Made by a program: the position numbers and the translations under genes. A model generated the notes under the pieces. That model was not told where the DNA came from, did not search any database, and saw only the letters and a program-made list of their open reading frames with translations. A stretch of DNA of 64,000 bases, taken from Natronogracilivirga saccharolytica. Lineage in GTDB: Bacteria > Bacteroidota > Rhodothermia > Balneolales > Natronogracilivirgulaceae. The DNA lies in NCBI RefSeq assembly GCF_017921895.1, contig NZ_JAFIDN010000007.1:62001-126000 (forward strand), written 5' to 3'. Shown here piece after piece: positions 1-64,000 of the stretch (the first letter of the stretch is position 1; each line of letters opens with the position of its first letter).

Positions 1-382
1 TGAGACCGGTAAAATAAAACAGTTCTTCAAAAATGTAGCTGAATGTCCAGCCGGCTATGACCATGTAAAAGGTGAGAATCATCACACCGCAGATCACACC
101 CCAGATACCGATTAATGGCGGAAACCAGCCGTTGCCGAGTTTTTTGAACGCACCCACAGGGTTTCTGCGGGTATGACGCCCGATTGCGAACTCAGCAATC
201 ATGACCGGCAGGCCAACTGCAAGGCAGCAAATGATGTAAATCAGAATGAATGAAGCCCCGCCGTTGTCAGCAACCTGCGTGGGAAATCCCCAGATATTTC
301 CAAGCCCCACTGCAGAACCGGCTGCCGCCAGTACAAATCCCAGTTTTGTATTCCATCTACCCCGATCCTTATGTTCTGACAA
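1..382 (-). CDS. Neurotransmitter:sodium symporter family transporter (5' part only)
   Basis: This is the N-terminal 127 codons of a sodium-coupled solute transporter of the NSS/SNF (LeuT-like) family; the rest lies beyond the left edge. The frame begins at a TTG (position 382) with an AGGA-like ribosome site (GGAGA) just upstream. It reads straight into the family signature of transmembrane helix 1 (AGSAVGLGNIWGFP), then helix 2 and the IAEFAIGR motif that ends it, followed by a third hydrophobic helix. In this family the unwound part of helix 1 binds sodium and substrate. The substrate cannot be told from this fragment; amino acids are usual. The gene is not in the core operon to its right; about 110 bases separate it from the end of the debranching enzyme gene. 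Confidence 0.85.
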   Translation of the reverse strand, partial: MSEHKDRGRWNTKLGFVLAAAGSAVGLGNIWGFPTQVADNGGASFILIYIICCLAVGLPVMIAEFAIGRHTRRNPVGAFKKLGNGWFPPLIGIWGVICGVMILTFYMVIAGWTFSYIFEELFYFTGL

Positions 383-492
383 GATAATTCTCCGTTTTGT
401 CCTGCTCAGTCCTATAATTATTCTGCCTCGAAGGCACAAAATATTTCATTTGTGCTATTCAATTCAACTTAAAAAAGAAGTTGGCTCAACCG

Positions 493-2514
493 TCAGGCGG
501 ATGTGCGGCGCAGTATGATTCCGGATGTCCGGGGAACGTCAATTTTTTTGCCGCGGACCGGAACCGGTTTGTCCGCATATATCCCGCTATGATCGGCAAT
601 TAAGTCCCACTTTCCTTCAGGCAGGTGCACAGCGTGATCCGAGTCCGGATTTCCGTTCAGACTTACCAGGTAAACGGTTTCCGGAGTATGCTTTGCAGAA
701 ACTTCAAATGTGATATGGCGTGCATCTTCGTACGGGTGGAAGTTGATATCACGTGCTTTTGCCAGCCGGAAAGCTTCGGTGTTTTTACGGAGCCGGATAA
801 GTCCCCTGTAATAATCGAACAGCTCCGGATTGTAACCAATTTCCGAAAAATCGAGATAATTGGTGGCGTTGTCTTTTTCGTAACTGTTGTGATCCAGTTT
901 CTGAGCGTCCGGATCGTTATTGTTTTCCGGCACGATCCATTTTGAGCGGGCCCACTCCTGGCCCTGGTGAATCATCGGAATTCCCTGAGAGGTGAACAGG
1001 AAGAGAGCGGCCAGTTTGGCACAGCGCATCTCCTGTTCGTCAAGAGCAATAGTTGACAGTTTATGATCAAACTGTTTGTCTTTCTTTTGATGATCCAGAG
1101 CAATGCGGATGAAATCGCCAAGCGTATACCCGTCGTGTGACTCCAGGTAATTCAGGGCATGTTCCTGACGGTGAAAGCGGCCGTTGGATTCATGAATCAA
1201 TGTGCCCCGTATGTAGTTTTCAAGTGCTTCGCGGTTGGTCTCGTAATGCCACCGGCCGAATATGAATCCGGGTGTGAATATGGGGTCATAGCCCTTCACC
1301 CCGTTCCGGATCTGGTCATTCCAGGAGCTCCATCCGTGTCCGGAAAACCCGGTGGGGTCATATCCGCCGCCCCATGGCTCGGCGATGAGCAGCGCATTCG
1401 GATTGATTTTATCTGTTTCCTTGCGGATTTCGGCGATGGTCTGCCGGTCAATCAGGTTGGCAAGGTCGAACCGGAATCCGTCAATGTGGTACTCTTTCAT
1501 CCACCAGACTACCGAAGATACAATCAAATCCCGGATATACGGATCTTCGGTCCGCAAATCATTACCGCACCCGCTTTCAGAAGTGAGGTTGCCGTCATGG
1601 TCTGTCCGGAAAAAGTCCTGCTGGTCAGTGTATTTCAAAGGGCTCAGGTCATATTGTGAGACATGGTTATAAACCACATCCATGATCACAGCTATACCTG
1701 CCTTGTGCAGTTCCTTGATAACCTGCTTGAGTTCCCTGGCCGCAACTTCCGGACTGCCTCCGTACTCTCCGGGATGTGAACCGGCATCGGACGCATAGAG
1801 GGTTTCGGGTGCAAAAAAGAAGCTTGTCATGTAACCCCAGTAATTCCGGCTGTACGGATTCCATGTATTCAGAAAGCCCTCTGGTGTATTTTTGTTAAAG
1901 GGAGGCTCGAAGCCGGCTGCCTTCTGCAGCGGAAGAAATTCTACTGCATTGACGCCGAGTCGCTTGAGGTGTTCAATGCCCCCGGTTATTCCCGGCTCGA
2001 TGAAGCCGTTGTAGGTTCCCGGGGCACTTGACCCGGCGGAAGGATGGGCTGTCAGGTCCTTGACATGAGCTTCATATATGACAAGATCCCGTTGTTCCTC
2101 GGGGATGACGAAGGTATCACCTTCCCAGTCAAACGGTTCTGATGATACGATGCGTGTTCTGGCGTGCTGCTGATAATGGTTTAAGGTTTTTACCTGTAGG
2201 GACCATGGATCTGCGATCAGGTGATCGGTGTGCAGAAGCGCGTGGTTGTCTTTCGGATGCGATATGCGGTAAGCATAGTAGAACCCGGTATAGTCGCCGG
2301 GCAGTTTGAGATGCCAGGAGCCGTCATCCAGCTTGTTCATGCTGTGGGATTCGCCTTCCTGCTGCTCATAAGTTTCGAAAATTACAAGCTCTATGAGTTC
2401 GGCTTTTGGACAATAGAGCCGGAAAAGGCAAAATGTGTCCATTTGCCGGGCACCCCAGCGAATAGCTGATTCTGCAATTTTACTTCCTGTAAATCGATCT
2501 CCGTTACGAAACAC
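493..2514 (-). CDS. GH13 alpha-glucan debranching enzyme (pullulanase/GlgX/isoamylase type)
   Basis: A 673-residue glycoside hydrolase of family 13. An N-terminal beta-sandwich of the CBM48/isoamylase type (about residues 25-115) precedes the (beta/alpha)8 barrel. The conserved barrel motifs are all present: DVVYNH (279-284), GFRFDLANL with nucleophile D350, LIAEPW with acid/base E379, and ESHDG with the stabilising D461. The segment NYWGY followed by FFAPETLYAS, and the ESHDGYTL form of the last motif, resemble GlgX/isoamylase more than classic pullulanase YNWGYDP. It should therefore cleave alpha-1,6 branch points in glycogen-like polymers. There is no signal peptide, so it is probably cytoplasmic. 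It lies 64 bases downstream of metG on the same strand. Subfamily and exact substrate are inferred. Confidence 0.85.
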   Translation of the reverse strand: MFRNGDRFTGSKIAESAIRWGARQMDTFCLFRLYCPKAELIELVIFETYEQQEGESHSMNKLDDGSWHLKLPGDYTGFYYAYRISHPKDNHALLHTDHLIADPWSLQVKTLNHYQQHARTRIVSSEPFDWEGDTFVIPEEQRDLVIYEAHVKDLTAHPSAGSSAPGTYNGFIEPGITGGIEHLKRLGVNAVEFLPLQKAAGFEPPFNKNTPEGFLNTWNPYSRNYWGYMTSFFFAPETLYASDAGSHPGEYGGSPEVAARELKQVIKELHKAGIAVIMDVVYNHVSQYDLSPLKYTDQQDFFRTDHDGNLTSESGCGNDLRTEDPYIRDLIVSSVVWWMKEYHIDGFRFDLANLIDRQTIAEIRKETDKINPNALLIAEPWGGGYDPTGFSGHGWSSWNDQIRNGVKGYDPIFTPGFIFGRWHYETNREALENYIRGTLIHESNGRFHRQEHALNYLESHDGYTLGDFIRIALDHQKKDKQFDHKLSTIALDEQEMRCAKLAALFLFTSQGIPMIHQGQEWARSKWIVPENNNDPDAQKLDHNSYEKDNATNYLDFSEIGYNPELFDYYRGLIRLRKNTEAFRLAKARDINFHPYEDARHITFEVSAKHTPETVYLVSLNGNPDSDHAVHLPEGKWDLIADHSGIYADKPVPVRGKKIDVPRTSGIILRRTSA

Positions 2515-2545
2515 TATATGTAAATACTCCTGGGTATGATAAATT

Positions 2546-2585
2546 ATCAGCAGATCAGCAGATCAGCAGATCAGCAGATCAGCTG
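2546..2585. repeat. 8-bp tandem repeat, five units
   Basis: Four exact copies of ATCAGCAG (2546-2577) and a fifth with one change (ATCAGCTG, 2578-2585). The array covers the metG stop codon and the space before the debranching enzyme gene. Its length could change by slippage, which would alter spacing between the two genes or the last residues of MetG. Confidence 0.9.
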
Positions 2586-4606
2586 ATGATGCTGCCGTTC
2601 TGCGCGTCTGAGGTGAGAAATTTGAGTTTGCCGTCCGGTGTCTCAGCCATCAGAATCATTCCTTCACTGGGAATGCCCATCATTTTTCTTGGTTTGAGAT
2701 TGGCAACTACAGTGACCTTTTTCCCCGTAAGTTCATCCGGGTCAACCTGTCCGGCGATGCCGGCCATGATTGTACGTTTCTCAATGCCAATATCAACGAT
2801 TACCTTTATCAATTTATTGGATTTGGGGACCGGCTCAGCAGTGATAATCTCACCGACACGCAAATCCAGCTTGCCGAAATCTTCAAATGTGATGGTGTTT
2901 TTCAGCGGTTCAAGCTTGGGTTCATCGGCTTCGCTTTCCTTGCTCTGCTCCTCGAGCTTTTTCCACTGCGCATCGATGACATCATCTTCAATTTTTTTGA
3001 ACAGAATTTCGCCCTTTTCTATAGGGTGTCCTGCCGGGATAGTCTGTTCGCCAATATCGGCCCAGCCGGCTTTTTCAATATTCATGTAAGATCTGAGTTT
3101 CGCGCTGGCATCGGGGATGACCGGATCAAAAAGAACGGATAATGCTGCCGATACCTGACAGCACACGTTCAATACCGTGGCACATCTTTCCGGATCGTTT
3201 TTCCGAAGATGCCAGGGCTCCATTTCGGTAAAATATTTATTGCCAAGCCGGGCAAGCTGCATGCTTTTCTGGATGGCTTCACGGAAGCGGAACGTCTCAT
3301 AAAGCCCGGCGATTTCATCCCTGAGCCGGCTGATATCACTAAGCATGGTTTTGTCCTTATCCGACAGGGGGCCGGCTTCCGGGACGTTGCCCTCATGGTA
3401 CCGGTTAGTGAAAGAGAGCGTCCTGAAAATAAAATTGCCCAGGATGTCGGCAAGTTCTCCGTTGATATGCTCCTGAAAATACTTCCAGGAGAAGTCAGAG
3501 TCTTTTGTTTCCGGAAGGCCTATGCCGAGTACGTAGCGAAGCAGGTCCGGCTCAAAATCTTTGAGGTATTCGTGGAGCCAGACGGCCCATCCCCGGGATG
3601 TTGACAGTTTCTTGCCTTCCAGGTTGAGAAACTCATTAGCCGGGACATTTTTGGGAAGAATGTAGCCGTCATACGACATCAGTACGGCCGGAAACATGAT
3701 GCAGTGGAAGACGATATTGTCTTTGCCGATAAAATGGATGAGATCGGTATCCTCGTCACACCAGTACTTTTTCCACAAATCAGGCTGCCCGGAATTTTCC
3801 GCCCATTCTTTGGTAGCCGAGATGTAACCGATAGGGGCATCGAACCACACATAGAGCACTTTGCCCTCTGCTTCTTCCAGGGGTACCGGGACGCCCCAGG
3901 TCAGATCACGGGTGACCGCCCGGTCTCCCAGGCCAAGATCAAGCCAGCTTTTGACCTGTCCCATGACATTGGGTTTCCAGTTTTCGGTGCTGTCAAGCCA
4001 TTTTTTCAGATCGTCCTGGAAATCACCCAAAGGCAGGAACCAGTGTTCGGTCTCTTTCCGGACCGGCTGCTCATCGGTGACCATGCTTCTCGGTTCAATG
4101 AGGTCGGTCGGGGAGAGTGAGGTGCCGCATTTTTCGCACTGATCGCCGAATGCTTCGGCATATCCGCAGTGCGGACACGTACCTTTTACGTATCGGTCAG
4201 GAAGAAACATCCCGGCACGTTCATCATAAAACTGGATTTCTTTTTTCTTCTTGAACACCCCTTTTTCATTGAGTTTCCTGAAAAAATCCCGGGATGTTTC
4301 ATGATGGACTTTCGAGCTGGTTCTGCCGAAATAATCAAATGTTATACCGAACTCTTCGAAGGTTTTTTTATTCATCTCGTGAAACCGGTCCACAATTTCC
4401 TGTGGAGTGACCCCTTCTTTGTCGGCTGCAATGGTTATAGGTACACCGTGTTCATCAGATCCGCAAATAAAAACGACATCTTCACCGCGCATTCGTTTGT
4501 AGCGCACATAGAAATCGGCAGGTAAATAGGCTCCGGCCATATGGCCAAGGTGTATGGGGCCGTTGGCGTACGGAAGTGCGGAGGTTACCAGCGTTCGTTT
4601 ACCCAT
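2579..4606 (-). CDS. metG: Methionine--tRNA ligase with C-terminal tRNA-binding domain
   Basis: A 675-residue class I aminoacyl-tRNA synthetase that charges tRNA-Met. The HIGH motif appears as HLGH (residues 19-22) and the KMSKS loop as KLSTSRG. A zinc knuckle with two CxxC pairs (CPHCG and CEKCG) lies in the connective peptide, typical of MetRS with the longer zinc domain. The last 110 or so residues (from FGKLDLRVGEI) form an OB-fold tRNA-binding domain like Trbp111, which helps dimerisation and tRNA binding. The length matches the long form of the family. Only the last residues are unusual, because the stop codon falls inside an 8-bp tandem repeat. Confidence 0.97.
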   Translation of the reverse strand: MGKRTLVTSALPYANGPIHLGHMAGAYLPADFYVRYKRMRGEDVVFICGSDEHGVPITIAADKEGVTPQEIVDRFHEMNKKTFEEFGITFDYFGRTSSKVHHETSRDFFRKLNEKGVFKKKKEIQFYDERAGMFLPDRYVKGTCPHCGYAEAFGDQCEKCGTSLSPTDLIEPRSMVTDEQPVRKETEHWFLPLGDFQDDLKKWLDSTENWKPNVMGQVKSWLDLGLGDRAVTRDLTWGVPVPLEEAEGKVLYVWFDAPIGYISATKEWAENSGQPDLWKKYWCDEDTDLIHFIGKDNIVFHCIMFPAVLMSYDGYILPKNVPANEFLNLEGKKLSTSRGWAVWLHEYLKDFEPDLLRYVLGIGLPETKDSDFSWKYFQEHINGELADILGNFIFRTLSFTNRYHEGNVPEAGPLSDKDKTMLSDISRLRDEIAGLYETFRFREAIQKSMQLARLGNKYFTEMEPWHLRKNDPERCATVLNVCCQVSAALSVLFDPVIPDASAKLRSYMNIEKAGWADIGEQTIPAGHPIEKGEILFKKIEDDVIDAQWKKLEEQSKESEADEPKLEPLKNTITFEDFGKLDLRVGEIITAEPVPKSNKLIKVIVDIGIEKRTIMAGIAGQVDPDELTGKKVTVVANLKPRKMMGIPSEGMILMAETPDGKLKFLTSDAQNGSIIS

Positions 4607-5122
4607 AAAGATATGAAGTTGATGCTATGAAAATTAATAATTTGCGGACGGGACGAGTCCAATATTTGGTATCCTTTAAATATACGGCAAGAACAATCAA
4701 GATGAAATGCCCATGGCGGCTTACCGTCACAAAGGAGCATGATTATAGCCAACATGGGTATTTCACTTCGTGACCTTCGGTTCATGTGACGTCAGAATCA
4801 TAAATTATTAACAGATGAATTATTAACAGATGAAATGCCAATGACCGGATATGATTCCTGAAATTCAGGCTTATGTTAAACAAGTCATGGAATCGGAACT
4901 GATGTTATGAAGCCTGATTTTTGATAAAGCAATGAAAGTGGCAGTTAATATGACAGCCACAGCTGCAGCCAGAACCACAGCCACAACCGCAACCATATGT
5001 TCAAAACAGGATAATCCCAATGCGCATTCAAAATCTTCTTCAATTATGCTGGTATCTTTCTTTGCAACTTGGGATATTTAAGTTTGAATGAATTCACAAA
5101 TTATCATGAGTTGCGACGCGCT
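4607..5122. other. Intergenic region with a 15-bp tandem repeat
   Basis: About 500 bases between the divergently transcribed metG and the antiterminator gene. It must hold both promoters, but no convincing -10/-35 pair was identified. It holds one perfect tandem duplication, ATTATTAACAGATGA twice at 4804-4833, and a CA-rich low-complexity stretch near 4950-5000. A 42-codon ATG frame starting at 4949 has no ribosome-binding site and biased composition, so it is not called. Confidence 0.6.
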
Positions 5123-5632
5123 ATGAATACCCGATGGTATGTCCTTTACACCAGGCCCAGATTTGAGAAAAAAGTCGAGGAGAGACTCAAGGAGGCGGGG
5201 TTTGAAGCCTGGCTGCCCGTTCAGACGGTGGTCAGGCAATGGAGCGATCGGAAAAAGAAGGTTGTAGTGCCTCTGTTTAATGGATATGTATTTGTCCGGA
5301 CCGAAAGAAAACAGCTTTATCATGCTGTTACGGTCGACGGCGTTGCTTGCGCTGTGACGTTCAACGGGGAGCCGGCTCCCATTCGGGATGAACAAATTGA
5401 TATGATAAAAAAGATTCTCATCGGTCCGGATGCTTTCGAAGTTACAGAACGAAACTTCAAAAAAGGAGAACCGGTGGAGATTGTGGACGGACCACTTAAA
5501 GGAAACCAGGGAAAATGGATGGACTGGAGGGGCAGCAAGCGGGTTTGTCTTGAAGTTGAACAGCTGAATCATGTAATCCTGGTCGAGGTTCCTGCTCCGT
5601 ATATTCAGAAGCTCAAGTCGGACCCGGTATAA
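5123..5632 (+). CDS. NusG-like transcription antiterminator (UpxY/LoaP type)
   Basis: A 169-residue NusG paralogue. The NGN domain starts at the very N-terminus with RWYVLYTRPRFEKKVEERL and contains PLFNGYVFVR; a KOW domain follows (KGEPVEIVDGPLKGNQGKW). Such specialised paralogues load onto RNA polymerase at particular operons and suppress termination; in Bacteroidota the best known (UpxY) act on surface polysaccharide loci. The start at ATG 5123 was chosen because family members begin just before WYVLYT; an upstream in-frame TTG at 5069 would add 18 residues with no family similarity. No polysaccharide genes lie next to it, so its target operon is unknown. Confidence 0.85.
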   Translation: MNTRWYVLYTRPRFEKKVEERLKEAGFEAWLPVQTVVRQWSDRKKKVVVPLFNGYVFVRTERKQLYHAVTVDGVACAVTFNGEPAPIRDEQIDMIKKILIGPDAFEVTERNFKKGEPVEIVDGPLKGNQGKWMDWRGSKRVCLEVEQLNHVILVEVPAPYIQKLKSDPV

Positions 5633-5684
5633 TTGCTTCTTCCACGGGGTTCAAGTTCCTGAGCGGACACTTCCCGGCATTTTG

Positions 5685-7919
5685 TCAATATTGAAAAATC
5701 AGCTGAACGCCTGCCGCAGAACGCACCGGACCGGCAGTCATGTCATGGCCCGTTCCAACATGCGCCCGGTCAAAATGATGTGTCCGGCTGTATTTTATTT
5801 CTGCCAGAATGGAATCAAAGGGACGATAGCGCACGACCAGGTAGCTGCGCCGCCCGGTTCCGTAAACCATGCCCGATGCCATGGAATGTGTCAGATCATG
5901 CTGGTAGACATGCAGCCGAGACGAGAAACCAGTGGTCTGGAATGCCGTCAGTCCCATGTCAACCCGCCAGCGCTTCCGGAACGCAGTTCGAATCACTTTG
6001 GTCAGTGACATCCCGTTGTTTGTTTCCTGATGCAGACCACCGGTTCTGACCATATCATACTGCGATCTTAAAAAAAGACTGCCGGTAACATGCCAGTCAA
6101 TCTGAAACCGGCCGGCCAGACGTGTGTCATAACTGCTGATTCTGATATTCCTGAGATAATCATCCTGAACCTCCGCCTCTGTGTCGCGTTTTTTGTATCG
6201 CAGCCGAACGTTGATGCTCATTCCTGTCGACGGCCGGTACTGAAGCGCGATCATCGGTTCATATCCAGCCGATGGCCGGATGTTACTTCTGACGGGAGCA
6301 GGAAAGTGGAATCTGTCGAGAAATCCGTGTATATGAAACCTGCTGTGGGGACGAACACGAAAACCCGCATACCAGCCCGACTGATTCCCGGGCGGAGCAC
6401 TGCCCTCGCCAAATGCACTGCCGGATTCCGACCAGTAGCCGGGCCCATAGTTTCGCAGGGATAAAATCCAGTCTGAGATGCCGATTGTTCCGGATATCCC
6501 CGCGATCCATGCATTCCGGGATGCTGTATTCCCGGTTGTTGAATTCCCGGTTGTTGAATTCCCGTTTACCGAACTCCCCGTTGAAAAAGGATGTAAAGCC
6601 TGACTGTATCCGGATGCGTCATCTCCAGATTCACTGAGTTTCAGCGCATATTCTGCAAACAGGCGAAACCTGTTGTGTGTAACCACAATGTCTGAACTGA
6701 TGTTGCGGGTATCACGTCCCCTGAATGGTGACGATCCGGATGCGGGAACAACCGGCCGGTTCAACCGGAATGAAGCATATGTGACCCCGGCAGACCATCG
6801 CTGACTTCGGACCGATATATTGCCGCCGGTAACAAATTCTTTCGTGTTGTTTTTTCTGGACAGTTCGTTTTCAGTGCGATGGAACGGGCTTTGGGAGGGA
6901 GGTCTTATGGTATCTCCCTGCAGTTCAACAGCAGTGCGGTTGCGGGAGGAATGGAATCCGGAAATCACCAAAGCCGGGTCTCCGGATTTTGTTCGGTTGC
7001 CTGAACTGTTTATGGGGCTTCGGGTCACAAAGGGCACTGGAAGCTTTGTTTCTGCAGCCACTCCACGCAGGAACCCCGCCTGCCCGGAGGATCCGTATGG
7101 CATAATCCCATGGGCTCTGCGGTATGGCGCGGTGTGCGAAACCCCGCCTTTGCCAAAAGAGGCACTGCTCCACATCACAAGTCCCTGACCAAAACGTGCC
7201 GAATAATCTCCCAAAACAAACCTGCTGACCGGCCCGGTGTCACTGATGGAGATGTTGGCAGAGGTGAAATCAAATCCGGCCGGCGCCTCGAATGGCTCAC
7301 CCGGCAGCTTTACTTGGGTCAGATTGGCTGCAACCCGGCTTCCGGATACCTGTTGTCTGTGCTGAAGCCGGAAGGGCGGGCCGAGATAGTGGGGTTCTGT
7401 CCCATCTTGTGCTGAATACCCCGATGCTTTCTCAAGCACCTGCTGAAACCGGAACATTTGCCTTACAGTGACATCTTGCCGGACTGAATGCAGTCCCGAT
7501 CTTTTGTGACCGGCGGAAAGCCATGGGCGCAGAGAAGCAACTTTGGCAGTTCCGATTCCACGGATCTCCTGAAGATCTTCGATTGATGAAATGTGGTTAT
7601 GACTTCTGTGTTCATCAATCATATGTACTATGCGCTCGGGGATGCCCGGGATCATCAACAACTTTTCGATAGCAGCACGGTTAACATCCAGAGGAAAAAT
7701 TTCGGACAGGTCTTCAAGGTAAGCCTCCATCGCTTCCTGACTCTCGAATTCATCGTAGTCTGCATACTCAAGAAAGAGTTCCAAAGGAGGGTCCGGCTCA
7801 GCTCCGGAGATTGCGGAATCATATGCTTCCGCTTTGCCGGCATAAAAAATATAAGCGAGCGCAGACACAGCAGCGATGAAACCGGTCATGAAATTGCTAG
7901 AGGCGTATTCAGAGAGCAT
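5685..7919 (-). CDS. Helix-hairpin-helix protein with a large barrel-like C-terminal region
   Basis: A 744-residue envelope protein. It starts with a hydrophobic signal-type segment (about residues 12-30). Two helix-hairpin-helix motifs follow (DVNRAAIEKLLMIPGIPERI and IEDLQEIRGIGTAKVASLRP, about 78-130). The long remainder is rich in Tyr, Ser, Gly and alternating strands and includes GDYSARFGQGLVMWS, a segment shared by Bacteroidota/Balneolota HhH proteins with a predicted outer-membrane barrel. An NSTTG unit is repeated in tandem (from a 15-bp DNA repeat at 6531-6560). It lies 24 bases downstream of a PorV-like gene on the same strand, so the two are probably co-transcribed. HhH motifs usually bind DNA, as in ComEA, but no function is established; a role in DNA uptake is only a guess. 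Confidence 0.75.
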   Translation of the reverse strand: MLSEYASSNFMTGFIAAVSALAYIFYAGKAEAYDSAISGAEPDPPLELFLEYADYDEFESQEAMEAYLEDLSEIFPLDVNRAAIEKLLMIPGIPERIVHMIDEHRSHNHISSIEDLQEIRGIGTAKVASLRPWLSAGHKRSGLHSVRQDVTVRQMFRFQQVLEKASGYSAQDGTEPHYLGPPFRLQHRQQVSGSRVAANLTQVKLPGEPFEAPAGFDFTSANISISDTGPVSRFVLGDYSARFGQGLVMWSSASFGKGGVSHTAPYRRAHGIMPYGSSGQAGFLRGVAAETKLPVPFVTRSPINSSGNRTKSGDPALVISGFHSSRNRTAVELQGDTIRPPSQSPFHRTENELSRKNNTKEFVTGGNISVRSQRWSAGVTYASFRLNRPVVPASGSSPFRGRDTRNISSDIVVTHNRFRLFAEYALKLSESGDDASGYSQALHPFSTGSSVNGNSTTGNSTTGNTASRNAWIAGISGTIGISDWILSLRNYGPGYWSESGSAFGEGSAPPGNQSGWYAGFRVRPHSRFHIHGFLDRFHFPAPVRSNIRPSAGYEPMIALQYRPSTGMSINVRLRYKKRDTEAEVQDDYLRNIRISSYDTRLAGRFQIDWHVTGSLFLRSQYDMVRTGGLHQETNNGMSLTKVIRTAFRKRWRVDMGLTAFQTTGFSSRLHVYQHDLTHSMASGMVYGTGRRSYLVVRYRPFDSILAEIKYSRTHHFDRAHVGTGHDMTAGPVRSAAGVQLIFQY

Positions 7920-7943
7920 GATTACGAATCCATTGGCTGCATT

Positions 7944-8870
7944 TCAGATTGTTACCAGCAAATCTATCCCGGGACTCATCCCCAAAACATGGTGATGCTG
8001 GACCGCCATGCTGACCCGGAAACGGGAAAGTACCAGCCCCGTCCCGGCTGTCCAGGTAAAAGGACTCGATATCCAGCCGCCCCGAAGAAAAAATCCATCC
8101 ATCGGTTCCGCTTCAAATCCGGTGCGCAGGGATATTGGAAACAACACATCCTTGACGAGGTCAGCCGACAAGACCAGGCGGTGCGCAGTGTCCCATGACA
8201 ATCCACCGGCAATTTCGGCCGGATAAACGCCGGATTGGGTGTTTCCTGACTGCGTAAGCATCAGATTGGTTACACGAACCCCTGCCGTTATCTGGCCTGT
8301 GGCTCTGACAGCGAGACCTGCATCAATCAGCGGCGAACCGCCGGCCCCGTATCCTTCAATTCTGAGATGAGTGTAATTGATGACAGCTCCCAGTTGTATA
8401 CGCTGCCGGCGCACGGCCCATCCCAGACGCAGGTTTGTTTCCCGGTAGAGTTCAAATCCATAGGTATGGATGCCGGCCGAAATGGCGTTTTGAAACTTTT
8501 GCGATGAAAACAGACTGCCGGCCGGGATTGTGATAAATGCCGCCTGATCCTGGATCTCACTCAGGCCAAAATATCGTATGGCAAACACTCCGAAGGCTCT
8601 CTCTTTGGAATTGATCATTGCCGGATTGTGAAAAACAGCCCATTCGTCCCCGGTCAGAGCTGTATGTGCCTCGCCCATGGCGATGCTTCTGCTGCCCATC
8701 GTCCACTGACCAAAGCTGTCGCCTGCAAATGCAGCTGAAAACACCAGAAACAGCAGCAGGTGCGGGCACAGGAGTGCACGGCACCGGAGCCGTAACCACG
8801 AAAGGGTGGTTTCTTTGCCATCGCGCCCGGCTTCACGGAGGGAACGGATATTTTTAAAATGTTTATCCAC
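7944..8870 (-). CDS. PorV/PorQ-like outer membrane beta-barrel protein
   Basis: A 308-residue protein with an N-terminal signal sequence after a charged leader (hydrophobic LLCPHLLLFLVFSAAFA, ending near residue 50). The start of the mature chain, SRSIAMGEAHTALTGDEWAVFHNPA, is the classic opening of the PorV/UPF0164 family, FadL-like barrels that serve type IX secretion as shuttle or attachment factors. The C-terminus ends in an aromatic/aliphatic-rich strand, as expected for a barrel. It shares an operon with the HhH barrel gene downstream and is divergent from the PorD-like gene. T9SS function is inferred from family and neighbourhood. Confidence 0.75.
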   Translation of the reverse strand: MDKHFKNIRSLREAGRDGKETTLSWLRLRCRALLCPHLLLFLVFSAAFAGDSFGQWTMGSRSIAMGEAHTALTGDEWAVFHNPAMINSKERAFGVFAIRYFGLSEIQDQAAFITIPAGSLFSSQKFQNAISAGIHTYGFELYRETNLRLGWAVRRQRIQLGAVINYTHLRIEGYGAGGSPLIDAGLAVRATGQITAGVRVTNLMLTQSGNTQSGVYPAEIAGGLSWDTAHRLVLSADLVKDVLFPISLRTGFEAEPMDGFFLRGGWISSPFTWTAGTGLVLSRFRVSMAVQHHHVLGMSPGIDLLVTI

Positions 8871-9081
8871 GCTAAACTCAGGGTATTGGCGTTATTTTTA
8901 ATGATCCCTCAGGCTGCCTGACGGTTGATTGCCTGACGGATCTGCAGCGTTTTCTTCTTAATTCGCAAAAACCTGTTGCAAATTCGTTATCCATAAAACT
9001 CTCCGTTATCTTGCATTGCCTTTGAAATGCAGATAACTTTACAGCAGCAACCTTACCAGCGACAGCACAAACAGACGATAA

Positions 9082-9978
9082 TTGATGCGGCTACTTCTCG
9101 CCTTTTTTTCTGCAATACTGTTGATGATGCCAGCACAGGCCCTGGCTCAGCAGGTTTTCAATGTATCGGTTGATCTCAACACGAGCCAGATCAGCACCAC
9201 AGATCATGAGTACATTTATGATCTGGAGCCGATGATCAAAGAGTATCTGGAAAACAACCGCTGGACCGAAGACCGGTTTGAAGATGTGGAGCGCATCAAC
9301 GTGAATATCCAGGTTGTGATTAATTCGGTCGAAGACCGGAATTTCAGTGCCACGCTGCTTGTATCCACCGAAAGGCCCATTTTCAATACCCTCCAGGTCA
9401 CCCCGGTTCTGGTCATCACCGACAACAACTGGTCATTTGAGTTCGGAAGCAGCACCAATCTGCTGCACGACACCTACCAGTACGATCCCATCGCATCCGT
9501 CCTTGACTTCTACGCCAACATTATTCTCGGCTTCGACTACGATACATTTTCGGAGTTGGGGGGACAGGATTACTTCCGCAATGCCCGCCGTATATCAGAC
9601 CTCGGTGAGTCTTCCGGATCGGGATGGACGGCAAGCGGATCCCGCCGCAGCCGCAGCGACCTGGTCGCTCAAATGCTTAATCCCAATTACGAGGATTTCC
9701 GGACTGCGCTCTACCTGTATCATCGCAAAGGCCTTGACCTGTTTACGCAGTCTCCGGACGAATCACGCGACAATATCCTCGAGGCGTTTGATCTTATCCA
9801 GCAATCCCAGCGCAGAACCAGTGCCCGCCATGTCTTTGAACTGCTTTTTGCTGCCAAGCACCGTGAGTTCAGGGCTATATTTATGGAAGCAGACACCGAG
9901 CGCCGGCTTGAAGCCTACAACATTCTGACGACCATAGACGACAGCCGCATCTCTGAGTACGAGCGGCTTCAGAGATGA
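9082..9978 (+). CDS. porD: DUF4835 family, type IX secretion protein PorD
   Basis: A 298-residue secreted or periplasmic protein with a clear signal peptide (cleavage near residue 22, AQALAQQ). The whole chain matches the DUF4835 pattern: QVFNVSVDLNTSQI at the start of the mature protein, the central YDPIASVLDFYANIILGFDYDTFSELGG block, and the late RRTSARHVFELLFAAKHRE block. Members are annotated as type IX secretion protein PorD, linked to assembly of the secretion machinery. The gene is divergent from the PorV-like gene, with about 210 bases between them holding both promoters. Its last 10 bases overlap the end of the convergent flippase gene. Confidence 0.85.
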   Translation: MMRLLLAFFSAILLMMPAQALAQQVFNVSVDLNTSQISTTDHEYIYDLEPMIKEYLENNRWTEDRFEDVERINVNIQVVINSVEDRNFSATLLVSTERPIFNTLQVTPVLVITDNNWSFEFGSSTNLLHDTYQYDPIASVLDFYANIILGFDYDTFSELGGQDYFRNARRISDLGESSGSGWTASGSRRSRSDLVAQMLNPNYEDFRTALYLYHRKGLDLFTQSPDESRDNILEAFDLIQQSQRRTSARHVFELLFAAKHREFRAIFMEADTERRLEAYNILTTIDDSRISEYERLQR

Positions 9979-10955
9979 CCTGACCGTTCACCTGACCTTT
10001 TACCTGACTGTTTTCTTCTCTGACGGATTTCGTGTATCCCGAGAACGGTAATGGCCGCCGCAAAGGGGATGATGAAATAGAACAGGCGATATACCAGCAC
10101 GGCGCTCAGGATTTGTGAAGACTCCACAAAAGCCCCGAGCATAAGCACGAGTATGGTTTCAATCACGCCGAGTCCGCCGGGAACCTGACTCAGTATTCCC
10201 CCCATGAAACCGATAAGGTAGATGGCCAGAAACAGAGGATAGGAAAGCTCATCGATAGGAGGGAGCAGCAAATACAGGATCAGCGATGATGTAACCAGAT
10301 CCGTCGAGGAGACCACGATCTGACCGAAAGCCACATGCACCTCAGGCAGTTTGAAAATTTTCCCCCGGAAAACGATGGAAGCACGGATAAACCGGCAGAG
10401 AATCAGATACAGCACCGTGAGTGCGATGAATATCCATCCGAGTATCTGCAGATTGGGCAGGGGCCAGTCCACCGACGCCGGTATGCGGACCGATGTTCCG
10501 GCGAAAATCACCCCGCCAAGTGCCATAAAGCCGACCCACAATGTGAAAGCGCAGAATCCGACCACCTTGGTCACATTGAATCCGCTGATTCCCATGGATG
10601 AATAGATGCGGTACCGCATGGTTCCGCCCACCAGCAGCGAAGGCGTGATATTGTGGCTGAAGGCAAATCCCAGGAAGGATGCCTTGGCCACTTTTTTCCA
10701 CTTCAGCCTGATTCCGAAATTGTACAGCGCCAGTTTGTCATAAAACGTCAGGATCAGATAACCGGCAATCGTGACCCCGAAAGCCAGCATCAGCTGATGG
10801 TCCGGTATCAGCCGGACATGCTCCCTGAACGTGCTCCAGCTGAATTGCTGAACCTCATTCTGCAGAATCCAGATAGCGATGATAAACAGGCTCAGCCCGA
10901 TCAGCGGCAGGATGTTGCGTCGTCGGAAGATTCTTTTGAAAAGGGATGTGCTCAC
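9969..10955 (-). CDS. YbhN/UPF0104-type integral membrane protein (lysylphosphatidylglycerol synthase TM family)
   Basis: A 328-residue polytopic membrane protein with about eight hydrophobic helices. Typical family features are the early NEVQQFSW segment, GFAFSHNITPSLLVGGTMRYRIY in the middle and GGILSQVPGGLGVIE near the C-terminus. Relatives include MprF flippase domains and AglD-type proteins and are thought to flip or handle lipid-linked groups. The last residues are a basic RSG-repeat tail encoded by imperfect 13-bp repeats. The stop overlaps the end of the convergent porD gene. It sits 18 bases downstream of pcm on the same strand and probably shares its transcript. The substrate is unknown. 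Confidence 0.8.
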   Translation of the reverse strand: MSTSLFKRIFRRRNILPLIGLSLFIIAIWILQNEVQQFSWSTFREHVRLIPDHQLMLAFGVTIAGYLILTFYDKLALYNFGIRLKWKKVAKASFLGFAFSHNITPSLLVGGTMRYRIYSSMGISGFNVTKVVGFCAFTLWVGFMALGGVIFAGTSVRIPASVDWPLPNLQILGWIFIALTVLYLILCRFIRASIVFRGKIFKLPEVHVAFGQIVVSSTDLVTSSLILYLLLPPIDELSYPLFLAIYLIGFMGGILSQVPGGLGVIETILVLMLGAFVESSQILSAVLVYRLFYFIIPFAAAITVLGIHEIRQRRKQSGKRSGERSGHL

Positions 10956-10973
10956 TCGGGTGTTGCGCTTTTT

Positions 10974-11642
10974 CTAAAGATTCCAGCCTTGTTTGCCTAT
11001 GAGCGGAACAAATTTGAAAATGGAAAACTTTTCTTCTTCGAAATGACCGTCAGCATGCCGTGTGATGCGGTACATGGCCTGTTTTTCTTCATCGCCGACG
11101 GGCACAACCAGCCGCCCGCAGGTATCCAGCTGACTTTTCAGCGATTCCGGGATGACGGGAGCGCCGGCTGTGACAACGATGCTCATATATGGTGCGTATG
11201 CCGACCAGCCCATCGTGCCGTCACCGCATTTGAGATTCGGCCTGTAGCCAAGTTCTTCGAGAATCTCCCTTGACCGGTTGTAAAGCATCTGATGGCGTTC
11301 AACGCTGTAAACTTTCGCTCCGAGTTCACACAGGATGGCCGCCTGGTAACCCGATCCCGTACCGATTTCAAGTACCTTGTCGCCTTCGCTGACCTCCATA
11401 AGTTCGGTCTGCTTGGCTACGGTAAACGGCTGGGAAATGGTCTGACCCATTTCGATGGGAAGTGCTGTGTCTTCATAGGCGCGATGTGCAAGTGCCGAAT
11501 CCACAAATTTGTGCCGGGCTACATTTTCGAAAGCCGCCAGGACACGCTTGTCGCGGATACCTTTCGATTCCAGCTCCTCCACCAGAGCCATCCTTCGTTT
11601 TTTAAATACCCGTTCATTCGGTTTCAGTGGATTCTGCATCAT
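10974..11642 (-). CDS. pcm: Protein-L-isoaspartate(D-aspartate) O-methyltransferase
   Basis: A 222-residue methyltransferase that methylates isoaspartyl residues with S-adenosylmethionine, starting their repair in aged proteins. Family motifs are complete: ALPIEMGQTISQPFTVA (substrate and active-site loop), VLEIGTGSGYQAAIL (SAM-binding motif I) and IVVTAGAPVIPESL. Length is normal for the family. The protein is cytosolic. It is followed at 18 bases by the YbhN-type gene. Confidence 0.95.
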   Translation of the reverse strand: MMQNPLKPNERVFKKRRMALVEELESKGIRDKRVLAAFENVARHKFVDSALAHRAYEDTALPIEMGQTISQPFTVAKQTELMEVSEGDKVLEIGTGSGYQAAILCELGAKVYSVERHQMLYNRSREILEELGYRPNLKCGDGTMGWSAYAPYMSIVVTAGAPVIPESLKSQLDTCGRLVVPVGDEEKQAMYRITRHADGHFEEEKFSIFKFVPLIGKQGWNL

Positions 11643-11900
11643 CTAAACAGCAGTTTTAAAATGTAAAGTGACTGAAATTTCTCTTTCCCGCAACGTTATA
11701 CAGCTATGCCGCAATGCGTGCCGTACATGCGGCACCGGCTTCACCGGGCCATAATCCCGATGAGCTGTACTTACCGCATATGTAATATAGGCACTTCCTG
11801 AAGTGCAGCCCAAATTTACCTTGCCGGAAGAGAGTCATAATTTGTGTGAAGCCGCGATGTGCGGCATCTGCGGCTGCGTCTGTTTCATCTGCGGCATTGT

Positions 11901-12884
11901 CTATTTATAGATGTGCCACATACTTTCGACAATCTGGCTCACATCCGAGTGCCGGGCCTTCCAGCCGATGGTTTCCAGGGCGCGGGTGGATGCAGCCACC
12001 AGCTCGGCCGGATCGCCGGGGCGCCGGTCCGTGATTTTGTAAGGAACTGTCCGCCCGCTGACCTTTTCTGCCTCTTTTATGACTTCCAGAACGGTATATC
12101 CCTTTCCGGTCGCCAGGTTCAGGCACAGATCCTCGTCTTTTTCTTTGAGATATTCCATGGAACGCACATGGGCAGTGGCCAGATCATTGACATGAATATA
12201 ATCGCGGATGCAGGTGCCGTCACGCGTGGGATAATCATTGCCGAATACCTGCATGCTTTTACGCTGACCGGAAGCAGCCTCCATTACGATGGGCAGAAGA
12301 TTGGCCGGATTCTGTTCCTTGCCTGTAATGCGGCCCTGCGTGTCGTAACCCGCGGCATTGAAATAGCGCAGCGCGGCATAGCGAAGTCCTCTCAGGCGGC
12401 TGTACCAGCTCAGTGTCTGCTCAATAACCAGTTTGGTGTATCCGTAATAATTGATGGGATTCTGCGGGTGGTTCTCATCAATCGGAAGATATTCAGGCTC
12501 TCCGTACGTAGCTGCAGAAGAAGAGAATACAAAATTCTTAACATTGTGGCGGACCATCATGTTAAGCAGCTCCATCGTGGCCACGAGATTTGAACTGGTA
12601 TAAATCTCCGGATCGGTCATCGATTCGCCGGCAGCCTTGAGCGCAGCAAAGTGAAACACGGAGTCAAAAGGCGAGCCGTCGCTGCCGCCATTTCCTGCGA
12701 GGATGCGGGAGAGCAGCGTCAGGTCCTGCACATCACCTTCCACCAGTTCGGCCCGGGCATCCACATTTTCACGAAGACCGGTTGAGAAGTTGTCAAGTAT
12801 GGTAACCTGATGTCCGGCATCGTTAAGTTCATAGACGGCGTGCGAGCCAATGTAACCGGCTCCGCCGATGACAAGAATATTCAT
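11901..12884 (-). CDS. galE: UDP-glucose 4-epimerase
   Basis: A 327-residue short-chain dehydrogenase-type epimerase that interconverts UDP-glucose and UDP-galactose with bound NAD. The Rossmann motif GGAGYIGSH begins at residue 6, the catalytic Ser/Thr lies in FSSSAATYGEP, and the YYGYTK motif supplies the Tyr and Lys. The NRRPGD-like region appears as DRRPGDPAELVA. The ATG at 12884 was chosen because it puts the Rossmann strand at the usual distance from the N-terminus; an in-frame start 72 bases upstream would add an unrelated tail. Ordinary core gene. Confidence 0.93.
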   Translation of the reverse strand: MNILVIGGAGYIGSHAVYELNDAGHQVTILDNFSTGLRENVDARAELVEGDVQDLTLLSRILAGNGGSDGSPFDSVFHFAALKAAGESMTDPEIYTSSNLVATMELLNMMVRHNVKNFVFSSSAATYGEPEYLPIDENHPQNPINYYGYTKLVIEQTLSWYSRLRGLRYAALRYFNAAGYDTQGRITGKEQNPANLLPIVMEAASGQRKSMQVFGNDYPTRDGTCIRDYIHVNDLATAHVRSMEYLKEKDEDLCLNLATGKGYTVLEVIKEAEKVSGRTVPYKITDRRPGDPAELVAASTRALETIGWKARHSDVSQIVESMWHIYK

Positions 12885-13089
12885 GTGCAGTAAGGTTTTG
12901 TGGAAAAAATCCGGCAATGAGTTGGTTGCGCCAAAAATAGAAAAGTTTGTCACCAAATACCTGCCGGAAAGAAAAACGGCCGGTTATTTTATTTCGGTAT
13001 CGTTTTCATCGTATATTTGAGCGCAATTAATAACGCACCATATCAGACCAGAGTTGGATTCAGGGCATACCCCGCTTCAAAGTTGTCTT

Positions 13090-14355
13090 ATGCATTTTCC
13101 AGGAAAGAGTGACGAACACAAAAAGAGTCAGAACCAGCAACCGGACGAGGAGTCTCCGGCATCATCCGGTTCGGCAAACAAAGATGAGCGCGATCAGCAT
13201 GATCTGGTCATACCCGAAAATGACCTTACCCAGCCCCGGGAAATGCCGTTTCTCTATCTGAAAGGATTCGCCATGGGATCGGCTGATGTGGTTCCGGGTG
13301 TCAGCGGCGGCACGATGTCGCTCATCCTCGGAATCTACACACGACTCATATTTGCTATCAAAAGCGTGGATTTGAAGGCCGTCGGCCAGCTGTTTACGCT
13401 GCAATGGGCTGAATTATTTGAGCGGGTGCACTGGAAGTTCCTGATTTCCGTCTTCCTGGGCGGCGTCTCCGCCGTCTTCTTTTTCACAACTATCGTGGCC
13501 CTGCCGGTACTCATGCATACCCGTCCGGAAGTTATTTACGGACTCTTTTTCGGTTTGATATCCGGATCCATTCTGCTGCTGCTGAAGGCGATCGGTGATG
13601 TGGGATGGAAAGAGCTGCTCATTGTGTTTGCCGGTGTGGGCATCGGGTTCCGCATCGTCACCCTGGTTCCCACCGATACCCCGGAAACCAGCCTTTTTGT
13701 GTTTCTGAGCGGGTCACTCTCTATCACGGCCATGGTGCTGCCGGGAATATCAGGCTCTTTTATTCTTCTCATACTCCGGAAATATGAATATATCCTGAGT
13801 CACATAGCACTGCTGCCCACCGACCGCTTTCTTGAGGCGCTTTCGGTGTTGTTTCCTTTCGGGCTGGGGATGGTCGTGGGACTGGTACTGTTCGTCCGGC
13901 TTCTGTCATGGCTGCTTAAGCGATTCCATATCCTCACACTTTGCCTGCTGGTCGGATTTATGGCCGGTTCCCTTTACGTGATCTGGCCTTTCCAGGAAAG
14001 AGATTACAGGGAAATTGTTGAATCGCGCGTGCTTCCGGCAGATGATCCGCTTGTGCAGGAACTGAAGGAGGATGAGCCATCCAGAAGACGACCGGAATAC
14101 TCGGAACTCGGCCATGTGATCAATCCCGATGCGCCTGACGATGAGCAAAAAATCGAAGTCAGAAATGTGCGCAGGGTGCTGGTTTCCAGCAGTCCGTACT
14201 GGCCTGACTGGCTTGATCCGGGCGAAGATCCCCGGCTTTCCGTAGGCGGATGGTCACTCTATGGCAGTGTCGGGACGATGCTGGTCGGGTTTTTGCTTGT
14301 GGGATATCTCGGACGTGTGATGAATAAAAAAGGACTTGTCGGAAAAGGGCCCTGA
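13090..14355 (+). CDS. popT: DUF368 family undecaprenyl-phosphate translocase (PopT-like)
   Basis: A polytopic membrane protein of about 421 residues. It has the two inverted-repeat signatures of the family, GSADVVPGVSGGTMSLILGI and TAMVLPGISGSFILLIL. DUF368 proteins have been shown to return undecaprenyl phosphate, the lipid carrier of cell-wall precursors, across the cytoplasmic membrane. The N-terminal 50 residues are hydrophilic and Ser/Gln/Asp-rich, an extension before the first helix. A soluble insertion of about 90 acidic residues lies before the last helix. The start is uncertain: ATG 13090 or an in-frame TTG at 13054. Confidence 0.82.
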   Translation: MHFPGKSDEHKKSQNQQPDEESPASSGSANKDERDQHDLVIPENDLTQPREMPFLYLKGFAMGSADVVPGVSGGTMSLILGIYTRLIFAIKSVDLKAVGQLFTLQWAELFERVHWKFLISVFLGGVSAVFFFTTIVALPVLMHTRPEVIYGLFFGLISGSILLLLKAIGDVGWKELLIVFAGVGIGFRIVTLVPTDTPETSLFVFLSGSLSITAMVLPGISGSFILLILRKYEYILSHIALLPTDRFLEALSVLFPFGLGMVVGLVLFVRLLSWLLKRFHILTLCLLVGFMAGSLYVIWPFQERDYREIVESRVLPADDPLVQELKEDEPSRRRPEYSELGHVINPDAPDDEQKIEVRNVRRVLVSSSPYWPDWLDPGEDPRLSVGGWSLYGSVGTMLVGFLLVGYLGRVMNKKGLVGKGP

Positions 14356-14451
14356 CCGGTGCATTAAACTATTCCCAACTCTCCGGGGAAATGCTATATT
14401 GCTTCAGAGATAATGCAATGATCACAACCTGATACAGAGACGAGGTATGCT

Positions 14452-15435
14452 ATGAAAAAACTCAACCGGATACTTGTTCCGACCGATTTTTCGGAGGGAT
14501 CGCGCAAAGCATATGCCTATGCTGAGTCGCTGCTTAAAGTGTTTGGCGGTACGGTGGATATGGTAAATGTCGTGCCCACCATCAAATATCTTCACGAAAG
14601 CATGAAAAAAGTCGGGTACCCGTTTTCGCTGGATCAGGATGTTTATCCCCAGATTCTTGAGCAGACCGAAGAGAAAATTCAGGCTGAGCTGGATAAACAC
14701 ATTACCGAAGAGCACCGCGGCAAGGCTGTCGTCAAGATCGGCCGGAAGGCATACGAAATCATCCTGGAGCACGCCCATAAGCAAAAATACGACCTGATTG
14801 TCATGGGTGCACAGGGAACTCATGCAGATCACATCATACGCGGACATGTAACCGAAAAGGTGATTCGGTTCAGCCGGATACCTGTTCTGTCAGTATCCGG
14901 AACCGTGCTTCCCCAAAGTACGGAAAACATTGTTGTGCCGACCGATTTCTCCGATCTGTCCCTGCGCGCAATCCTTCCGGCAGCCATAATGGCGGGAAGG
15001 CTGAAGTCTGAAATTACATTGCTGAATGTGAAGGAGCTTCACGGATCGGAACCCGATGAAAACGATGATCCCGATGAGCAAATATTGCGCAAATTCCGGA
15101 ACAAGTCTTTCAAGAAAGTAGAGGCTTTCTTTGCCGGGAAACCCAAAGCCCGAATTGAGCTGGAGAGGAGGGATGATGACAATTTCTTTCTGCAGCTTCA
15201 GCGGGGTGATGACAATTACCGGATCCCGATGAAATTTGAGCAGGTGAGGGGCATATCGGCACACTATGAAATTGTGGATTATGCCGAAGAGAATGCGGAT
15301 ATGATCGTGATCGCCACGCATGGCCGCAGCGGGTTGTCACATATGTTTATGGGCTCGACCGCCGAGAAAGTGGTACAGTGGGCCAAAATTCCGGTGCTGA
15401 CGACCAGGCCGAAAGAGATGATCAAAAAGAAGTAA
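14452..15435 (+). CDS. Tandem universal stress protein (two UspA domains)
   Basis: A 327-residue cytosolic protein with two UspA folds, each opening with the same strand (RILVPTDFSEGSRKA at residue 6; NIVVPTDFSDLSLRA at about 160). The second domain has the full ATP-binding pattern G-2x-G-9x-GST (THGRSGLSHMFMGSTAEK); the first has a variant (MGAQGTHADHIIRGHV). It probably binds ATP and acts in stress tolerance. A good ribosome site (GAGG) lies 9 bases before the ATG. Monocistronic: a hairpin follows about 60 bases after the stop. Confidence 0.9.
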   Translation: MKKLNRILVPTDFSEGSRKAYAYAESLLKVFGGTVDMVNVVPTIKYLHESMKKVGYPFSLDQDVYPQILEQTEEKIQAELDKHITEEHRGKAVVKIGRKAYEIILEHAHKQKYDLIVMGAQGTHADHIIRGHVTEKVIRFSRIPVLSVSGTVLPQSTENIVVPTDFSDLSLRAILPAAIMAGRLKSEITLLNVKELHGSEPDENDDPDEQILRKFRNKSFKKVEAFFAGKPKARIELERRDDDNFFLQLQRGDDNYRIPMKFEQVRGISAHYEIVDYAEENADMIVIATHGRSGLSHMFMGSTAEKVVQWAKIPVLTTRPKEMIKKK

Positions 15436-15494
15436 TACGGATCAGCGGAGCGGCCGCAGCACACAGGTGACCAGTGGAGCAGAAATTGCCTTTC

Positions 15495-15534
15495 GGGTCA
15501 GAAATTGCTTTTAGGGGTAGTTCCGTTCTGACCC
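15495..15534. terminator. Hairpin between convergent genes
   Basis: A perfect 9-bp inverted repeat, GGGTCAGAA (15495-15503) and TTCTGACCC (15526-15534), with a 22-base loop. It lies between the ends of the convergent usp gene and LolA-like gene, so it may end both transcripts. There is no clear U-tract, so this is a weak call. Confidence 0.4.
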
Positions 15535-15543
15535 GGGCTGTTT

Positions 15544-16338
15544 TCACCTGGGAATGCCGCGGCGAAGCTGGCGTTCAGTGAACAGATCTGCGGATATCGG
15601 CTCATCGAACGTGCGGTCTTCCCAGCGCAGCTCGGTTTTGCGGTCATTTTCGAGATCATGCATAACCATGTAATCCGCACGCCAGATATCATCCCGGATG
15701 TTCTGATACTCCCCGACTTCCAGCCGCTTGATTTTGTTCCCGTCATGATCAATATATTCGGCCTTCATCAGCAGGTAATCATCCGGATCTATGTGATAGA
15801 AGATATGGTCGTACTGGCTGTCATGCTGTGGCATCGCCTTCAGCAGAATGCGCTCACTGTCCCGGTCGACCTCCTCAAAATCGTAATTGTCGGGATTCTG
15901 CTGTCCAAGGTCCTCATAGGTAAAATCACTTCCCATGAACCGGTCGCCGCGCTCGGATGATCCGATCGTCTGTACACGACCGACCGCGGGCAGATAGACC
16001 TGCTGGTGTTCGTCACCATTGGAGGTGATATTCAGCAGTCCCGTATCCCTCACATCGGCCGGTGATTCAAAAAAGGTCAGCTGTTTAGATTCATCATCTC
16101 TGTTGATACTCCAGGTCCGCAATTCGCGGGTCCGGGTGCTCCCACGGGAGCTGTGGATGATCATCGTCATGCGGGACGATTCGTACTCGATGGTGGTACG
16201 CCGGCGGTCGAGTTCCTCGAACACATCCCGGGCATTGTCATCAGATGGAGGAGTGTGAGGCGATGCGTCCGCAGTCCCGGTCCCGGGTGCTGAAAGGGTC
16301 AAAAGCAGGGAGAATGCAAGAGAAAAAATGAATGTCAT
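15544..16338 (-). CDS. LolA-like outer membrane lipoprotein-sorting protein
   Basis: A 264-residue protein with an N-terminal signal peptide (about 25 residues). The mature chain follows the pattern of the outer membrane lipoprotein-sorting family (PF17131 type): RELRTWSINRDDESKQLTFF, DVRDTGLLNI, YLPAVGRVQTIGSSERGDRFMGSDFTYEDL and the late DIWRADYMVMHDLEN. Such proteins form an incomplete beta-barrel that can carry lipids or lipoproteins in the periplasm. They often go with RND-type exporters, but none is next to it here. The cargo is unknown. Confidence 0.8.
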   Translation of the reverse strand: MTFIFSLAFSLLLTLSAPGTGTADASPHTPPSDDNARDVFEELDRRRTTIEYESSRMTMIIHSSRGSTRTRELRTWSINRDDESKQLTFFESPADVRDTGLLNITSNGDEHQQVYLPAVGRVQTIGSSERGDRFMGSDFTYEDLGQQNPDNYDFEEVDRDSERILLKAMPQHDSQYDHIFYHIDPDDYLLMKAEYIDHDGNKIKRLEVGEYQNIRDDIWRADYMVMHDLENDRKTELRWEDRTFDEPISADLFTERQLRRGIPR

Positions 16339-16586
16339 AAGTTGGAGCGATTAGAAAATTGCGAAGAAAGCGGAACGGCATCGGTGATTGTGGCCGGCTG
16401 AATACCGGAGCTGTACCTGTGGATCGAAAATCAGAACATCAATATGGCCGTTTACCATTCCGCCGTAAGCGTGTGCGGTGATAAACATGCGATATTACAT
16501 TGAATAAGGTTTCAGAATACTATATATTTCAAAGCTGTGTCAGATATAGAAAAATACATCAATGCAGGCCGTCAGTATTCGTTACC

Positions 16587-16660
16587 GGGCCCGTAGCTCA
16601 GTTGGTTAGAGCAGTCGACTCATAATCGATTGGTCGGGGGTTCAAATCCCTCCGGGCCCA
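16587..16660 (+). tRNA. tRNA with CAT anticodon, probably tRNA-Ile2 (lysidine-modified)
   Basis: A 74-base cloverleaf without an encoded CCA. The 7-bp acceptor stem GGGCCCG/CGGGCCC (16587-16593 with 16653-16659) is perfect, followed by discriminator A. The anticodon stem GTCGA/TCGAT holds loop CTCATAA with anticodon CAT at 16621-16623, and the T-loop is TTCAAAT. The arm ACTCATAATCG closely resembles E. coli tRNA-Ile2, whose C34 is changed to lysidine to read AUA; elongator Met is the alternative. A recombinase gene starts 200 bases downstream, so the 3' end is the likely integration site of the island. Confidence 0.88.
16631..16660 (+). other. Probable left attachment site at the tRNA 3' end
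   Basis: The T-arm and acceptor 3' strand of the tRNA are the usual crossover target of tyrosine recombinases. The integrase gene starts about 200 bases away and points away from the tRNA. The matching attR was not seen in this window, so the exact core sequence cannot be set. Confidence 0.45.
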
Positions 16661-16670
16661 CTCCTTTCAA

Positions 16671-16705
16671 AACCTCGTTTTTCTTCGGAAATTCGGGGTT
16701 TTTTT
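16671..16705 (+). terminator. Intrinsic terminator after the tRNA
   Basis: Stem AACCTCG (16671-16677) with CGGGGTT (16694-16700), one G-T pair, followed at once by a run of T. It lies 10 bases after the tRNA and should end its transcript. Confidence 0.7.
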
Positions 16706-16800
16706 ATGTCCTGAAGCGATTTTGCGGCAGTTTTGCCTGGCTTTTCGCAAATGGCAAAAATGCCGTTTTGGTAATATTTTTTACCGAAAAAGTCGTTTGG

Positions 16801-16823
16801 TGGTGACATTTGTGGTGACATTT
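16801..16823 (+). repeat. Direct repeat TGGTGACATTT x2 before the integrase
   Basis: Two exact 11-base copies (16801-16811 and 16813-16823) one helical turn apart, immediately upstream of the recombinase gene. The spacing suits binding of a regulator or of the recombinase itself. Confidence 0.6.
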
Positions 16824-16863
16824 TGCTACTATGTTACCACACGCTAATTCAAGAACCTCGAGT

Positions 16864-17994
16864 ATGGCATCCACATTCAAGCGCAAAGACGGCATCTATT
16901 CCATCACCTTCACTCGTACGGTTGATGGCAAAAAGGAGAATAAACGCTTTTCACTGGGTACGAAAGTCAAAAAAAAAGCCGAAAGGCTGTCCGTGGACTA
17001 CGCGCGGCGATATGAAGATGGAGAAATTGATCCCTTCGGCGGATGGAGCCCCAAAAAGGATATTAGTCTCAAGCAAGCATCGGCCCTGAACTTTTCTTTA
17101 GATGCAATGGCCGAGAAGTTTGTGAGTGAAAGGAGTCAGGCGAATGATGTAACATCGGGCAACTACCGGCGACATCTTAAAATGTTACAGGACCAGGTAG
17201 GAGATACTCTGCCTGTGACCATGATCACAGAGAAAGATATCCGGGATTTTTGCTTTAAAAGTGGAATCAAGCCAGCCACCCAGAAAAGCTATCTCCGTCA
17301 TCTGAAGGTATTTTTCAAATGGCTGGCAGATAACGAGTATGTTGATGTCAATGTAACGGCGAAAATCAAACCGCCCCGGACCAAAACGAATATTTCTGAA
17401 AAGGTTATTAATGAAGAGCAGCTAAAGCTCATTTTTAAGGCGTACAGGGACAAGAAGAAAAGCCATAAAAAGAAAAAGCACGTGTCCAAAAAAGTGCAGC
17501 AGCGTCTGTGGTTTCGTCCTCTCTTTACGGTGGTTTTCTTTCAGGGTTTGCGCGCAAGAGAGATTGTCAATCTGCGATGGGAGTACATTAATTTAAAGAA
17601 AAAGTTCATGACCGTCGTCAATACCAAGACGAAAACAGACCGGACCATCCCCATTCGTGAAAAAGCACATCAGATTCTAAAGGCGTGGCACAAATTGAAC
17701 GGGTATCCGGCAAGCGGACTGGTATTTCCAAGTCCAAAAAGTACCTTCACGGAGATCAAGATGAGTGAAGCACATGTATCCAAGGTTTTCAATGAATACA
17801 AAAAACTCGTACCCGGATTACCCAAGGATCTTTGTATGCACGGGGTCCGGCACTCATGCGGGACAGAACTTCATCGCCTTGGTATGGATATTATGGATAT
17901 CGGAAAATTTCTGGGCAACAGCCTGGAAGTCACGAAGATCTATGTTCATACGAATGAGATTGACTTGCAGAAGAAGCTCAAGGATCTGGATTAA
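16864..17994 (+). CDS. int: Tyrosine recombinase / phage-type integrase
   Basis: A site-specific recombinase of about 376 residues. An N-terminal Arm-type segment (SITFTRTVDGKKENKRFSLG) and a SAM-like core-binding domain (about 90-180) precede the catalytic domain. Catalytic residues seen: R230 in GLRAREIVNLRW, H326 and R329 in HGVRHS, and nucleophile Y360 in KIYVH. The usual His/Trp before the tyrosine is Asn (LGN, N352), an uncommon substitution. ATG 16864 was chosen; an in-frame ATG at 16831 would add 11 residues. It lies next to the tRNA gene and probably catalyses integration of the island there. Confidence 0.9.
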   Translation: MASTFKRKDGIYSITFTRTVDGKKENKRFSLGTKVKKKAERLSVDYARRYEDGEIDPFGGWSPKKDISLKQASALNFSLDAMAEKFVSERSQANDVTSGNYRRHLKMLQDQVGDTLPVTMITEKDIRDFCFKSGIKPATQKSYLRHLKVFFKWLADNEYVDVNVTAKIKPPRTKTNISEKVINEEQLKLIFKAYRDKKKSHKKKKHVSKKVQQRLWFRPLFTVVFFQGLRAREIVNLRWEYINLKKKFMTVVNTKTKTDRTIPIREKAHQILKAWHKLNGYPASGLVFPSPKSTFTEIKMSEAHVSKVFNEYKKLVPGLPKDLCMHGVRHSCGTELHRLGMDIMDIGKFLGNSLEVTKIYVHTNEIDLQKKLKDLD

Positions 17995-18000
17995 AAACGG

Positions 18001-18383
18001 ATTGAGATAGGCTTGAAGCGATTTATAGTAAATTTACTAACCCGAGGTTAAATACTTTATTTGGATTGATTAAAAGCGTCAATTTCTAACTGAGCAGATA
18101 TTCCAGTCCCAACTACGGCAGTGGTTATCCCGGACAAACTGCCCCCCCCTCATCAACGCGCCCGTTTCACCAGTCGGATGCCGGGAAATCCCACCAGGCC
18201 CGGATGGCTGGGCACAGGGGGAGTCAGAATGAGATTTATCCTTTTGCGACAATCCAAAACATCTGGACTCTTTGAGAATTTCTGATTACAATTGCCGGAG
18301 GAGTTATTTACTCTGGATTATGTGGGTTGTGTAATTCCATATGCGTGTTTTTACACGCTAATAATTAGCGTCATAGAGGGAAA
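18001..18383. other. Non-coding stretch with overlapping palindromes before the 329-residue gene
   Basis: No credible gene. The last 45 bases carry two overlapping inverted repeats: GCGTG/CACGC (18343-18358) and the 15-base palindrome CGCTAATAATTAGCG (18356-18370). They end 13 bases before the ATG at 18384, with a GAGGG ribosome site between. They could be an operator or transcript-leader structures. Confidence 0.55.
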
Positions 18384-19373
18384 ATGAAATTTAGTAATGT
18401 TGTCAAAAAAATTTTGTCATCAAACTCCAATCCAATGTCACCGCAGGAGATCGGAAACCAAATAAAAATGGAGCATCCTGATTTCTACGGTACCCCTTCA
18501 CACCATAGGAATGTTGAAAAGGGCCATTACAAAGATCTTGATTGTGCGCTACTGGCGCAAATTTACAGCCTTACTGGGACAAGTGAGGTTTTCCACTGCG
18601 ACAAGAGTACCAAACCAATGCAAATTTCCCTATCTGACCTTGAAAAAACCGTGCTCAGATCCAGTAGGGGCTCTGAAATAGAACCTACCCAAAGAACTTC
18701 CTATAAGAAAAAATTCGAGTACCAGGATAAGATCAGAAATATACTTTCAAACGCTGATAATTATCATGATGTATATTACAAAGCTAAAACTTTTCGAGGT
18801 CCCAGCCTTTACTTCCATGAACGTGCTTTAGCAACCAGGCATGATCCAGCATCATTAACACACCTGGAATATGTCTACGCAACCCTTGCCACTTGGGGTA
18901 TGCATAGAATGGGTAGTGGTGGATCTAAAATGTGCAGCTTTGAGGTTTTTTCGCAAAGTATACAGAGACTAATAGGTAGGGTTCTTGAGGCACAGACATT
19001 CGACTTTCGCGAAATGTCAGAAATCAAATGGGCCGTGTTAAAAGAAATATTTTGTGGTGTTAAAGTGATGGCAAGCGGGACTTCCCTTGTTGGCAATTCC
19101 AAAGTCATGCATCACATGTTACCAAATGTCATACCACCTATCGACCGTCAATATACTCTTGATTTTTTACGTGAAAATAAAAACATAAGGAATGATTTGG
19201 AGGCCGAATGGCTCACTATGAAGGAAATTATTTCACAGTTTTTTATTCCAGTTGCTTCCAATGCAACATTTTATTTAAAGGCAGAACAATGGGTGAAAAC
19301 AAAAAAGGACTATCCTTGGGACACATCGATCTTAAAAGTGGTGGACAATCTCGTAATTGGTTCGAAAAAATGA
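18384..19373 (+). CDS. Uncharacterised protein with N-terminal winged-helix-like segment
   Basis: A 329-residue protein I cannot assign. The first 60 residues (from NPMSPQEIGNQIKMEHPDFYG) look like a HARE-HTH/winged-helix module of the kind attached to restriction-type proteins. The remainder is mixed helical with conserved-looking patches (LYFHERALATRH, HMLPNVIPPIDRQYTLDFL). The start is supported by a GAGGG ribosome site 5-9 bases upstream. It opens the defence-type part of the island and is followed by an attC-like hairpin. A defence role is inferred from position only. Confidence 0.65.
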   Translation: MKFSNVVKKILSSNSNPMSPQEIGNQIKMEHPDFYGTPSHHRNVEKGHYKDLDCALLAQIYSLTGTSEVFHCDKSTKPMQISLSDLEKTVLRSSRGSEIEPTQRTSYKKKFEYQDKIRNILSNADNYHDVYYKAKTFRGPSLYFHERALATRHDPASLTHLEYVYATLATWGMHRMGSGGSKMCSFEVFSQSIQRLIGRVLEAQTFDFREMSEIKWAVLKEIFCGVKVMASGTSLVGNSKVMHHMLPNVIPPIDRQYTLDFLRENKNIRNDLEAEWLTMKEIISQFFIPVASNATFYLKAEQWVKTKKDYPWDTSILKVVDNLVIGSKK

Positions 19374-19377
19374 TTAT

Positions 19378-19442
19378 ACTAACAAGCGCCTGAACGCATA
19401 TGGGCTAAAAACTGCGCGCGCTGGTCAGGCGCGCCATTAAAC
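19378..19442 (+). other. attC-like inverted repeat (possible integron cassette site)
   Basis: The stretch opens CTAACAAGCGCCTGA, resembling the left end of integron attC sites, and closes with TCAGGCGC then ATTAAAC, one base from the GTTRRRY core. The arms GCGCCTGA (19386-19393) and TCAGGCGC (19425-19432) pair perfectly around 31 bases. It sits right after a gene's stop, where an attC would lie. The RYYYAAC end is degenerate and there is no integron integrase in the window, so it may be only a terminator hairpin. Confidence 0.3.
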
Positions 19443-19453
19443 GAAATATACTT

Positions 19454-20281
19454 TTGAAAATCATTAGCTGGAACATAGCACAACGCACGGAAGCATGGTA
19501 TTCCTTACTCGAATCTGATGCGGATCTTGCATTGCTACAAGAAGCTTCCCGCCCTCCATCTGATCTGCCGAAAGAAATTGAATTTGATGATTCACCTTGG
19601 GAAACAGGAGGTAAAGGCATAAATAGGCCGTGGAGGGCAGTTGTGGTCAAACTAAGCAACCGGGTAAATATTGAGTGGTTAAAGTCGAAATCAGTTGAAG
19701 ATGCTGCAAGTGGTGAGTTGGCCGTCAGCCGCCTTGGGAGTCTTGCAGTAGCGAAAGTTAATGCCTTGAATCCTGATCTTGATTTTTACGTGGCCTCTAT
19801 ATATTCCCCATGGGAAAGGCCTCTTGATGAAATTGGCAGCCGTCGGATCTACGCCGATGCATCGGCTCATCGAATACTTTCAGATTTATCGGTCTTGATT
19901 GGCAGACAAAAGAATCACAGAATAATAGCTGCAGGGGACTTGAATATCCTGAAAGGGTACGGAGAACATGGCAGTGCCTATTGGGCTGAGCGGTATAATT
20001 CAGTTTTTGAGCGAGCCAATGCCATAGGTTTGGAGTATATCGGTCCTATGGCGCCAAATGGCCGACAAGCCACTCCCTGGCCTAAAGAGCTACCCCTTAC
20101 CAGCAAGAATGTTCCAACTTATTATAATAGCAAACAGAATCCTTTAACGGCAACAAGGCAACTGGACTTCGTTTTTGCTTCCAAGTCCATCAGTGATAAA
20201 GTAAAGGTGGTGGCACGTAATGATCCGGATACTTGGGGGCCAAGTGATCATTGTCGCCTGGAAATAGAAGTACAATTATAA
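19454..20281 (+). CDS. Endonuclease/exonuclease/phosphatase family protein
   Basis: A 275-residue protein of the EEP (DNase I-like) superfamily. The metal-site motifs are present: ISWNIAQ at the N-terminus, the LLQEAS glutamate, AAGDLNI (catalytic DxN) in the middle, RQLDFVFAS (the family's LDYIF strand) and PSDHCRLEIEV at the C-terminus (the SDH catalytic pair). It should be a Mg-dependent phosphodiesterase; DNA, RNA and small substrates are all possible. Translation appears to start at TTG 19454, because the first strand begins at residue 2. It belongs to the defence-type cluster before BREX. Confidence 0.78.
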   Translation: MKIISWNIAQRTEAWYSLLESDADLALLQEASRPPSDLPKEIEFDDSPWETGGKGINRPWRAVVVKLSNRVNIEWLKSKSVEDAASGELAVSRLGSLAVAKVNALNPDLDFYVASIYSPWERPLDEIGSRRIYADASAHRILSDLSVLIGRQKNHRIIAAGDLNILKGYGEHGSAYWAERYNSVFERANAIGLEYIGPMAPNGRQATPWPKELPLTSKNVPTYYNSKQNPLTATRQLDFVFASKSISDKVKVVARNDPDTWGPSDHCRLEIEVQL

Positions 20282-20367
20282 TTACTGTTGTAAGACTTCA
20301 ATGTACTTTTGTTGATAATTTCTGGTAAGAGCCCCAATCTGTGTCATTCAGACTTAATTATTTTTGC

Positions 20368-21432
20368 ATGAAAGCCCTCTTCAAAACACTATTTGATCTG
20401 GTAACCAGGGAAAGCAGCCAGCCTTTGGAGGATTATCTGACTGAAATATTTGCCCATGTTTTATCTGACAATCAAGAGCTTCTCAAGGTGTTTCTCGCAA
20501 AAATAAAAATTAATCGCTTTGATACTGAGGAGCTTAGCATATCTACACAACATGAGTTGACAGCACTGGAAGATCACGATAGCAACAGTCGTCCTGATAT
20601 AGCCATTTTTGGGGATGATTTAGCCGTTTTTATTGAAAACAAAGTACACTCTGCTGAAGGTAAAGAACAGTTAAAAAGGTATGCCGAGCACCTGGAGTCT
20701 TTAAATAAAAAGCATAAAAAGCTTGTCTATATAACGAAAAACTATGACCCCAAAGAGGTTAACGAGCTGTTTGAAAACTGCAACACACTCTCTAAAACCG
20801 ACTTTATTCACCTAAGATGGTTTGAGATTGCGGAACTTTTAAAAAACTTTCCAGATGATCTTATTACATATGAACTCCTTAAATTCATGAAAACAAACAA
20901 GCTTACCATGAATAATCAATTCACACCCCTCGACCTTATTACATTAAGCAACTTTTCTAATGTCAGTGACATAATGGACGAAGTGCTGTTTGGTGAAATT
21001 TCGTCAAGATTTGAAAAGGTCAACGGAAATGTGACCCAAAAGTCAACACGTCTGACTCAGTTAAAAGAACATGACAGATATATATACTATTCGGGTCACA
21101 AAGATAAAATTAGCGTGCTCTTGGGTTTTTGGTTGAATTCAAAAAAGGAGGAAGAATATCCTGAGCTCGGAATTGAAATCGAAATTAATCCCAACGCAAG
21201 CAGAGTTGAGCACTGGGAAGAGGTTTTTAAAGAGATAGAGAAAAACTATCTCAACTGGAAAACCTCTAATTTGAATAGTCCCAAACAGTGGAGCAGGGTG
21301 GTTAAAAAATCAAGCTTGCAGACAATACTTTCGACTGAGAATCATGTTTTGGAAAGCAAGAAGTTTTTGAACGAATGTATTGATGATTTGGACAGTATTA
21401 TTAAAACTTACCGTTTGCGCGAAGAAGCTTAA
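20368..21432 (+). CDS. PD-(D/E)XK nuclease superfamily protein
   Basis: About 354 residues. The N-terminal 140 residues carry the nuclease core: SRPDIAIF (catalytic Asp), then LAVFIENKV (the E-x-K pair) and GKEQLKRYAEHL. This arrangement is that of the PDDEXK_4/DUF-type nucleases found in defence islands. The C-terminal half has no match I recognise. The ATG at 20368 was chosen; the longer frame starts at GTG 20341. AT-rich compared with the core genome, as expected for an acquired gene. Confidence 0.72.
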   Translation: MKALFKTLFDLVTRESSQPLEDYLTEIFAHVLSDNQELLKVFLAKIKINRFDTEELSISTQHELTALEDHDSNSRPDIAIFGDDLAVFIENKVHSAEGKEQLKRYAEHLESLNKKHKKLVYITKNYDPKEVNELFENCNTLSKTDFIHLRWFEIAELLKNFPDDLITYELLKFMKTNKLTMNNQFTPLDLITLSNFSNVSDIMDEVLFGEISSRFEKVNGNVTQKSTRLTQLKEHDRYIYYSGHKDKISVLLGFWLNSKKEEEYPELGIEIEINPNASRVEHWEEVFKEIEKNYLNWKTSNLNSPKQWSRVVKKSSLQTILSTENHVLESKKFLNECIDDLDSIIKTYRLREEA

Positions 21433-21729
21433 TAGCCCAGGTGGGGAATGATCGTGAACCATGACATATTAATTATTAATGCACATTTAAAGATTCTCTT
21501 TCTCCTTCAATTCCTTCCAATAACATCTGAATATAAACGCCTCGTTGTTCCTCTCTGAAGAAGATATTCCGTTTGTTGTATTGGTTAATGGTATGTCAGC
21601 CCTCTCAGTGTTTCACATCGACTTAGGGAGTCATGAAAAGCCTTCTTGTAACTTTGCCTCAAATAGTGCAAATTCACCCCTAATTGATGTTCTATTAAGG
21701 ATCAATCATTCAATATTCTAAAGAAATCC

Positions 21730-21855
21730 ATGTCCACAAATATTGCGCAGCTCGAGAAGCGCATCAGGGAATGCGCCGATAACCTGCGGTGCAATTTCAA
21801 TCTCAGTTCATACGAATACTCTTCAACGGTACTTGGACTTATTTTCCTGCGGTAG
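21730..21855 (+). pseudogene. Relic of type I restriction methylase HsdM (N-terminus only)
   Basis: A 41-codon open frame reads LEKRIRECADNLRCNF then LSSYEYSSTVLGLIFLR before a TAG. This is the conserved N-terminal helical bundle of type I DNA methylases (usual form ADxLRANSxLxxxEYxxPVLGLIFLR). Nothing of the catalytic domain follows, so an entire type I system has been lost or replaced here, leaving this scar. The rest of the 500-base gap (21433-21929) shows nothing else. Confidence 0.7.
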
Positions 21856-21929
21856 ACATGGAATCGTTTTAATCCATAATACGATCCCCTGAACTTATTT
21901 GATTCGAAAATAACTAACACTTTTTGTAT

Positions 21930-22868
21930 ATGAAGCTTGGTAAATTTGAAAAGCTCGACCTCAGAGCATACTGGAAGAAGGAGGATTCCGATTTTACTCC
22001 ATGGTTAGCAAAAGAGGAAAACATCCTTCTGCTTGGTGAAACTATTGGCATCGATTTGGAGGTCAAGAAACAAGAGGACAATGTTGGACCTTATCGGGCT
22101 GATATTACCTGCATCGATACCACCAACAACCATCTTGTCCTCATCGAGAATCAACTTGAGAAGACCGATCACATCCACCTTGGGCAACTCATAACATATG
22201 CTTCAGGACTTGACGCTGTGACCATTATCTGGATTGCCCAACGCTTTACTGAAGAACATCGCGCTGCTTTGGATTGGCTAAACCGAATAACTGAGGATTC
22301 AATCAATTTCTTTGGCATTGAAATTGAATTGTATCGCATCAATGATTCTCTACCGGCACCTATGTTCAATATGATTTCTAAGCCTAATAACTGGGCTAAG
22401 TCCCTTAGGAAATCCGTCTCTTCCGAGAATCTTTCTGAAACAAAACTATTACAGCAAGAATATTGGCAGGGACTAATCACCTTTTTAGAGGACAACAAAA
22501 GTTTTGTAAAACTGCACAGTGCTCAACCCCAGCATTGGATCAATGCTGCAATCGGACGTAGCAATTTCTTTCTGTCAGCAAGTGTAAACTCAAAAGAACA
22601 TTCTATAAGTATTGCACTGAACATTACCAGTGATGACGCAGAGCAAAATTATGAGAGACTCTACGAATTGGGTTATGAGAAGTCTTTGAAAAACATCAGC
22701 CCTGACTTGCTGTGGGATAAAATGGAAGGACGCAAAATGAGCTGTGTGCTTTTCAAAACTTCCGGTAATTTCACAATAAGGAATGACTGGCCGAACCAAC
22801 ATGCCTGGTTCAAAGATAATCTGGAGAAGTTTACAAAGTTTTTCAGGCCGCTCGTAAAGAAAGTTTAG
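21930..22868 (+). CDS. DUF4268 domain protein, predicted nuclease
   Basis: About 312 residues. The N-terminal half has a PD-(D/E)XK-like core: GPYRADITCID with the Asp, LVLIENQLEKTDHIHLGQLITYA with the E-x-Q pair and following helix. The C-terminal half (HWINAAIGRSNFFLSASVN through HAWFKDNLEKF) is the DUF4268 domain. Proteins of this type are frequent in defence islands. The ATG at 21930 was chosen over an in-frame TTG two codons upstream. It ends 24 bases before brxA and may be transcribed with the BREX genes. Confidence 0.75.
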   Translation: MKLGKFEKLDLRAYWKKEDSDFTPWLAKEENILLLGETIGIDLEVKKQEDNVGPYRADITCIDTTNNHLVLIENQLEKTDHIHLGQLITYASGLDAVTIIWIAQRFTEEHRAALDWLNRITEDSINFFGIEIELYRINDSLPAPMFNMISKPNNWAKSLRKSVSSENLSETKLLQQEYWQGLITFLEDNKSFVKLHSAQPQHWINAAIGRSNFFLSASVNSKEHSISIALNITSDDAEQNYERLYELGYEKSLKNISPDLLWDKMEGRKMSCVLFKTSGNFTIRNDWPNQHAWFKDNLEKFTKFFRPLVKKV

Positions 22869-22892
22869 TTCCCTATTCGGTATCATCAAGAA

Positions 22893-23621
22893 ATGAAAAA
22901 GAAAGAAAAGAAATACATACAGACCATTCATACCTCCCGAACCATCATGTTTGATGAGCTGAAAGCGCTCATCAGCCACGGTGCCTTTGAAGAAGAAGAA
23001 ATTATTGCACTGAATGTGTTCAACAAGCAAAGCGGCTCCGGAATCAGGAAAACGCTAAACTTTCTTTCCAAGCTGTATGACTTCAGGGATGACAACCAGC
23101 TTTGGAGAATCTTCCTATTCATGTGGAAAATGTCAAATGAAGCAGACCAACGCGTGTTATCCTTGTTATATGCCGTTTATAAGGATGATCTGCTTCGAGC
23201 ATCTATACCGGTTGTTCTCAACACCCCAAAAGGGAAAAAAATACAGGTCGAAAAGCTTCAAGATAAATTATATGACCAGTTTCCTGATCGATACACTCCC
23301 AAAACCATGCTCTCTGCTGCACAGAATGTTGCCTCCTCCTGGAAGAAAGCGGCATATATCGAGGGCAAGGTTCGCAACATCCGCATTCCCATACAACCCG
23401 GCTACCCGGTTGTTCTGTTTGCCCTTTTTCTTGGTGAACGAGATGGCCTTGTTGGGAAAGATTTGTTGAGCACGACCTGGATAAAAGTATTGGATCAGCC
23501 GTTGTCCCGAATCAAAGAACTGCTGGCCTCTGCCGCCCTTAATGATCTTATCGAATACCAGGAAGCCGGCGGCATCATCATCATCCGACTTCAGAAACTT
23601 CATAACAAAATTACTTCATGA
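22893..23621 (+). CDS. brxA: BREX protein BrxA (DUF1819)
   Basis: A 242-residue protein opening the BREX type 1 locus. The central part (RIFLFMWKMSNEADQRVLSLLYAVYKDDLLRAS) and the SSWKKAAYIEGK segment fit DUF1819/BrxA, a small DNA-binding winged-helix protein that is non-enzymatic. Its stop overlaps the brxB start by four bases (ATGA), so the two are translationally coupled. Identification rests mainly on gene order and overall pattern. Confidence 0.85.
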   Translation: MKKKEKKYIQTIHTSRTIMFDELKALISHGAFEEEEIIALNVFNKQSGSGIRKTLNFLSKLYDFRDDNQLWRIFLFMWKMSNEADQRVLSLLYAVYKDDLLRASIPVVLNTPKGKKIQVEKLQDKLYDQFPDRYTPKTMLSAAQNVASSWKKAAYIEGKVRNIRIPIQPGYPVVLFALFLGERDGLVGKDLLSTTWIKVLDQPLSRIKELLASAALNDLIEYQEAGGIIIIRLQKLHNKITS

Positions 23622-24163
23622 TTTCTAAAACTGATGTACTGATCAACAACTATGAGAAGGTGGTAAGTGAGCCATGGAATCAGAATTTATCCGGCCAAGA
23701 AAAGGTTTGGTTCCTGGTATACGACCCTTCGGAACATCGCAAGGTCATGTTCCGGTTAGGTGATTTTGAACAAGTTACTCGAAAGTATCATCGAAACTGG
23801 CTGCATGTAAGCCTGGCCGATGCTTTTCCTGTCTGGATGGCAGAGCATGAATACCGTGATGAATACTTCAAAAGCCCGACAGAAATTCAGGATCAAGTAG
23901 AAACCGGGTTCAGAGATTTTGTAGTTGAGCGTATCAAAAATACTATTGAAAATGCAACCGAATTAAGTAATACAGTATTGGCTATCTCAGATGTAAATGC
24001 ACTTTTTGGGTTTATCAAGTTATCGGATGTACTAAACGACCTGTATCAGTTTAACAAGGGCAGAATGTTGATCTTTTTCCCAGGTGAATATCATAATAAT
24101 CATTATCGACTTATGGATGCGCGAGATGGATGGAGTTACCTCGCACGGCCAATAACAGCGTAA
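23618..24163 (+). CDS. brxB: BREX protein BrxB (DUF1788)
   Basis: A 181-residue protein matching DUF1788: VWFLVYDPSEHRKVMFRLGDFE near the N-terminus, NWLHVSLADAFPVWMA, then VLAISDVNALFGFIKLSDVL and the closing strand RMLIFFPGEYHNNHYRLMDA. BrxB is an essential small subunit of BREX with no known enzymatic activity. It overlaps brxA by four bases and lies 11 bases before brxC. Confidence 0.88.
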   Translation: MISKTDVLINNYEKVVSEPWNQNLSGQEKVWFLVYDPSEHRKVMFRLGDFEQVTRKYHRNWLHVSLADAFPVWMAEHEYRDEYFKSPTEIQDQVETGFRDFVVERIKNTIENATELSNTVLAISDVNALFGFIKLSDVLNDLYQFNKGRMLIFFPGEYHNNHYRLMDARDGWSYLARPITA

Positions 24164-24174
24164 CATCAAGAACC

Positions 24175-27100
24175 ATGAAAAATAAAGACCTTTTCGTTCT
24201 CAATCCCGAAGAGAACAATTTGATCAATGACGGCGTTGCTCAACTCAATACTTCCTCAAAGGACAAGGATGGACAACAGATCATACGTCATGAAATCAGA
24301 ACGTTCGTCTGCGAAGGCGAATACGAAAGTGGATTACGGCGTATACTGCAAACCTATCTTCGTCATTTTGACCAGCCCAAGCAGCCAGCCGCATGGGTGA
24401 GCGGGTTCTTTGGCAGCGGTAAATCCCACCTGGTGAAAATGCTCTCCTTTTTCTGGGAGAATTTCAGCTTCGATGACGGGACTACGGCCAGGGAACTCAA
24501 GCCCTTGCCGAACGATCTTCAGGAGCAGTTCGTGGAACTCTCACGGCTTCAGAAACAGCATGGAAGCATTGTGATGCGAGGTCTTCTTTCGGAGTATCCT
24601 GCGAAACAGGTCCACTACTCGTTCCTGCAACTCATGCTTTCCAACTTGCAGCTGCCCAGTAAGCTGCATCAGTTCCGGTTCTGGTACTGGTGCCGGGCCG
24701 AAGGAATCCTGGACGGTCTGATATCACATATTGAATCTGCCGGCAAGAAATTTGAGAATGAACTCAACAACCTCTACGTTTCCAAGCATATCCCGGCGGC
24801 CATCATGAAACTCATGCCCGATTATGCCGAAAGTGAGGCACAGGTCCGGGAGCAAATCGGCCGGAATTTCCCTCGTGTTGAAAATCTGAGCCGTGAGGAG
24901 TTCCTGTTTACGATCAAGAGCCAGATCCTTCCCATGTACAGCGAGAGCCTCCCCTGTATCCTGGTCACGCTGGATGAAGTGCAGCAGTTCATCGCATCTG
25001 ATGAGGACAAGTCGCATCAAGTGCAACTTCTTGCCGAGGATTTGTGCGAAAATTTTTCAGGCCGTCTTCTTCTGGTTGGAACTGGTCAAAATGCTCTTAC
25101 AGATACGCCCATTCTGCAAAAGCTGAATGAACGATTTACGGTTAAGGTGCCACTCTCTGACAAGGATGTCGAGACGGTGACACGCAAAACCGTACTGGAA
25201 AAGAAGTCCTCGGAGACGCCGAAAATAGAGAGTACTCTTAACAGCTCACTGGGCGAAGTTTCTCGTTTACTGGAGGGTTCAGATTTTGGATTTACAAATG
25301 AAGATAAAAAAACACTTGTTGCAGACTACCCTATACTCCCCTCCACCCGTAAATTCTGGAAACGAGTACTTCAAGCTATTGATGTAGCCGGCACATCCGG
25401 ACAGCTTCGCAGCCAGCTGCGCATCGTGGATGAAAGCATCAAATCGGTGGCCGACCGCAATCTGGGAGAGGTTATCCCGGCTGATTTTATTTTCGAGCAA
25501 AAAAAACAACAGCTCATTCAAAATGCGCTCCTGCTGAATGAGCAAAGTAATATCATGGAAAGCCTTGCTGCCAGTGGCGGTGACGATGCCCTGAAGGCCC
25601 GTATTCTCGCCGTTGCTTTTTTAATCGATCTTTTACCACGTGATACGAACAGCTTTCAGCTAAAAGCAGACACCCGAACCATCGCTGATCTTTTAATCGA
25701 CAGCATTAAAGAACCCTCGGACACCTTCCGAACCAAGATTGAAAACCTGATTGAGGATCTGGTACAAAAGGATAAGTATCTGATACCGTTGGATGATGAG
25801 TTTAAATTACAAACACGCGTGGGCGCCGAATGGGAAAAAGAGTTTACTACACAGGCCAGCAAGTTTCGCAATGACGAACAGCGTCTGTATGAAGTACGTA
25901 TGACACGCATACGCTCTTTTCTGGAAGACAAGCTGCGCTCAGTTTACATGTTGCATGGTGATAGCAAACAACGCCGTGAACACATACTTCACACTGGCCA
26001 GGAAAAACCACGTATACAGTCCAGGTTGAACTTGTGGATTCGTGATGGATGGCTCGAAAACGAAGACGCCCTGCTTGAAGAAGTTCGCGCTGAAGGAACG
26101 GATCAGGCTATCGGCTATTTGTTCATTAAAAGGAGTCGCGATCACGAACTAATGCGGGAAATTGTTAAAATGCTGGCCGCGCAAGCGACACTTGCGGAAA
26201 AGGGTGTGCCTTCCACACCGGATGGGGAGCTGGCCCGCAAGAGCATGGAGACTCGCAAGAAAATGGCCGAACAGCAAGTGCTGTCGCTTACAGAAACTGT
26301 GTGTCAGGATATCCGTGTGTATCTGGCTGGCGGGGCTTTACAAGACGGCGGTGATTTAATTTCAAATATACGCCAGGCACTTACCTCCCTTGCCTCCAGG
26401 CAGTTTCCCGAGTTTCGAAAAGCTGATTATCCGGGTTGGGACAAAGCCTTGCGTAAAGCCGCTAACAACGATACACAAGCGCTGAGCGCCATCGGATATA
26501 AAAAGGATCCCAAAGAGCATCCAATGACTGCAGACCTGATGAAAGCCATCGGTTTTTCGGGTAAAGCGGGTAAGGAAATCCGGGAAACTTTCACAAACTC
26601 ACCGTATGGCTGGAGTCAGGATGCGATTGATGCCATGCTTATCAGTCTCAAACTTGCTGGTAATTTGTCTACCAATGAGTCTAACCTGAATCAGCGCAGC
26701 ATTGCCCAGGCGGTTTTCAAGGTGGAGGCGATGACACTGAGCGGCACCCAAAAAGTGCAGATCCGGAATCTTTTTTCCAAAGCCGGTGTGCATTGTAAGC
26801 CGGGTAATGAATTGAAATGCTCGGTGGATTATCTGCGTATGCTCGATAACCTTGCCCGAAACATTGCGGGCGAGCCACCAAGACCCGAGACGGTGGACAG
26901 TGAAATTATCACCGAACTGCTTAACCTGGAAGGAAACGAGCGTCTGTTGGCCATTCATGAACAGGCCGATACGCTGCAATCGCGCTACGAGCAATGGACC
27001 AGGGAGGCCGCTACCGTCCGGGACCGGCTGCCTTCATGGGAGTTACTGTTGCGGTTGAACCACTTTGCGGAGGACGCTCCGGAAATCAATGAGATACGCA

Positions 27101-27600
27101 GTGAAATCTCCGCCATCAAGGATCAGCGGATGTTGCTTTGGGAACCCGATCCCATACAGACACCGCTTTCAAAACTCGCAGATCACCTGCGCTCATCGCT
27201 GAATGAATACAAAAAACGATATAATCAAGTCTATAAGCAACAGATGGGAGAGCTGCAGCAGAACGAGTACTTCAGCAAACTTACCCCCGAGCAAAAACAT
27301 CAAATTCTGTCCAAGCATAAACTGCTAAAAGAAGCTGAAATCACTGCTGAAACGGCGAAGGAATTGCTACGGGAGTTGAACCATGCCTCTCTTGATGCCT
27401 GGTCCGACAAGGTAGCCGCGCTGCCCAGCAAGTTTCAGCAGGCACTTGAGGAGGCCATCGAGCTGTCTGCTCCACAAGCTGAATCTTATTCGCTTCCCCG
27501 CCGCACCATTCGCAGCGAAGCCGATCTGGAGAAATACCTGGATGATGTTCGCGGATCTATCAAGGACCTGTTAACCGAGGGAGAAGTCATTCTGAAATAA
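24175..27600 (+). CDS. brxC: BREX ATPase BrxC
   Basis: A 1141-residue P-loop ATPase, normal length for BrxC/PglY. Walker A is GFFGSGKSH (about residues 77-85) and Walker B LVTLDEVQQF (about 263-272). The long C-terminal half is mostly helical with a charged coiled-coil-like stretch (about 970-1080). It starts at ATG 24175, giving the typical MKNKDLFVLNP opening; a longer frame from 24130 overlaps the end of brxB and is unlikely. In BREX it acts with the other subunits in host methylation and phage exclusion. Confidence 0.92.
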   Translation: MKNKDLFVLNPEENNLINDGVAQLNTSSKDKDGQQIIRHEIRTFVCEGEYESGLRRILQTYLRHFDQPKQPAAWVSGFFGSGKSHLVKMLSFFWENFSFDDGTTARELKPLPNDLQEQFVELSRLQKQHGSIVMRGLLSEYPAKQVHYSFLQLMLSNLQLPSKLHQFRFWYWCRAEGILDGLISHIESAGKKFENELNNLYVSKHIPAAIMKLMPDYAESEAQVREQIGRNFPRVENLSREEFLFTIKSQILPMYSESLPCILVTLDEVQQFIASDEDKSHQVQLLAEDLCENFSGRLLLVGTGQNALTDTPILQKLNERFTVKVPLSDKDVETVTRKTVLEKKSSETPKIESTLNSSLGEVSRLLEGSDFGFTNEDKKTLVADYPILPSTRKFWKRVLQAIDVAGTSGQLRSQLRIVDESIKSVADRNLGEVIPADFIFEQKKQQLIQNALLLNEQSNIMESLAASGGDDALKARILAVAFLIDLLPRDTNSFQLKADTRTIADLLIDSIKEPSDTFRTKIENLIEDLVQKDKYLIPLDDEFKLQTRVGAEWEKEFTTQASKFRNDEQRLYEVRMTRIRSFLEDKLRSVYMLHGDSKQRREHILHTGQEKPRIQSRLNLWIRDGWLENEDALLEEVRAEGTDQAIGYLFIKRSRDHELMREIVKMLAAQATLAEKGVPSTPDGELARKSMETRKKMAEQQVLSLTETVCQDIRVYLAGGALQDGGDLISNIRQALTSLASRQFPEFRKADYPGWDKALRKAANNDTQALSAIGYKKDPKEHPMTADLMKAIGFSGKAGKEIRETFTNSPYGWSQDAIDAMLISLKLAGNLSTNESNLNQRSIAQAVFKVEAMTLSGTQKVQIRNLFSKAGVHCKPGNELKCSVDYLRMLDNLARNIAGEPPRPETVDSEIITELLNLEGNERLLAIHEQADTLQSRYEQWTREAATVRDRLPSWELLLRLNHFAEDAPEINEIRSEISAIKDQRMLLWEPDPIQTPLSKLADHLRSSLNEYKKRYNQVYKQQMGELQQNEYFSKLTPEQKHQILSKHKLLKEAEITAETAKELLRELNHASLDAWSDKVAALPSKFQQALEEAIELSAPQAESYSLPRRTIRSEADLEKYLDDVRGSIKDLLTEGEVILK

Positions 27601-27602
27601 CT

Positions 27603-30600
27603 ATGTCTACACTCAACAGCAATCAGCGTACAGCACTTGAAAACATCGTAAGCAAGGCGCGTCAATTAGCCGAAAGTGGTGCTAACAAAGCCCTTAAAAC
27701 TCTGGCGGTAGATCAACCCGAACCCTACTCTCATATGAGTCCGGATATGCGGGAGTTGCGTCGCCGACTTCGAAACAAGGCGCGTCTTCTCGGCGACCGT
27801 AACACCAACGGTAGTCAGGAAATGGGCAAACTCAGCTACGAACTGGCCTATGAGTACTGGCACCGGATGCTCTTCGCACGTTTTTTGGAAGCCAATCATT
27901 TACTCATCCATCCGCAACATGAACTGGCGGTGACCCTGGATGAGTGCGCCGAATTTGCCGTTGAGGAGGGCTATGCGGACAAATGGGCGGCAGCGGCTCA
28001 GTATGCCTCCCGGATGCTTCCGGCTATCTTTCGTCCCGAAGATCCGCTCATGCAGGTGGAATTTGCCACCGAGGATCGACTGGCACTGGAGCGACTGCTG
28101 GAAAGCATCGATACCCCGCTCTTTCAGGCGGTGGACAGCCTGGGATGGGTGTATCAGTACTGGCAAAGCGAAGCAAAGGCGACGATCAATGCCAGCGGGG
28201 ACAAGATCGATGGTGAGCGGCTGCCGGCGGTGACACAGCTATTCACTGAGCCCTACATGGTCCATTTTTTAATCGATAATTCGCTGGGGGCCTGGTGGGT
28301 CAGCCGGAATCCCGATACCCCGCCACCGGTTGCCTTCGAATATCTTCGTAAACGTGACGATGGCACTCCTGCGGCTGGTGATTTTGAGGGTTGGCCGGAT
28401 AGTACCAGGGAAGTTACCGTAATGGATCCCTGCATGGGATCCGGACATTTTATGGTGGAGCTGTTTCTGGTGATGGCGCCGCTGCGAATGCATGAAGAGG
28501 GGTTGGACAAAGAAGAAGCAGCGCGACGAGTAATCGCCGAGAATCTGCACGGACTGGAGATCGATCCGCGCTGTACCCAAATTGCCGCATTCAATTTGGC
28601 GCTGACGGCCTGGAAATTCTGTGGACACTATCATGAATTGCCCGAGATGAATCTGGCATGCAGTGGGCTTGCTCCAAGAGGAAAAGCAGATCAATGGATC
28701 AAGCTGGTCGGCAAGGTACACCGCGACGACCAGGCGCGAATGGAAAACGGCATGCGGGCTCTGTACGATCACTTTCAGCTTGCGCCAGAATTGGGAAGTC
28801 TTTTAGATCCGTCAACTATAGAAGTGGATGCATTTACAGCCAGTTTCCAGGATTTACAACCTGTGTTGTATGATGCATTATCAAACGAAAATAACGAGGA
28901 TGAGGTGGAACGTGGTGTTTTAGCTGCTGGAATTGCTAAAACAGGTCATTTGTTAACAACAAAATATGTTCTTCAAATAACTAATGTTCCGTACTTATCG
29001 GTTAGCAAACACAGCAAAGTACTACACGATTATGGTCTGCAGCATTTCCCAAAGTCAAGACATGATCTCGCAACAATTTTTATGGAAAAGCTGATTAAAA
29101 CAAATATTAATGGTGGGTCTTCAGCTTTTGTCATACCACAGAATTGGACATTTCTGCCTCGATACAAAAAACTAAGAATCAATTTACTAAATAATTATAA
29201 ATGGGATTTTTTGGGACGCTTAGGCACAAAAAGCTTTCAAACACAAATGTGGGATTTTAACGTCATGTTATTTTGTATAACATGCTTTACTACAATTAAT
29301 AATGAATTTTTGGGACTTGATGTTTCTGATAAAAAAGATATTGAACATAAGTCGATGTCATTAATTAATAATGATCTATCTTTTTTAGGGCAAAAAACAC
29401 AATTATCAAACCCTGATTCAAGAATAGTCATTGAAGATATACAAAAGACATCTAAACTTTCAGAGTACTCTGATTCAAGATATGGATTAAGAACAGCTGA
29501 CAAAAATCGATTTACTAATTTCTTTTGGGAATCTCAAAATCTATCAGATTGGGAGTTTCATCAATCAACTGTATCCCAAACAAATCACTATTCTGGAAGA
29601 CAAATTGTTCTTTTTTGGGAAAATGGCAAGGGTCAACTTAATAAGTTCGCTCAGTTAGGTTTAGCCAGTTTACAAGGTGGGGATGCATGGGGGAAGAAAG
29701 GCATTGTAGTTAGTCTTATAGGCAAACTTCCTGTTACATTATATTCAGGTAATTTTTTTGATAATAATTGTGCTGTTATATGGCCTTTAAGGGAAAAGCA
29801 TTTAAAGGTCATTTGGTGCTATTGTTCATCCCATCAATTCAGTAAAGAGGTTAGAAAATTAGATCAAAAGTTAAATGTTACTAATGCAACACTAATAAAA
29901 GTTCCCTTCGACCTGGAGCACTGGCAAAAAGTCGCCGATGAAAAATATCCTAACGGGCTACCTCATCCATACAGCGACGATCCCACCCAATGGCTGTTTC
30001 ATGGTCATCCCAAGTGTGCTGAAAACCCTCTCCAAGTAGCCCTTGCACGCATTTTGGGATATCGATGGCCGGCGGAATCCGACGATGAGATGGAACTGGA
30101 TCAAAGGGCACGGGATCACATCGCCGAGATTCAGGTTTTTGATCATCTGTCCGACGATGATGGCATCATCTGCATCCCCCCGGTCAATGGAGAAAAGCCT
30201 GCGGCCGAGTCATTGCGTGATTACATACGCCAGGTGTGGGGTTCCGATTGGGACAACTACACCTTGACCAGCCTGCTGCGAAGCGAGGATTCAAAGAAAT
30301 CCACCCTGGAGCAATGGCTGCGGGATGAGTTCTTCATCCGTCACTGCAAGGTGTTCAACAACCGTCCGTTCCTGTGGCACATCTGGGATGGACGCAAGGA
30401 TGGCTTCGCGGCACTGGTCAATTACCACCAGCTAACCCGGGCTAACCTGAAGAAGCTGATATACACCTACCTGAATGACTGGATCAGGCAATGTGAGTTG
30501 AAGGTCCGTGACAACGAGAGCGGGGCAGAGGGAATGCTGATGGCTGCCAGGCAGCTCAAGGAGAAGTTGGAGCTGATCCTGGAAGGCGAACCCCCTTATG

Positions 30601-30896
30601 ACATTTTTGTCCGCTGGAAGCCACTGCACGAACAGCCCATTGGATGGGAGCCGGATCTCAACGATGGGGTCCGACTGAATATCTATCCCTTCATGCAGGC
30701 CGGGGTGTTGCGCAAGAACCCGAATAATATTAAGTGGGGTAAAGATCGCGGTAAAAATCCGGAAGGGTCACACTGGGGTCCGGACCGATACAACCGCTAT
30801 GAAGACCTGAACGATGCCTGGAAGATTCGGGATGAACAAGGCAGGGTGATTGAGCACCTGACCAATGAGGTGAAGCGGAAAGCAAGGAAAGATTGA
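27603..30896 (+). CDS. pglX: BREX adenine-specific DNA methyltransferase PglX
   Basis: A 1097-residue N6-adenine methyltransferase that marks host DNA in BREX type 1. Motif I is MDPCMGSGHF (about residues 274-283). The catalytic motif IV is NVPY (461-464) instead of the common NPPY. The start follows brxC after two bases. The middle (about 28800-29900, residues 400-767) is strikingly AT-rich while both flanks are GC-rich; this part holds motif IV and the expected target-recognition region, so it appears to have been exchanged by recombination. The C-terminal part (from about 770) again has host-like composition. Confidence 0.92.
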   Translation: MSTLNSNQRTALENIVSKARQLAESGANKALKTLAVDQPEPYSHMSPDMRELRRRLRNKARLLGDRNTNGSQEMGKLSYELAYEYWHRMLFARFLEANHLLIHPQHELAVTLDECAEFAVEEGYADKWAAAAQYASRMLPAIFRPEDPLMQVEFATEDRLALERLLESIDTPLFQAVDSLGWVYQYWQSEAKATINASGDKIDGERLPAVTQLFTEPYMVHFLIDNSLGAWWVSRNPDTPPPVAFEYLRKRDDGTPAAGDFEGWPDSTREVTVMDPCMGSGHFMVELFLVMAPLRMHEEGLDKEEAARRVIAENLHGLEIDPRCTQIAAFNLALTAWKFCGHYHELPEMNLACSGLAPRGKADQWIKLVGKVHRDDQARMENGMRALYDHFQLAPELGSLLDPSTIEVDAFTASFQDLQPVLYDALSNENNEDEVERGVLAAGIAKTGHLLTTKYVLQITNVPYLSVSKHSKVLHDYGLQHFPKSRHDLATIFMEKLIKTNINGGSSAFVIPQNWTFLPRYKKLRINLLNNYKWDFLGRLGTKSFQTQMWDFNVMLFCITCFTTINNEFLGLDVSDKKDIEHKSMSLINNDLSFLGQKTQLSNPDSRIVIEDIQKTSKLSEYSDSRYGLRTADKNRFTNFFWESQNLSDWEFHQSTVSQTNHYSGRQIVLFWENGKGQLNKFAQLGLASLQGGDAWGKKGIVVSLIGKLPVTLYSGNFFDNNCAVIWPLREKHLKVIWCYCSSHQFSKEVRKLDQKLNVTNATLIKVPFDLEHWQKVADEKYPNGLPHPYSDDPTQWLFHGHPKCAENPLQVALARILGYRWPAESDDEMELDQRARDHIAEIQVFDHLSDDDGIICIPPVNGEKPAAESLRDYIRQVWGSDWDNYTLTSLLRSEDSKKSTLEQWLRDEFFIRHCKVFNNRPFLWHIWDGRKDGFAALVNYHQLTRANLKKLIYTYLNDWIRQCELKVRDNESGAEGMLMAARQLKEKLELILEGEPPYDIFVRWKPLHEQPIGWEPDLNDGVRLNIYPFMQAGVLRKNPNNIKWGKDRGKNPEGSHWGPDRYNRYEDLNDAWKIRDEQGRVIEHLTNEVKRKARKD

Positions 30897-31046
30897 CATG
30901 ATCAACTGTCAATGGTCTGATTTCCCCACAATAAACACACTCTCCGAATTTTATACTGCTTCTCTTGTAATGCATATATTTTGTGTTAACAGTATATTAT
31001 AGGTTTTTTTCTAAGCAATCATGACTAACTATTATTGAAACTGATG

Positions 31047-32069
31047 TCATAGAGTCCAGGTTAGGCCATTTAACCTGGATTGGAAGTCTCGTAAATAGTC
31101 AATCAATTCACCGAATGCTGGTGAATCCGTATGGATCATGTTTTCTCTCATTTCTGAATAGTCTTTTTTCCATTCAGAGAGTGCATCTTCCGGAGGAATG
31201 AAATTGATATACTTTGGTTGGTGCTGAGAATAGTCAACACCAGATAATCGAACAAATCGTGATCTGTGATTTACAATGGTACGGTACAGTTCAGAGTCTT
31301 TAAGTGCGGCTTCACAATGAGATGTTTGAGATAGCCTGTAGATATCGTAAAGATGCCGGCTCAGTCGGTTTAGACGACGTTTTTCCATCGGCCGCTGGTG
31401 CTCTTCATGAAGGAGAAAAACCTTTTCCAATAATGTTCTCTCAGCATTGACAACAGGAATGCCAACAGCTTGGTCGGCAAAAAGCCTGTCAGAATGTTGT
31501 TCGCCGATGTATGAAATGATGGGTTTTATGGTAAAGGGCTCCTTTAATGAACGGCTACCTACCTCAAGTAATACACCAGGTTTCAAATAGGTATCTGTCT
31601 CCGTTAACTTTGGATAATATATTTCAATGACCAATGGGTCTTGATCTATATGCTGCACCTCTTCTATTCTCAAGCTTACGTCATGAAAACCGAAATCATC
31701 AAACGCTTGTTGTAATTCATGGATTAGTGTGCCGGAAATATAGTCATAGGAAGCTCTGCGCAATCGGCTGACTTTCTTTTTCCCCAGATCCCCGTCAAAA
31801 CCCAAAAAGCTTCTGTCAAGCGCAAGGTCAATATCCTCAGAAAAACGCTCAATCACTTTCCACCCTTTACTCAAAGATGTCCCCCCTTTGAATACCATGT
31901 GTGAGGAGACGGGGAGTGAGAAAAGCAACCGCAAGGTATGTACTACCCACCAATCCTTTTCAACTGCAAAGACTGGTAACCCCATTCGCCGGGCAGTTTC
32001 GGTAAAAATTGCCACCCGTGTTTCCCTGGTAAGTTTGAACCATTCTTGCAAAAAAACCTTGTTATCCAT
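31047..32069 (-). CDS. AbiEii/AbiGii-type nucleotidyltransferase toxin
   Basis: A 340-residue toxin of the AbiE type IV system. The nucleotidyltransferase signature is clear: FKGGTSLSKG (about 62-71) followed by ERFSEDIDLAL (metal-binding DxD). It is 9 bases downstream of its predicted antitoxin on the same strand. The pair is inserted inside the BREX locus, between pglX and pglZ, facing against the BREX genes. AbiE toxins block growth by adding nucleotides to tRNA or related targets and can cause abortive infection. Confidence 0.85.
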   Translation of the reverse strand: MDNKVFLQEWFKLTRETRVAIFTETARRMGLPVFAVEKDWWVVHTLRLLFSLPVSSHMVFKGGTSLSKGWKVIERFSEDIDLALDRSFLGFDGDLGKKKVSRLRRASYDYISGTLIHELQQAFDDFGFHDVSLRIEEVQHIDQDPLVIEIYYPKLTETDTYLKPGVLLEVGSRSLKEPFTIKPIISYIGEQHSDRLFADQAVGIPVVNAERTLLEKVFLLHEEHQRPMEKRRLNRLSRHLYDIYRLSQTSHCEAALKDSELYRTIVNHRSRFVRLSGVDYSQHQPKYINFIPPEDALSEWKKDYSEMRENMIHTDSPAFGELIDYLRDFQSRLNGLTWTL

Positions 32070-32078
32070 TCTTTTTTG

Positions 32079-32669
32079 TTATTTGCTCAATAGCCTGCGG
32101 ATCCAGTCAGGTGCCAGTTTCAGGTCATGTTCGAGATGCCATTCATTTTCGTCTTTCAAAAGGGTTCTGATTTTATGAATTTGCTCCGGGGTCACATTGT
32201 CTTTTCCAATAGTCCTGAGAGCCTGTATCGCCAGTTTGCTAATTGAACCTAATGCCGCCAGGTTTTTTGGCGCGGCTCTTTTAAATGTTATGACCTGGTT
32301 GCCAATGGTAACTTTGCGGGCTGAGCCGTCCGTATAAAATACGACATTAAGTGGAACCTGTGTCGTAAGCCCAAGTTTATACAATGCATAGCTTCCTGTT
32401 GAAACAATACGTGCCTTGTCTCTGCGAGCCAGAGCACTGGATATTTCTTCGATATCCGGATAGGTAACACCGATAACAGGATCAATCCTGGGTCTTGTAT
32501 AGATACCTTTCGCAACCCGAACGAGTTCTCCGGATTGAACAAGGCGCTCCAGTGTCTTTGCAGCGGTTTTAGGTGTAGCTATGCCAGTGAAGCTGTCCGG
32601 GAAAAAGAGCGCGCCCCTTCTGGCTTTTTTTATTTTCCTAAGTATTTTATAATGAATGCTTTCTGTCAT
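32079..32669 (-). CDS. AbiEi-like antitoxin (DUF6088 type)
   Basis: A 196-residue predicted antitoxin. The N-terminal winged helix (about 1-60) includes GIATPKTAAKTLERLVQSGE and LVRVAKGIYTRP, the DNA-binding part that represses the operon. The C-terminal part (SALARRDKARIVSTGSYALY onward) neutralises the toxin. The start at ATG 32669 was chosen because the longer frame adds an unlikely leader. Paired with the AbiEii gene 9 bases downstream. Confidence 0.8.
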   Translation of the reverse strand: MTESIHYKILRKIKKARRGALFFPDSFTGIATPKTAAKTLERLVQSGELVRVAKGIYTRPRIDPVIGVTYPDIEEISSALARRDKARIVSTGSYALYKLGLTTQVPLNVVFYTDGSARKVTIGNQVITFKRAAPKNLAALGSISKLAIQALRTIGKDNVTPEQIHKIRTLLKDENEWHLEHDLKLAPDWIRRLLSK

Positions 32670-33115
32670 TTTAATGCAGATAATCTGTCGCAAATATATA
32701 CAATAATTACGACAAATACACTATGTGGGCATGGAATGTCATTCTGCTCAATAAAGGATAATGATTCGCCTGATCCTGTTTTTCGCAGTGGCGAAGATAG
32801 AAGCTTTTTAGAGGTGGTTTTTTTATTTATCCGGCGTTTGAAGGTGAAGAAGTAAAAAGAAGATCGCCAAGCTCAAAAAGCTAAAATGTATTCAAATAAT
32901 TGGTTCTCGCAAAACCGGTTATTGGAATGTCTTGGACGATTCAACGTTCGGAATAAAAATTTGGAATAAAATTGACGTTTTTTTGGGAATGTTATTTCTC
33001 AGGTGGACGGGGTGAAAGCAAAAATCAGCTGGTATAAAATTTTATTAGCGTTTATAGCGTTTATTTTGTACAATTGGTTATAACAGAGACAAAGCCACAT
33101 TTTAAGGAGGATTTC
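32670..33115. promoter_or_regulatory. Divergent control region between the two toxin-antitoxin modules
   Basis: About 440 bases with no credible gene. It must hold the leftward promoter of the AbiE pair and the rightward promoter of the HTH/PIN pair. Near its right end, TAGCGTTTA occurs twice in direct tandem (about 33047-33064), a likely operator. A TTATAA box at 33076-33081 lies just before AAGGAGG, the strong ribosome site (33104-33110) of the next gene. Confidence 0.45.
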
Positions 33116-33556
33116 ATGACACATCGAATTGATTCCAATTCTGTCCTTCCATCAGAAATGGAAGCCCTTGAATCACTGATAAGCCGCGAAGGCCATCCTG
33201 CTCTGGTTGATGCCGAGGGCAACAAAACGGTGCTGCCGGAGGCTATCTACAAAACGTTGGTGCATATTGTGCAGCAAATGAAACGTGGCCATTCCATAGT
33301 CCTAATGCCTGAGAATGAAACATTGACAACACAAGCCGCTGCCAACTTCCTTGGCGTATCGCGGCAGCATTTGGTTGACTTGCTGGAAGGCAGGCAAATC
33401 CCGTTTCACAAAGTTGGTAGCCACAGGCGTATATATTACCGGGATCTTAAAGAGTATGCAGAACAAAGAGACCGGGCCCGGCGCAAAACACTTGATGATC
33501 TCTATGACAAGGTGAAAAAGGCCGGAAAATACGACTCAAGTTATACAGGGTCATGA
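33116..33556 (+). CDS. Excisionase-type HTH antitoxin
   Basis: A 146-residue protein with a MerR/excisionase-like helix-turn-helix (LTTQAAANFLGVSRQHLVDL, about 75-95) followed by the wing VGSHRRIYYRDLKEY. The C-terminal tail is charged and helical, suited to wrapping a toxin. ATG 33116 was chosen because a strong AAGGAGG sits five bases upstream. Its stop overlaps the start of the PIN gene by four bases (ATGA), the usual antitoxin-toxin coupling. Confidence 0.85.
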   Translation: MTHRIDSNSVLPSEMEALESLISREGHPALVDAEGNKTVLPEAIYKTLVHIVQQMKRGHSIVLMPENETLTTQAAANFLGVSRQHLVDLLEGRQIPFHKVGSHRRIYYRDLKEYAEQRDRARRKTLDDLYDKVKKAGKYDSSYTGS

Positions 33557-34104
33557 ATGCTGATTATAAAGTCTTGCTGGATTCATGCGTCTTGGCGAAC
33601 TTCGCTGTTTGCAATCTGATTCTTCGATTGGCAGAGAAACCAAGGATGCTTTTGCCAAAATGGACGGAGGATATCCTTGGGGAAGTGCACCGCACTCATA
33701 CAGAAAAGCTTGACTGGGATAAGGAGCTTGCAGATTCTTTTCAGGTTGCTGTCAAAGAAGCATTTCCTGAAGCAATGATCACTGGTTATCAGCCTCTTAT
33801 ATCTGCTATGACCAATCATGAAAAGGATCGCCATGTTCTGGCAGCCGCAGTAAGGGAGAAACTTGATATTATCATCACCTTTAATTTACGTGATTTCAAA
33901 AAGGAGCATCTTGAGAAGTGGAATATTAGTGCCATCCATCCACAAGACTATTTAATCACACTGTATGAGATGAATCCAGCCGGTGTCATGACCAGGCTAA
34001 CCGACATATCATTGAGACAGCAGCAGGATATGGAGTCAACACTCATCGACTTGGGTAAATCGCTGCCAGTTTTTGCAAGTTATGTACTTAATCAAATAAG
34101 ATAA
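33553..34104 (+). CDS. PIN-domain toxin
   Basis: A 183-residue PIN nuclease. Acidic residues fit the active site: LLDSCVLAN at the N-terminus (D9), WTEDILGEV (about 37-45), EKDRHVLAAAV (about 93-103) and IITFNLRDF (about 110-118). PIN toxins cleave RNA, often tRNA or rRNA. Overlaps its HTH partner by four bases. Like the AbiE pair, it is lodged between pglX and pglZ, so it may guard the locus from loss or act as a backup when BREX is blocked. Confidence 0.85.
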   Translation: MNADYKVLLDSCVLANFAVCNLILRLAEKPRMLLPKWTEDILGEVHRTHTEKLDWDKELADSFQVAVKEAFPEAMITGYQPLISAMTNHEKDRHVLAAAVREKLDIIITFNLRDFKKEHLEKWNISAIHPQDYLITLYEMNPAGVMTRLTDISLRQQQDMESTLIDLGKSLPVFASYVLNQIR

Positions 34105-34205
34105 CAAATTAGAGTTGCTCAACCATGTGCATGTGGGTTCTTTTACTGATTCAAGAAGTTAAATTTCTTCACGGTAAAGCTGTTTGAATAGTATATTCTT
34201 CAAAT

Positions 34206-36566
34206 ATGCCAACATCACAAGGATGTTATTCACCGGAAACCCGACAAACCACCATCGTGAGCAAAAATCTTAAGCAGACATTAATAAACAGCATCCGGGA
34301 GGCATCCCGGTACGACACCGGCAACCTTACTGCGCCCGTCGTTGTGCTATGGCCCGATCCGGAAAAGCAGTGGTCCTCCGTCATAGCAATTCTTCAAGAG
34401 GACATGCCGGAACTGATGGTCCTGGGAGAGCATGAACCGGAAAAAAGAACAGGACCGGCCATATGGTTAAAGTGTATGGTGGCCAGCACTTTACCCGATG
34501 CCGACTGGGACGCATCCCTTGTGCCGGTCATTTACCTGCCGGGAATATCAAAGAACGATCTAAAGAAGCTTTCACAGGCCGATCCGGCCATCGCACCCCT
34601 GATGGAGTATCAATACACCGGCACGCTGTGGACCCACCGTAACGGCAAAGAATGGACCGTCAACGGATTCCTTCAAAACAAGGAGGAGGGACTGGGTCTT
34701 CGCATAGATCAGGACAATGCAACCCGGGATGCCGGTATCAAAGCCCTGCCTACCATGGTCCGTGATGAGGGTATCCAGTTTCCAAACATCGTCACTTCAA
34801 ATTTCCTGTTTAGCCTGCTCTTTCATGATGTTGAAAAAAGCATCCTGGAGTGGATGTGCCAGGGGGATGACTGGCTGAACTCCCTTGATCCGGATAAAAG
34901 GGAAGTGTTTCGCAATATTTGCCGGAACGTATTCGATTTTACTCCAAATCCGAAGAACATTCGCTCCATCACTCTGCAACTTGGCCGCAAAGACGGTCCC
35001 TGGGCTAAAGTTTGGAACTACTTCGAACTGGCTCCGGATCGATTCCCGGAGATCCTCGGGTTGCTGGAACAGGCAAAGCCGGACGATATGGGCAGTGGTC
35101 TGTTTACCATTCCGGAGGATACCTGGCCGCAAATCAATGCCGATGCCGAGGAAGATCTTAGAAAGGCTATGGAGCGTGTAGCCAAAGGCGCACCGAATGA
35201 AGCTGCGGATATCATCCATCAGCTGGATGACGAGCATGGCAAGCGTCGCAGCCAGGTATGGGCAAGTATGGGAAAAGCAAACCTGGCACTTGCCCTGAAG
35301 CCCCTAAAGACGCTTTGCGAGAAGGTCGCGGATGCCTTTGACACCACTTCGCTGGATGCCATAACGGCCTATTACAGTGAATCCGGTTGGTCGGTCGACT
35401 ACGCAGCCGTACAGGCCCTTGCGACTGCAAAAACAGAGAAGGAGAAGAACGCAGTTACTGCTGTTCTTAAAACCGTCTACACCCCTTGGCTCGAACGCCT
35501 GGCCTGCAAGTTTCAGGAACTAATAGGTGAGCAGCCTAAGACTTTAACCGCCCTTGAACTTCGCAATGAAGAAGCCGAGTGCATTTTGTTTGTGGATGCA
35601 TTCCGGTATGACATTGCCAGGAAATGGGCTGAGCAGATGGAGCGAAAGAACTATCGGGTTAACCTTGATACGAGGTGGATACCGCTGCCGAGTCTCACAC
35701 CTACATGTAAACCTTATGTATCACCGGTCGCGGAGCAAATATCCCGGCAAAGCACACCGAACGAGTTTCGACCGTGCACCAATGATGATAAAGATTTGAC
35801 CTTCCATCATTTTGAGGCTGCGCTTGATAAAGCCGGATATTCATTCCCCAGGAACAGTTCGGAACTTGTCAGAGGTCAGAAGACCTGGATGGAAATCGGA
35901 AAGATCGACCAATTTGGCCATAACGAGCAATCCGGTTTGGTTCACCGGATTGAGGAACTGTTTGGTGTGCTTGAGGAGCGTATTGAAGATCTGTTTGCAG
36001 CCGGTTTTAAAAGTATACGCATTGTCACTGATCACGGCTGGTTGCTGGTTCCCGGTGGGATGCCGGCCGAGAAGTTGCCTAAAGATCATATCGAGACCCG
36101 CTGGGGCAGATGCGCTATACTCAAGGACGGCGTGCCATCAGAACTGCTTCATCTTCCGTGGTTCTGGAATCCATCCGCCATGATCGCGTACGCTCCGGGA
36201 ATATCCTTTTTCAAGAAAAATAACGAGTATGGTCATGGCGGGGTTTCCCTGCAGGAATGCATGGTTCCTGTAATTACATTGGAATCGGACCAGGTATCAT
36301 GGCAGCCGATCACCATGCAAGTGAGCTGGACCGGGCTGCGTTGCTCTGTTACCCTGCAAGGTGTGCAGACTGGCTATAAAGTGGAGATCCGTACACGACA
36401 CACCGATGAATCTTCCAGGATCAGCACAACTAAGACGCTTTCTGGTGACGGCAAGTTTAGCCTGTTTGTTGAAGATGCAGATTATGAAAGTGCTGCTGCA
36501 TTCGTGGTCGTAACCGATGCTAAGGGTGTGGTACTGGAAAAACAGCAAACCGTCGTGGGAGAATGA
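34206..36566 (+). CDS. pglZ: BREX phosphatase-fold protein PglZ
   Basis: A 786-residue protein with the PglZ domain of the alkaline-phosphatase fold. The core motif ILFVDAFRYDIARKWAE lies at about residues 461-477, and later metal-site candidates are IRIVTDHGWLLVPGG and the RWGRCAIL segment. The opening (PVVVLWPDPEKQW) and overall length suggest the type B form. PglZ is required for BREX methylation and defence. A GTG at about 34257 (VSKNLKQTLINSIR) is an alternative start. Confidence 0.9.
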   Translation: MPTSQGCYSPETRQTTIVSKNLKQTLINSIREASRYDTGNLTAPVVVLWPDPEKQWSSVIAILQEDMPELMVLGEHEPEKRTGPAIWLKCMVASTLPDADWDASLVPVIYLPGISKNDLKKLSQADPAIAPLMEYQYTGTLWTHRNGKEWTVNGFLQNKEEGLGLRIDQDNATRDAGIKALPTMVRDEGIQFPNIVTSNFLFSLLFHDVEKSILEWMCQGDDWLNSLDPDKREVFRNICRNVFDFTPNPKNIRSITLQLGRKDGPWAKVWNYFELAPDRFPEILGLLEQAKPDDMGSGLFTIPEDTWPQINADAEEDLRKAMERVAKGAPNEAADIIHQLDDEHGKRRSQVWASMGKANLALALKPLKTLCEKVADAFDTTSLDAITAYYSESGWSVDYAAVQALATAKTEKEKNAVTAVLKTVYTPWLERLACKFQELIGEQPKTLTALELRNEEAECILFVDAFRYDIARKWAEQMERKNYRVNLDTRWIPLPSLTPTCKPYVSPVAEQISRQSTPNEFRPCTNDDKDLTFHHFEAALDKAGYSFPRNSSELVRGQKTWMEIGKIDQFGHNEQSGLVHRIEELFGVLEERIEDLFAAGFKSIRIVTDHGWLLVPGGMPAEKLPKDHIETRWGRCAILKDGVPSELLHLPWFWNPSAMIAYAPGISFFKKNNEYGHGGVSLQECMVPVITLESDQVSWQPITMQVSWTGLRCSVTLQGVQTGYKVEIRTRHTDESSRISTTKTLSGDGKFSLFVEDADYESAAAFVVVTDAKGVVLEKQQTVVGE

Positions 36567-36609
36567 TTTTGCTTGCCCTCGAATATCTACCATCAAATCA
36601 GAACAAAAG

Positions 36610-38658
36610 ATGATACAACTCGACAATGTTGACCGAATCGCAGCCAAAGCATTTGAGGGCTACATCGTAAAGAAGGACCTGCTCGATCAGTTTCGTAAGC
36701 AGTTTCCTGTCCCCACCTATGTGGTTGAGTTTTTGCTTGGCCGGTATTGTGCCACCACGGATCCTGAAGAAATCGCCGAGGGCCTTGAAATAGTAAAAAG
36801 ACAGCTTTCAGACCGCACAGTACGAACAGGAGAAGAAGAATATTTCAAGTCCAAAGCAAGGGAAAAAGGCTCCATCAAAATTATCGATCTGATTACAGCC
36901 AGACTTGACTCCAAGTCGGATTCTTACATTGCCCAGCTACCCAGTCTGATGCTAAATGATGCACGCATAAGCGAGGAGCTTATCAATGATAATGATCGGA
37001 TTTTGACAGGTGGTTTCTATGCGGAAATTGAACTGGAGTACGACGCTGCCATTGCTCAGGAAAACCGGGGAAGGCCTTTTGGAGTAATTAATTTGAGACC
37101 GATCCAGCTTTCCAAGCGAAACGTCCTGGATGTTCTTTACCAGGGCAGGGAGCATTTTACATTGCAGGAATGGCAGGATTTTTTGTTACGAAGTGTCGGC
37201 ATGGAACCTTCATCCTTAACAGAAAAAGCAAAAAATGTCCTGTTTGTCCGGATGGTTCCCTTTGTAGAGAAGAACTTCAACATGGTGGAACTCGGTCCGC
37301 GCGGGACCGGCAAGAGCCATCTCTACCAGCAGATATCTCCATACTCGCATCTGGTTTCCGGTGGCAAAAGCACGGTGGCAAAAATGTTTGTCAACATGGG
37401 TTCCGGGGAGCGTGGATTGGTATGCAAGTATGATGTTATCTGCTTTGATGAAGTGGCCGGTATCTCCTTTGACCAGAAGGATGGGGTCAACATCATGAAA
37501 GGCTACATGGAAAGTGGTGAGTTCAGCCGGGGTAAGGAGTCTATTCGTGCAGACGGCAGTATGGTCCTGGTAGGCAACTTTGAAGTCGATGTGGAGCACC
37601 AGCAACGAATCAGCCATCTCTTTGGCCCGCTGCCGCCGGAAATGCGCAACGATACCGCCTTCATGGACCGCATCCATGCCTATGTACCCGGTTGGGATTT
37701 CCCGAAACTCAACAAAGACTACTTTACACAGCATTTTGGACTCGTAAGCGACTTTCTTGCCGAGTGCTGGACTCGGATGCGTAGCTATTCAAGAGTAACA
37801 CAATTTCTGCCCAAGGTTGATTTTGGCGGTGCTCTAAGCGGGAGGGACAATTTCTCGGTACAAAAGACCGTCAACGGTCTTATCAAACTAATGCAACCAA
37901 ATCCAGAGGCGCCCATCTCTGATGAAATGCTGGAATGGGCGGTTAAAGTAGCTCTGGAATACCGTCGTCGCGTCAAAGAACAACAGAAAAAGATCGGGTC
38001 GGCTGAGTACCGCAACACGCATTTCAGCTATAGAATTGGCGACGATGGTGTTGAAACATTTGTCGGTACCCCTGAATTACACAGTGAACATACAATCACA
38101 GATGATCCATTACCTCCAGGAGAGGTATGGGCATTGGGAACAGGTGGAGTCGATGAATATGCCGGATTGTATAAAATTGAGGTCAATATAGGCCCCGGCC
38201 AAGGAGTAAAAATACTGAACCGCCCGGCACCTCAACCATTTTCGGAAAGTGTTCGTTATGCTGAGCAGAATCTTTATAGCAAGTACAAGGAGTTGGTTGG
38301 TGACCGGGATCCAAGGTCTCACCAGTTCTCCATACAGCTTCGGTCCTTTGATACGGCAAAAAGCGGTATGGGTATCGGAATGCCGGTCCTGATCGCCTTG
38401 TGCAGCTCACTTATCGAAAAGCACACCCGGGGAGGTTTGGCAGTGGTAGGTTCCCTTAATCTGGGTGGCTCGCTTGACCTGGTGTACAATGCGGTTAACC
38501 TTGCCGAATTGGCCATAGAAAAAGGGGCCAAAACCCTTCTTATACCTGTCAATGCCCGCAAACAGCTGAATGATCTTTCCGATGAAATGATTGCAAAAAT
38601 TAACATACAATATTACACCGATCCACAGGATTGCTTGTTGAAGGCATTGGTTGAATGA
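36610..38658 (+). CDS. brxL: BREX Lon-like AAA+ protein BrxL
   Basis: About 682 residues. The AAA+ part has Walker A GPRGTGKSHL (about 229-238) and Walker B DVICFDEVAG. The C-terminal 130 residues have the Lon-protease-like fold (KSGMGIGMPVLIALCSSLIE, then GSLNLGGSLDLV and KGAKTLLIPVNAR). BrxL assembles as a ring on DNA and is needed for phage exclusion but not for methylation. The start at ATG 36610 gives the family's MIQLDNVDRIAAKAFEGY opening; the longer frame from 36517 runs inside pglZ. Confidence 0.92.
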   Translation: MIQLDNVDRIAAKAFEGYIVKKDLLDQFRKQFPVPTYVVEFLLGRYCATTDPEEIAEGLEIVKRQLSDRTVRTGEEEYFKSKAREKGSIKIIDLITARLDSKSDSYIAQLPSLMLNDARISEELINDNDRILTGGFYAEIELEYDAAIAQENRGRPFGVINLRPIQLSKRNVLDVLYQGREHFTLQEWQDFLLRSVGMEPSSLTEKAKNVLFVRMVPFVEKNFNMVELGPRGTGKSHLYQQISPYSHLVSGGKSTVAKMFVNMGSGERGLVCKYDVICFDEVAGISFDQKDGVNIMKGYMESGEFSRGKESIRADGSMVLVGNFEVDVEHQQRISHLFGPLPPEMRNDTAFMDRIHAYVPGWDFPKLNKDYFTQHFGLVSDFLAECWTRMRSYSRVTQFLPKVDFGGALSGRDNFSVQKTVNGLIKLMQPNPEAPISDEMLEWAVKVALEYRRRVKEQQKKIGSAEYRNTHFSYRIGDDGVETFVGTPELHSEHTITDDPLPPGEVWALGTGGVDEYAGLYKIEVNIGPGQGVKILNRPAPQPFSESVRYAEQNLYSKYKELVGDRDPRSHQFSIQLRSFDTAKSGMGIGMPVLIALCSSLIEKHTRGGLAVVGSLNLGGSLDLVYNAVNLAELAIEKGAKTLLIPVNARKQLNDLSDEMIAKINIQYYTDPQDCLLKALVE

Positions 38659-38945
38659 TAAGGTGGTTATGCAACCTGCAAAACCGGGATATCGGGATGA
38701 TCGTAATACCGCCGAATTTATCAACTACTTCATCGACAAAGGTATGACGGATACCGTTATTCACACCAGCGGTCATGCAGACCGGGAGGGGGCTTGGGAA
38801 ATTGGTGGATGTGCTGCAGCCGAAATATATCGTGCCTATCCACACATTTGAGCCAAGTCAATACGAACGGATATTTTCGGGGGACAATGTACTTCAGTTG
38901 GCTGATGGTGAAATCTGCGATGCTTCGGGTGGCGTTTCAGCTTAG
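38651..38945 (+). pseudogene. Frameshifted 3' remnant of an MBL-fold nuclease (RMMBL domain)
   Basis: From 38651 the frame reads DTVIHTSGHADREG and then derails. One frame over it continues GLGKLVDVLQPKYIVPIHTF and VLQLADGEIC to a TAG at 38943-38945. Together this is the C-terminal RMMBL segment of metallo-beta-lactamase-fold hydrolases (SGHAD and PIHT are the marker motifs). The break is one extra G in a G5 run at about 38790. The N-terminal catalytic domain is missing, so it is a remnant, not a simple sequencing slip. Confidence 0.75.
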
Positions 38946-38997
38946 GGCAAGACCAATGATCTGTTTTGGGGAGGAGTTGTGTCCTTATTCCCAACCT

Positions 38998-39022
38998 AAA
39001 AAAGAAGCCCGACCGGACTTCT
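38998..39022 (-). terminator. Intrinsic terminator of the leftward recombination block
   Basis: On the minus strand GAAGTCCGG-TC-GGGCTTC forms a hairpin with one mismatch, followed directly by six T. It lies 12 bases after the stop of the last leftward gene. Confidence 0.65.
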
Positions 39023-39033
39023 CTTCTGCCAAA

Positions 39034-39546
39034 TCACTTACTCCCATTTACAGATTCGGCATATTCCTCCGGCTTCAAGTAGCCTTCACGTTCAATGACT
39101 CGAACGTACTCTCCTGAGGATTCAAACTGATATGGATCCAGCTCACCTTTCTCATTTTTGAATGGTAAAATGCTTTCCACGTTTGCAAATGTTCGCTCCT
39201 CGGTCACATTGTGCGTAATGAATAGCGTGGCATTGACACCGATAAACTCCTCCAGATCGATGCCTCCCTGAAGCTGCTCCGGGGAAAACTTTCCTCCCCG
39301 CCAACGTTCCAGATCTTTCCTGAGATTGGCTTTTTCGTTCAGGCTCCAGGTATATCGCTTACCAACGATATAATGAGATCCATCATCATCGATCTCTTTC
39401 AACTCCCATATGAGCGAGAGCTTGTGCTTCCGCCCAAACGGCGTATCCAATTCGCCAAGATCCACGGCATCCACACAGACGCCGTGATGCAAGCCTTCAG
39501 ATGGCAGGGGATACTGGCTGGGGTCTTCTTTTATGATTAAAGGCAT
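39034..39546 (-). CDS. Phage-type ssDNA-binding-like protein of a recombination module
   Basis: A 170-residue protein with a beta-rich N-terminal half (GLHHGVCVDAVDLGELDTPFG, then LSLIWELKEID) and the segment NLRKDLERWRG followed by GVNATLFITHNV. This pattern is common in small phage proteins encoded beside YqaJ/RecT or exonuclease genes and annotated as DUF669-like or ssDNA-binding. It is 12 bases downstream of the YqaJ exonuclease gene. Function inferred from neighbours; the family call is tentative. Confidence 0.6.
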   Translation of the reverse strand: MPLIIKEDPSQYPLPSEGLHHGVCVDAVDLGELDTPFGRKHKLSLIWELKEIDDDGSHYIVGKRYTWSLNEKANLRKDLERWRGGKFSPEQLQGGIDLEEFIGVNATLFITHNVTEERTFANVESILPFKNEKGELDPYQFESSGEYVRVIEREGYLKPEEYAESVNGSK

Positions 39547-39558
39547 ATTTACCTCCTG

Positions 39559-40530
39559 TTATTTTGGTTGGTTGATAAGAAATCGCCGGGTTTGTGACGG
39601 TTCGCAATATTTGCGATACAACTCCGGGTGATCCGCTTTCAATCGTGCGGTGTTTATCCTGTTGCTGACCGAGTTTTTCCATGTCACCAGATTTCGTCCG
39701 GCAAACACCATACGCTGAGCATCCTTGAGATGATCCTTGAGCAGGTTTTTGTAGTTCTCTTCGAGGGTCTTCAGGCGCTCCATCCGGTCCCGGATGTCCA
39801 GCAGCTCTGTGTAGAAGCCGTAGCACTTGGGAGTGGCTTCTACCACTGTGTCGTCACTCGCCTCAGGGTACAGGATTATCCGATCCTCATCATTAATGGG
39901 ATCGGGTCGAACGCCACCGACGATATGACGCTTCCACCACGATGCCGCTTTGTCAATGATTTCCCCGATAAACTGCTTATCCCGCTTGATCAGGACCGGA
40001 TCGTGATATTTTGCCGTATCGCGTTCGTAGATGAACAGATAGGCATACTCGTATCCGGTCAAACCCAGGTAGAACTGGATCTGGTACTTCCATTCTACCG
40101 GGAAGGGTTCCTTCAGATTCTTCAACCTGTAACTGGTCGTCGTCTTGAGCTCAAGTAGTCCGGTAGTCTTATGCTTTTGATTGGATACAATTTGACGATC
40201 GATATGTGCCCGCAGGAACGGATACTTTTCACTTGTGTAGCTATTGGACATATTCCGGGTCCGAAATCCGGTTATATGGGTGAACTTTTCGGCCATGACC
40301 GGCTCAAACACGTTACCGAACTCCGTTACTGGAGTTGATCCGGAAGGTTCCTGAAGCCCCTTCTTGATACGCCAGAGTTGCAGGGGCGTCTGCCAGTCGG
40401 ATTTGCCAAAGGCTGCGGCAACTTCAGATCCCCCCAGGTAATTCTGCCGGAAATGAACCCATTGCTGACCGGGAATTTCTGACATATAGCGGGTATTTCT
40501 GGATTTCTTTGTCTTTTGGGTTGTTTGCAT
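39559..40530 (-). CDS. YqaJ/lambda-exonuclease-type viral recombinase
   Basis: A 323-residue alkaline exonuclease of the YqaJ family. It begins with the family opening FRQNYLGGSEVAAAFGKS, then FGNVFEPVMAEKF, FLRAHIDRQI (catalytic Asp), GLLELKTTT (E-x-K) and KYQIQFYLGLTGYEYAYL. This enzyme chews 5' strands of duplex ends for single-strand annealing, normally with an annealing protein. The next gene may bind the product. It lies 15 bases after the clamp-like gene on the same strand. Confidence 0.87.
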   Translation of the reverse strand: MQTTQKTKKSRNTRYMSEIPGQQWVHFRQNYLGGSEVAAAFGKSDWQTPLQLWRIKKGLQEPSGSTPVTEFGNVFEPVMAEKFTHITGFRTRNMSNSYTSEKYPFLRAHIDRQIVSNQKHKTTGLLELKTTTSYRLKNLKEPFPVEWKYQIQFYLGLTGYEYAYLFIYERDTAKYHDPVLIKRDKQFIGEIIDKAASWWKRHIVGGVRPDPINDEDRIILYPEASDDTVVEATPKCYGFYTELLDIRDRMERLKTLEENYKNLLKDHLKDAQRMVFAGRNLVTWKNSVSNRINTARLKADHPELYRKYCEPSQTRRFLINQPK

Positions 40531-40545
40531 GGTTTTTCCTCTATG

Positions 40546-41571
40546 TTAGTGGTTTTGTTTTAGCATGACGGGCATCACGAGTTTATCATCACCCACAAGC
40601 CCGGGCCGGGCAGGACTACTCAGGTGTAGTTTTATCCAATCGTCCGGATAGTCTTTGAAGACACCGGCAAGCAGCCTGGAATCAAAGCCGATCTCAAAGG
40701 GATCATCTTTTGGCCCGGAATGCTGATAGTCTCCGATTTGACCGGATACATAACTTTTGTTCAAATCCGTATCTTCAGCTGTAAGCTTTACCCGTCCATT
40801 AAGCATAAGCCTGACAGTTTTTGCACCTCCGGCTGAGATTTCAGCTGCCTCAAGAGCGTTCAGGGCATCTTTCCTGTTGATGGTTACCGTGTAGAAGCAC
40901 TCTTCCTTTTTCGGTATAACCCGTTGGTAATTTGGATAGACCTCATTAATGGGTTTATACCATATTTTTTCGAGATCCGGGGAAATCGAAATAGCGGCCT
41001 GCCAATCATTGGAATCATCCAACCCTGCCTGATATACGCAGTAAGCAGCTTTGGTCATCAATTCAACGGGTTGTTTGGGGATGATGAAAGGTGGCTTAGG
41101 TGCGGATCGATTAGGACTGAATTTCATCCGGTGCCCGTCCGTTGCGACAATATCATCACCAATGAACACCCCCTGCATGGCCGGGCGCAGATCATCGTGT
41201 GACACATAAGGCAAGAAACCTTTGAGTTCATCGCCGTCCAGTAATGCAATCTGTCCCTTGGCCGGTTCGGGAATATCCGGATAGAGCTGAAGATCTTCTG
41301 TGCCAAAGGTGAACGCTCCGGCATTGGTTTGGATGATGTACTGATCACCGGAGGTGGTGATGCTGTCAATCCGGTACTTTTTGGCGATTTTCACAAACTC
41401 CCTGATCGGGATCAGGACGGTATCGGCGACATTCAGCTCGTGGGGGATCTGGTAAAACGTATCCAGATTAGTCACAGTGATTGTACTTCGCGTAATCAGG
41501 GCAAGATCACAAATGGGCAATTTGGTTTTGCCCTGAAACTTGTTCAGGTTGGTTAGTTGGTTGTTATTCAT
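40546..41571 (-). CDS. Divergent DNA sliding clamp (DnaN/beta-subunit-like)
   Basis: About 341 residues. The clamp pattern is seen in DDLRPAMQGVFIGDDIVATDGHRM, in EVYPNYQRVIPKKEECFYTVT (the usual YPxYxxVIP), and in the C-terminal KLVMPVML, which matches the closing strand of bacterial beta clamps. The first domain is shortened compared with the usual 365-375 residues. It may act as an element-borne clamp for replication or repair, in the same transcript as YqaJ. Start at ATG 41571; a longer frame runs into the terminator upstream. Confidence 0.8.
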   Translation of the reverse strand: MNNNQLTNLNKFQGKTKLPICDLALITRSTITVTNLDTFYQIPHELNVADTVLIPIREFVKIAKKYRIDSITTSGDQYIIQTNAGAFTFGTEDLQLYPDIPEPAKGQIALLDGDELKGFLPYVSHDDLRPAMQGVFIGDDIVATDGHRMKFSPNRSAPKPPFIIPKQPVELMTKAAYCVYQAGLDDSNDWQAAISISPDLEKIWYKPINEVYPNYQRVIPKKEECFYTVTINRKDALNALEAAEISAGGAKTVRLMLNGRVKLTAEDTDLNKSYVSGQIGDYQHSGPKDDPFEIGFDSRLLAGVFKDYPDDWIKLHLSSPARPGLVGDDKLVMPVMLKQNH

Positions 41572-41603
41572 GATGTTGAAGGGTATAGGGGTGCGTAAAA
41601 GTG

Positions 41604-41629
41604 AAAAGGCCACCGTTAGGCAGCCTTTT
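41604..41629 (-). terminator. Hairpin between radC-like and clamp genes
   Basis: AAAAGGC (41604-41610) pairs with GCCTTTT (41623-41629) around 12 bases. The T-rich arm can serve as a U-tract in either direction. It would partly separate the clamp/YqaJ transcript from the RadC gene. Confidence 0.6.
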
Positions 41630-41641
41630 CTTTTGCGTTGC

Positions 41642-42109
41642 TTACAGTAATCCTTGCTGGCTGAAAGAGGTATAATCCCAGCGTGTGAGGATTAAATGAT
41701 CATCCAGGTGGATATCCAGATTTTTTCCGGCCTCAACGATTTTCGTGGTTATGGCTTTATCTGCATTAGATATGCGAAGATTCCCGCTTGGATGATTGTG
41801 GCATACGATTATGGAATTCGCATTCGCCAGTAAGGCAAACTTGAAAACCTGGGCCGGGTCAACAATACAGGCCGTGCCGCTACCTTTGGCAATCTTTGCC
41901 CATCCGAGCACACGTTTAGACGGATTCAGTAACAGAAGCATAAACTCCTCTGATAGCTCTATCGTACTATCATCCCATATTTCCCGGAAGTACTCAGCAG
42001 CACTTTGAGGATCACGAATTTGCGGTTGCGTCATGGGATTGCGCTTGGACCGGTAGGTAAGCTGCACCTCGGCAAGCTCCGGACTTTCCAATGATGGATT
42101 TTTTTGCAT
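41642..42109 (-). CDS. radC: RadC-like JAB-domain protein
   Basis: About 155 residues, a short RadC without the N-terminal HhH part. The JAMM metal site is intact: SIIVCHNHPSGNLRISNAD gives the H-x-H-x10-D pattern, and the partner Glu is in ELSEEFMLLLL. Such short RadC proteins are common on plasmids and integrative elements; the exact role is unsettled. Start at ATG 42109. Bracketed by two hairpin terminators. Confidence 0.88.
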   Translation of the reverse strand: MQKNPSLESPELAEVQLTYRSKRNPMTQPQIRDPQSAAEYFREIWDDSTIELSEEFMLLLLNPSKRVLGWAKIAKGSGTACIVDPAQVFKFALLANANSIIVCHNHPSGNLRISNADKAITTKIVEAGKNLDIHLDDHLILTRWDYTSFSQQGLL

Positions 42110-42140
42110 GGAGTTTTGGGTTATAGGGTGAGTAGAAATA

Positions 42141-42169
42141 AAAAAGGCAGCTTCAAGGGCTGCCTTTTT
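42141..42169. terminator. Bidirectional hairpin terminator
   Basis: A perfect 11-bp stem, AAAAAGGCAGC (42141-42151) with GCTGCCTTTTT (42159-42169), and a 7-base loop. Both strands end in a T-run. It covers the 3' end of the small 38-codon gene and precedes radC. Confidence 0.85.
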
Positions 42170-42269
42170 GTTTTTCCTGTTTTGATTTTGGGGGTTCATC
42201 CTCTCCAAGGAGGAAGACCCGGAGCGCCGCTTTGAGAAATTCTCCGGCGGCATTGATAAGGTCTTTCAT
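42153..42269 (-). CDS. Small amphipathic protein (38 residues)
   Basis: A short frame not in any known family. It starts at ATG 42269 with AGGAGA ten bases upstream and reads MKDLINAAGEFLKAALRVF followed by an acidic/basic tail. The first 20 residues could form an amphipathic helix. Its stop lies within the terminator hairpin. It sits between the DUF932 gene and radC on the same strand. Support is only the ribosome site and position. Confidence 0.45.
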   Translation of the reverse strand: MKDLINAAGEFLKAALRVFLLGEDEPPKSKQEKQKGSP

Positions 42270-42325
42270 GGTTCATTTTCTCCTGAGGATTATTATGATG
42301 ATGATTTTGATTATGAGGGGAAGCT

Positions 42326-43093
42326 TCATAGGGCGAATACTTTTGATACGGATTGTTGGTAGCGGGCCCGCTTGCGTGGCTCGATTTTATGCGAGATGTG
42401 ATTGGTGAGCCGGTTTAGAAGAGTATACTGCGACAGGCGTCCCATCTCTTCCTGACTGATCACTTGCTCGGCGAGTCTTTTAGAGATATTCTCCGAGACG
42501 CTCACCATCAGCTCATCGGTTACGGGCTGGACTTCCAGATGATCAATTCGCTGCTGTATCACATCCAGTTGACTTGCTGCTTCATGAAGCCGGTCACCCA
42601 GATCAGTCAGGTTAAAACCTGAAGTATGACGTGAGTTATAGCGAGCCAGTACTTCACCGAAAACCATTCCGTTTGAGCAGATGGCACGGATAGCTCCGAA
42701 GAAGAAGCGTACCGATTCTGAGCAATCGTAGCTGTTATGAATGAAAACAGACAGAGCGAGGTCACTTTCCCGGTCGCGCATCTTCAGTTCGGGAAAAGTG
42801 ATCTGGAGACGCATCCGGTTGTTGTCCACAAAAGAGTGCGACGGATCGATTCGGAAGCTTGTCCCACTGACGGCTAATTCACGAAGTGCGCTGTCAATGA
42901 GGTCCGCATTTCGGACAACTTCATAAGAGCTTTTGACAATGCTGATAAGCTCATTCGTATCCTCGCGCACGATGGCTTTGTGGCCATTAGTTAAAAAAGT
43001 TTCCGGGTTCTCCGGGTCGATGATTTGTCCATCGGCATTGTCCACAAATACAGGGCGTTCGATGACAGGAAAGCAAAAAGGTTGAAGGTTCAT
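42326..43093 (-). CDS. DUF932 family protein
   Basis: A 255-residue protein of the DUF932 family, frequent on plasmids and phages. Recognisable segments: LISIVKSSYEVVRNADLIDSA, DLALSVFIHNSYDCSESVRF, FFGAIRAICSNGMVFGEV and the late helical part. The biochemical function is not known; it tends to occur near recombination genes, as here. It starts the leftward block, followed by the small 38-residue gene and radC. Confidence 0.82.
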   Translation of the reverse strand: MNLQPFCFPVIERPVFVDNADGQIIDPENPETFLTNGHKAIVREDTNELISIVKSSYEVVRNADLIDSALRELAVSGTSFRIDPSHSFVDNNRMRLQITFPELKMRDRESDLALSVFIHNSYDCSESVRFFFGAIRAICSNGMVFGEVLARYNSRHTSGFNLTDLGDRLHEAASQLDVIQQRIDHLEVQPVTDELMVSVSENISKRLAEQVISQEEMGRLSQYTLLNRLTNHISHKIEPRKRARYQQSVSKVFAL

Positions 43094-43386
43094 GGCAGTG
43101 GTATTTATAAGTTTAATAGAGATAATTCTCTATTGTTCTTATACCATATTTGCCATGAAAATCGCGGTATGAACTTGGTTTTGGCTACTTTCCGAGTTTT
43201 TTTCCTGTTTTGCCGTAATTACTTAATGTGGATATGTTATTGTTTCAATTCCAATTTAAGCCAAAATTATTTGTTATTATTGCTCATTTTATTATTATGA
43301 CCAAAACGCAAGGGTATGATGAGAGAATAGTTATATGTTTATTATGACTAAATCTTCAAAATCATTTTAATATTAAGAGGGGTTAG

Positions 43387-43578
43387 ATGAAGCACTATGA
43401 AGTTCTGTTACTTCTATTCCTTTTTCTGATTTCATCATGTACATTATTTGTTGGTGATGACGGAGAGGACGACCTGCCGGGAGCGAGTCCTTTTTTCGCA
43501 ATAATGGACTTGGTTACGAAAGTTCTGAATAATGAATTCCGTTTTCTTCCAATTAAATGTACTTCATTTTGTAAGTGA
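43387..43578 (+). CDS. Small lipoprotein-like protein
   Basis: A 63-residue frame beginning with a strong signal segment (LLLLFLFLISSC) that ends in a lipobox-like SSC, so Cys at about residue 18 could be lipidated. A GAGGGG ribosome site lies 6 bases upstream. The same GAGGGGTT-then-ATGAAGCA leader occurs before the retroelement target gene 270 bases on, so one may be a duplicated start. No function known; it could be a truncated gene. It shares frame with the target gene but is separated from it by TGA and about 80 bases. Confidence 0.5.
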   Translation: MKHYEVLLLLFLFLISSCTLFVGDDGEDDLPGASPFFAIMDLVTKVLNNEFRFLPIKCTSFCK

Positions 43579-43656
43579 CACCAGATTGTCGAAACATCTC
43601 AAAATTTAGGTGGGATTTATATACATAAAATTTTGGTCAAAGCTGCGGAGGGGTTT

Positions 43657-46600
43657 ATGAAGCATATCTATACAACAATTCCAATTCAAGTTATTCTGCT
43701 CATTTTATTGGCATTTCTATTGAGCAGCAACAATACTTATGAGGTCACCGGTACACTGGTCGATGAAAACGATGCTCCCATTGTTGATCACAAAGTGATG
43801 CTTGTGGATCAAAATGACGAGCAAATTGCCTCCGATCATACCGGCAGTGATGGTCAGTTTACGTTATCCTATCAAGTGGAACCAACATCTGCAGAACCAG
43901 GATTTGGCACTGACAGCCCGTCGGAGTTCCGTTTGGGCTCATCATACCCCAATCCTTTTAACCCTCGTACAAGAATTCCCTTTCAGGTACCGGAAAACAC
44001 CCGGGCTTATATAGCTGTCTACAATATTTTGGGGCAACGGATCATGCACACCCATGCAGAGGTCAATAAAGGGACCCATGAAATCGAGGTTAACCTGGGC
44101 ACTGGGCTTTCACAAGGCCAATATGTGTTGCGCGTGCAAGGTGATGGGTTCATGCTAACTGAAACGATGACATTTCTAAGCGCTGGCATCAGCAGCGGCA
44201 CTCACGGCATCACAGTGCGTTCAGCCGGTCAGGTGCAAAGCAGGGCTTCCGGCAGTATGCATTTGGCAGATACCGAAATCTATCGGATCGTTGTGGATGA
44301 TACCGATGATTATTCAGGAATGGAGATTGAGATTACGGCCAACCAGGATTATGAACTCGAGGTGCTCAAGTTGTCACGAAAAGTACGCCCACCCTCATTG
44401 ACCACCCAGGAAGTTAGTAATATCACATTAACCACAGCACGTGCAGGTGGGGCCATAAGCGATGATGGTGGTTCAGATGTCACCGAAATGGGGGTGGTAT
44501 GGGCTGCAACAGACGATCCGACGCTAACTACTAATGATGGTATGACGGCAGATACTTTGGACAATGGTGCATTTTCCAGCCGTATTACAGGTCTCTCGCC
44601 GGAAACAAACTATTTTATGCGGGCGTACGCCACCAATAGAACTGGAACGTCCTATGGTGAATCTTTTGAGTTTCGCACGCCAAAAGTTGAAGAAATAGAA
44701 GTGGCAGTTCAAAAAACTGTCGAGGAGCTAATTCCGGAAAATTACCTGCCTGCCGTTTTTGCCTATTATGAAAGCCTAGAAGAAGCGAAAAGAGCGGAAT
44801 ATTTAGATTCCTTAGACCAAGCTGGTAATACTTTACATGAAATTGCAAGTGAGTATTTCTCATCAGCAGAATTCAAAGAAGAATTCGAAAAATCACAAGC
44901 CAAGATACTCGGCAAAAAAAATAGCGATTTGGATTCGCAATTTTTTTCCGGATGTAGCAACATGGCGCGTCTTGGTTACTCCCGGGGACTAACAATTGAT
45001 GCAAATGTGTCGGCAACAGGAGTTGTTTTAATCGGAGTAGGTCTAAGTGCTCATGGTGGCGGTGGTGCTGAAATGGTTTACGATTTTGTGAATATGGATC
45101 GAAATCTATACCTGTTTCAAATGTGTGGAATAGGTGCCTCCATTTCGGGTGGTGCGGGACTTGGAGCTTCAACTGGGATCAGCCTTGGTGGTTTTAACAA
45201 GATTATTACGAATATTCCGGCCAATCAACAAGACACAATTGACAGATTTGCAGGTTTATCAAGAGGCTCATCACTTTCCCTTGGGGGTAAAGTAGCTGTA
45301 TTATTTGGCGTTGATTTAAGTCTTGGTTTCGGGATTACAAAAGGCGTTGAGGGTACGCCTCCAGGTGGGGTCATAGAGAATTTAAAAGAATGCCCATCTA
45401 TAATATTGAATCCGCAAATTAATCGCGGCCCAATGGCTCTGTCATTTGAGGCAAGTATCGGGGCTTCTGTCGGTACAGAAGCAGCTGCAATGCTTAAAGG
45501 TGAGGGACAGCGTGTTGCTACATTTAGTCGATCAGAAGATTATTTCTATACGGATTTTGGACGTGAAAATAAGGATGACAGGGTAGCACCATCACTTCGT
45601 ATGGCAGCAGATATTCTAAAGCCCAGCCCCTATAATGGTCTTACAGGAGGAACCATACCTTCTCCATTGGACCTTGCTATGTCTGCAATGGCTGTGAGTT
45701 ATGGTCTATTTAATCCCTTAGAATGCGAGGAACCAACATATCCCCCATTAGTCATAACTAATTCCGTAGAACACATCTCTCATAATTCAGCTGAAATCGA
45801 GGGTTACTTCAAAGATGATGGTGGAGATGCTGTTACAGAGCGAGGCATATGCTGGAGCGAAACCAATGACCCTGATATTTTTACGAACTGCACCAGCGAA
45901 GGTACGGGTATGGGTGAGTTTTCCAGTACAATCGATGATTTGCAATCCGACACACGTTATTATGCAAGAGCATTTGCAGGCAATAGTATTGGAACAGCAT
46001 ATGGGGATCGGATTAGTTTTTCAACGCTGAAAGAACCACCTGAGCCAGGCACCTACTCTCTCAACCTTACTGTATCACCATCAGGCAGCGGTTCGGTTAG
46101 CGGAGCCGGCGAGTACGAGGAAGGGACTACTGTCACCATATCCGCCACTGCCAACAGTGGTTATAGCTTTGTCAACTGGAGCGGTGATACCGATCATGTA
46201 GCCGATGAGAATGTGGCCAGTACCACTGTGACCATGCCGGCTTCTGATATAAGCCTAACGGCAAATTTTGAGCAGGATGGTGGCAATGGCGACGGCCCCA
46301 GGGATACCGAAACCGAGGTAGTCGAAGTGACCAACCCTGAGACCGGAAGAGTTTGGATGGACCGCAACCTGGGGGCTTCGCGCGCTGCTACTTCTTCCAC
46401 TGACTCTCAGGCGTACGGCGATTTGTACCAGTGGGGCCGCGGGGCCGACGGGCACCAGTTGCGCAACTCATCAACGACCTCCACATTGAGCGAAAGTGAC
46501 CAGCCAGGCCACGGCAGTTTTATTACGAACAATAGTGGTGCCAATTGGGATTGGCGCAGCCCGCAAAACGATAATCTGTGGCAGGGGGTAAACGGGATCA

Positions 46601-46896
46601 ACAATCCATGTCCGGCGGGCTACCGGTTGCCAACTGAGGCAGAGTGGAATGCTGAAATAAACAGCTGGAGCAGTAACAACGCATCCGGCGCACTCAACTC
46701 TCCACTGAAACTGCCCCTGGCGGGCTACCGCACTCACAGCACTGGTTCGCTCTTCCTTGTCGGCTCCTACGGCCTCTATTGGTCGAGTTCTGTGTCTGGT
46801 AGCCGCGCACGGTACCTGAGCTTCAATAGCAGCACTGCCGACGTGAGCAGCGGCAGTCGGGCGAGCGGACGCTCTGTGCGTTGCACTAAGGATTAA
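43657..46896 (+). CDS. DGR target: large secreted protein with C-terminal lectin-like variable domain
   Basis: About 1079 residues. A signal segment (about 1-25) is followed by a carboxypeptidase-regulatory-like beta domain (YEVTGTLVDENDAP). A T9SS-sorting-like domain comes next at about 95-180 (SYPNPFNPRTRIPF, YNILGQRI, GQYVLRV). It is normally the last domain of a protein but here is near the front. Two related beta repeats (about 240-345 and 700-785) share GGDAVTERGICWS-type and NSIGTAYGDRISF-type motifs. Between them lies a Gly-rich part without a known match. Then comes an InlB/bacterial repeat (YSFVNWSGDTD). The end is a Fib_succ_major/C-type-lectin fold (GRVWMDRNLGASRAA, NPCPAGYRLPTEAEWN, YWSSSV, SVRCTKD). 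The last 61 codons are the variable repeat. A GGAGGGG site lies 3 bases before the ATG. Confidence 0.9.
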   Translation: MKHIYTTIPIQVILLILLAFLLSSNNTYEVTGTLVDENDAPIVDHKVMLVDQNDEQIASDHTGSDGQFTLSYQVEPTSAEPGFGTDSPSEFRLGSSYPNPFNPRTRIPFQVPENTRAYIAVYNILGQRIMHTHAEVNKGTHEIEVNLGTGLSQGQYVLRVQGDGFMLTETMTFLSAGISSGTHGITVRSAGQVQSRASGSMHLADTEIYRIVVDDTDDYSGMEIEITANQDYELEVLKLSRKVRPPSLTTQEVSNITLTTARAGGAISDDGGSDVTEMGVVWAATDDPTLTTNDGMTADTLDNGAFSSRITGLSPETNYFMRAYATNRTGTSYGESFEFRTPKVEEIEVAVQKTVEELIPENYLPAVFAYYESLEEAKRAEYLDSLDQAGNTLHEIASEYFSSAEFKEEFEKSQAKILGKKNSDLDSQFFSGCSNMARLGYSRGLTIDANVSATGVVLIGVGLSAHGGGGAEMVYDFVNMDRNLYLFQMCGIGASISGGAGLGASTGISLGGFNKIITNIPANQQDTIDRFAGLSRGSSLSLGGKVAVLFGVDLSLGFGITKGVEGTPPGGVIENLKECPSIILNPQINRGPMALSFEASIGASVGTEAAAMLKGEGQRVATFSRSEDYFYTDFGRENKDDRVAPSLRMAADILKPSPYNGLTGGTIPSPLDLAMSAMAVSYGLFNPLECEEPTYPPLVITNSVEHISHNSAEIEGYFKDDGGDAVTERGICWSETNDPDIFTNCTSEGTGMGEFSSTIDDLQSDTRYYARAFAGNSIGTAYGDRISFSTLKEPPEPGTYSLNLTVSPSGSGSVSGAGEYEEGTTVTISATANSGYSFVNWSGDTDHVADENVASTTVTMPASDISLTANFEQDGGNGDGPRDTETEVVEVTNPETGRVWMDRNLGASRAATSSTDSQAYGDLYQWGRGADGHQLRNSSTTSTLSESDQPGHGSFITNNSGANWDWRSPQNDNLWQGVNGINNPCPAGYRLPTEAEWNAEINSWSSNNASGALNSPLKLPLAGYRTHSTGSLFLVGSYGLYWSSSVSGSRARYLSFNSSTADVSSGSRASGRSVRCTKD
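46712..46893 (+). repeat. DGR variable repeat (VR)
   Basis: 182 bp at the 3' end of the target gene, ending at the last sense codon. It aligns without gaps to the template repeat (offset 2442). Of 50 template adenines, 23 differ here; of the 132 other positions only two differ (46734 T for C, 46742 C for G). The changed codons are mostly AAC/AAT in the template, giving Tyr, His, Leu, Arg, Ser, Asp, Gly or Thr in the protein. The last 21 bases are identical to the template, fitting the site where mutagenic homing starts. Confidence 0.95.
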
Positions 46897-46913
46897 CACC
46901 ACTTTGACCCTTT

Positions 46914-46964
46914 GCCTGACCGTTCCGCAGGACGGGCAGGCGCACCAAACCCGCGTAAGCGGGT
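46914..46964 (+). promoter_or_regulatory. Two hairpins downstream of the VR
   Basis: First hairpin: GCCTG-A-CCGT (46914-46923) with ACGG-G-CAGGC (46932-46941), nine pairs and one mismatch, 8-base loop. Second: ACCCGC (46949-46954) with GCGGGT (46959-46964) and tetraloop GTAA, followed by TCGGATTTTT. DGR targets often have a cruciform just after the VR that guides homing; either could serve. The second may also be a terminator for the target gene. Confidence 0.6.
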
Positions 46965-46981
46965 CGGATTTTTATGAAAAA

Positions 46982-47482
46982 ATGACAACAGCAGAAAAAA
47001 TCAAACAAAGCGCATGCCCCGGGACGTTTACGCTTTATAAAGAAGGCATGTTTTACAAATGTTATAACGAAGATGCCATGGTGTTTTCTCAGCACATAAA
47101 AGCGTATCACATTAGTGTAAAACACGTGAAAAACACCGGGTCGGATGTGCTAAGCCTCGGTTTCCCGGAAAGCGAAGTGACCAGGGGAAAGCTCCCTTTA
47201 GATCACATATCAGAAGCGCTTGGTGCCGGGAATTATTCTGTCGAAGAAAAACAGGTTGTCTTCCGCCTGAAAGAGGATATGAAGCAAGATTATGCCGGCT
47301 GGTGTAAAAACCATTCTGTCCGTGAAAAGCCGGGACCTGACGACGTTCCATCTTCCCCATCATCCGGAAAAATCAGGGCCCTGCTTTCCGATATCAAAAC
47401 CTTTGATTTAGCCAACAGTACCCCCATGCAGGGCCTGCAGTTTATTCAGGAATTAAAACAGAAAGTGCAGAATATGCAGTAA
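46982..47482 (+). CDS. MutS-domain-I-like DGR accessory protein
   Basis: A 166-residue protein. Residues 10-75 (PGTFTLYKEGMFYKCYNEDA, then LGFPESEVTRGKLPLD) follow the layout of MutS domain I, where the usual form is LLFxxGDFYExFxEDA and then GxPxHAxxxYLxxL. MutS-like (MSL) proteins have been described as one class of DGR accessory gene. In MutS this domain contacts mismatched DNA; here it might bind the mutated cDNA/DNA hybrid, but that is a guess. ATG 46982 was chosen; the longer frame from 46904 would read through the hairpins. It ends 5 bases before the reverse transcriptase start. Confidence 0.72.
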   Translation: MTTAEKIKQSACPGTFTLYKEGMFYKCYNEDAMVFSQHIKAYHISVKHVKNTGSDVLSLGFPESEVTRGKLPLDHISEALGAGNYSVEEKQVVFRLKEDMKQDYAGWCKNHSVREKPGPDDVPSSPSSGKIRALLSDIKTFDLANSTPMQGLQFIQELKQKVQNMQ

Positions 47483-47487
47483 AACCA

Positions 47488-48704
47488 ATGGAAACATTTC
47501 AACACTTGCTCTACCAGTTGCACTTGTCCTATATCCACGCCCGTAAAAACAAGCGCAATACCCGCAACCAGCTCCGGTTTGAAATGCACCAGGAAGAAAA
47601 CCTTATGCAGCTGGCGAGAGCGATTTATGAGAGGACCTATACTCCACGGCCCTGCATCGCATTCATTATTCACAAGCCCGTGATGCGCGAAATATTTGCG
47701 GCTGATTTTACCGACCGTATTGTTCATCACCTGTTGTACCGCTGCATTTATCCTGTCATTGATCGCAAGCTGATTCATGACACCTACAGTTGCCGGGTGG
47801 GCAAAGGCACACTGTACGGTATCAAAAGGGCCGGACATTTTATCCGCTCTTGCGGCGACAATTACCAAAAAGAGGCCTACATCCTCAAGCTGGATATCCA
47901 GGCCTATTTCATGAATATGCAGCACCAGATTATCTTTGACAAAGTCATGGAGATGCTGCCCATCGGCAAACAAAGTTATTTAGGCATAAGCCGGCAGACC
48001 ATACGATATCTGTTGCAGCAAACCGTTTTTAATCCTGTGACCGGGAACTGCCGGATCAGGGGCAGTAAATCCGACTGGGAAGGGCTGCCGCCAAGTAAAA
48101 GCCTGTTTCATTATCCTGAAAACACAGGATTGCCTATTGGAAATCTGACATCACAGGTGTTTGGCAATGTATATCTTAATGATTTCGACCACCATGTCAA
48201 GAAAGTGGTGAAAATAAAATATTACGGCCGTTATGTGGACGATATGCTGTTTGTGCACAACAACAGGGCGCACCTGGAAGGAATCATACCGGAGATGCAG
48301 CGGGAACTGGACAAGGTCGGCCTGCACATCCATCCGAATAAAATTATCCTGGAACCTGCAGAAAAAGGGGTGGCTTTTTTGGGGCAAATCATCAAGCCTT
48401 ATCGAAGCTACATAAGCAACCGCACAAAAAATCACTTCTACCAGGCCATACAGCAGATCAATAAGCTGCTTGCTGAAGTCCCTCAATTCACCTGGCAGCA
48501 GCTCTGCGATATCCGGGCAACCTTAATTCCTATTTGGGGTATATGCACCATGCCAATACCTTCGGTCTCAGGATAGCAATGATGGGAAAACTGAAGGGCC
48601 GGTTCCATGATTTTTTCCATGTTTCGGCTCATTTTGACAAGGTTACCATTAATAAAGATTTTTGGGAATGGCACTTTTCTCCGAGTTACCGGTTTACAAG
48701 TTAG
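47488..48704 (+). pseudogene. DGR reverse transcriptase, frameshifted in its 3' part
   Basis: The uninterrupted frame 47488-48576 gives 362 residues. All polymerase motifs are there: LKLDIQAYFMNM with D136, GLPIGNLTSQ (residues 215-223) and YVDD (249-252). IGNLTSQ instead of QGxxxSP is the hallmark of DGR enzymes. After about codon 346 the frame loses the family pattern. Shifting at 48526 restores SYLGYMHHANTFGLRIAMMG and runs to a TAG at 48702-48704, overlapping the Avd start. One A appears missing from TTAA(A)TTCC. The 405-residue product would be full length; the shifted one lacks the end of the thumb. Sequencing error, programmed frameshift and true decay all remain possible. Confidence 0.88.
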
Positions 48705-49033
48705 GCTATGATCTGCTCATCGCTATTTATCAAAGGACCAGCAAATTTACGCGGGAGTACAAGTACACCATGGGGGAAAGATTAAAGAATGAAACATTGG
48801 AACTTTTACTCAGCATTTATAAAGCCAATAAAAGCGAGAAAGATCATCGCTTGCACTACATAGATACGGCAAGACAGAGAATTGAAATAGTGAGACTGCT
48901 TTTACGAATCTGCAAAGATTTAAAAGTTATTGGAATGAAGGGCTTTGTGGCTTTGAATGTGCAGGTGGAAGAGTTGTCCAGGCAGTTAACGGCCTGGCAT
49001 AAATTTACTGCCAGAGCCCATGCCAATGAATGA
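48668..49033 (+). CDS. avd: Accessory variability determinant Avd
   Basis: A 121-residue all-helical protein with the Avd/four-helix-bundle pattern: LPVYKLGYDLLIAIYQRTSK in the first helix, GERLKNETLELLLSIYKAN in the second, IEIVRLLLRICKDLKVI in the third and ALNVQVEELSRQLTAW in the last. Avd forms a basic pentameric barrel that binds the template RNA and the reverse transcriptase and is needed for mutagenic homing. It starts inside the last 37 bases of the frame-restored reverse transcriptase, an arrangement that suggests coupled translation. ATG 48668 chosen; TTG 48662 is possible. Confidence 0.9.
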   Translation: MALFSELPVYKLGYDLLIAIYQRTSKFTREYKYTMGERLKNETLELLLSIYKANKSEKDHRLHYIDTARQRIEIVRLLLRICKDLKVIGMKGFVALNVQVEELSRQLTAWHKFTARAHANE

Positions 49034-49077
49034 AAACAAATAGCATGGGGCGTGCAGCAAATAATCCTAACATATCG

Positions 49078-49132
49078 CCCACTTATGTGGGTACAAGTGC
49101 AAACCGTTTCAGGATGATACATCGTCCTGAAA
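49078..49132 (+). ncRNA. Hairpins in the leader of the template RNA
   Basis: Two perfect stem-loops: CCCAC-TTAT-GTGGG (49078-49091) and TTTCAGGA (49107-49114) with TCCTGAAA (49125-49132) around 10 bases. They lie between avd and the template repeat, ending 21 bases before it. Template RNAs need flanking structure to prime cDNA synthesis, so these may be part of the functional RNA. Confidence 0.5.
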
Positions 49133-49153
49133 TATGTCAAAGATATGTTGACT

Positions 49154-49335
49154 TGCCCCTGGCGGGCAACCGCAACAACAGCAGTGGTTCGCTCTTCAAT
49201 GTCGGCTCCAACGGCAACTATTGGTCAAGTTCTGTGTCTGGTAGCAACGCACGGAACCTGAACTTCAATAGCAGCAATGCCAACATGAACAGCAACAATC
49301 GGGCGAACGGAAACTCTGTGCGTTGCACTAAGGAT
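49154..49335 (+). repeat. DGR template repeat (TR)
   Basis: 182 bp downstream of avd, same strand as the VR and 2442 bases from it. It is rich in AAC/AAT triplets in the register of the target's reading frame, so mutation of adenines changes amino acids without creating stops. An open frame (49030-49431) crosses it by this design but is not expected to be translated. The RNA spanning avd-TR is the template copied by the reverse transcriptase. Confidence 0.95.
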
Positions 49336-49461
49336 CATTACCTGGTTCATTCAGCCACAGCCCTTGATTCTGGCAGATATGCCCAATACGCTGTTGATGG
49401 CAGCATTCACCAACTCCCAGGTCAAACGTGATTTCAAACAGTTAAGCTCAGTACACCCTTT

Positions 49462-50853
49462 ATGAAACGACTCGTTTTTTTTCTGATCCTCCTGCTCGGT
49501 TGCAATTCCGCAGATTCCCAGACCATAACCGGAACTTTCCCGAATCTTGCCGGCGAAGAGGTCCGGCTGGAAGGCTTCCGGGGTTTTAACACCCATGAAA
49601 TCAGTCGCAGCGATGTTTCTGATGATGGCGTCTTCACGCTGCCGTATTCGGCCGATCACATCGGCATGGGGCGGCTGGTATCCTCCGATGACCACTCGTT
49701 TATCGTTGTTCTGTCCGGGGAGGAGATCCGGCTGAAGGGAGAATCCCTGGCAAATCCCGAAACTGTTGACATCCTCAGCGGCGAGGAAAACCGGCTCTTT
49801 GAGCAATATGCCCGGGAGCATCCCCGCCGCGAGCAGGCCCTGAGCGCCTGGATCTTCCTGGAAAATATCTATCGCGACGACTCCCTGTTTGCCGTCCACG
49901 ACACCCCGCGCCAGGCCATTGCCCGGGAAAAACAACGCATCCGGGACGAGGACCAAGCCTTTCTGGATCAGCTGGACCCATCCACCTACGTGCACTGGTA
50001 CCTGCCGGTCCGCAAGCTGGTGAGCTCGGTTTCGGTTGTCGCGCAACACCGCACCGAAGAAATTCCGCAGACCATCGAGGCCTTCCGCCAGCTTGACTAC
50101 ACGGATCAGCGGTTGCACCGAAGCGGACTGCTTTCCGACGTACTGGAGAGCCATGTCTGGCTCATTGAAAACAGCGGCCGGTCGCTGGACTCCGTCTTCG
50201 TGGAACTGAACATCTCCATTGATATCATGATCGAGAACTTGTCGGCAGATCCGGCCAGACTCAATGAAATCGCAGAACACCTGTTCGACCTGCTGGAACG
50301 CCGGAGCCTGTTCCCCTCGGCCGAACACCTGGCACTAAGCCTGCTTGATCACCACAGTGACATCCTGACCTCTCGCCTCTCAGACAGGCTGGAAACCTAT
50401 CGCACGGTTCGAATCGGAGCCACTGCCCCGGAAATTGTTTTTACTTCCAAAACGTACAAATCAGAGGACGTTGCGGCCGGTCGCCTCAGCGAGGTGGATG
50501 CCGACTACATTCTGTTGGTTTTCGCGGCCGGATGGTGTCCGGATTGCCGGGCGATGATGCCCGAACTCACGGAGAAATATCCTGTCTGGAAACGCGAGGG
50601 CGTTGAGGTGGTGCTGGTGAGCCTGGACGATACGCCCGAGTCCTTCGACGAATTTGTGTCCAATAAGCCCTTCATCAGCACAAGCGACCTGCAGCGGCGG
50701 AGCAGTCCCATAGCGCGGGATTATCATGTGCAAAACATCCCGTCGATGTTCCTGCTGGACCGCAACCTCGAGATTTTGCTGCACCCCAATTCTGTGGAAC
50801 AGATGGACGCCTGGGTGGACTGGAATCTGGTGCAGGGCAATCCGGGACGTTGA
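49462..50853 (+). CDS. Lipoprotein thioredoxin-like (TlpA/ResA-type) protein
   Basis: A 463-residue protein. The N-terminus ends in a lipobox (LILLLGCNS, Cys at about 14). A DUF4369-like beta domain (about 20-100) precedes a helical middle region. The last 140 residues are a thioredoxin fold with active site WCPDC in LLVFAAGWCPDCRAMMPEL and the cis-Pro loop NIPSMFLLD. It probably reduces or oxidises thiols of exported proteins at the outer face of a membrane. It is GC-rich and looks like host sequence, in contrast to the genes on both sides. Confidence 0.82.
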   Translation: MKRLVFFLILLLGCNSADSQTITGTFPNLAGEEVRLEGFRGFNTHEISRSDVSDDGVFTLPYSADHIGMGRLVSSDDHSFIVVLSGEEIRLKGESLANPETVDILSGEENRLFEQYAREHPRREQALSAWIFLENIYRDDSLFAVHDTPRQAIAREKQRIRDEDQAFLDQLDPSTYVHWYLPVRKLVSSVSVVAQHRTEEIPQTIEAFRQLDYTDQRLHRSGLLSDVLESHVWLIENSGRSLDSVFVELNISIDIMIENLSADPARLNEIAEHLFDLLERRSLFPSAEHLALSLLDHHSDILTSRLSDRLETYRTVRIGATAPEIVFTSKTYKSEDVAAGRLSEVDADYILLVFAAGWCPDCRAMMPELTEKYPVWKREGVEVVLVSLDDTPESFDEFVSNKPFISTSDLQRRSSPIARDYHVQNIPSMFLLDRNLEILLHPNSVEQMDAWVDWNLVQGNPGR

Positions 50854-51281
50854 GCTGCCTACATATGAGGTCACGGCTGCCGCAGCTTGAAACCAAAATG
50901 AAAATCCTCATGCTGTCCAGTCATTCCTGACCATTTCAGATCCGCATTTCTCGATTCGGCAAATCGCAGGTCATATCATTGGGGAGCTACCCGTATAGTT
51001 TTTACACAGGATTATTGAAAATCTCTTTATGGGGTCAAAAAAAAATCCCCAAAAAAAATTTTGAGAATCGGATTTTCAGGCCCGATTCCCTGTGCTGCTT
51101 TGCTGGGTTTAACTCTTTGAGGGATCGTATCCTGTTCCAGATAGGGGGATAGTGGACCCTATTTGATTTCTAAAGATCAGATTTAACTTTTTTTTGATAA
51201 ACCCCAAAATCCGATATCTACAAAGGGGTGCTAAGTTGATAAGAATGATGGAAATTATTTGTAGACCCATTTACCATTTAT
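50854..51281. other. Intergenic region, nothing recognised
   Basis: About 430 bases between the thioredoxin-like gene and the end of a leftward gene. It has long A-runs and a weak ATAGGG/CCCTAT hairpin (about 51144-51165) but no gene-like frame. Confidence 0.6.
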
Positions 51282-51998
51282 TCAAGACACTTTTTTGCCC
51301 GCTAACAGATCATCAATATAAGGTCGGTCCCGTTCAGGATGATAATCTATGACCAGCCATTCTTTGCTTTTAACTGTGGAATCACCAAACTCCTGTTTTG
51401 GTTGACCTTTTATATTCACGATGATAGGATCAAAACACTGTAAATGGAATGGCTTATTGTGGCAAAAATGATAAAATACCAAATACCTCCCATCTGGAAG
51501 CTTTTTATAATAACATCGCGCACCTTTTCGATAATTTAAGTTCCGGTCTTTTGTCTGCTTGAAACCACATGCCTCAAGGTACTCAAGCGTTATGGCTACC
51601 CACGTTTTGCGGTCCAAGGGTTTTGGTTTGTTTTCCTCTTCCTGGATTTCTTTTTTAACGATATCAACTGCGGTTCCATCAAAAAGACTTCGAATGGGAG
51701 TGATATGTTTGGGCAGCTTCACATTCTCAATAAAAGGTTCCATAGCTTTAACTTCAGAACGACCAAATACAGGCTCTGCTTTACTTGAGAGCTCGACAAC
51801 AAAAGCATCAAATATTGGTTCCTTTATCGGCTTTTCTGTTTTAGTGCGGGAAAAAACCAAATATCGTTCATCGGGCAATTGTCGGTAAAAAACAGGTTCC
51901 TCATTGTAGTCCTTTATTCGAAAATCTTTCGACCTTTTAAAGCCCAGAAATTTAAAAAAGCCACTAAAGCTCATTTTTTTTGATTGATTTATATTCAT
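51282..51998 (-). CDS. Uncharacterised protein with an internal duplication
   Basis: A 238-residue soluble protein made of two related halves. Segment one (about 14-90) reads GFKRSKDFRIKDY, YRQLPDERYLVFSR, FDAFVVEL, FGRSEVKAME. Segment two (about 143-220) reads GFKQTKDRNLNYR, YKKLPDGRYLVFYH, FDPIIVNI, FGDSTVKSKE. The same order and spacing shows an old tandem duplication of a roughly 75-residue beta-rich domain. No family recognised. It lies downstream of the primase-like pseudogene on the same strand. Confidence 0.65.
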   Translation of the reverse strand: MNINQSKKMSFSGFFKFLGFKRSKDFRIKDYNEEPVFYRQLPDERYLVFSRTKTEKPIKEPIFDAFVVELSSKAEPVFGRSEVKAMEPFIENVKLPKHITPIRSLFDGTAVDIVKKEIQEEENKPKPLDRKTWVAITLEYLEACGFKQTKDRNLNYRKGARCYYKKLPDGRYLVFYHFCHNKPFHLQCFDPIIVNIKGQPKQEFGDSTVKSKEWLVIDYHPERDRPYIDDLLAGKKVS

Positions 51999-52606
51999 TT
52001 TCTATTTCTCCGTATTGTTATTTAATGTTACTGAAATCAAGTGTTTTGTAATGATGAGCGGGCATTTTGCCCGACTGCACCCCTTTTAAAAGAACCGGCA
52101 CCAGTTCTGCGGGTCGCTTTCACCCGTGTTTTTGTGCCATGTAACGGATAATGTAGGGACTGGTAGCAAGCTCACAGCCGGTACCATACATTCCTTTCTT
52201 GATTCAGATTTGATGAATTGTTTTCAGTCCATGCTCTTGAACTAATCGATATGTCTCAGAGTAGGACGTGTCACGCTTTTTACGTGTTTTGGGATAGTTG
52301 CGCTTTTTGGTATTTCTCATTTTTAATCCTCTATAATAAATTATTTGTCGTTTTCCTTTTTAAGAACTTGGTAAGTTGGGGGTGACCCTGATTGCTGGAC
52401 ACATGTAATAGGTAGAGGGGGTAGAGGGTACTTTACTCAAACTTTTAAATTTGTATTTATTCTTTTCGTTTATCTTTTTTGGCAAAATAACCCCTACCGC
52501 CCCCTACCAGGCTATTTAATGTATTGCTATTCAGTAGTTTAATAGTAGGGGTCTCTTACAATTTGTCCCCTACCACTTAGCTACCGCCCACTACCGTTCC
52601 TTTGTC
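51999..52606. other. Non-coding region with CCCCTACC repeats (possible origin)
   Basis: Exact CCCCTACC copies occur at 52491-52498, 52501-52508 and 52567-52574, with the reverse-type GGTAGAGGGGGTAGAGGG at 52411-52428 and GTAGGGG near 52545-52551. Such clustered short repeats next to replication genes could be iterons of an origin, or arms of RNA hairpins. Apart from a 38-codon frame (52204-52320) no gene is seen. Confidence 0.4.
52204..52320 (-). CDS. Small basic protein (38 residues)
   Basis: A short frame starting at ATG 52320 with AGAGGA about 7 bases upstream. It reads MRNTKKRNYPKTRKKRD and then a helical tail, strongly basic at the front, so it might bind nucleic acid. No family is recognised. 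It lies between the prim-pol-like pseudogene and the duplicated-domain gene on the same strand. Confidence 0.4.
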   Translation of the reverse strand: MRNTKKRNYPKTRKKRDTSYSETYRLVQEHGLKTIHQI

Positions 52607-52657
52607 TTATTTGAATAGCCTGCTCTTATTTCCATACTCAGGGGTGTTGTCAATTAC

Positions 52658-54622
52658 TCACCAGTAGGTGCTTCCATTTTTCCTGGTTGAATGATACCCG
52701 TGTTTATTCAGTGCTTGCCCGAGGCGAATAGAGGCAGAGTTGGCACCAGTGGGTAGATCCCCTCCGTGCATACACTCAAGTATTTGTGTCGCCCTTAGCC
52801 TCTCAGCCCTTGGTTGGTCGGGCTTAGCGCGTTCAAAATGTTCAAGCAACAGTTCCTCTTCCACCGTCTGAACCTCAAACCTGCTATTGTGCTCTTGCAC
52901 CTTCTTATTATCCTCGGTATCGAACCAGAAACGGAATCCCTCTCGATACAGAGCGTAGGCTTGGGCATAGACCGGGTCCATATCACTCATATTTTGGTAA
53001 TCGATTGATTCGACATCATGGATTAAAAACCGTCTGCTACCGGTCTTATCATGCAGAATATTGGTATGGTTGACCGATCCACACATGCTGGCACGCCTGA
53101 TCAGTTTTGATGAAAACCGGCCATAGGCTTTACGGATGCGGATTTCGGATTTTGTGATGATTTCCTTCAGCGCTCCTTCTTTGTGCTTGGTCAGCGTTTC
53201 CAGTTCATCAAGGTTGATAATCAAGCACTCTGATAAATGAATCATGGTATCCTTGTTTGTCGGATCAAGTGTTCCACTGTACATGTAATTCTCCAGTTGT
53301 TTTGGCATGAAATTTTGAAAAAAGGTGCTTTTCCCTTCTCCTTGCTTGCTCTTCAGCAGCAAAACTTGATGCGGTACTATATTGGGATCAATGGCACTGG
53401 CCACCAAAGCAACAAGCCATTTGCGCAGACAAAACTCTCAATACGATTGATCCGTGGTTTTTACTTTGGAGGCAAGCTCGCCGATGTAGTCGGTGGTCCC
53501 GTCTCATTTGGGCAGTTTGGTGAAATATTCCATGAAAGGATCGAACTTCGGGGTAAAGTCAGATTGCAATATCCCGTGCAATGCCTGATGGCCAATCTGT
53601 CCGCTTTTGTTCTGTATATGTCGGTGAATGGAATTGAATTCATAGTCATCCACGATCTGCCATTGCTCTTCACCACGCCTGCGCATTTCTACCCGTTCCA
53701 AAACCACATTGAATTGAAAATCATAGTGGAAGCGCAGAAAACCCTCGATTTCGTTTTTGTGGAATATGGGCCGGTTTTCCAGTACACGCTGAATAGTCAT
53801 TTCCCCGTATGTTGACCCGTCTGCATGATGGACTTTATCCCACTTTTCACGTATCAGAGCGCTACCGCGGAAGAGTTGATCCAGAAGCACGGGATCGAAG
53901 TTGGTCCATTTGGCAAGAATGGTTACCAGGGCCATGTCCGCCCGGCTTTGATCGCCCCCGTAATCAACCAAGCTCCCGTGATCATAAAGCATCGTGAACT
54001 TCATGCCTTCCTTGTCAGCTCGAATGCGATTGAGTAGCAGTTCGTGGTTTGCCATGCCCAATGGCTTACTTTTTTTCCCGGGATCTGCGGACTTGCTTTG
54101 AGGCAAGGTTATTCTATTCAGGTCGATGGGCTTGATTTCCCGGGGCTCTCCGAGAACATCTGCGGTGATGGTCAGGTAGCGGAGCTTATCATATATTTCA
54201 AGGGCTTTGAATCCATCACCAGTCATATCGTATTTATTGTCAAAGCCTACAGGAATCTTTCCTGTGCCGATAATGCGGATGCCTTCCCCGCTGGGCGAAA
54301 TCTCGGTATAGGAATCGCACTGATCAATGATTGCCTGGGCAGAAGGGCATATATTGCCATTGATCAGGCAACCATCTAAATCAAGTCCCAGAAAAGGATC
54401 TTCGTGGCTCAAAACAAAACCAATTCCAGCAAAGCGCCCGGTTTGCTTATCAAAAGCGTCAACAACCTGATCAAAAGTACTTCATGTAGCCGAATCGTTG
54501 GATTTGGCAGGCTGACCATTTGGTTGATAAGGTACTTTCTTTACGTCTCTCAATACCCACTGCGGTTTATCCTTTAGAACAGAAGGGATGTTTTTTCATT
54601 TTTTATAGGTTTCTTCTTTCAT
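52658..54622 (-). pseudogene. Prim-pol/VapE-like primase-helicase interrupted only by TGA codons
   Basis: One frame of 655 codons from ATG 54622. The N-terminal part matches the mobile-element primase family (IPSVLKDKPQWVLRD, KVPYQPNG, LGLDLDGCL, YTEISPSGEGIRIIG). The C-terminal part is a VapE-type helicase with Walker A KSKQGEGKSTF and the late VNHTNILHDKTGSRRF. Four TGA codons interrupt it: 54596-54598, 54482-54484, 53504-53506 and 53438-53440 (codons 9, 47, 373, 395). The last three replace Trp in ATWSTF, LPKWDGTTDYI and SYWEFCLRKW. There are no frameshifts and no TAA or TAG. If TGA were sense, the frame would run on to TAA at 52607. Either a decaying gene or TGA read as Trp. Confidence 0.85.
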
Positions 54623-54822
54623 AGTTTACTTATTATTATTTTATTGTGTTATTACAATATTTACTTAGTTATTTAATAAATAATTATTAAATCATCTATA
54701 TATAATCTATTCCAAGATTGTGGAGTAGTCAAGTTTATTTTCAATAAAAATCACTTTTTTTCATATTTATATTGAAACCTATTATTGAATTGGGTTTTCA
54801 TGTATTATAAATATTGTTCCCT

Positions 54823-55515
54823 ATGACCTGGATAACACCGGACTTCTTGACTCACATCAGAGAAACACTGAAGAACACACCTGTGCCGGAACAGGTTGCC
54901 TCCACTGACACCGACAGGGAGTTTCAGCGCACTTTGGCAACTTTGTCTGATCAGGCGGACCGGGATTCCCTATTGAGGGAGAAGATCGGCGCATTTAATA
55001 ATTCCGGTGAAATTTGGCACTACGTCAAAACCAGTTATCTGTCATACTGCGAGAACTCTGGAATACCTGTTCAACATCGGGTTGTCGCCGGGGACACCAG
55101 CCTTATTAAAGGATATAACCAGAGCGCTGAGATGCTCAGCATGGAGACAGTCTCCAGCGTGGTCCGGAATAATCGGTTTTTGAATAAGCGATCTCGTCAA
55201 GAACGTAATGCAATATGCCAGATCAGTTTTCATCTGATAAATCATGGTTCAGACTGGCTCTTACGGGCCTATCAAAACATGCCCTTTTTTGATAGGCAGT
55301 CTATGGAGCATACTTGCCGCCGGCCTAATCTGTCTGAAATCATCAAGGATGTTGTTTTCAACAAAGCCGACCGTCTTTTTGCGGGGCAACTCTTTGAAGA
55401 TCACGAAACAGTAAATCATCTGGAGCTCTTCCGGATAGCGTTGCTGGGGGTAATAATTTTCACTTTTGATTTGGCGCTTAGACCTGTCGAAAACCACATA
55501 ACGGGTAATGAATAA
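54823..55515 (+). CDS. Uncharacterised protein upstream of a helical partner
   Basis: About 230 residues with no family I recognise. It is predicted mostly helical (DFLTHIRETLKN, SLLREKIGAFNN, QERNAICQISFHLINHG) with a hydrophobic stretch near the C-terminus (LFRIALLGVIIFTFDLAL). The start at ATG 54823 was preferred to an in-frame TTG at 54814. Its last 8 bases overlap the next gene, so they form a two-gene operon divergent from the primase-like pseudogene. The AT-rich 200 bases upstream should hold both promoters. Confidence 0.6.
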   Translation: MTWITPDFLTHIRETLKNTPVPEQVASTDTDREFQRTLATLSDQADRDSLLREKIGAFNNSGEIWHYVKTSYLSYCENSGIPVQHRVVAGDTSLIKGYNQSAEMLSMETVSSVVRNNRFLNKRSRQERNAICQISFHLINHGSDWLLRAYQNMPFFDRQSMEHTCRRPNLSEIIKDVVFNKADRLFAGQLFEDHETVNHLELFRIALLGVIIFTFDLALRPVENHITGNE

Positions 55516-55996
55516 ACGGACGTTTAATACCACCTTTAGAAAGCTGATTTTTGAGTTTTATGAAGAGCATGACAATTCAGAAGTTGATATAACACGTTGT
55601 ATGACTTTGGCCATACGACTGGCCCGATTAGTAAAGGATTATGATAATCTGCTTTGGCTGGAATTGTGCATGATGGATCTAACGGACTCGGATAAACGGA
55701 GTTATTACGAGTTTTCAAATCATTCCGATAGTGAACTGTTTTCCAGGCAAAGACAAAATGCATTGCAAAAGCTCAAACACATCAAAAGTTGTCCGAATGA
55801 GATGATCCAGAATTGGAGTGTGGAGGCACTAACCGCCATAACCATGGACATAGAGAGAAATTCCTGGGATGATGAAGATAACCAAGCTGTGAGGATGCAT
55901 GATTTGGCTGATAACTGTAAAACAGTGATCAGACAGATGAAAAAGGCTGCTTATGCTTATGTTGCCGGGCTTGAGGAGCGTTTTGCGGAAAGATAA
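55508..55996 (+). CDS. Uncharacterised helical protein (weakly AbiTii-like)
   Basis: A 162-residue all-helical acidic protein. The segment MTLAIRLARLVKDYDNLLWLELCMMDL, split here by ordinary spacing, loosely recalls the AbiTii N-terminal helix pattern, but this is not firm. It overlaps the previous gene by 8 bases. The C-terminus is MKKAAYAYVAGLEERF. Function unknown; a phage-response role would be speculation. Confidence 0.55.
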   Translation: MNKRTFNTTFRKLIFEFYEEHDNSEVDITRCMTLAIRLARLVKDYDNLLWLELCMMDLTDSDKRSYYEFSNHSDSELFSRQRQNALQKLKHIKSCPNEMIQNWSVEALTAITMDIERNSWDDEDNQAVRMHDLADNCKTVIRQMKKAAYAYVAGLEERFAER

Positions 55997-56319
55997 AAGG
56001 AGCGGCGTGTCATACGGGCAGGTAGTGCTGACAAGTAAAGCGTGTTGAGATTGGGTGCATGAAGGGAGGGGGAGCCCGAAATCTAAATTCCGGTCCAGTT
56101 AAGTTTTATTTTAATTTTTAGAATAAAACCGGCCTTCATAGCTACATGAAGTAGATTTAGGCCCGGATCTAAATTTCTAAGGATTCTAAACGAAACAGGG
56201 GAAAACCTGCGCTCACACAATAAGTTATCAGCTGATTTCCCCTGAATATATCGTTTTGGGTTATTTTATTTAGATCGTTTAGGATTTTAGAATAGGCTCT
56301 ATTAGACTGTAATCGGCGA
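55997..56319. other. Structured non-coding region between convergent genes
   Basis: Three inverted repeats: GTTTTATT (56103-56110) with AATAAAAC (56122-56129); CTTCAT with ATGAAG (about 56134-56151); and CAGGGGAAA (56196-56204) with TTTCCCCTG (56236-56244). Several copies of a TCTAAA-type motif (ATCTAAATT, ATTCTAAACG, TCGTTTAGG) are scattered among them. It could be a terminator cluster or a replication origin for the adjacent primase-helicase. Confidence 0.5.
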
Positions 56320-58533
56320 TTATCGGCTAAACCAGTCTCTAAATGGCTTGCCGTTGATTTTTAGATTCTCTGGAAATCCGGTGCAGCTCTTCGTTCCGAA
56401 CTCCTTATTTATGTATATAGTTTGTTTCTTCACTCCCGCTAGCTGGCTCAGCCAATTCAGCACGTTGCTTTTGCCACCAAGGTGGTTGGATAGGCTGGAC
56501 TTACTCCAGCATCCGTTATCAATCCAGGTGATGTAATCTTTGGTTTTGTATTGTTTAAAGTCCGCCTCGTGATTCCACTTACTGAGTATATCGCTAAGAA
56601 GTTTTTCATTAGTGGCCTGCGCGGCGTGTTCAGCATCCCACGCAATCTCAATTGCCTGCATCAGCTCTGTTTCAGCCTGCGGATGGTGGCCGGTGTCAAC
56701 CAGCTGGGCAATAGCTATCAGTGGCGCGACAACCTCTCGTTTTCTACTGTTCAATATCCCTTCGCTGGGCAGCTCTATATTCATAGGCACTCTATTGTAA
56801 AGCCGGGCGATATCAATATGATGGTACAATCCCAGGGCATAACAGCCATTTCGAATGATATCTGCTCTTCTTTGCACCAAGCTGTTGTCAGGATTCCAGA
56901 GATTGACCGGTTTTGATTTTGGAACGAGCGTTGTGGTCATAGGTATGGTGCGGCTTTTAAGTGCCTCATCGCCAATGGGATCTATACTCGCGAGAACCTT
57001 TGGTGAGTATGTTTCCAGTCGGACCGATTTGTTTCCGGATTTCTTGGAATAGCTGCCTCCCTTTTTATACCCTCCTTTAAGCATCTGAGTGTAGTCATCC
57101 CCGGTTCCCAGTGACGAGGATTCAAATTCATCAAGGCAGAGAGTGCAGCCGAGTTTGTCCACCTGGTCAGTGATACTGGCCCTTGTGGATTGCGACTCAA
57201 GTAAGCCATTAAACCCGGCCAGTGCTATAAGTTCCAGAAGTGTCGTTTTGCCCGTACCTTTATCCCCTTTCAGATGCAAATAGGCATATGCTGTAAAAAG
57301 GCGGTAGACATATCCTCCCATGATCCAAAGGGCAAGCAATGAGGCTAATTCCCTATGTTCAAAGTATATGTAATCTGAAATAAACCTCTTCAGCTGGATA
57401 AAGGTGTTCCGTGGCAGCAGCTGTCCCACAGATACGTCAATATTCAGGATCGACTCTCTCGAAAGTCGTATCTGATCATTCGCCCCTCCATCGGCTTTTA
57501 TACCGAAATTGTCATGCAGCTCTTTCTGAGAACAGATATTAATCGGATTGGAATGCACAAAAGACCCGTCGTTGATTTTATACCAGTATCGATCGCCCTG
57601 GTAATCCTGCGGGCTGAACATGGGTTGCGTTCCGGTCTTTGCGATAAACTCATGATAGGTATCACGGTCATAGTGGGGTTGGTCCGTCTGGCTGCCATCG
57701 GCCTTTGCAAGCAGCTTCTTTTTGTTTTCATCGGATGTGATCCATGATAGGAGGGACTCACCACCGGTCAAATGCTCAATGGTTATGGACTGGCATTTGC
57801 TATCCCACTGGAGAAGTTTCTCCAGCAGCGGGAAGCTGCTGTACTCCCAGTTTCCATGCTCATAGTGCCTCAGCAGTACCACATGCTTGTCAGCAGTCAA
57901 CTTCTGGTAATCACCATAGTCAAGGTACTCATGGTTCGGCCGGATATATACGGGTTCATTCAGTTTGAGTCGCAATGCGTAGGCTTCCAGTGGATTTTCG
58001 ACAAACCAGATTTTGCTGGCTGATGGTTCAGGGTCTAACCTTGGAATTCCGGTCAGCGATTCGTGTCTGTCGTCAAGCTGCCATTGGATCACGCATATCG
58101 GATTCCCGCTCTTGCTGAACTGGACTGCGTTTAGACTTTTGCCGTCGTGATCGGCCCATACGGGAATCTTTCGCAGCAAACCTGCGGAAACCCCGGATTG
58201 ATCCCTTAACGAGGCAACAGCTATTTCATCCTCGCGAAACGCTTTAAGCCTGTCGGTGATTAATGCTGGATCCAGTTCCGAAGTTTCATCACTTTCTACT
58301 TCGATGGCTTTTTCTGCGCCTTTAGTGGTGAGCAGGGGATAGAGTTCTTGAAGGAAGAATATGGCGTCGCCCTTCAGACCGGTAGCCCGGCAGACAAAAT
58401 CACCTTTCTCACTGATTTCGATGGATCCGTCCCCGAAGGGAGACTTCCCCCGAAGGGGAAATCTTTGTCCAAGGGCAGTTTCCGGGCTCAACCCGGCAAT
58501 GTGTCGATTATAGAAGTTGTATGCTGACTTCAT
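56320..58533 (-). CDS. Primase-helicase-like protein of a mobile element
   Basis: A 737-residue protein. The N-terminus (SPFGDGSIEISEKGDFVCRA, then GLKGDAIFFLQELY) resembles the zinc-ribbon primase entry of CHC2-type proteins but has lost most cysteines. A Toprim-like middle follows (IWFVENPLEAYAL, KHVVLLRHYEHGNWEY). The C-terminal half is a helicase-like ATPase with Walker A LKGDKGTGKTTLLEL (about 425-440) and Walker B TLCLDEFESSS. It overlaps the upstream AAA+ gene by four bases (ATGA), so both come from one transcript. It likely drives replication of the element. Confidence 0.7.
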   Translation of the reverse strand: MKSAYNFYNRHIAGLSPETALGQRFPLRGKSPFGDGSIEISEKGDFVCRATGLKGDAIFFLQELYPLLTTKGAEKAIEVESDETSELDPALITDRLKAFREDEIAVASLRDQSGVSAGLLRKIPVWADHDGKSLNAVQFSKSGNPICVIQWQLDDRHESLTGIPRLDPEPSASKIWFVENPLEAYALRLKLNEPVYIRPNHEYLDYGDYQKLTADKHVVLLRHYEHGNWEYSSFPLLEKLLQWDSKCQSITIEHLTGGESLLSWITSDENKKKLLAKADGSQTDQPHYDRDTYHEFIAKTGTQPMFSPQDYQGDRYWYKINDGSFVHSNPINICSQKELHDNFGIKADGGANDQIRLSRESILNIDVSVGQLLPRNTFIQLKRFISDYIYFEHRELASLLALWIMGGYVYRLFTAYAYLHLKGDKGTGKTTLLELIALAGFNGLLESQSTRASITDQVDKLGCTLCLDEFESSSLGTGDDYTQMLKGGYKKGGSYSKKSGNKSVRLETYSPKVLASIDPIGDEALKSRTIPMTTTLVPKSKPVNLWNPDNSLVQRRADIIRNGCYALGLYHHIDIARLYNRVPMNIELPSEGILNSRKREVVAPLIAIAQLVDTGHHPQAETELMQAIEIAWDAEHAAQATNEKLLSDILSKWNHEADFKQYKTKDYITWIDNGCWSKSSLSNHLGGKSNVLNWLSQLAGVKKQTIYINKEFGTKSCTGFPENLKINGKPFRDWFSR

Positions 58534-60572
58534 CTGTGTACTCCGTTTGTGGAAGGTTCTGGTATAGTAGGGCTGTTGTCGCTGCCAGTCAATGATTTCA
58601 GATACCCTGTGGTAAAGCGTTTTACCTTACTCAAGTCATAGTTCATCCGGCAAAGGTTAACCATTCCGGCTAAATCGCGATGTGACCAGCCACGGGTGCT
58701 GTTGGCTATTTCGGCGAAGTTGATCTCCACTAACTCGTCCGGAAGCATTCCAAACAGCCCCTCGAGCAGTTGCTGACGTTCGTCACTGGTGGGTAATGCC
58801 ATCTCGGTTTGATAAGAGAAACGAGACAGCAATGCCTCATCCAGCATCTCCAGCCGATTGGTGGCACCGATGATATAAACACCATTATTGCCAGCCACAC
58901 CGTCCATCTCAGAAAGGAACTCATTGAGTAGTTGATCACCGTGGGGGTCACCGCTTCCTCTTCGAGAACCCAGGGCATCAATCTCGTCGATGAAGATGAC
59001 CAGTGGAGCATAGGTGCGGCTCAAGCCAAACAACTCTCTGACGTTTCGCTCCGACTCGCCAACGTATTTGTTTTTGAAAGACCCTGCCGAGCGGGCAACA
59101 AAGGGCACCTCAAGGTACTTGGCTATTGCCTGTGCAAAGCTGGTTTTTCCCGTACCCGGCGGTCCGTAAAGCAGCATGGGTACGTTTTTTACGTTGGATA
59201 GGGTACTCCGCCTTTTGCCACTGACCAAATCCAGCATGGGTGTGATTTCTGCTACCAGCCTTTCGATTCCGAAAAGGTCGTCGAAAGAGAACTTGGGATT
59301 GGTAACCCCCATATTTCGTTCACCAGTGGGTGCGTGGCTGTTCAGGCAGGTTTCCAGGGACTGCTGGGTAATAAATGCGCCCGGGTCATCATGAGTGGCT
59401 TTACTTAAGGTTTCTGAGCCTGTCTGCTTTACTACCGACTCTATATCAGCCCCGGAATATCCGCTGGTAATACTAGCAAGGCGATCATAATCAATGCCCT
59501 TTTTTATTTTCAGGCCTTTTGTGAAGTGCTTGAACAGCTCATTTCGGCCGTTTTGATCAGGAAGCTTCAGGTCAATGATTTCATCAAACCTGCCACCCCG
59601 AAGCAGGGGTTCAGCGACATTGCCCAGATGGTTTGTGGCGGCCAGTGTAACAACCCCGGGGTATTGTTTATAGCCGTCCATGCACTCCTGAATGGCCGTG
59701 ACAGCGAGACGGAGCAGCCCGTCGGCGTCTCTTGGAGCAACAGTGTCTATCTCGTCGAAGAAAACGAAGGCCCCGTTTGGCTCACTGGAAGCGTGCTTGT
59801 AGATTTCGTAGATATTGCCTGGGTTCAGTGCCTGGGTCAACGAAACCTGAATCAGGGGTATTCCCGCTTCTTTGGCGATCGCTCTGACCAGAGCTGTTTT
59901 TCCCACCCCGTAAGGCCCGTTCAGGATGGCTCCTTTCAAAGGGGATCCCAAGTATTGCTTTACCAGCTCCGGTTTCTGGATCGGAAGCAGAATGCGACTG
60001 CGGATTTTTTCAATCACATCGTGCATACCGATAAGCGAGGAGAACCCTTCTTCTGCCGACTTTCCAACCTTGGCACCGACCTTTTGCCTTGAGGGGGTTG
60101 GCTTGCCATCGCGCTGGCCTAGAACTTCAATGACGGTATCATCTGCCACGTAGCCGCCATCAGGATCGCAGGATGTGACAGTGACCGCCTGCTGCTCATA
60201 GGTATAGGTTTGGCCAATCTTGACTTGGATTCCAGGGACAAGCTCATGTTTCGATTCTTTGCCGTCTCGAGCTTTTTTTTCCTCAACCTGGATGTAGGTC
60301 GCTTTTGGAGCTTTGCTCAGCATAATCGAGGTGTTTTGGCCGTCATTCAGTCCCAGGTTATGGGCGGTTGCTTCATCGATATAAAGCTGTTTTTGCGAGT
60401 TATTCGGAGCAGCTTCGGTGATCCGGGTGTGGTAGGAAACATCGCCTGCTGATATTTCGTAGAGTTGCAAAAAGCTCCAGCTGGGGTCTCCGGCACTTCT
60501 GATAGTTTTTGAATTTACAGCAACGCCAGCTTCGGTGTCGCTAATCTTGATTTTCAGTTCAAGTGTCTTCAT
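58530..60572 (-). CDS. Tandem AAA+ ATPase of the Cdc48/p97-like type
   Basis: A 680-residue protein with an N-terminal beta-rich domain (about 1-150, including LYIDEATAHNLGLNDGQ, double-psi-barrel-like) and two AAA+ modules. D1: Walker A LNGPYGVGKTALV (about 220-232) and Walker B AFVFFDEID; sensor GVVTLAATNHL. D2: YGPPGTGKTSFAQA (about 455-468), LVIFIDEIDALGSR and IIGATNRLEML. This is the architecture of Cdc48/p97 unfoldases, unusual on a bacterial mobile element. It overlaps both neighbours by four bases and so forms an operon with an HTH gene and a primase-helicase. It may remodel replication complexes or defence targets. Confidence 0.85.
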   Translation of the reverse strand: MKTLELKIKISDTEAGVAVNSKTIRSAGDPSWSFLQLYEISAGDVSYHTRITEAAPNNSQKQLYIDEATAHNLGLNDGQNTSIMLSKAPKATYIQVEEKKARDGKESKHELVPGIQVKIGQTYTYEQQAVTVTSCDPDGGYVADDTVIEVLGQRDGKPTPSRQKVGAKVGKSAEEGFSSLIGMHDVIEKIRSRILLPIQKPELVKQYLGSPLKGAILNGPYGVGKTALVRAIAKEAGIPLIQVSLTQALNPGNIYEIYKHASSEPNGAFVFFDEIDTVAPRDADGLLRLAVTAIQECMDGYKQYPGVVTLAATNHLGNVAEPLLRGGRFDEIIDLKLPDQNGRNELFKHFTKGLKIKKGIDYDRLASITSGYSGADIESVVKQTGSETLSKATHDDPGAFITQQSLETCLNSHAPTGERNMGVTNPKFSFDDLFGIERLVAEITPMLDLVSGKRRSTLSNVKNVPMLLYGPPGTGKTSFAQAIAKYLEVPFVARSAGSFKNKYVGESERNVRELFGLSRTYAPLVIFIDEIDALGSRRGSGDPHGDQLLNEFLSEMDGVAGNNGVYIIGATNRLEMLDEALLSRFSYQTEMALPTSDERQQLLEGLFGMLPDELVEINFAEIANSTRGWSHRDLAGMVNLCRMNYDLSKVKRFTTGYLKSLTGSDNSPTIPEPSTNGVHR

Positions 60573-60835
60573 ACGCGCTCCTCCCGTGTGTTGATCATCC
60601 GTTGGAGTACTTTCCGCTCGAAGTATTTCTGTCTCCCGCCGTTGAGGCGAACAGACGGGATGAATCGTTTGTGAGATGATTCCAGGTTGCTTCGGTTGCG
60701 TAATGTCTGGGCCTTGATGCCGAATTCGGCCTCGACCTGTTTGGCTGTTAAATATTTACTGCCTTTGGCGGGCGAAACGCCCAGAGATGAAAGTATGGCG
60801 TCTAACTTCTTGTTAATTATATCTATATGTTCCAT
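60569..60835 (-). CDS. HTH regulator (excisionase/MerR-like)
   Basis: An 88-residue protein. The helix-turn-helix is YLTAKQVEAEFGIKAQTLRN (about 28-47), with a basic wing FIPSVRLNGGRQKYFERK. It could be the element's regulator or excisionase. It overlaps the AAA+ gene start by four bases and lies 19 bases downstream of a strong palindrome, its likely operator. Confidence 0.75.
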   Translation of the reverse strand: MEHIDIINKKLDAILSSLGVSPAKGSKYLTAKQVEAEFGIKAQTLRNRSNLESSHKRFIPSVRLNGGRQKYFERKVLQRMINTREERV

Positions 60836-60853
60836 TTTTAGCTTTTTAGATTA

Positions 60854-60876
60854 CGTGGCATTATTGCCATGCCACG
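60854..60876. promoter_or_regulatory. Nested palindrome, probable operator
   Basis: CGTGGCA (60854-60860) with TGCCACG (60870-60876) is a perfect 7-bp inverted repeat. Inside it TGGCA-TTAT-TGCCA (60856-60869) forms a second palindrome sharing the left arm. The two alternative pairings lie just upstream of the HTH gene, as expected of an autoregulatory site. Confidence 0.6.
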
Positions 60877-61086
60877 AAGAAACCAAGAAAGCCTCGCTAT
60901 ACAGGGAGTAGTCACTGAATACCTGTCTACTGTCCCTGATTTTCCAAAAATTAGAGTCAGGATAGCCCGGGTTAGGCGTGAGTCAGCGGCTTAATGGAGC
61001 AGAATGGGTTCCAGCGGAATGGAAGAGATGGGCAAGCTTGGAGTTACCCAAGCTTTATCAACAAAAAAAGGCTCTGCAGAATCGCG

Positions 61087-62013
61087 CTAAGATTCCTTTT
61101 TCCTGATGCTGAGAATGACTTTTCTTACCGAGTTGCGTTTTAGTTCATCACCGTTCTGGTCGCGGTATCTGTTTATGATGATGTCAGTAAGAGCCTGGAC
61201 ACTGAGTCGTTTGCATTTGGGGCGTTCGGTGACAAGGTCGTTATATGCCTGGGTTGGTCCGGCTACCTTGACGTATGCAGTGAAAACACGCCGGGTTGCT
61301 TCTGTGGAAGCACGGTAGCTTGCCGTTCTTTTTTCATCGTGGATAAGCGTGTCAGGTGAGCCAAAATACTGCTCAATATGATTGATAATACTGCGCGTGG
61401 CATTGGCTCGCACAAAGGTATCTGCACGTTTTTGCAACTCGGCGATAACCGGCTTTTCTACTTTGATTTCGGGGGGCACTTCCTCGGGAGTCCTTTTATG
61501 GGGCTCCTGTCCCTGATATCTGATATGATTACATAGGAAGGCAGAAACCCGTTGAGCCAGCTGTTTGTGGTAATGGTCAAACTGACGAAGGGGGATCGAT
61601 TCCTTCGGTTCAATCTTGTGTATGTTACCGGTCTGATAATGGGTACGTATATTTTCACGCAGGATGATCACTTCCGACGATACGATCTTGCCCAGCCGTT
61701 CATCCCAACTTTTCAGCTTGGATTTTTTTTCGTGCCACTCAAATCCGCTAATACCGGAGAAACTATTCATCAGTCTGAGATTCATTTCATTCGCTCTATA
61801 GAAAGTGCCCAGAAATGAGCGGTAGAATCTATCCGGAAAGGTTTTCCAGTCCTCTTCACTCATGGAGAGCAAATCGCGCACTACGATTGTCCAATACACT
61901 TCTTTGAGGTGGGGGGGCTCTGGCTCAAAGTCGCGCTGATAACGCTCCCATTTAAAAGACGAAATGTTTGATTGGGCCTGTTCCAGGGTTAACAGGGCGC
62001 TTTTATTCTTCAA
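61087..62013 (-). CDS. Uncharacterised protein, paralogue of its upstream neighbour
   Basis: A 308-residue mostly helical protein. The N-terminal part has KWERYQRDFEPEPPHLKEVYW and the C-terminal block AYVKVAGPTQAYNDL, then NRYRDQNGDELKRNSVRKVI. The same two blocks occur in the next gene upstream, so the pair arose by duplication. Its start overlaps the end of that gene by 11 bases. No family recognised. A long hairpin, AAGCTTGG with CCAAGCTT (61034-61055), lies downstream. Confidence 0.65.
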   Translation of the reverse strand: MKNKSALLTLEQAQSNISSFKWERYQRDFEPEPPHLKEVYWTIVVRDLLSMSEEDWKTFPDRFYRSFLGTFYRANEMNLRLMNSFSGISGFEWHEKKSKLKSWDERLGKIVSSEVIILRENIRTHYQTGNIHKIEPKESIPLRQFDHYHKQLAQRVSAFLCNHIRYQGQEPHKRTPEEVPPEIKVEKPVIAELQKRADTFVRANATRSIINHIEQYFGSPDTLIHDEKRTASYRASTEATRRVFTAYVKVAGPTQAYNDLVTERPKCKRLSVQALTDIIINRYRDQNGDELKRNSVRKVILSIRKKES

Positions 62014-62839
62014 AATACCTCCGTAATGCTTTGGCTATGGACTCCTTTTTGAACTGGGCACCAGCATGATCGCGATATTTTAGCCGGATATGGTAGTTCA
62101 GCCTTGCCAATGGTTCATTGTTCAGCTTGGGATCCAAGCCCATAGCGTCTGTGACTGCTTGATTGGGACCTTTCACATTGATATATGGGCTGAAATACTC
62201 CTGACCCAAAAGCAAATAGTCTTTCAGATACTGTATCGCCTGAAGTGCCATATCTGCCATCATCAGCTTCTCAGCGCTCTCACTAAGCGCCATTCGTAAA
62301 TTTCGGGGTATTTGATTATTCTTTCTGTCGATAAATACCATGTTGTTTGTGTAGGCGTAATTACCGGCATCAAGCAATCGCTTTAGATTTTTGGAAACGG
62401 GTTCCAAGTGTGGTTGGCGCTTATCGACAATCGATAAATCTATCATTTCGGCAGACTCGGGATCCAGATACCTGAAATCAATGTTAGACTGCTTAAGAAA
62501 TGATTGCACCGCTTTTAAAATTTGCCAGAAATAGCGGTTATATTCGCTCAATAGCTCTTTTTGGGAGTCTGAGACAATGGTTGCGTAAACCTCGGATGTG
62601 TCCAGGCCATTGAATTTTTCAAGAATGGCGTAAAACAATTTTTCAGACTCGAAAAATGTCGAACGGTAGGTTCTGGAAATCAAGTCGGCATCGGGCTTTT
62701 CTTGTGCTCTCAGACAATGAGCCAGGTACATGATTGCGAATTGCCAGTAAAGCTTTTGAATTCGGGCGTTATGCTTATCGAAATCACGCTCATATTTTTG
62801 AATTTTGATTTGCTTAGGCAGGTTCTCTAATGAAATCAC
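62003..62839 (-). CDS. Uncharacterised protein, paralogue of its downstream neighbour
   Basis: A 278-residue helical protein sharing with the 61087-62013 product an N-terminal KYERDFDKHNARIQKLYWQ block and a C-terminal YINVKGPNQAVTDA and KYRDHAGAQFKKESIAKAL block. The shared GP-x-QA and YRDxxGxxxKxxS motifs suggest a common fold, perhaps a replication or structural subunit pair. First gene of this two-gene unit; promoter expected in the 300 bases upstream. Function unknown. Confidence 0.65.
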   Translation of the reverse strand: MISLENLPKQIKIQKYERDFDKHNARIQKLYWQFAIMYLAHCLRAQEKPDADLISRTYRSTFFESEKLFYAILEKFNGLDTSEVYATIVSDSQKELLSEYNRYFWQILKAVQSFLKQSNIDFRYLDPESAEMIDLSIVDKRQPHLEPVSKNLKRLLDAGNYAYTNNMVFIDRKNNQIPRNLRMALSESAEKLMMADMALQAIQYLKDYLLLGQEYFSPYINVKGPNQAVTDAMGLDPKLNNEPLARLNYHIRLKYRDHAGAQFKKESIAKALRRYFEE

Positions 62840-63145
62840 TGTGACGCTTTGTTATAAAGATTTTTTTAAAAAAGATCGACATGGGTAAAATCATAATTCT
62901 GAATGTTAATTGAATTAGATTTTTCAAATTTTATAGGAAGCGTCTTGCGAATATCATGAATTCTGTGTTCTATTGATATAAGTACCTTACATAGCAGAAG
63001 CGATCGCTAAAAAAATTAGCCATCTGACTCGTTTCGACACATACGACATTTCAGAACTTAACCAAAGTGGTTAAGGGAGGAAATGGCCTCCAGCTTAAAA
63101 AAAGAGGGAGCCTACCTTCTTAATAATGCTAGACATGGAGGCCTT
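62840..63145. promoter_or_regulatory. Divergent control region
   Basis: About 300 bases between the leftward paralogue pair and the rightward edge gene. It holds a short hairpin GGAGG-AAATGG-CCTCC (63076-63091) and AT-rich tracts; promoters for both directions are expected, but no sure -10/-35 pair is seen. The ribosome site of the next gene (GGAGG, 63137-63141) is clear. Confidence 0.45.
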
Positions 63146-64000
63146 ATGGCTTATTCAAAAGACAATTCATCTCAAAATTCCGGAACACGGTTACGAAAAA
63201 AAGAAACCAACGCCGGAGCTACTGCCGCAAGTAGCAGTTTTATCCTATCATCAACTCGGGGTGTTGCAAATCCGGTTACTGATCCAGGCATTCTTGATCA
63301 GCAAAAAATATTTGCTGAAGCACTTCGTCAAACAAGCCCAATTGCTGCACATGGTTCACGTGATGCTGGTCAAGCTGCAACGTCATTAGGGAATGGTACC
63401 GGATTGCCAAACGGCTTGAAACCCATCACCTGTAAACAAATGGTCACCAATGGAAAGAGTCTAAAAAGTCTCATTGGGGGCGTTAATCCATGCGGAAAAA
63501 CAGCAGAAGTTGTTGCTGTCCATGATTATAAGGTTCTGCATGCGGGAGGAGATGCTCAAATTACCAACCCGCCTCTAAAAATTGCAGAAAATGTTGGAGA
63601 TATCCGGTTATCTCCGGACCAGGCAAGTAAAAAAGACCTGATTTTTAGATTCCGAACAAATGATGGGATGCTGATTACGAAACAAAATGGGCAGGTAAAA
63701 ACAGGTTCGGGCGCCTATATTTCCAAAAAATTGGTGGAAATGACAAAGTCTCCGGGGTATGGCAAAATCGGGTATGTTGACGCCCGGTTCGTCAATGAGG
63801 ATGGTACACCACGGATTGCAAAAGATGCGTTTACAAAACACCAGGCTTTAAAACTTCAGAAGGCAAAAGTACGCCTGCGAGGTATTCGAGAACTGGATTC
63901 CCGATCCAAGCAATTGCATGAAGATTTGCAAAGTTACACCACTGATGAACTGGATCCCGTTACGCGTTCGAAGCTGATGCAATTTCGTGAAGATATCGCA
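63146..64000 (+). CDS. Uncharacterised protein, cut by the right edge
   Basis: An open frame of 285 codons from ATG 63146 with GGAGG five bases upstream; it has no stop before the window ends. The N-terminal 100 residues are Ser/Ala/Gly/Gln-rich and low in structure. A globular part follows (SLIGGVNPCGKTAEVVAVHD, then YISKKLVEMTKSPGYGKIGY). The last 50 residues are charged and helical. No family recognised. A shorter frame at 63126-63389 on the same strand is a shadow of this gene. Confidence 0.7.
   Translation, partial: MAYSKDNSSQNSGTRLRKKETNAGATAASSSFILSSTRGVANPVTDPGILDQQKIFAEALRQTSPIAAHGSRDAGQAATSLGNGTGLPNGLKPITCKQMVTNGKSLKSLIGGVNPCGKTAEVVAVHDYKVLHAGGDAQITNPPLKIAENVGDIRLSPDQASKKDLIFRFRTNDGMLITKQNGQVKTGSGAYISKKLVEMTKSPGYGKIGYVDARFVNEDGTPRIAKDAFTKHQALKLQKAKVRLRGIRELDSRSKQLHEDLQSYTTDELDPVTRSKLMQFREDIA

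Follow-up and report, generated by a model that had tools for sequence, protein, structure and literature searches.

A diversity-generating retroelement with a covarying RNA structure ahead of its template repeat on a tRNA-Met integrative element

The window, by which we mean the whole 64,000-nucleotide stretch of the Natronogracilivirga saccharolytica genome analysed here, carries a diversity-generating retroelement (DGR) whose target, msl, reverse transcriptase, avd and template repeat follow one another in that order, all on the forward strand. The target gene (43657–46896) is an open reading frame of 1079 amino acids ending in a FISUMP domain, and its last 60 codons, with no stop codon among them, form the variable repeat (VR, 46712–46893). 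Two short inverted repeats follow 3′ of the VR (46920–46964). Next come msl, a MutS domain I-like accessory gene (46982–47482), the reverse transcriptase gene (RT, 47488–48576) with its IGNLTSQ and YVDD motifs, and avd (48668–49033). A structured RNA element (49018–49160) lies in the avd–TR spacer, and the template repeat (TR, 49154–49335), in which the target frame contains 17 AAY codons, ends the cassette. The next gene after the TR (49462–50853) encodes a secreted thioredoxin/TlpA-like protein with a WCPDC motif and is a candidate DGR-associated gene.

The identity, gene order and common direction of the DGR agree with the original prediction, as do its separate parts. The RT matches RVT_1. 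Avd scored above the cut-off of Pfam bAvd (52.4 vs 40 bits); its NCBIfam DivGenRetAVD match (2.5e-14) lies below the cut-off, and direct BLASTP of the window Avd against BPP-1 Avd gave no significant match. The MutS-like gene exceeded the cut-off of Pfam MutS_I (24.2 vs 20.6 bits). Throughout, the window was compared with eight related loci (L004–L011; nine loci in all), of which L004 belongs to Balneolaceae ANBcel3. A tblastn search found msl in L004–L010, and MSL proteins have been described as DGR accessories (PMC10053308).

The predicted template repeat does pair with the end of the target gene. The two repeats share 86% identity over 182 nt, and 23 of their 25 mismatches fall at template adenines, leaving two non-adenine changes; in a longer, 189-nt pair the count is 23 of 28 (hypergeometric P 6e-11). 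When the TR was used as a query against the 3.75-Mb genome, it matched only itself and one VR, and an RT query of the same genome matched the window RT only. The high identity, the restriction to these two genomic copies and the adenine bias of the mismatches together exclude chance. In the VR, 16 of the 17 AAY codons are changed and no stop is created. We also pooled the window VR with four VRs of ANBcel3, each compared with its best TR: template adenines were changed at 126 of 252 positions and other template bases at 5 of 663. Differences essentially confined to template adenines, as anticipated for VRs of related genomes, were thus found in the window and the closest related loci. We read this pattern as a sequence footprint of mutagenic retrohoming.

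The first inverted repeat after the VR is imperfect, CCGTTCC(GCA)GGACGG. The second, ACCCGC(GTAA)GCGGGT (46949–46964), begins 55 nt past the VR; it recurs at an equal distance 3′ of ANBcel3 VR1, VR2 and VR4 and is absent after VR3. DGR target-site hairpins have stems of 7–10 bp and a GRNA loop consensus (PMC3240598), whereas the window stem is shorter, at 6 bp, and its GTAA loop departs from that consensus. The inverted repeats could be target-site hairpins or, alternatively, a terminator.

Rather than siding with retrons or group II introns, the window RT has the DGR RT of Bordetella phage BPP-1 as its best PDB match. In a tree of RTs it groups with the DGR RTs of L004–L011 (support 86/92); the deep branches have weak support, and no clean separation of DGR RTs from other RTs is obtained. 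A search of viral contigs with the RT gave no match. Had the enzyme come from a retron, a group II intron or a defence system, the repeats beside it would be coincidental. Among the NCBIfam families, group II and DRT ones do match below threshold, but these matches are far under the cut-offs (87 vs 300 bits at best), and the TR/VR pair, Avd and the BPP-1 match point to a DGR, which makes such an origin exceedingly improbable. The assignment as a DGR rests on the TR/VR pair, the RT and Avd.

The element had also been called complete, which the assembly does not bear out, since the RT frame is broken: relative to ANBcel3, one C is lost at 48519/48520, in a CCC run. The conserved C-terminal frame runs on to about 48709, and the C-terminus that the window lacks is kept in all eight related loci. 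A search with an intact RT of a relative splits the window RT between two frames (residues 1–348 and 344–405). As assembled, the window has no full-length RT, and the sister loci are intact. This suggests that the DGR is probably crippled by the frameshift as assembled: either it lost its function only lately, or the missing base is a sequencing error. An error of sequencing or assembly in a fully active element would fit the position of the lost base in the CCC run, the agreement of the VR with the present TR and the fact that, besides the missing base, the RT differs from that of ANBcel3 by only two amino-acid and three silent codon changes. On the other hand, a primase/VapE-like gene of the same element (52658–54412) is also split, by in-frame stops at 53404–53507, which fits decay of the island; we give such an error somewhat less than an even chance. 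The split VapE-like gene, together with truncation of the RT ahead of a C-terminus kept by all relatives, might instead mark a dead relic, the whole element decaying and target diversification ended. We find this conceivable but doubtful, since the VR, TR, avd and RNA element are without decay and the VR carries so few non-adenine changes. The VR, its first ~30 nt excepted, matches the present TR at every non-adenine site, which indicates that the RT base loss, if real, is recent; this agreement also points to machinery that worked recently, rewriting the VR from the present TR.

As for the genomic setting, the DGR rides on a tRNA-Met integrative element. The 3′ part of a forward-strand tRNA-Met gene (16587–16661) forms attL (16618–16661) and is repeated, over 44 of 45 bp, at G000:C7:127319–127362 (equivalent to 65319–65362, beyond the window). 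Beside the tRNA gene lies a tyrosine integrase gene (16831–17994, forward strand; Pfam Phage_integrase), and an integrase in this position with flanking direct repeats identifies a tRNA-targeted integrative element. The repeat pair bounds ~48.7 kb with a GC content of 45.8%, vs 50–51% outside. PADLOC models recognized a six-gene BREX set on the same element and strand (brxA, brxB, brxC, pglX, pglZ and brxL, 22893–38658). An AbiEi/AbiEii pair (31047–32693) sits between pglX and pglZ of this operon. The predicted defence/mobile setting is therefore borne out by BREX, the integrase and the tRNA-Met repeats around the DGR, and the affiliation to a Balneolota-type genome is supported as well.

The target had been described as a very large secreted protein with several adhesion-type domains, and its domain matches agree with an exported multidomain protein. 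A signal-like N-terminus is accompanied by CarboxypepD_reg-like, T9SS-type-A-like (residues 97–164) and FN3-like modules, and the C-terminal half holds an InlB B-repeat-like (803–874) and a FISUMP (897–1078) domain. The FISUMP match is below the curated cut-offs of both Pfam (27.4 vs 33.9 bits) and NCBIfam (32.2 vs 41.65). Of the proposed lectin-like C-terminus, this sub-cut-off family match stands, but modelling did not confirm the fold: AF2 of the FISUMP domain reached pLDDT 68 with 23 sequences, for which Foldseek gave no PDB match, and pLDDT 33 with 6 sequences. Consequently, the variable residues cannot be placed on one face. In BFVD, one FISUMP phage protein matches the FISUMP model (E 2e-3). 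Two cysteines are invariant among the FISUMP domains of the related loci. The T9SS type-A sorting-domain-like module is situated in the N-terminal part of the target (43945–44150), not at the C-terminus, and an ANBcel3 protein (L054:6914–9199) repeats this order, with its T9SS-like module near the N-terminus. The target, a large exported protein, probably binds varying ligands at the cell surface, although surface display and ligand binding are features that we infer. Overall, we are confident that a Bacteroidota/Balneolota lineage here harbours a cellular DGR, which a tRNA-Met integrative element carries and which diversifies an exported target.

The avd–TR spacer could be aligned in all nine loci, with a mean column identity of 71%, and comparison of these sequences indicates a strongly covarying RNA structure. 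RNAalifold placed five helices around a junction closed, just ahead of the TR, by AACATATC (49069–49076) pairing with GATATGTT (49142–49149); this closing helix is invariant except for one position in L011. Standard pairs form in 98.3% of the pair cells, vs 33–52% when the sequences are slid, and double changes occupy 28 cells, vs 1–5 when slid. Five measures were taken, and in none of them did any of 500 shuffles attain the observed value; two disjoint subsets of four loci each yielded the identical five helices. The 3′ flank of the TR in the same loci is unconserved (43% identity, no consensus structure). Folding of single sequences shows significant stability for the window element (z −3.7) and not for those of L007, L010 and L011, so that the case rests on covariation.

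One might object that the spacer is merely a conserved reading frame, because the TR falls within an open frame that begins at 49030 in the window (an ORF of 133 amino acids) and at 4485 in L004. However, the spacer varies in length from 143 to 168 nt among the loci, with indels that are not multiples of three, and neither the pairing and double changes nor the single fold obtained from disjoint subsets would be expected of an ORF, which leaves this explanation very unlikely. A covariance model of the RNA element (R1), run on 38 sources including BPP-1 and other DGRs, matched only its nine source DGR loci. Among 245 genomes of the class it matched two, both carrying this DGR, and in two orders it found no members beyond the known loci; with no independent members among these neighbours, support for the structure comes from nine loci, or about eight lineages. 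The element has no match in Rfam. The viral contig L126, picked up by a DNA pattern of the element, has neither a DGR nor a match to the model and was rejected as a chance hit.

Additionally, an invariant ATCCT (49064–49068) may, tentatively, pair with the AGGAT that closes the TR at its 3′ end (49331–49335). Flanking covariation occurs at three positions, with double changes at two of them, and a permutation test of this clamp helix gave P 0.007. The helix is part of the minimum-energy folds of four loci; six of the nine loci give it a high pairing probability, but the value is low for the window, L004 and L008 with a 20-nt flank. To our knowledge, the start of DGR cDNA synthesis has been worked out in detail in a single phage system, BPP-1. 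There, the structured spacer that recruits RT–Avd and primes cDNA lies 3′ of the TR (PMC12875486). By analogy, we infer that the equivalent function may reside here on the 5′ side. A covarying RNA across the template from that of BPP-1 would then be a second solution to starting cDNA, and its covarying pairs offer ready paired mutations for testing the element.

ANBcel3 belongs to the same family but a different genus, with 73% DNA identity in metG. From 46900 to 50200, the window and ANBcel3 are mostly 97–100% identical in DNA, with lower values (84–92%) in stretches of 49200–49700 and at 47200. Upstream of this segment, the FISUMP part is about 72% identical, and the remaining target differs. 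In msl (46982–47479), the two genomes differ by 13 codons that alter the amino acid and by none that is silent, a pattern unlike that of both RT (2/3) and avd (2/5).

ANBcel3 has four target genes on a single contig: an FN3-repeat protein, one without other known domains and two kinase–PEGA–FISUMP proteins. The latter (L053:460–3108 and 6254–8896) combine a Ser/Thr kinase and PEGA repeats with a diversified FISUMP domain, and inspection by eye suggests a probable transmembrane segment between kinase and PEGA. FHA and PP2C genes lie near these kinase-type targets. Exported adhesin-like and receptor-kinase-like targets on common machinery show that different output modules can be served by one DGR cassette.

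To trace templates, we used the positions that distinguish the two TRs and carry a base other than adenine in the TR concerned. At these sites the window VR equals the window TR and ANBcel3 VR1 equals its own TR; both VR1 and VR2 follow the ANBcel3 TR. VR3 and VR4, in turn, each show seven non-adenine differences from their own TR, while all their mismatches to the window TR fall at adenines (25/25 and 31/31, 56/56 in total). They thus appear to have been written from a window-type template, and this argues that templates as well as targets were exchanged between the genera. A second ANBcel3 TR matching VR3 and VR4 was not found, and the contig ends about 400 nt past VR4; the window-type template may be either unassembled or since replaced. 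Template markers common to two genera would constitute a natural record of template exchange. Elsewhere in ANBcel3 (L054:4742–9199), FISUMP genes near a dnaA-like gene have VR-like ends in which only about 60% of the differences from the TR are at adenines, and we regard these ends as old or foreign VRs.

Of the six loci that could be tested, four (the window, L004, L006 and L011) have the thioredoxin/TlpA-like gene behind the TR, at a distance of roughly 60–130 nt and with 48–86% protein identity. It was not found in L007 and L008, and the remaining contigs end too soon past the TR to be counted. Given the two invariant FISUMP cysteines, our guess is that it acts on the redox state of the exported domain. 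A literature search for DGRs and thioredoxin returned, judging by titles and abstracts, only papers on other topics.

By analogy with BPP-1, we suppose that the TR would be transcribed with its structured 5′ leader, that an RT–Avd complex would copy the TR RNA with errors at adenines, and that the cDNA would replace the VR; as many as 17 AAY-coded FISUMP positions could then vary without stop codons. More tentatively, and with confidence falling slightly short of even, we propose that the 5′ element recruits RT–Avd, sets up cDNA synthesis and clamps the TR 3′ end, mirroring BPP-1, and that cassettes and templates are swapped between genera, variable genes being written from the template type of another genome.

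DGRs with FISUMP targets, with msl or with more than one target per TR are already known, and so is their horizontal transfer. As far as the literature searched shows, the 5′ RNA element, the inter-genus template tracing, the integrative carrier with BREX and the thioredoxin-like gene next to the TR are new, and the original prediction mentioned neither the RNA structure, the template exchange, the integrative element nor the thioredoxin-like gene; a search for DGRs in Balneolota found no papers. With the BPP-1 DGR (brt, avd, TR, mtd) the window element shares a homologous RT, the Avd family, adenine-specific TR-to-VR transfer, a VR at the target C-terminus and, as candidates in the window, short hairpins 3′ of it. 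Unlike BPP-1, it is cellular, lies on a BREX island, has a FISUMP target and msl, and has its TR downstream of avd as the last part of the cassette; the conserved RNA is 5′ of the TR and the 3′ flank is unconserved, in contrast to the 3′ structured spacer of the phage. Human-microbiome DGRs with Fib_succ_major/DUF1566 targets (PMC4159848) likewise diversify a FISUMP-type domain with which large exported proteins end. The present DGR differs from them in its non-gut Balneolota host, a target family with an internal T9SS-like module and machinery held in common with kinase-type targets in a relative. Finally, DGR-diversified putative antigen sensors have been described in multicellular bacteria (PMC10907252), and there, too, one DGR has several targets, some targets contain kinase domains, target domains are shuffled and the setting is one of defence. 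Compared with those sensors, the window has one exported target without conflict-system domains, while the targets of ANBcel3 include kinase–PEGA–FISUMP proteins.
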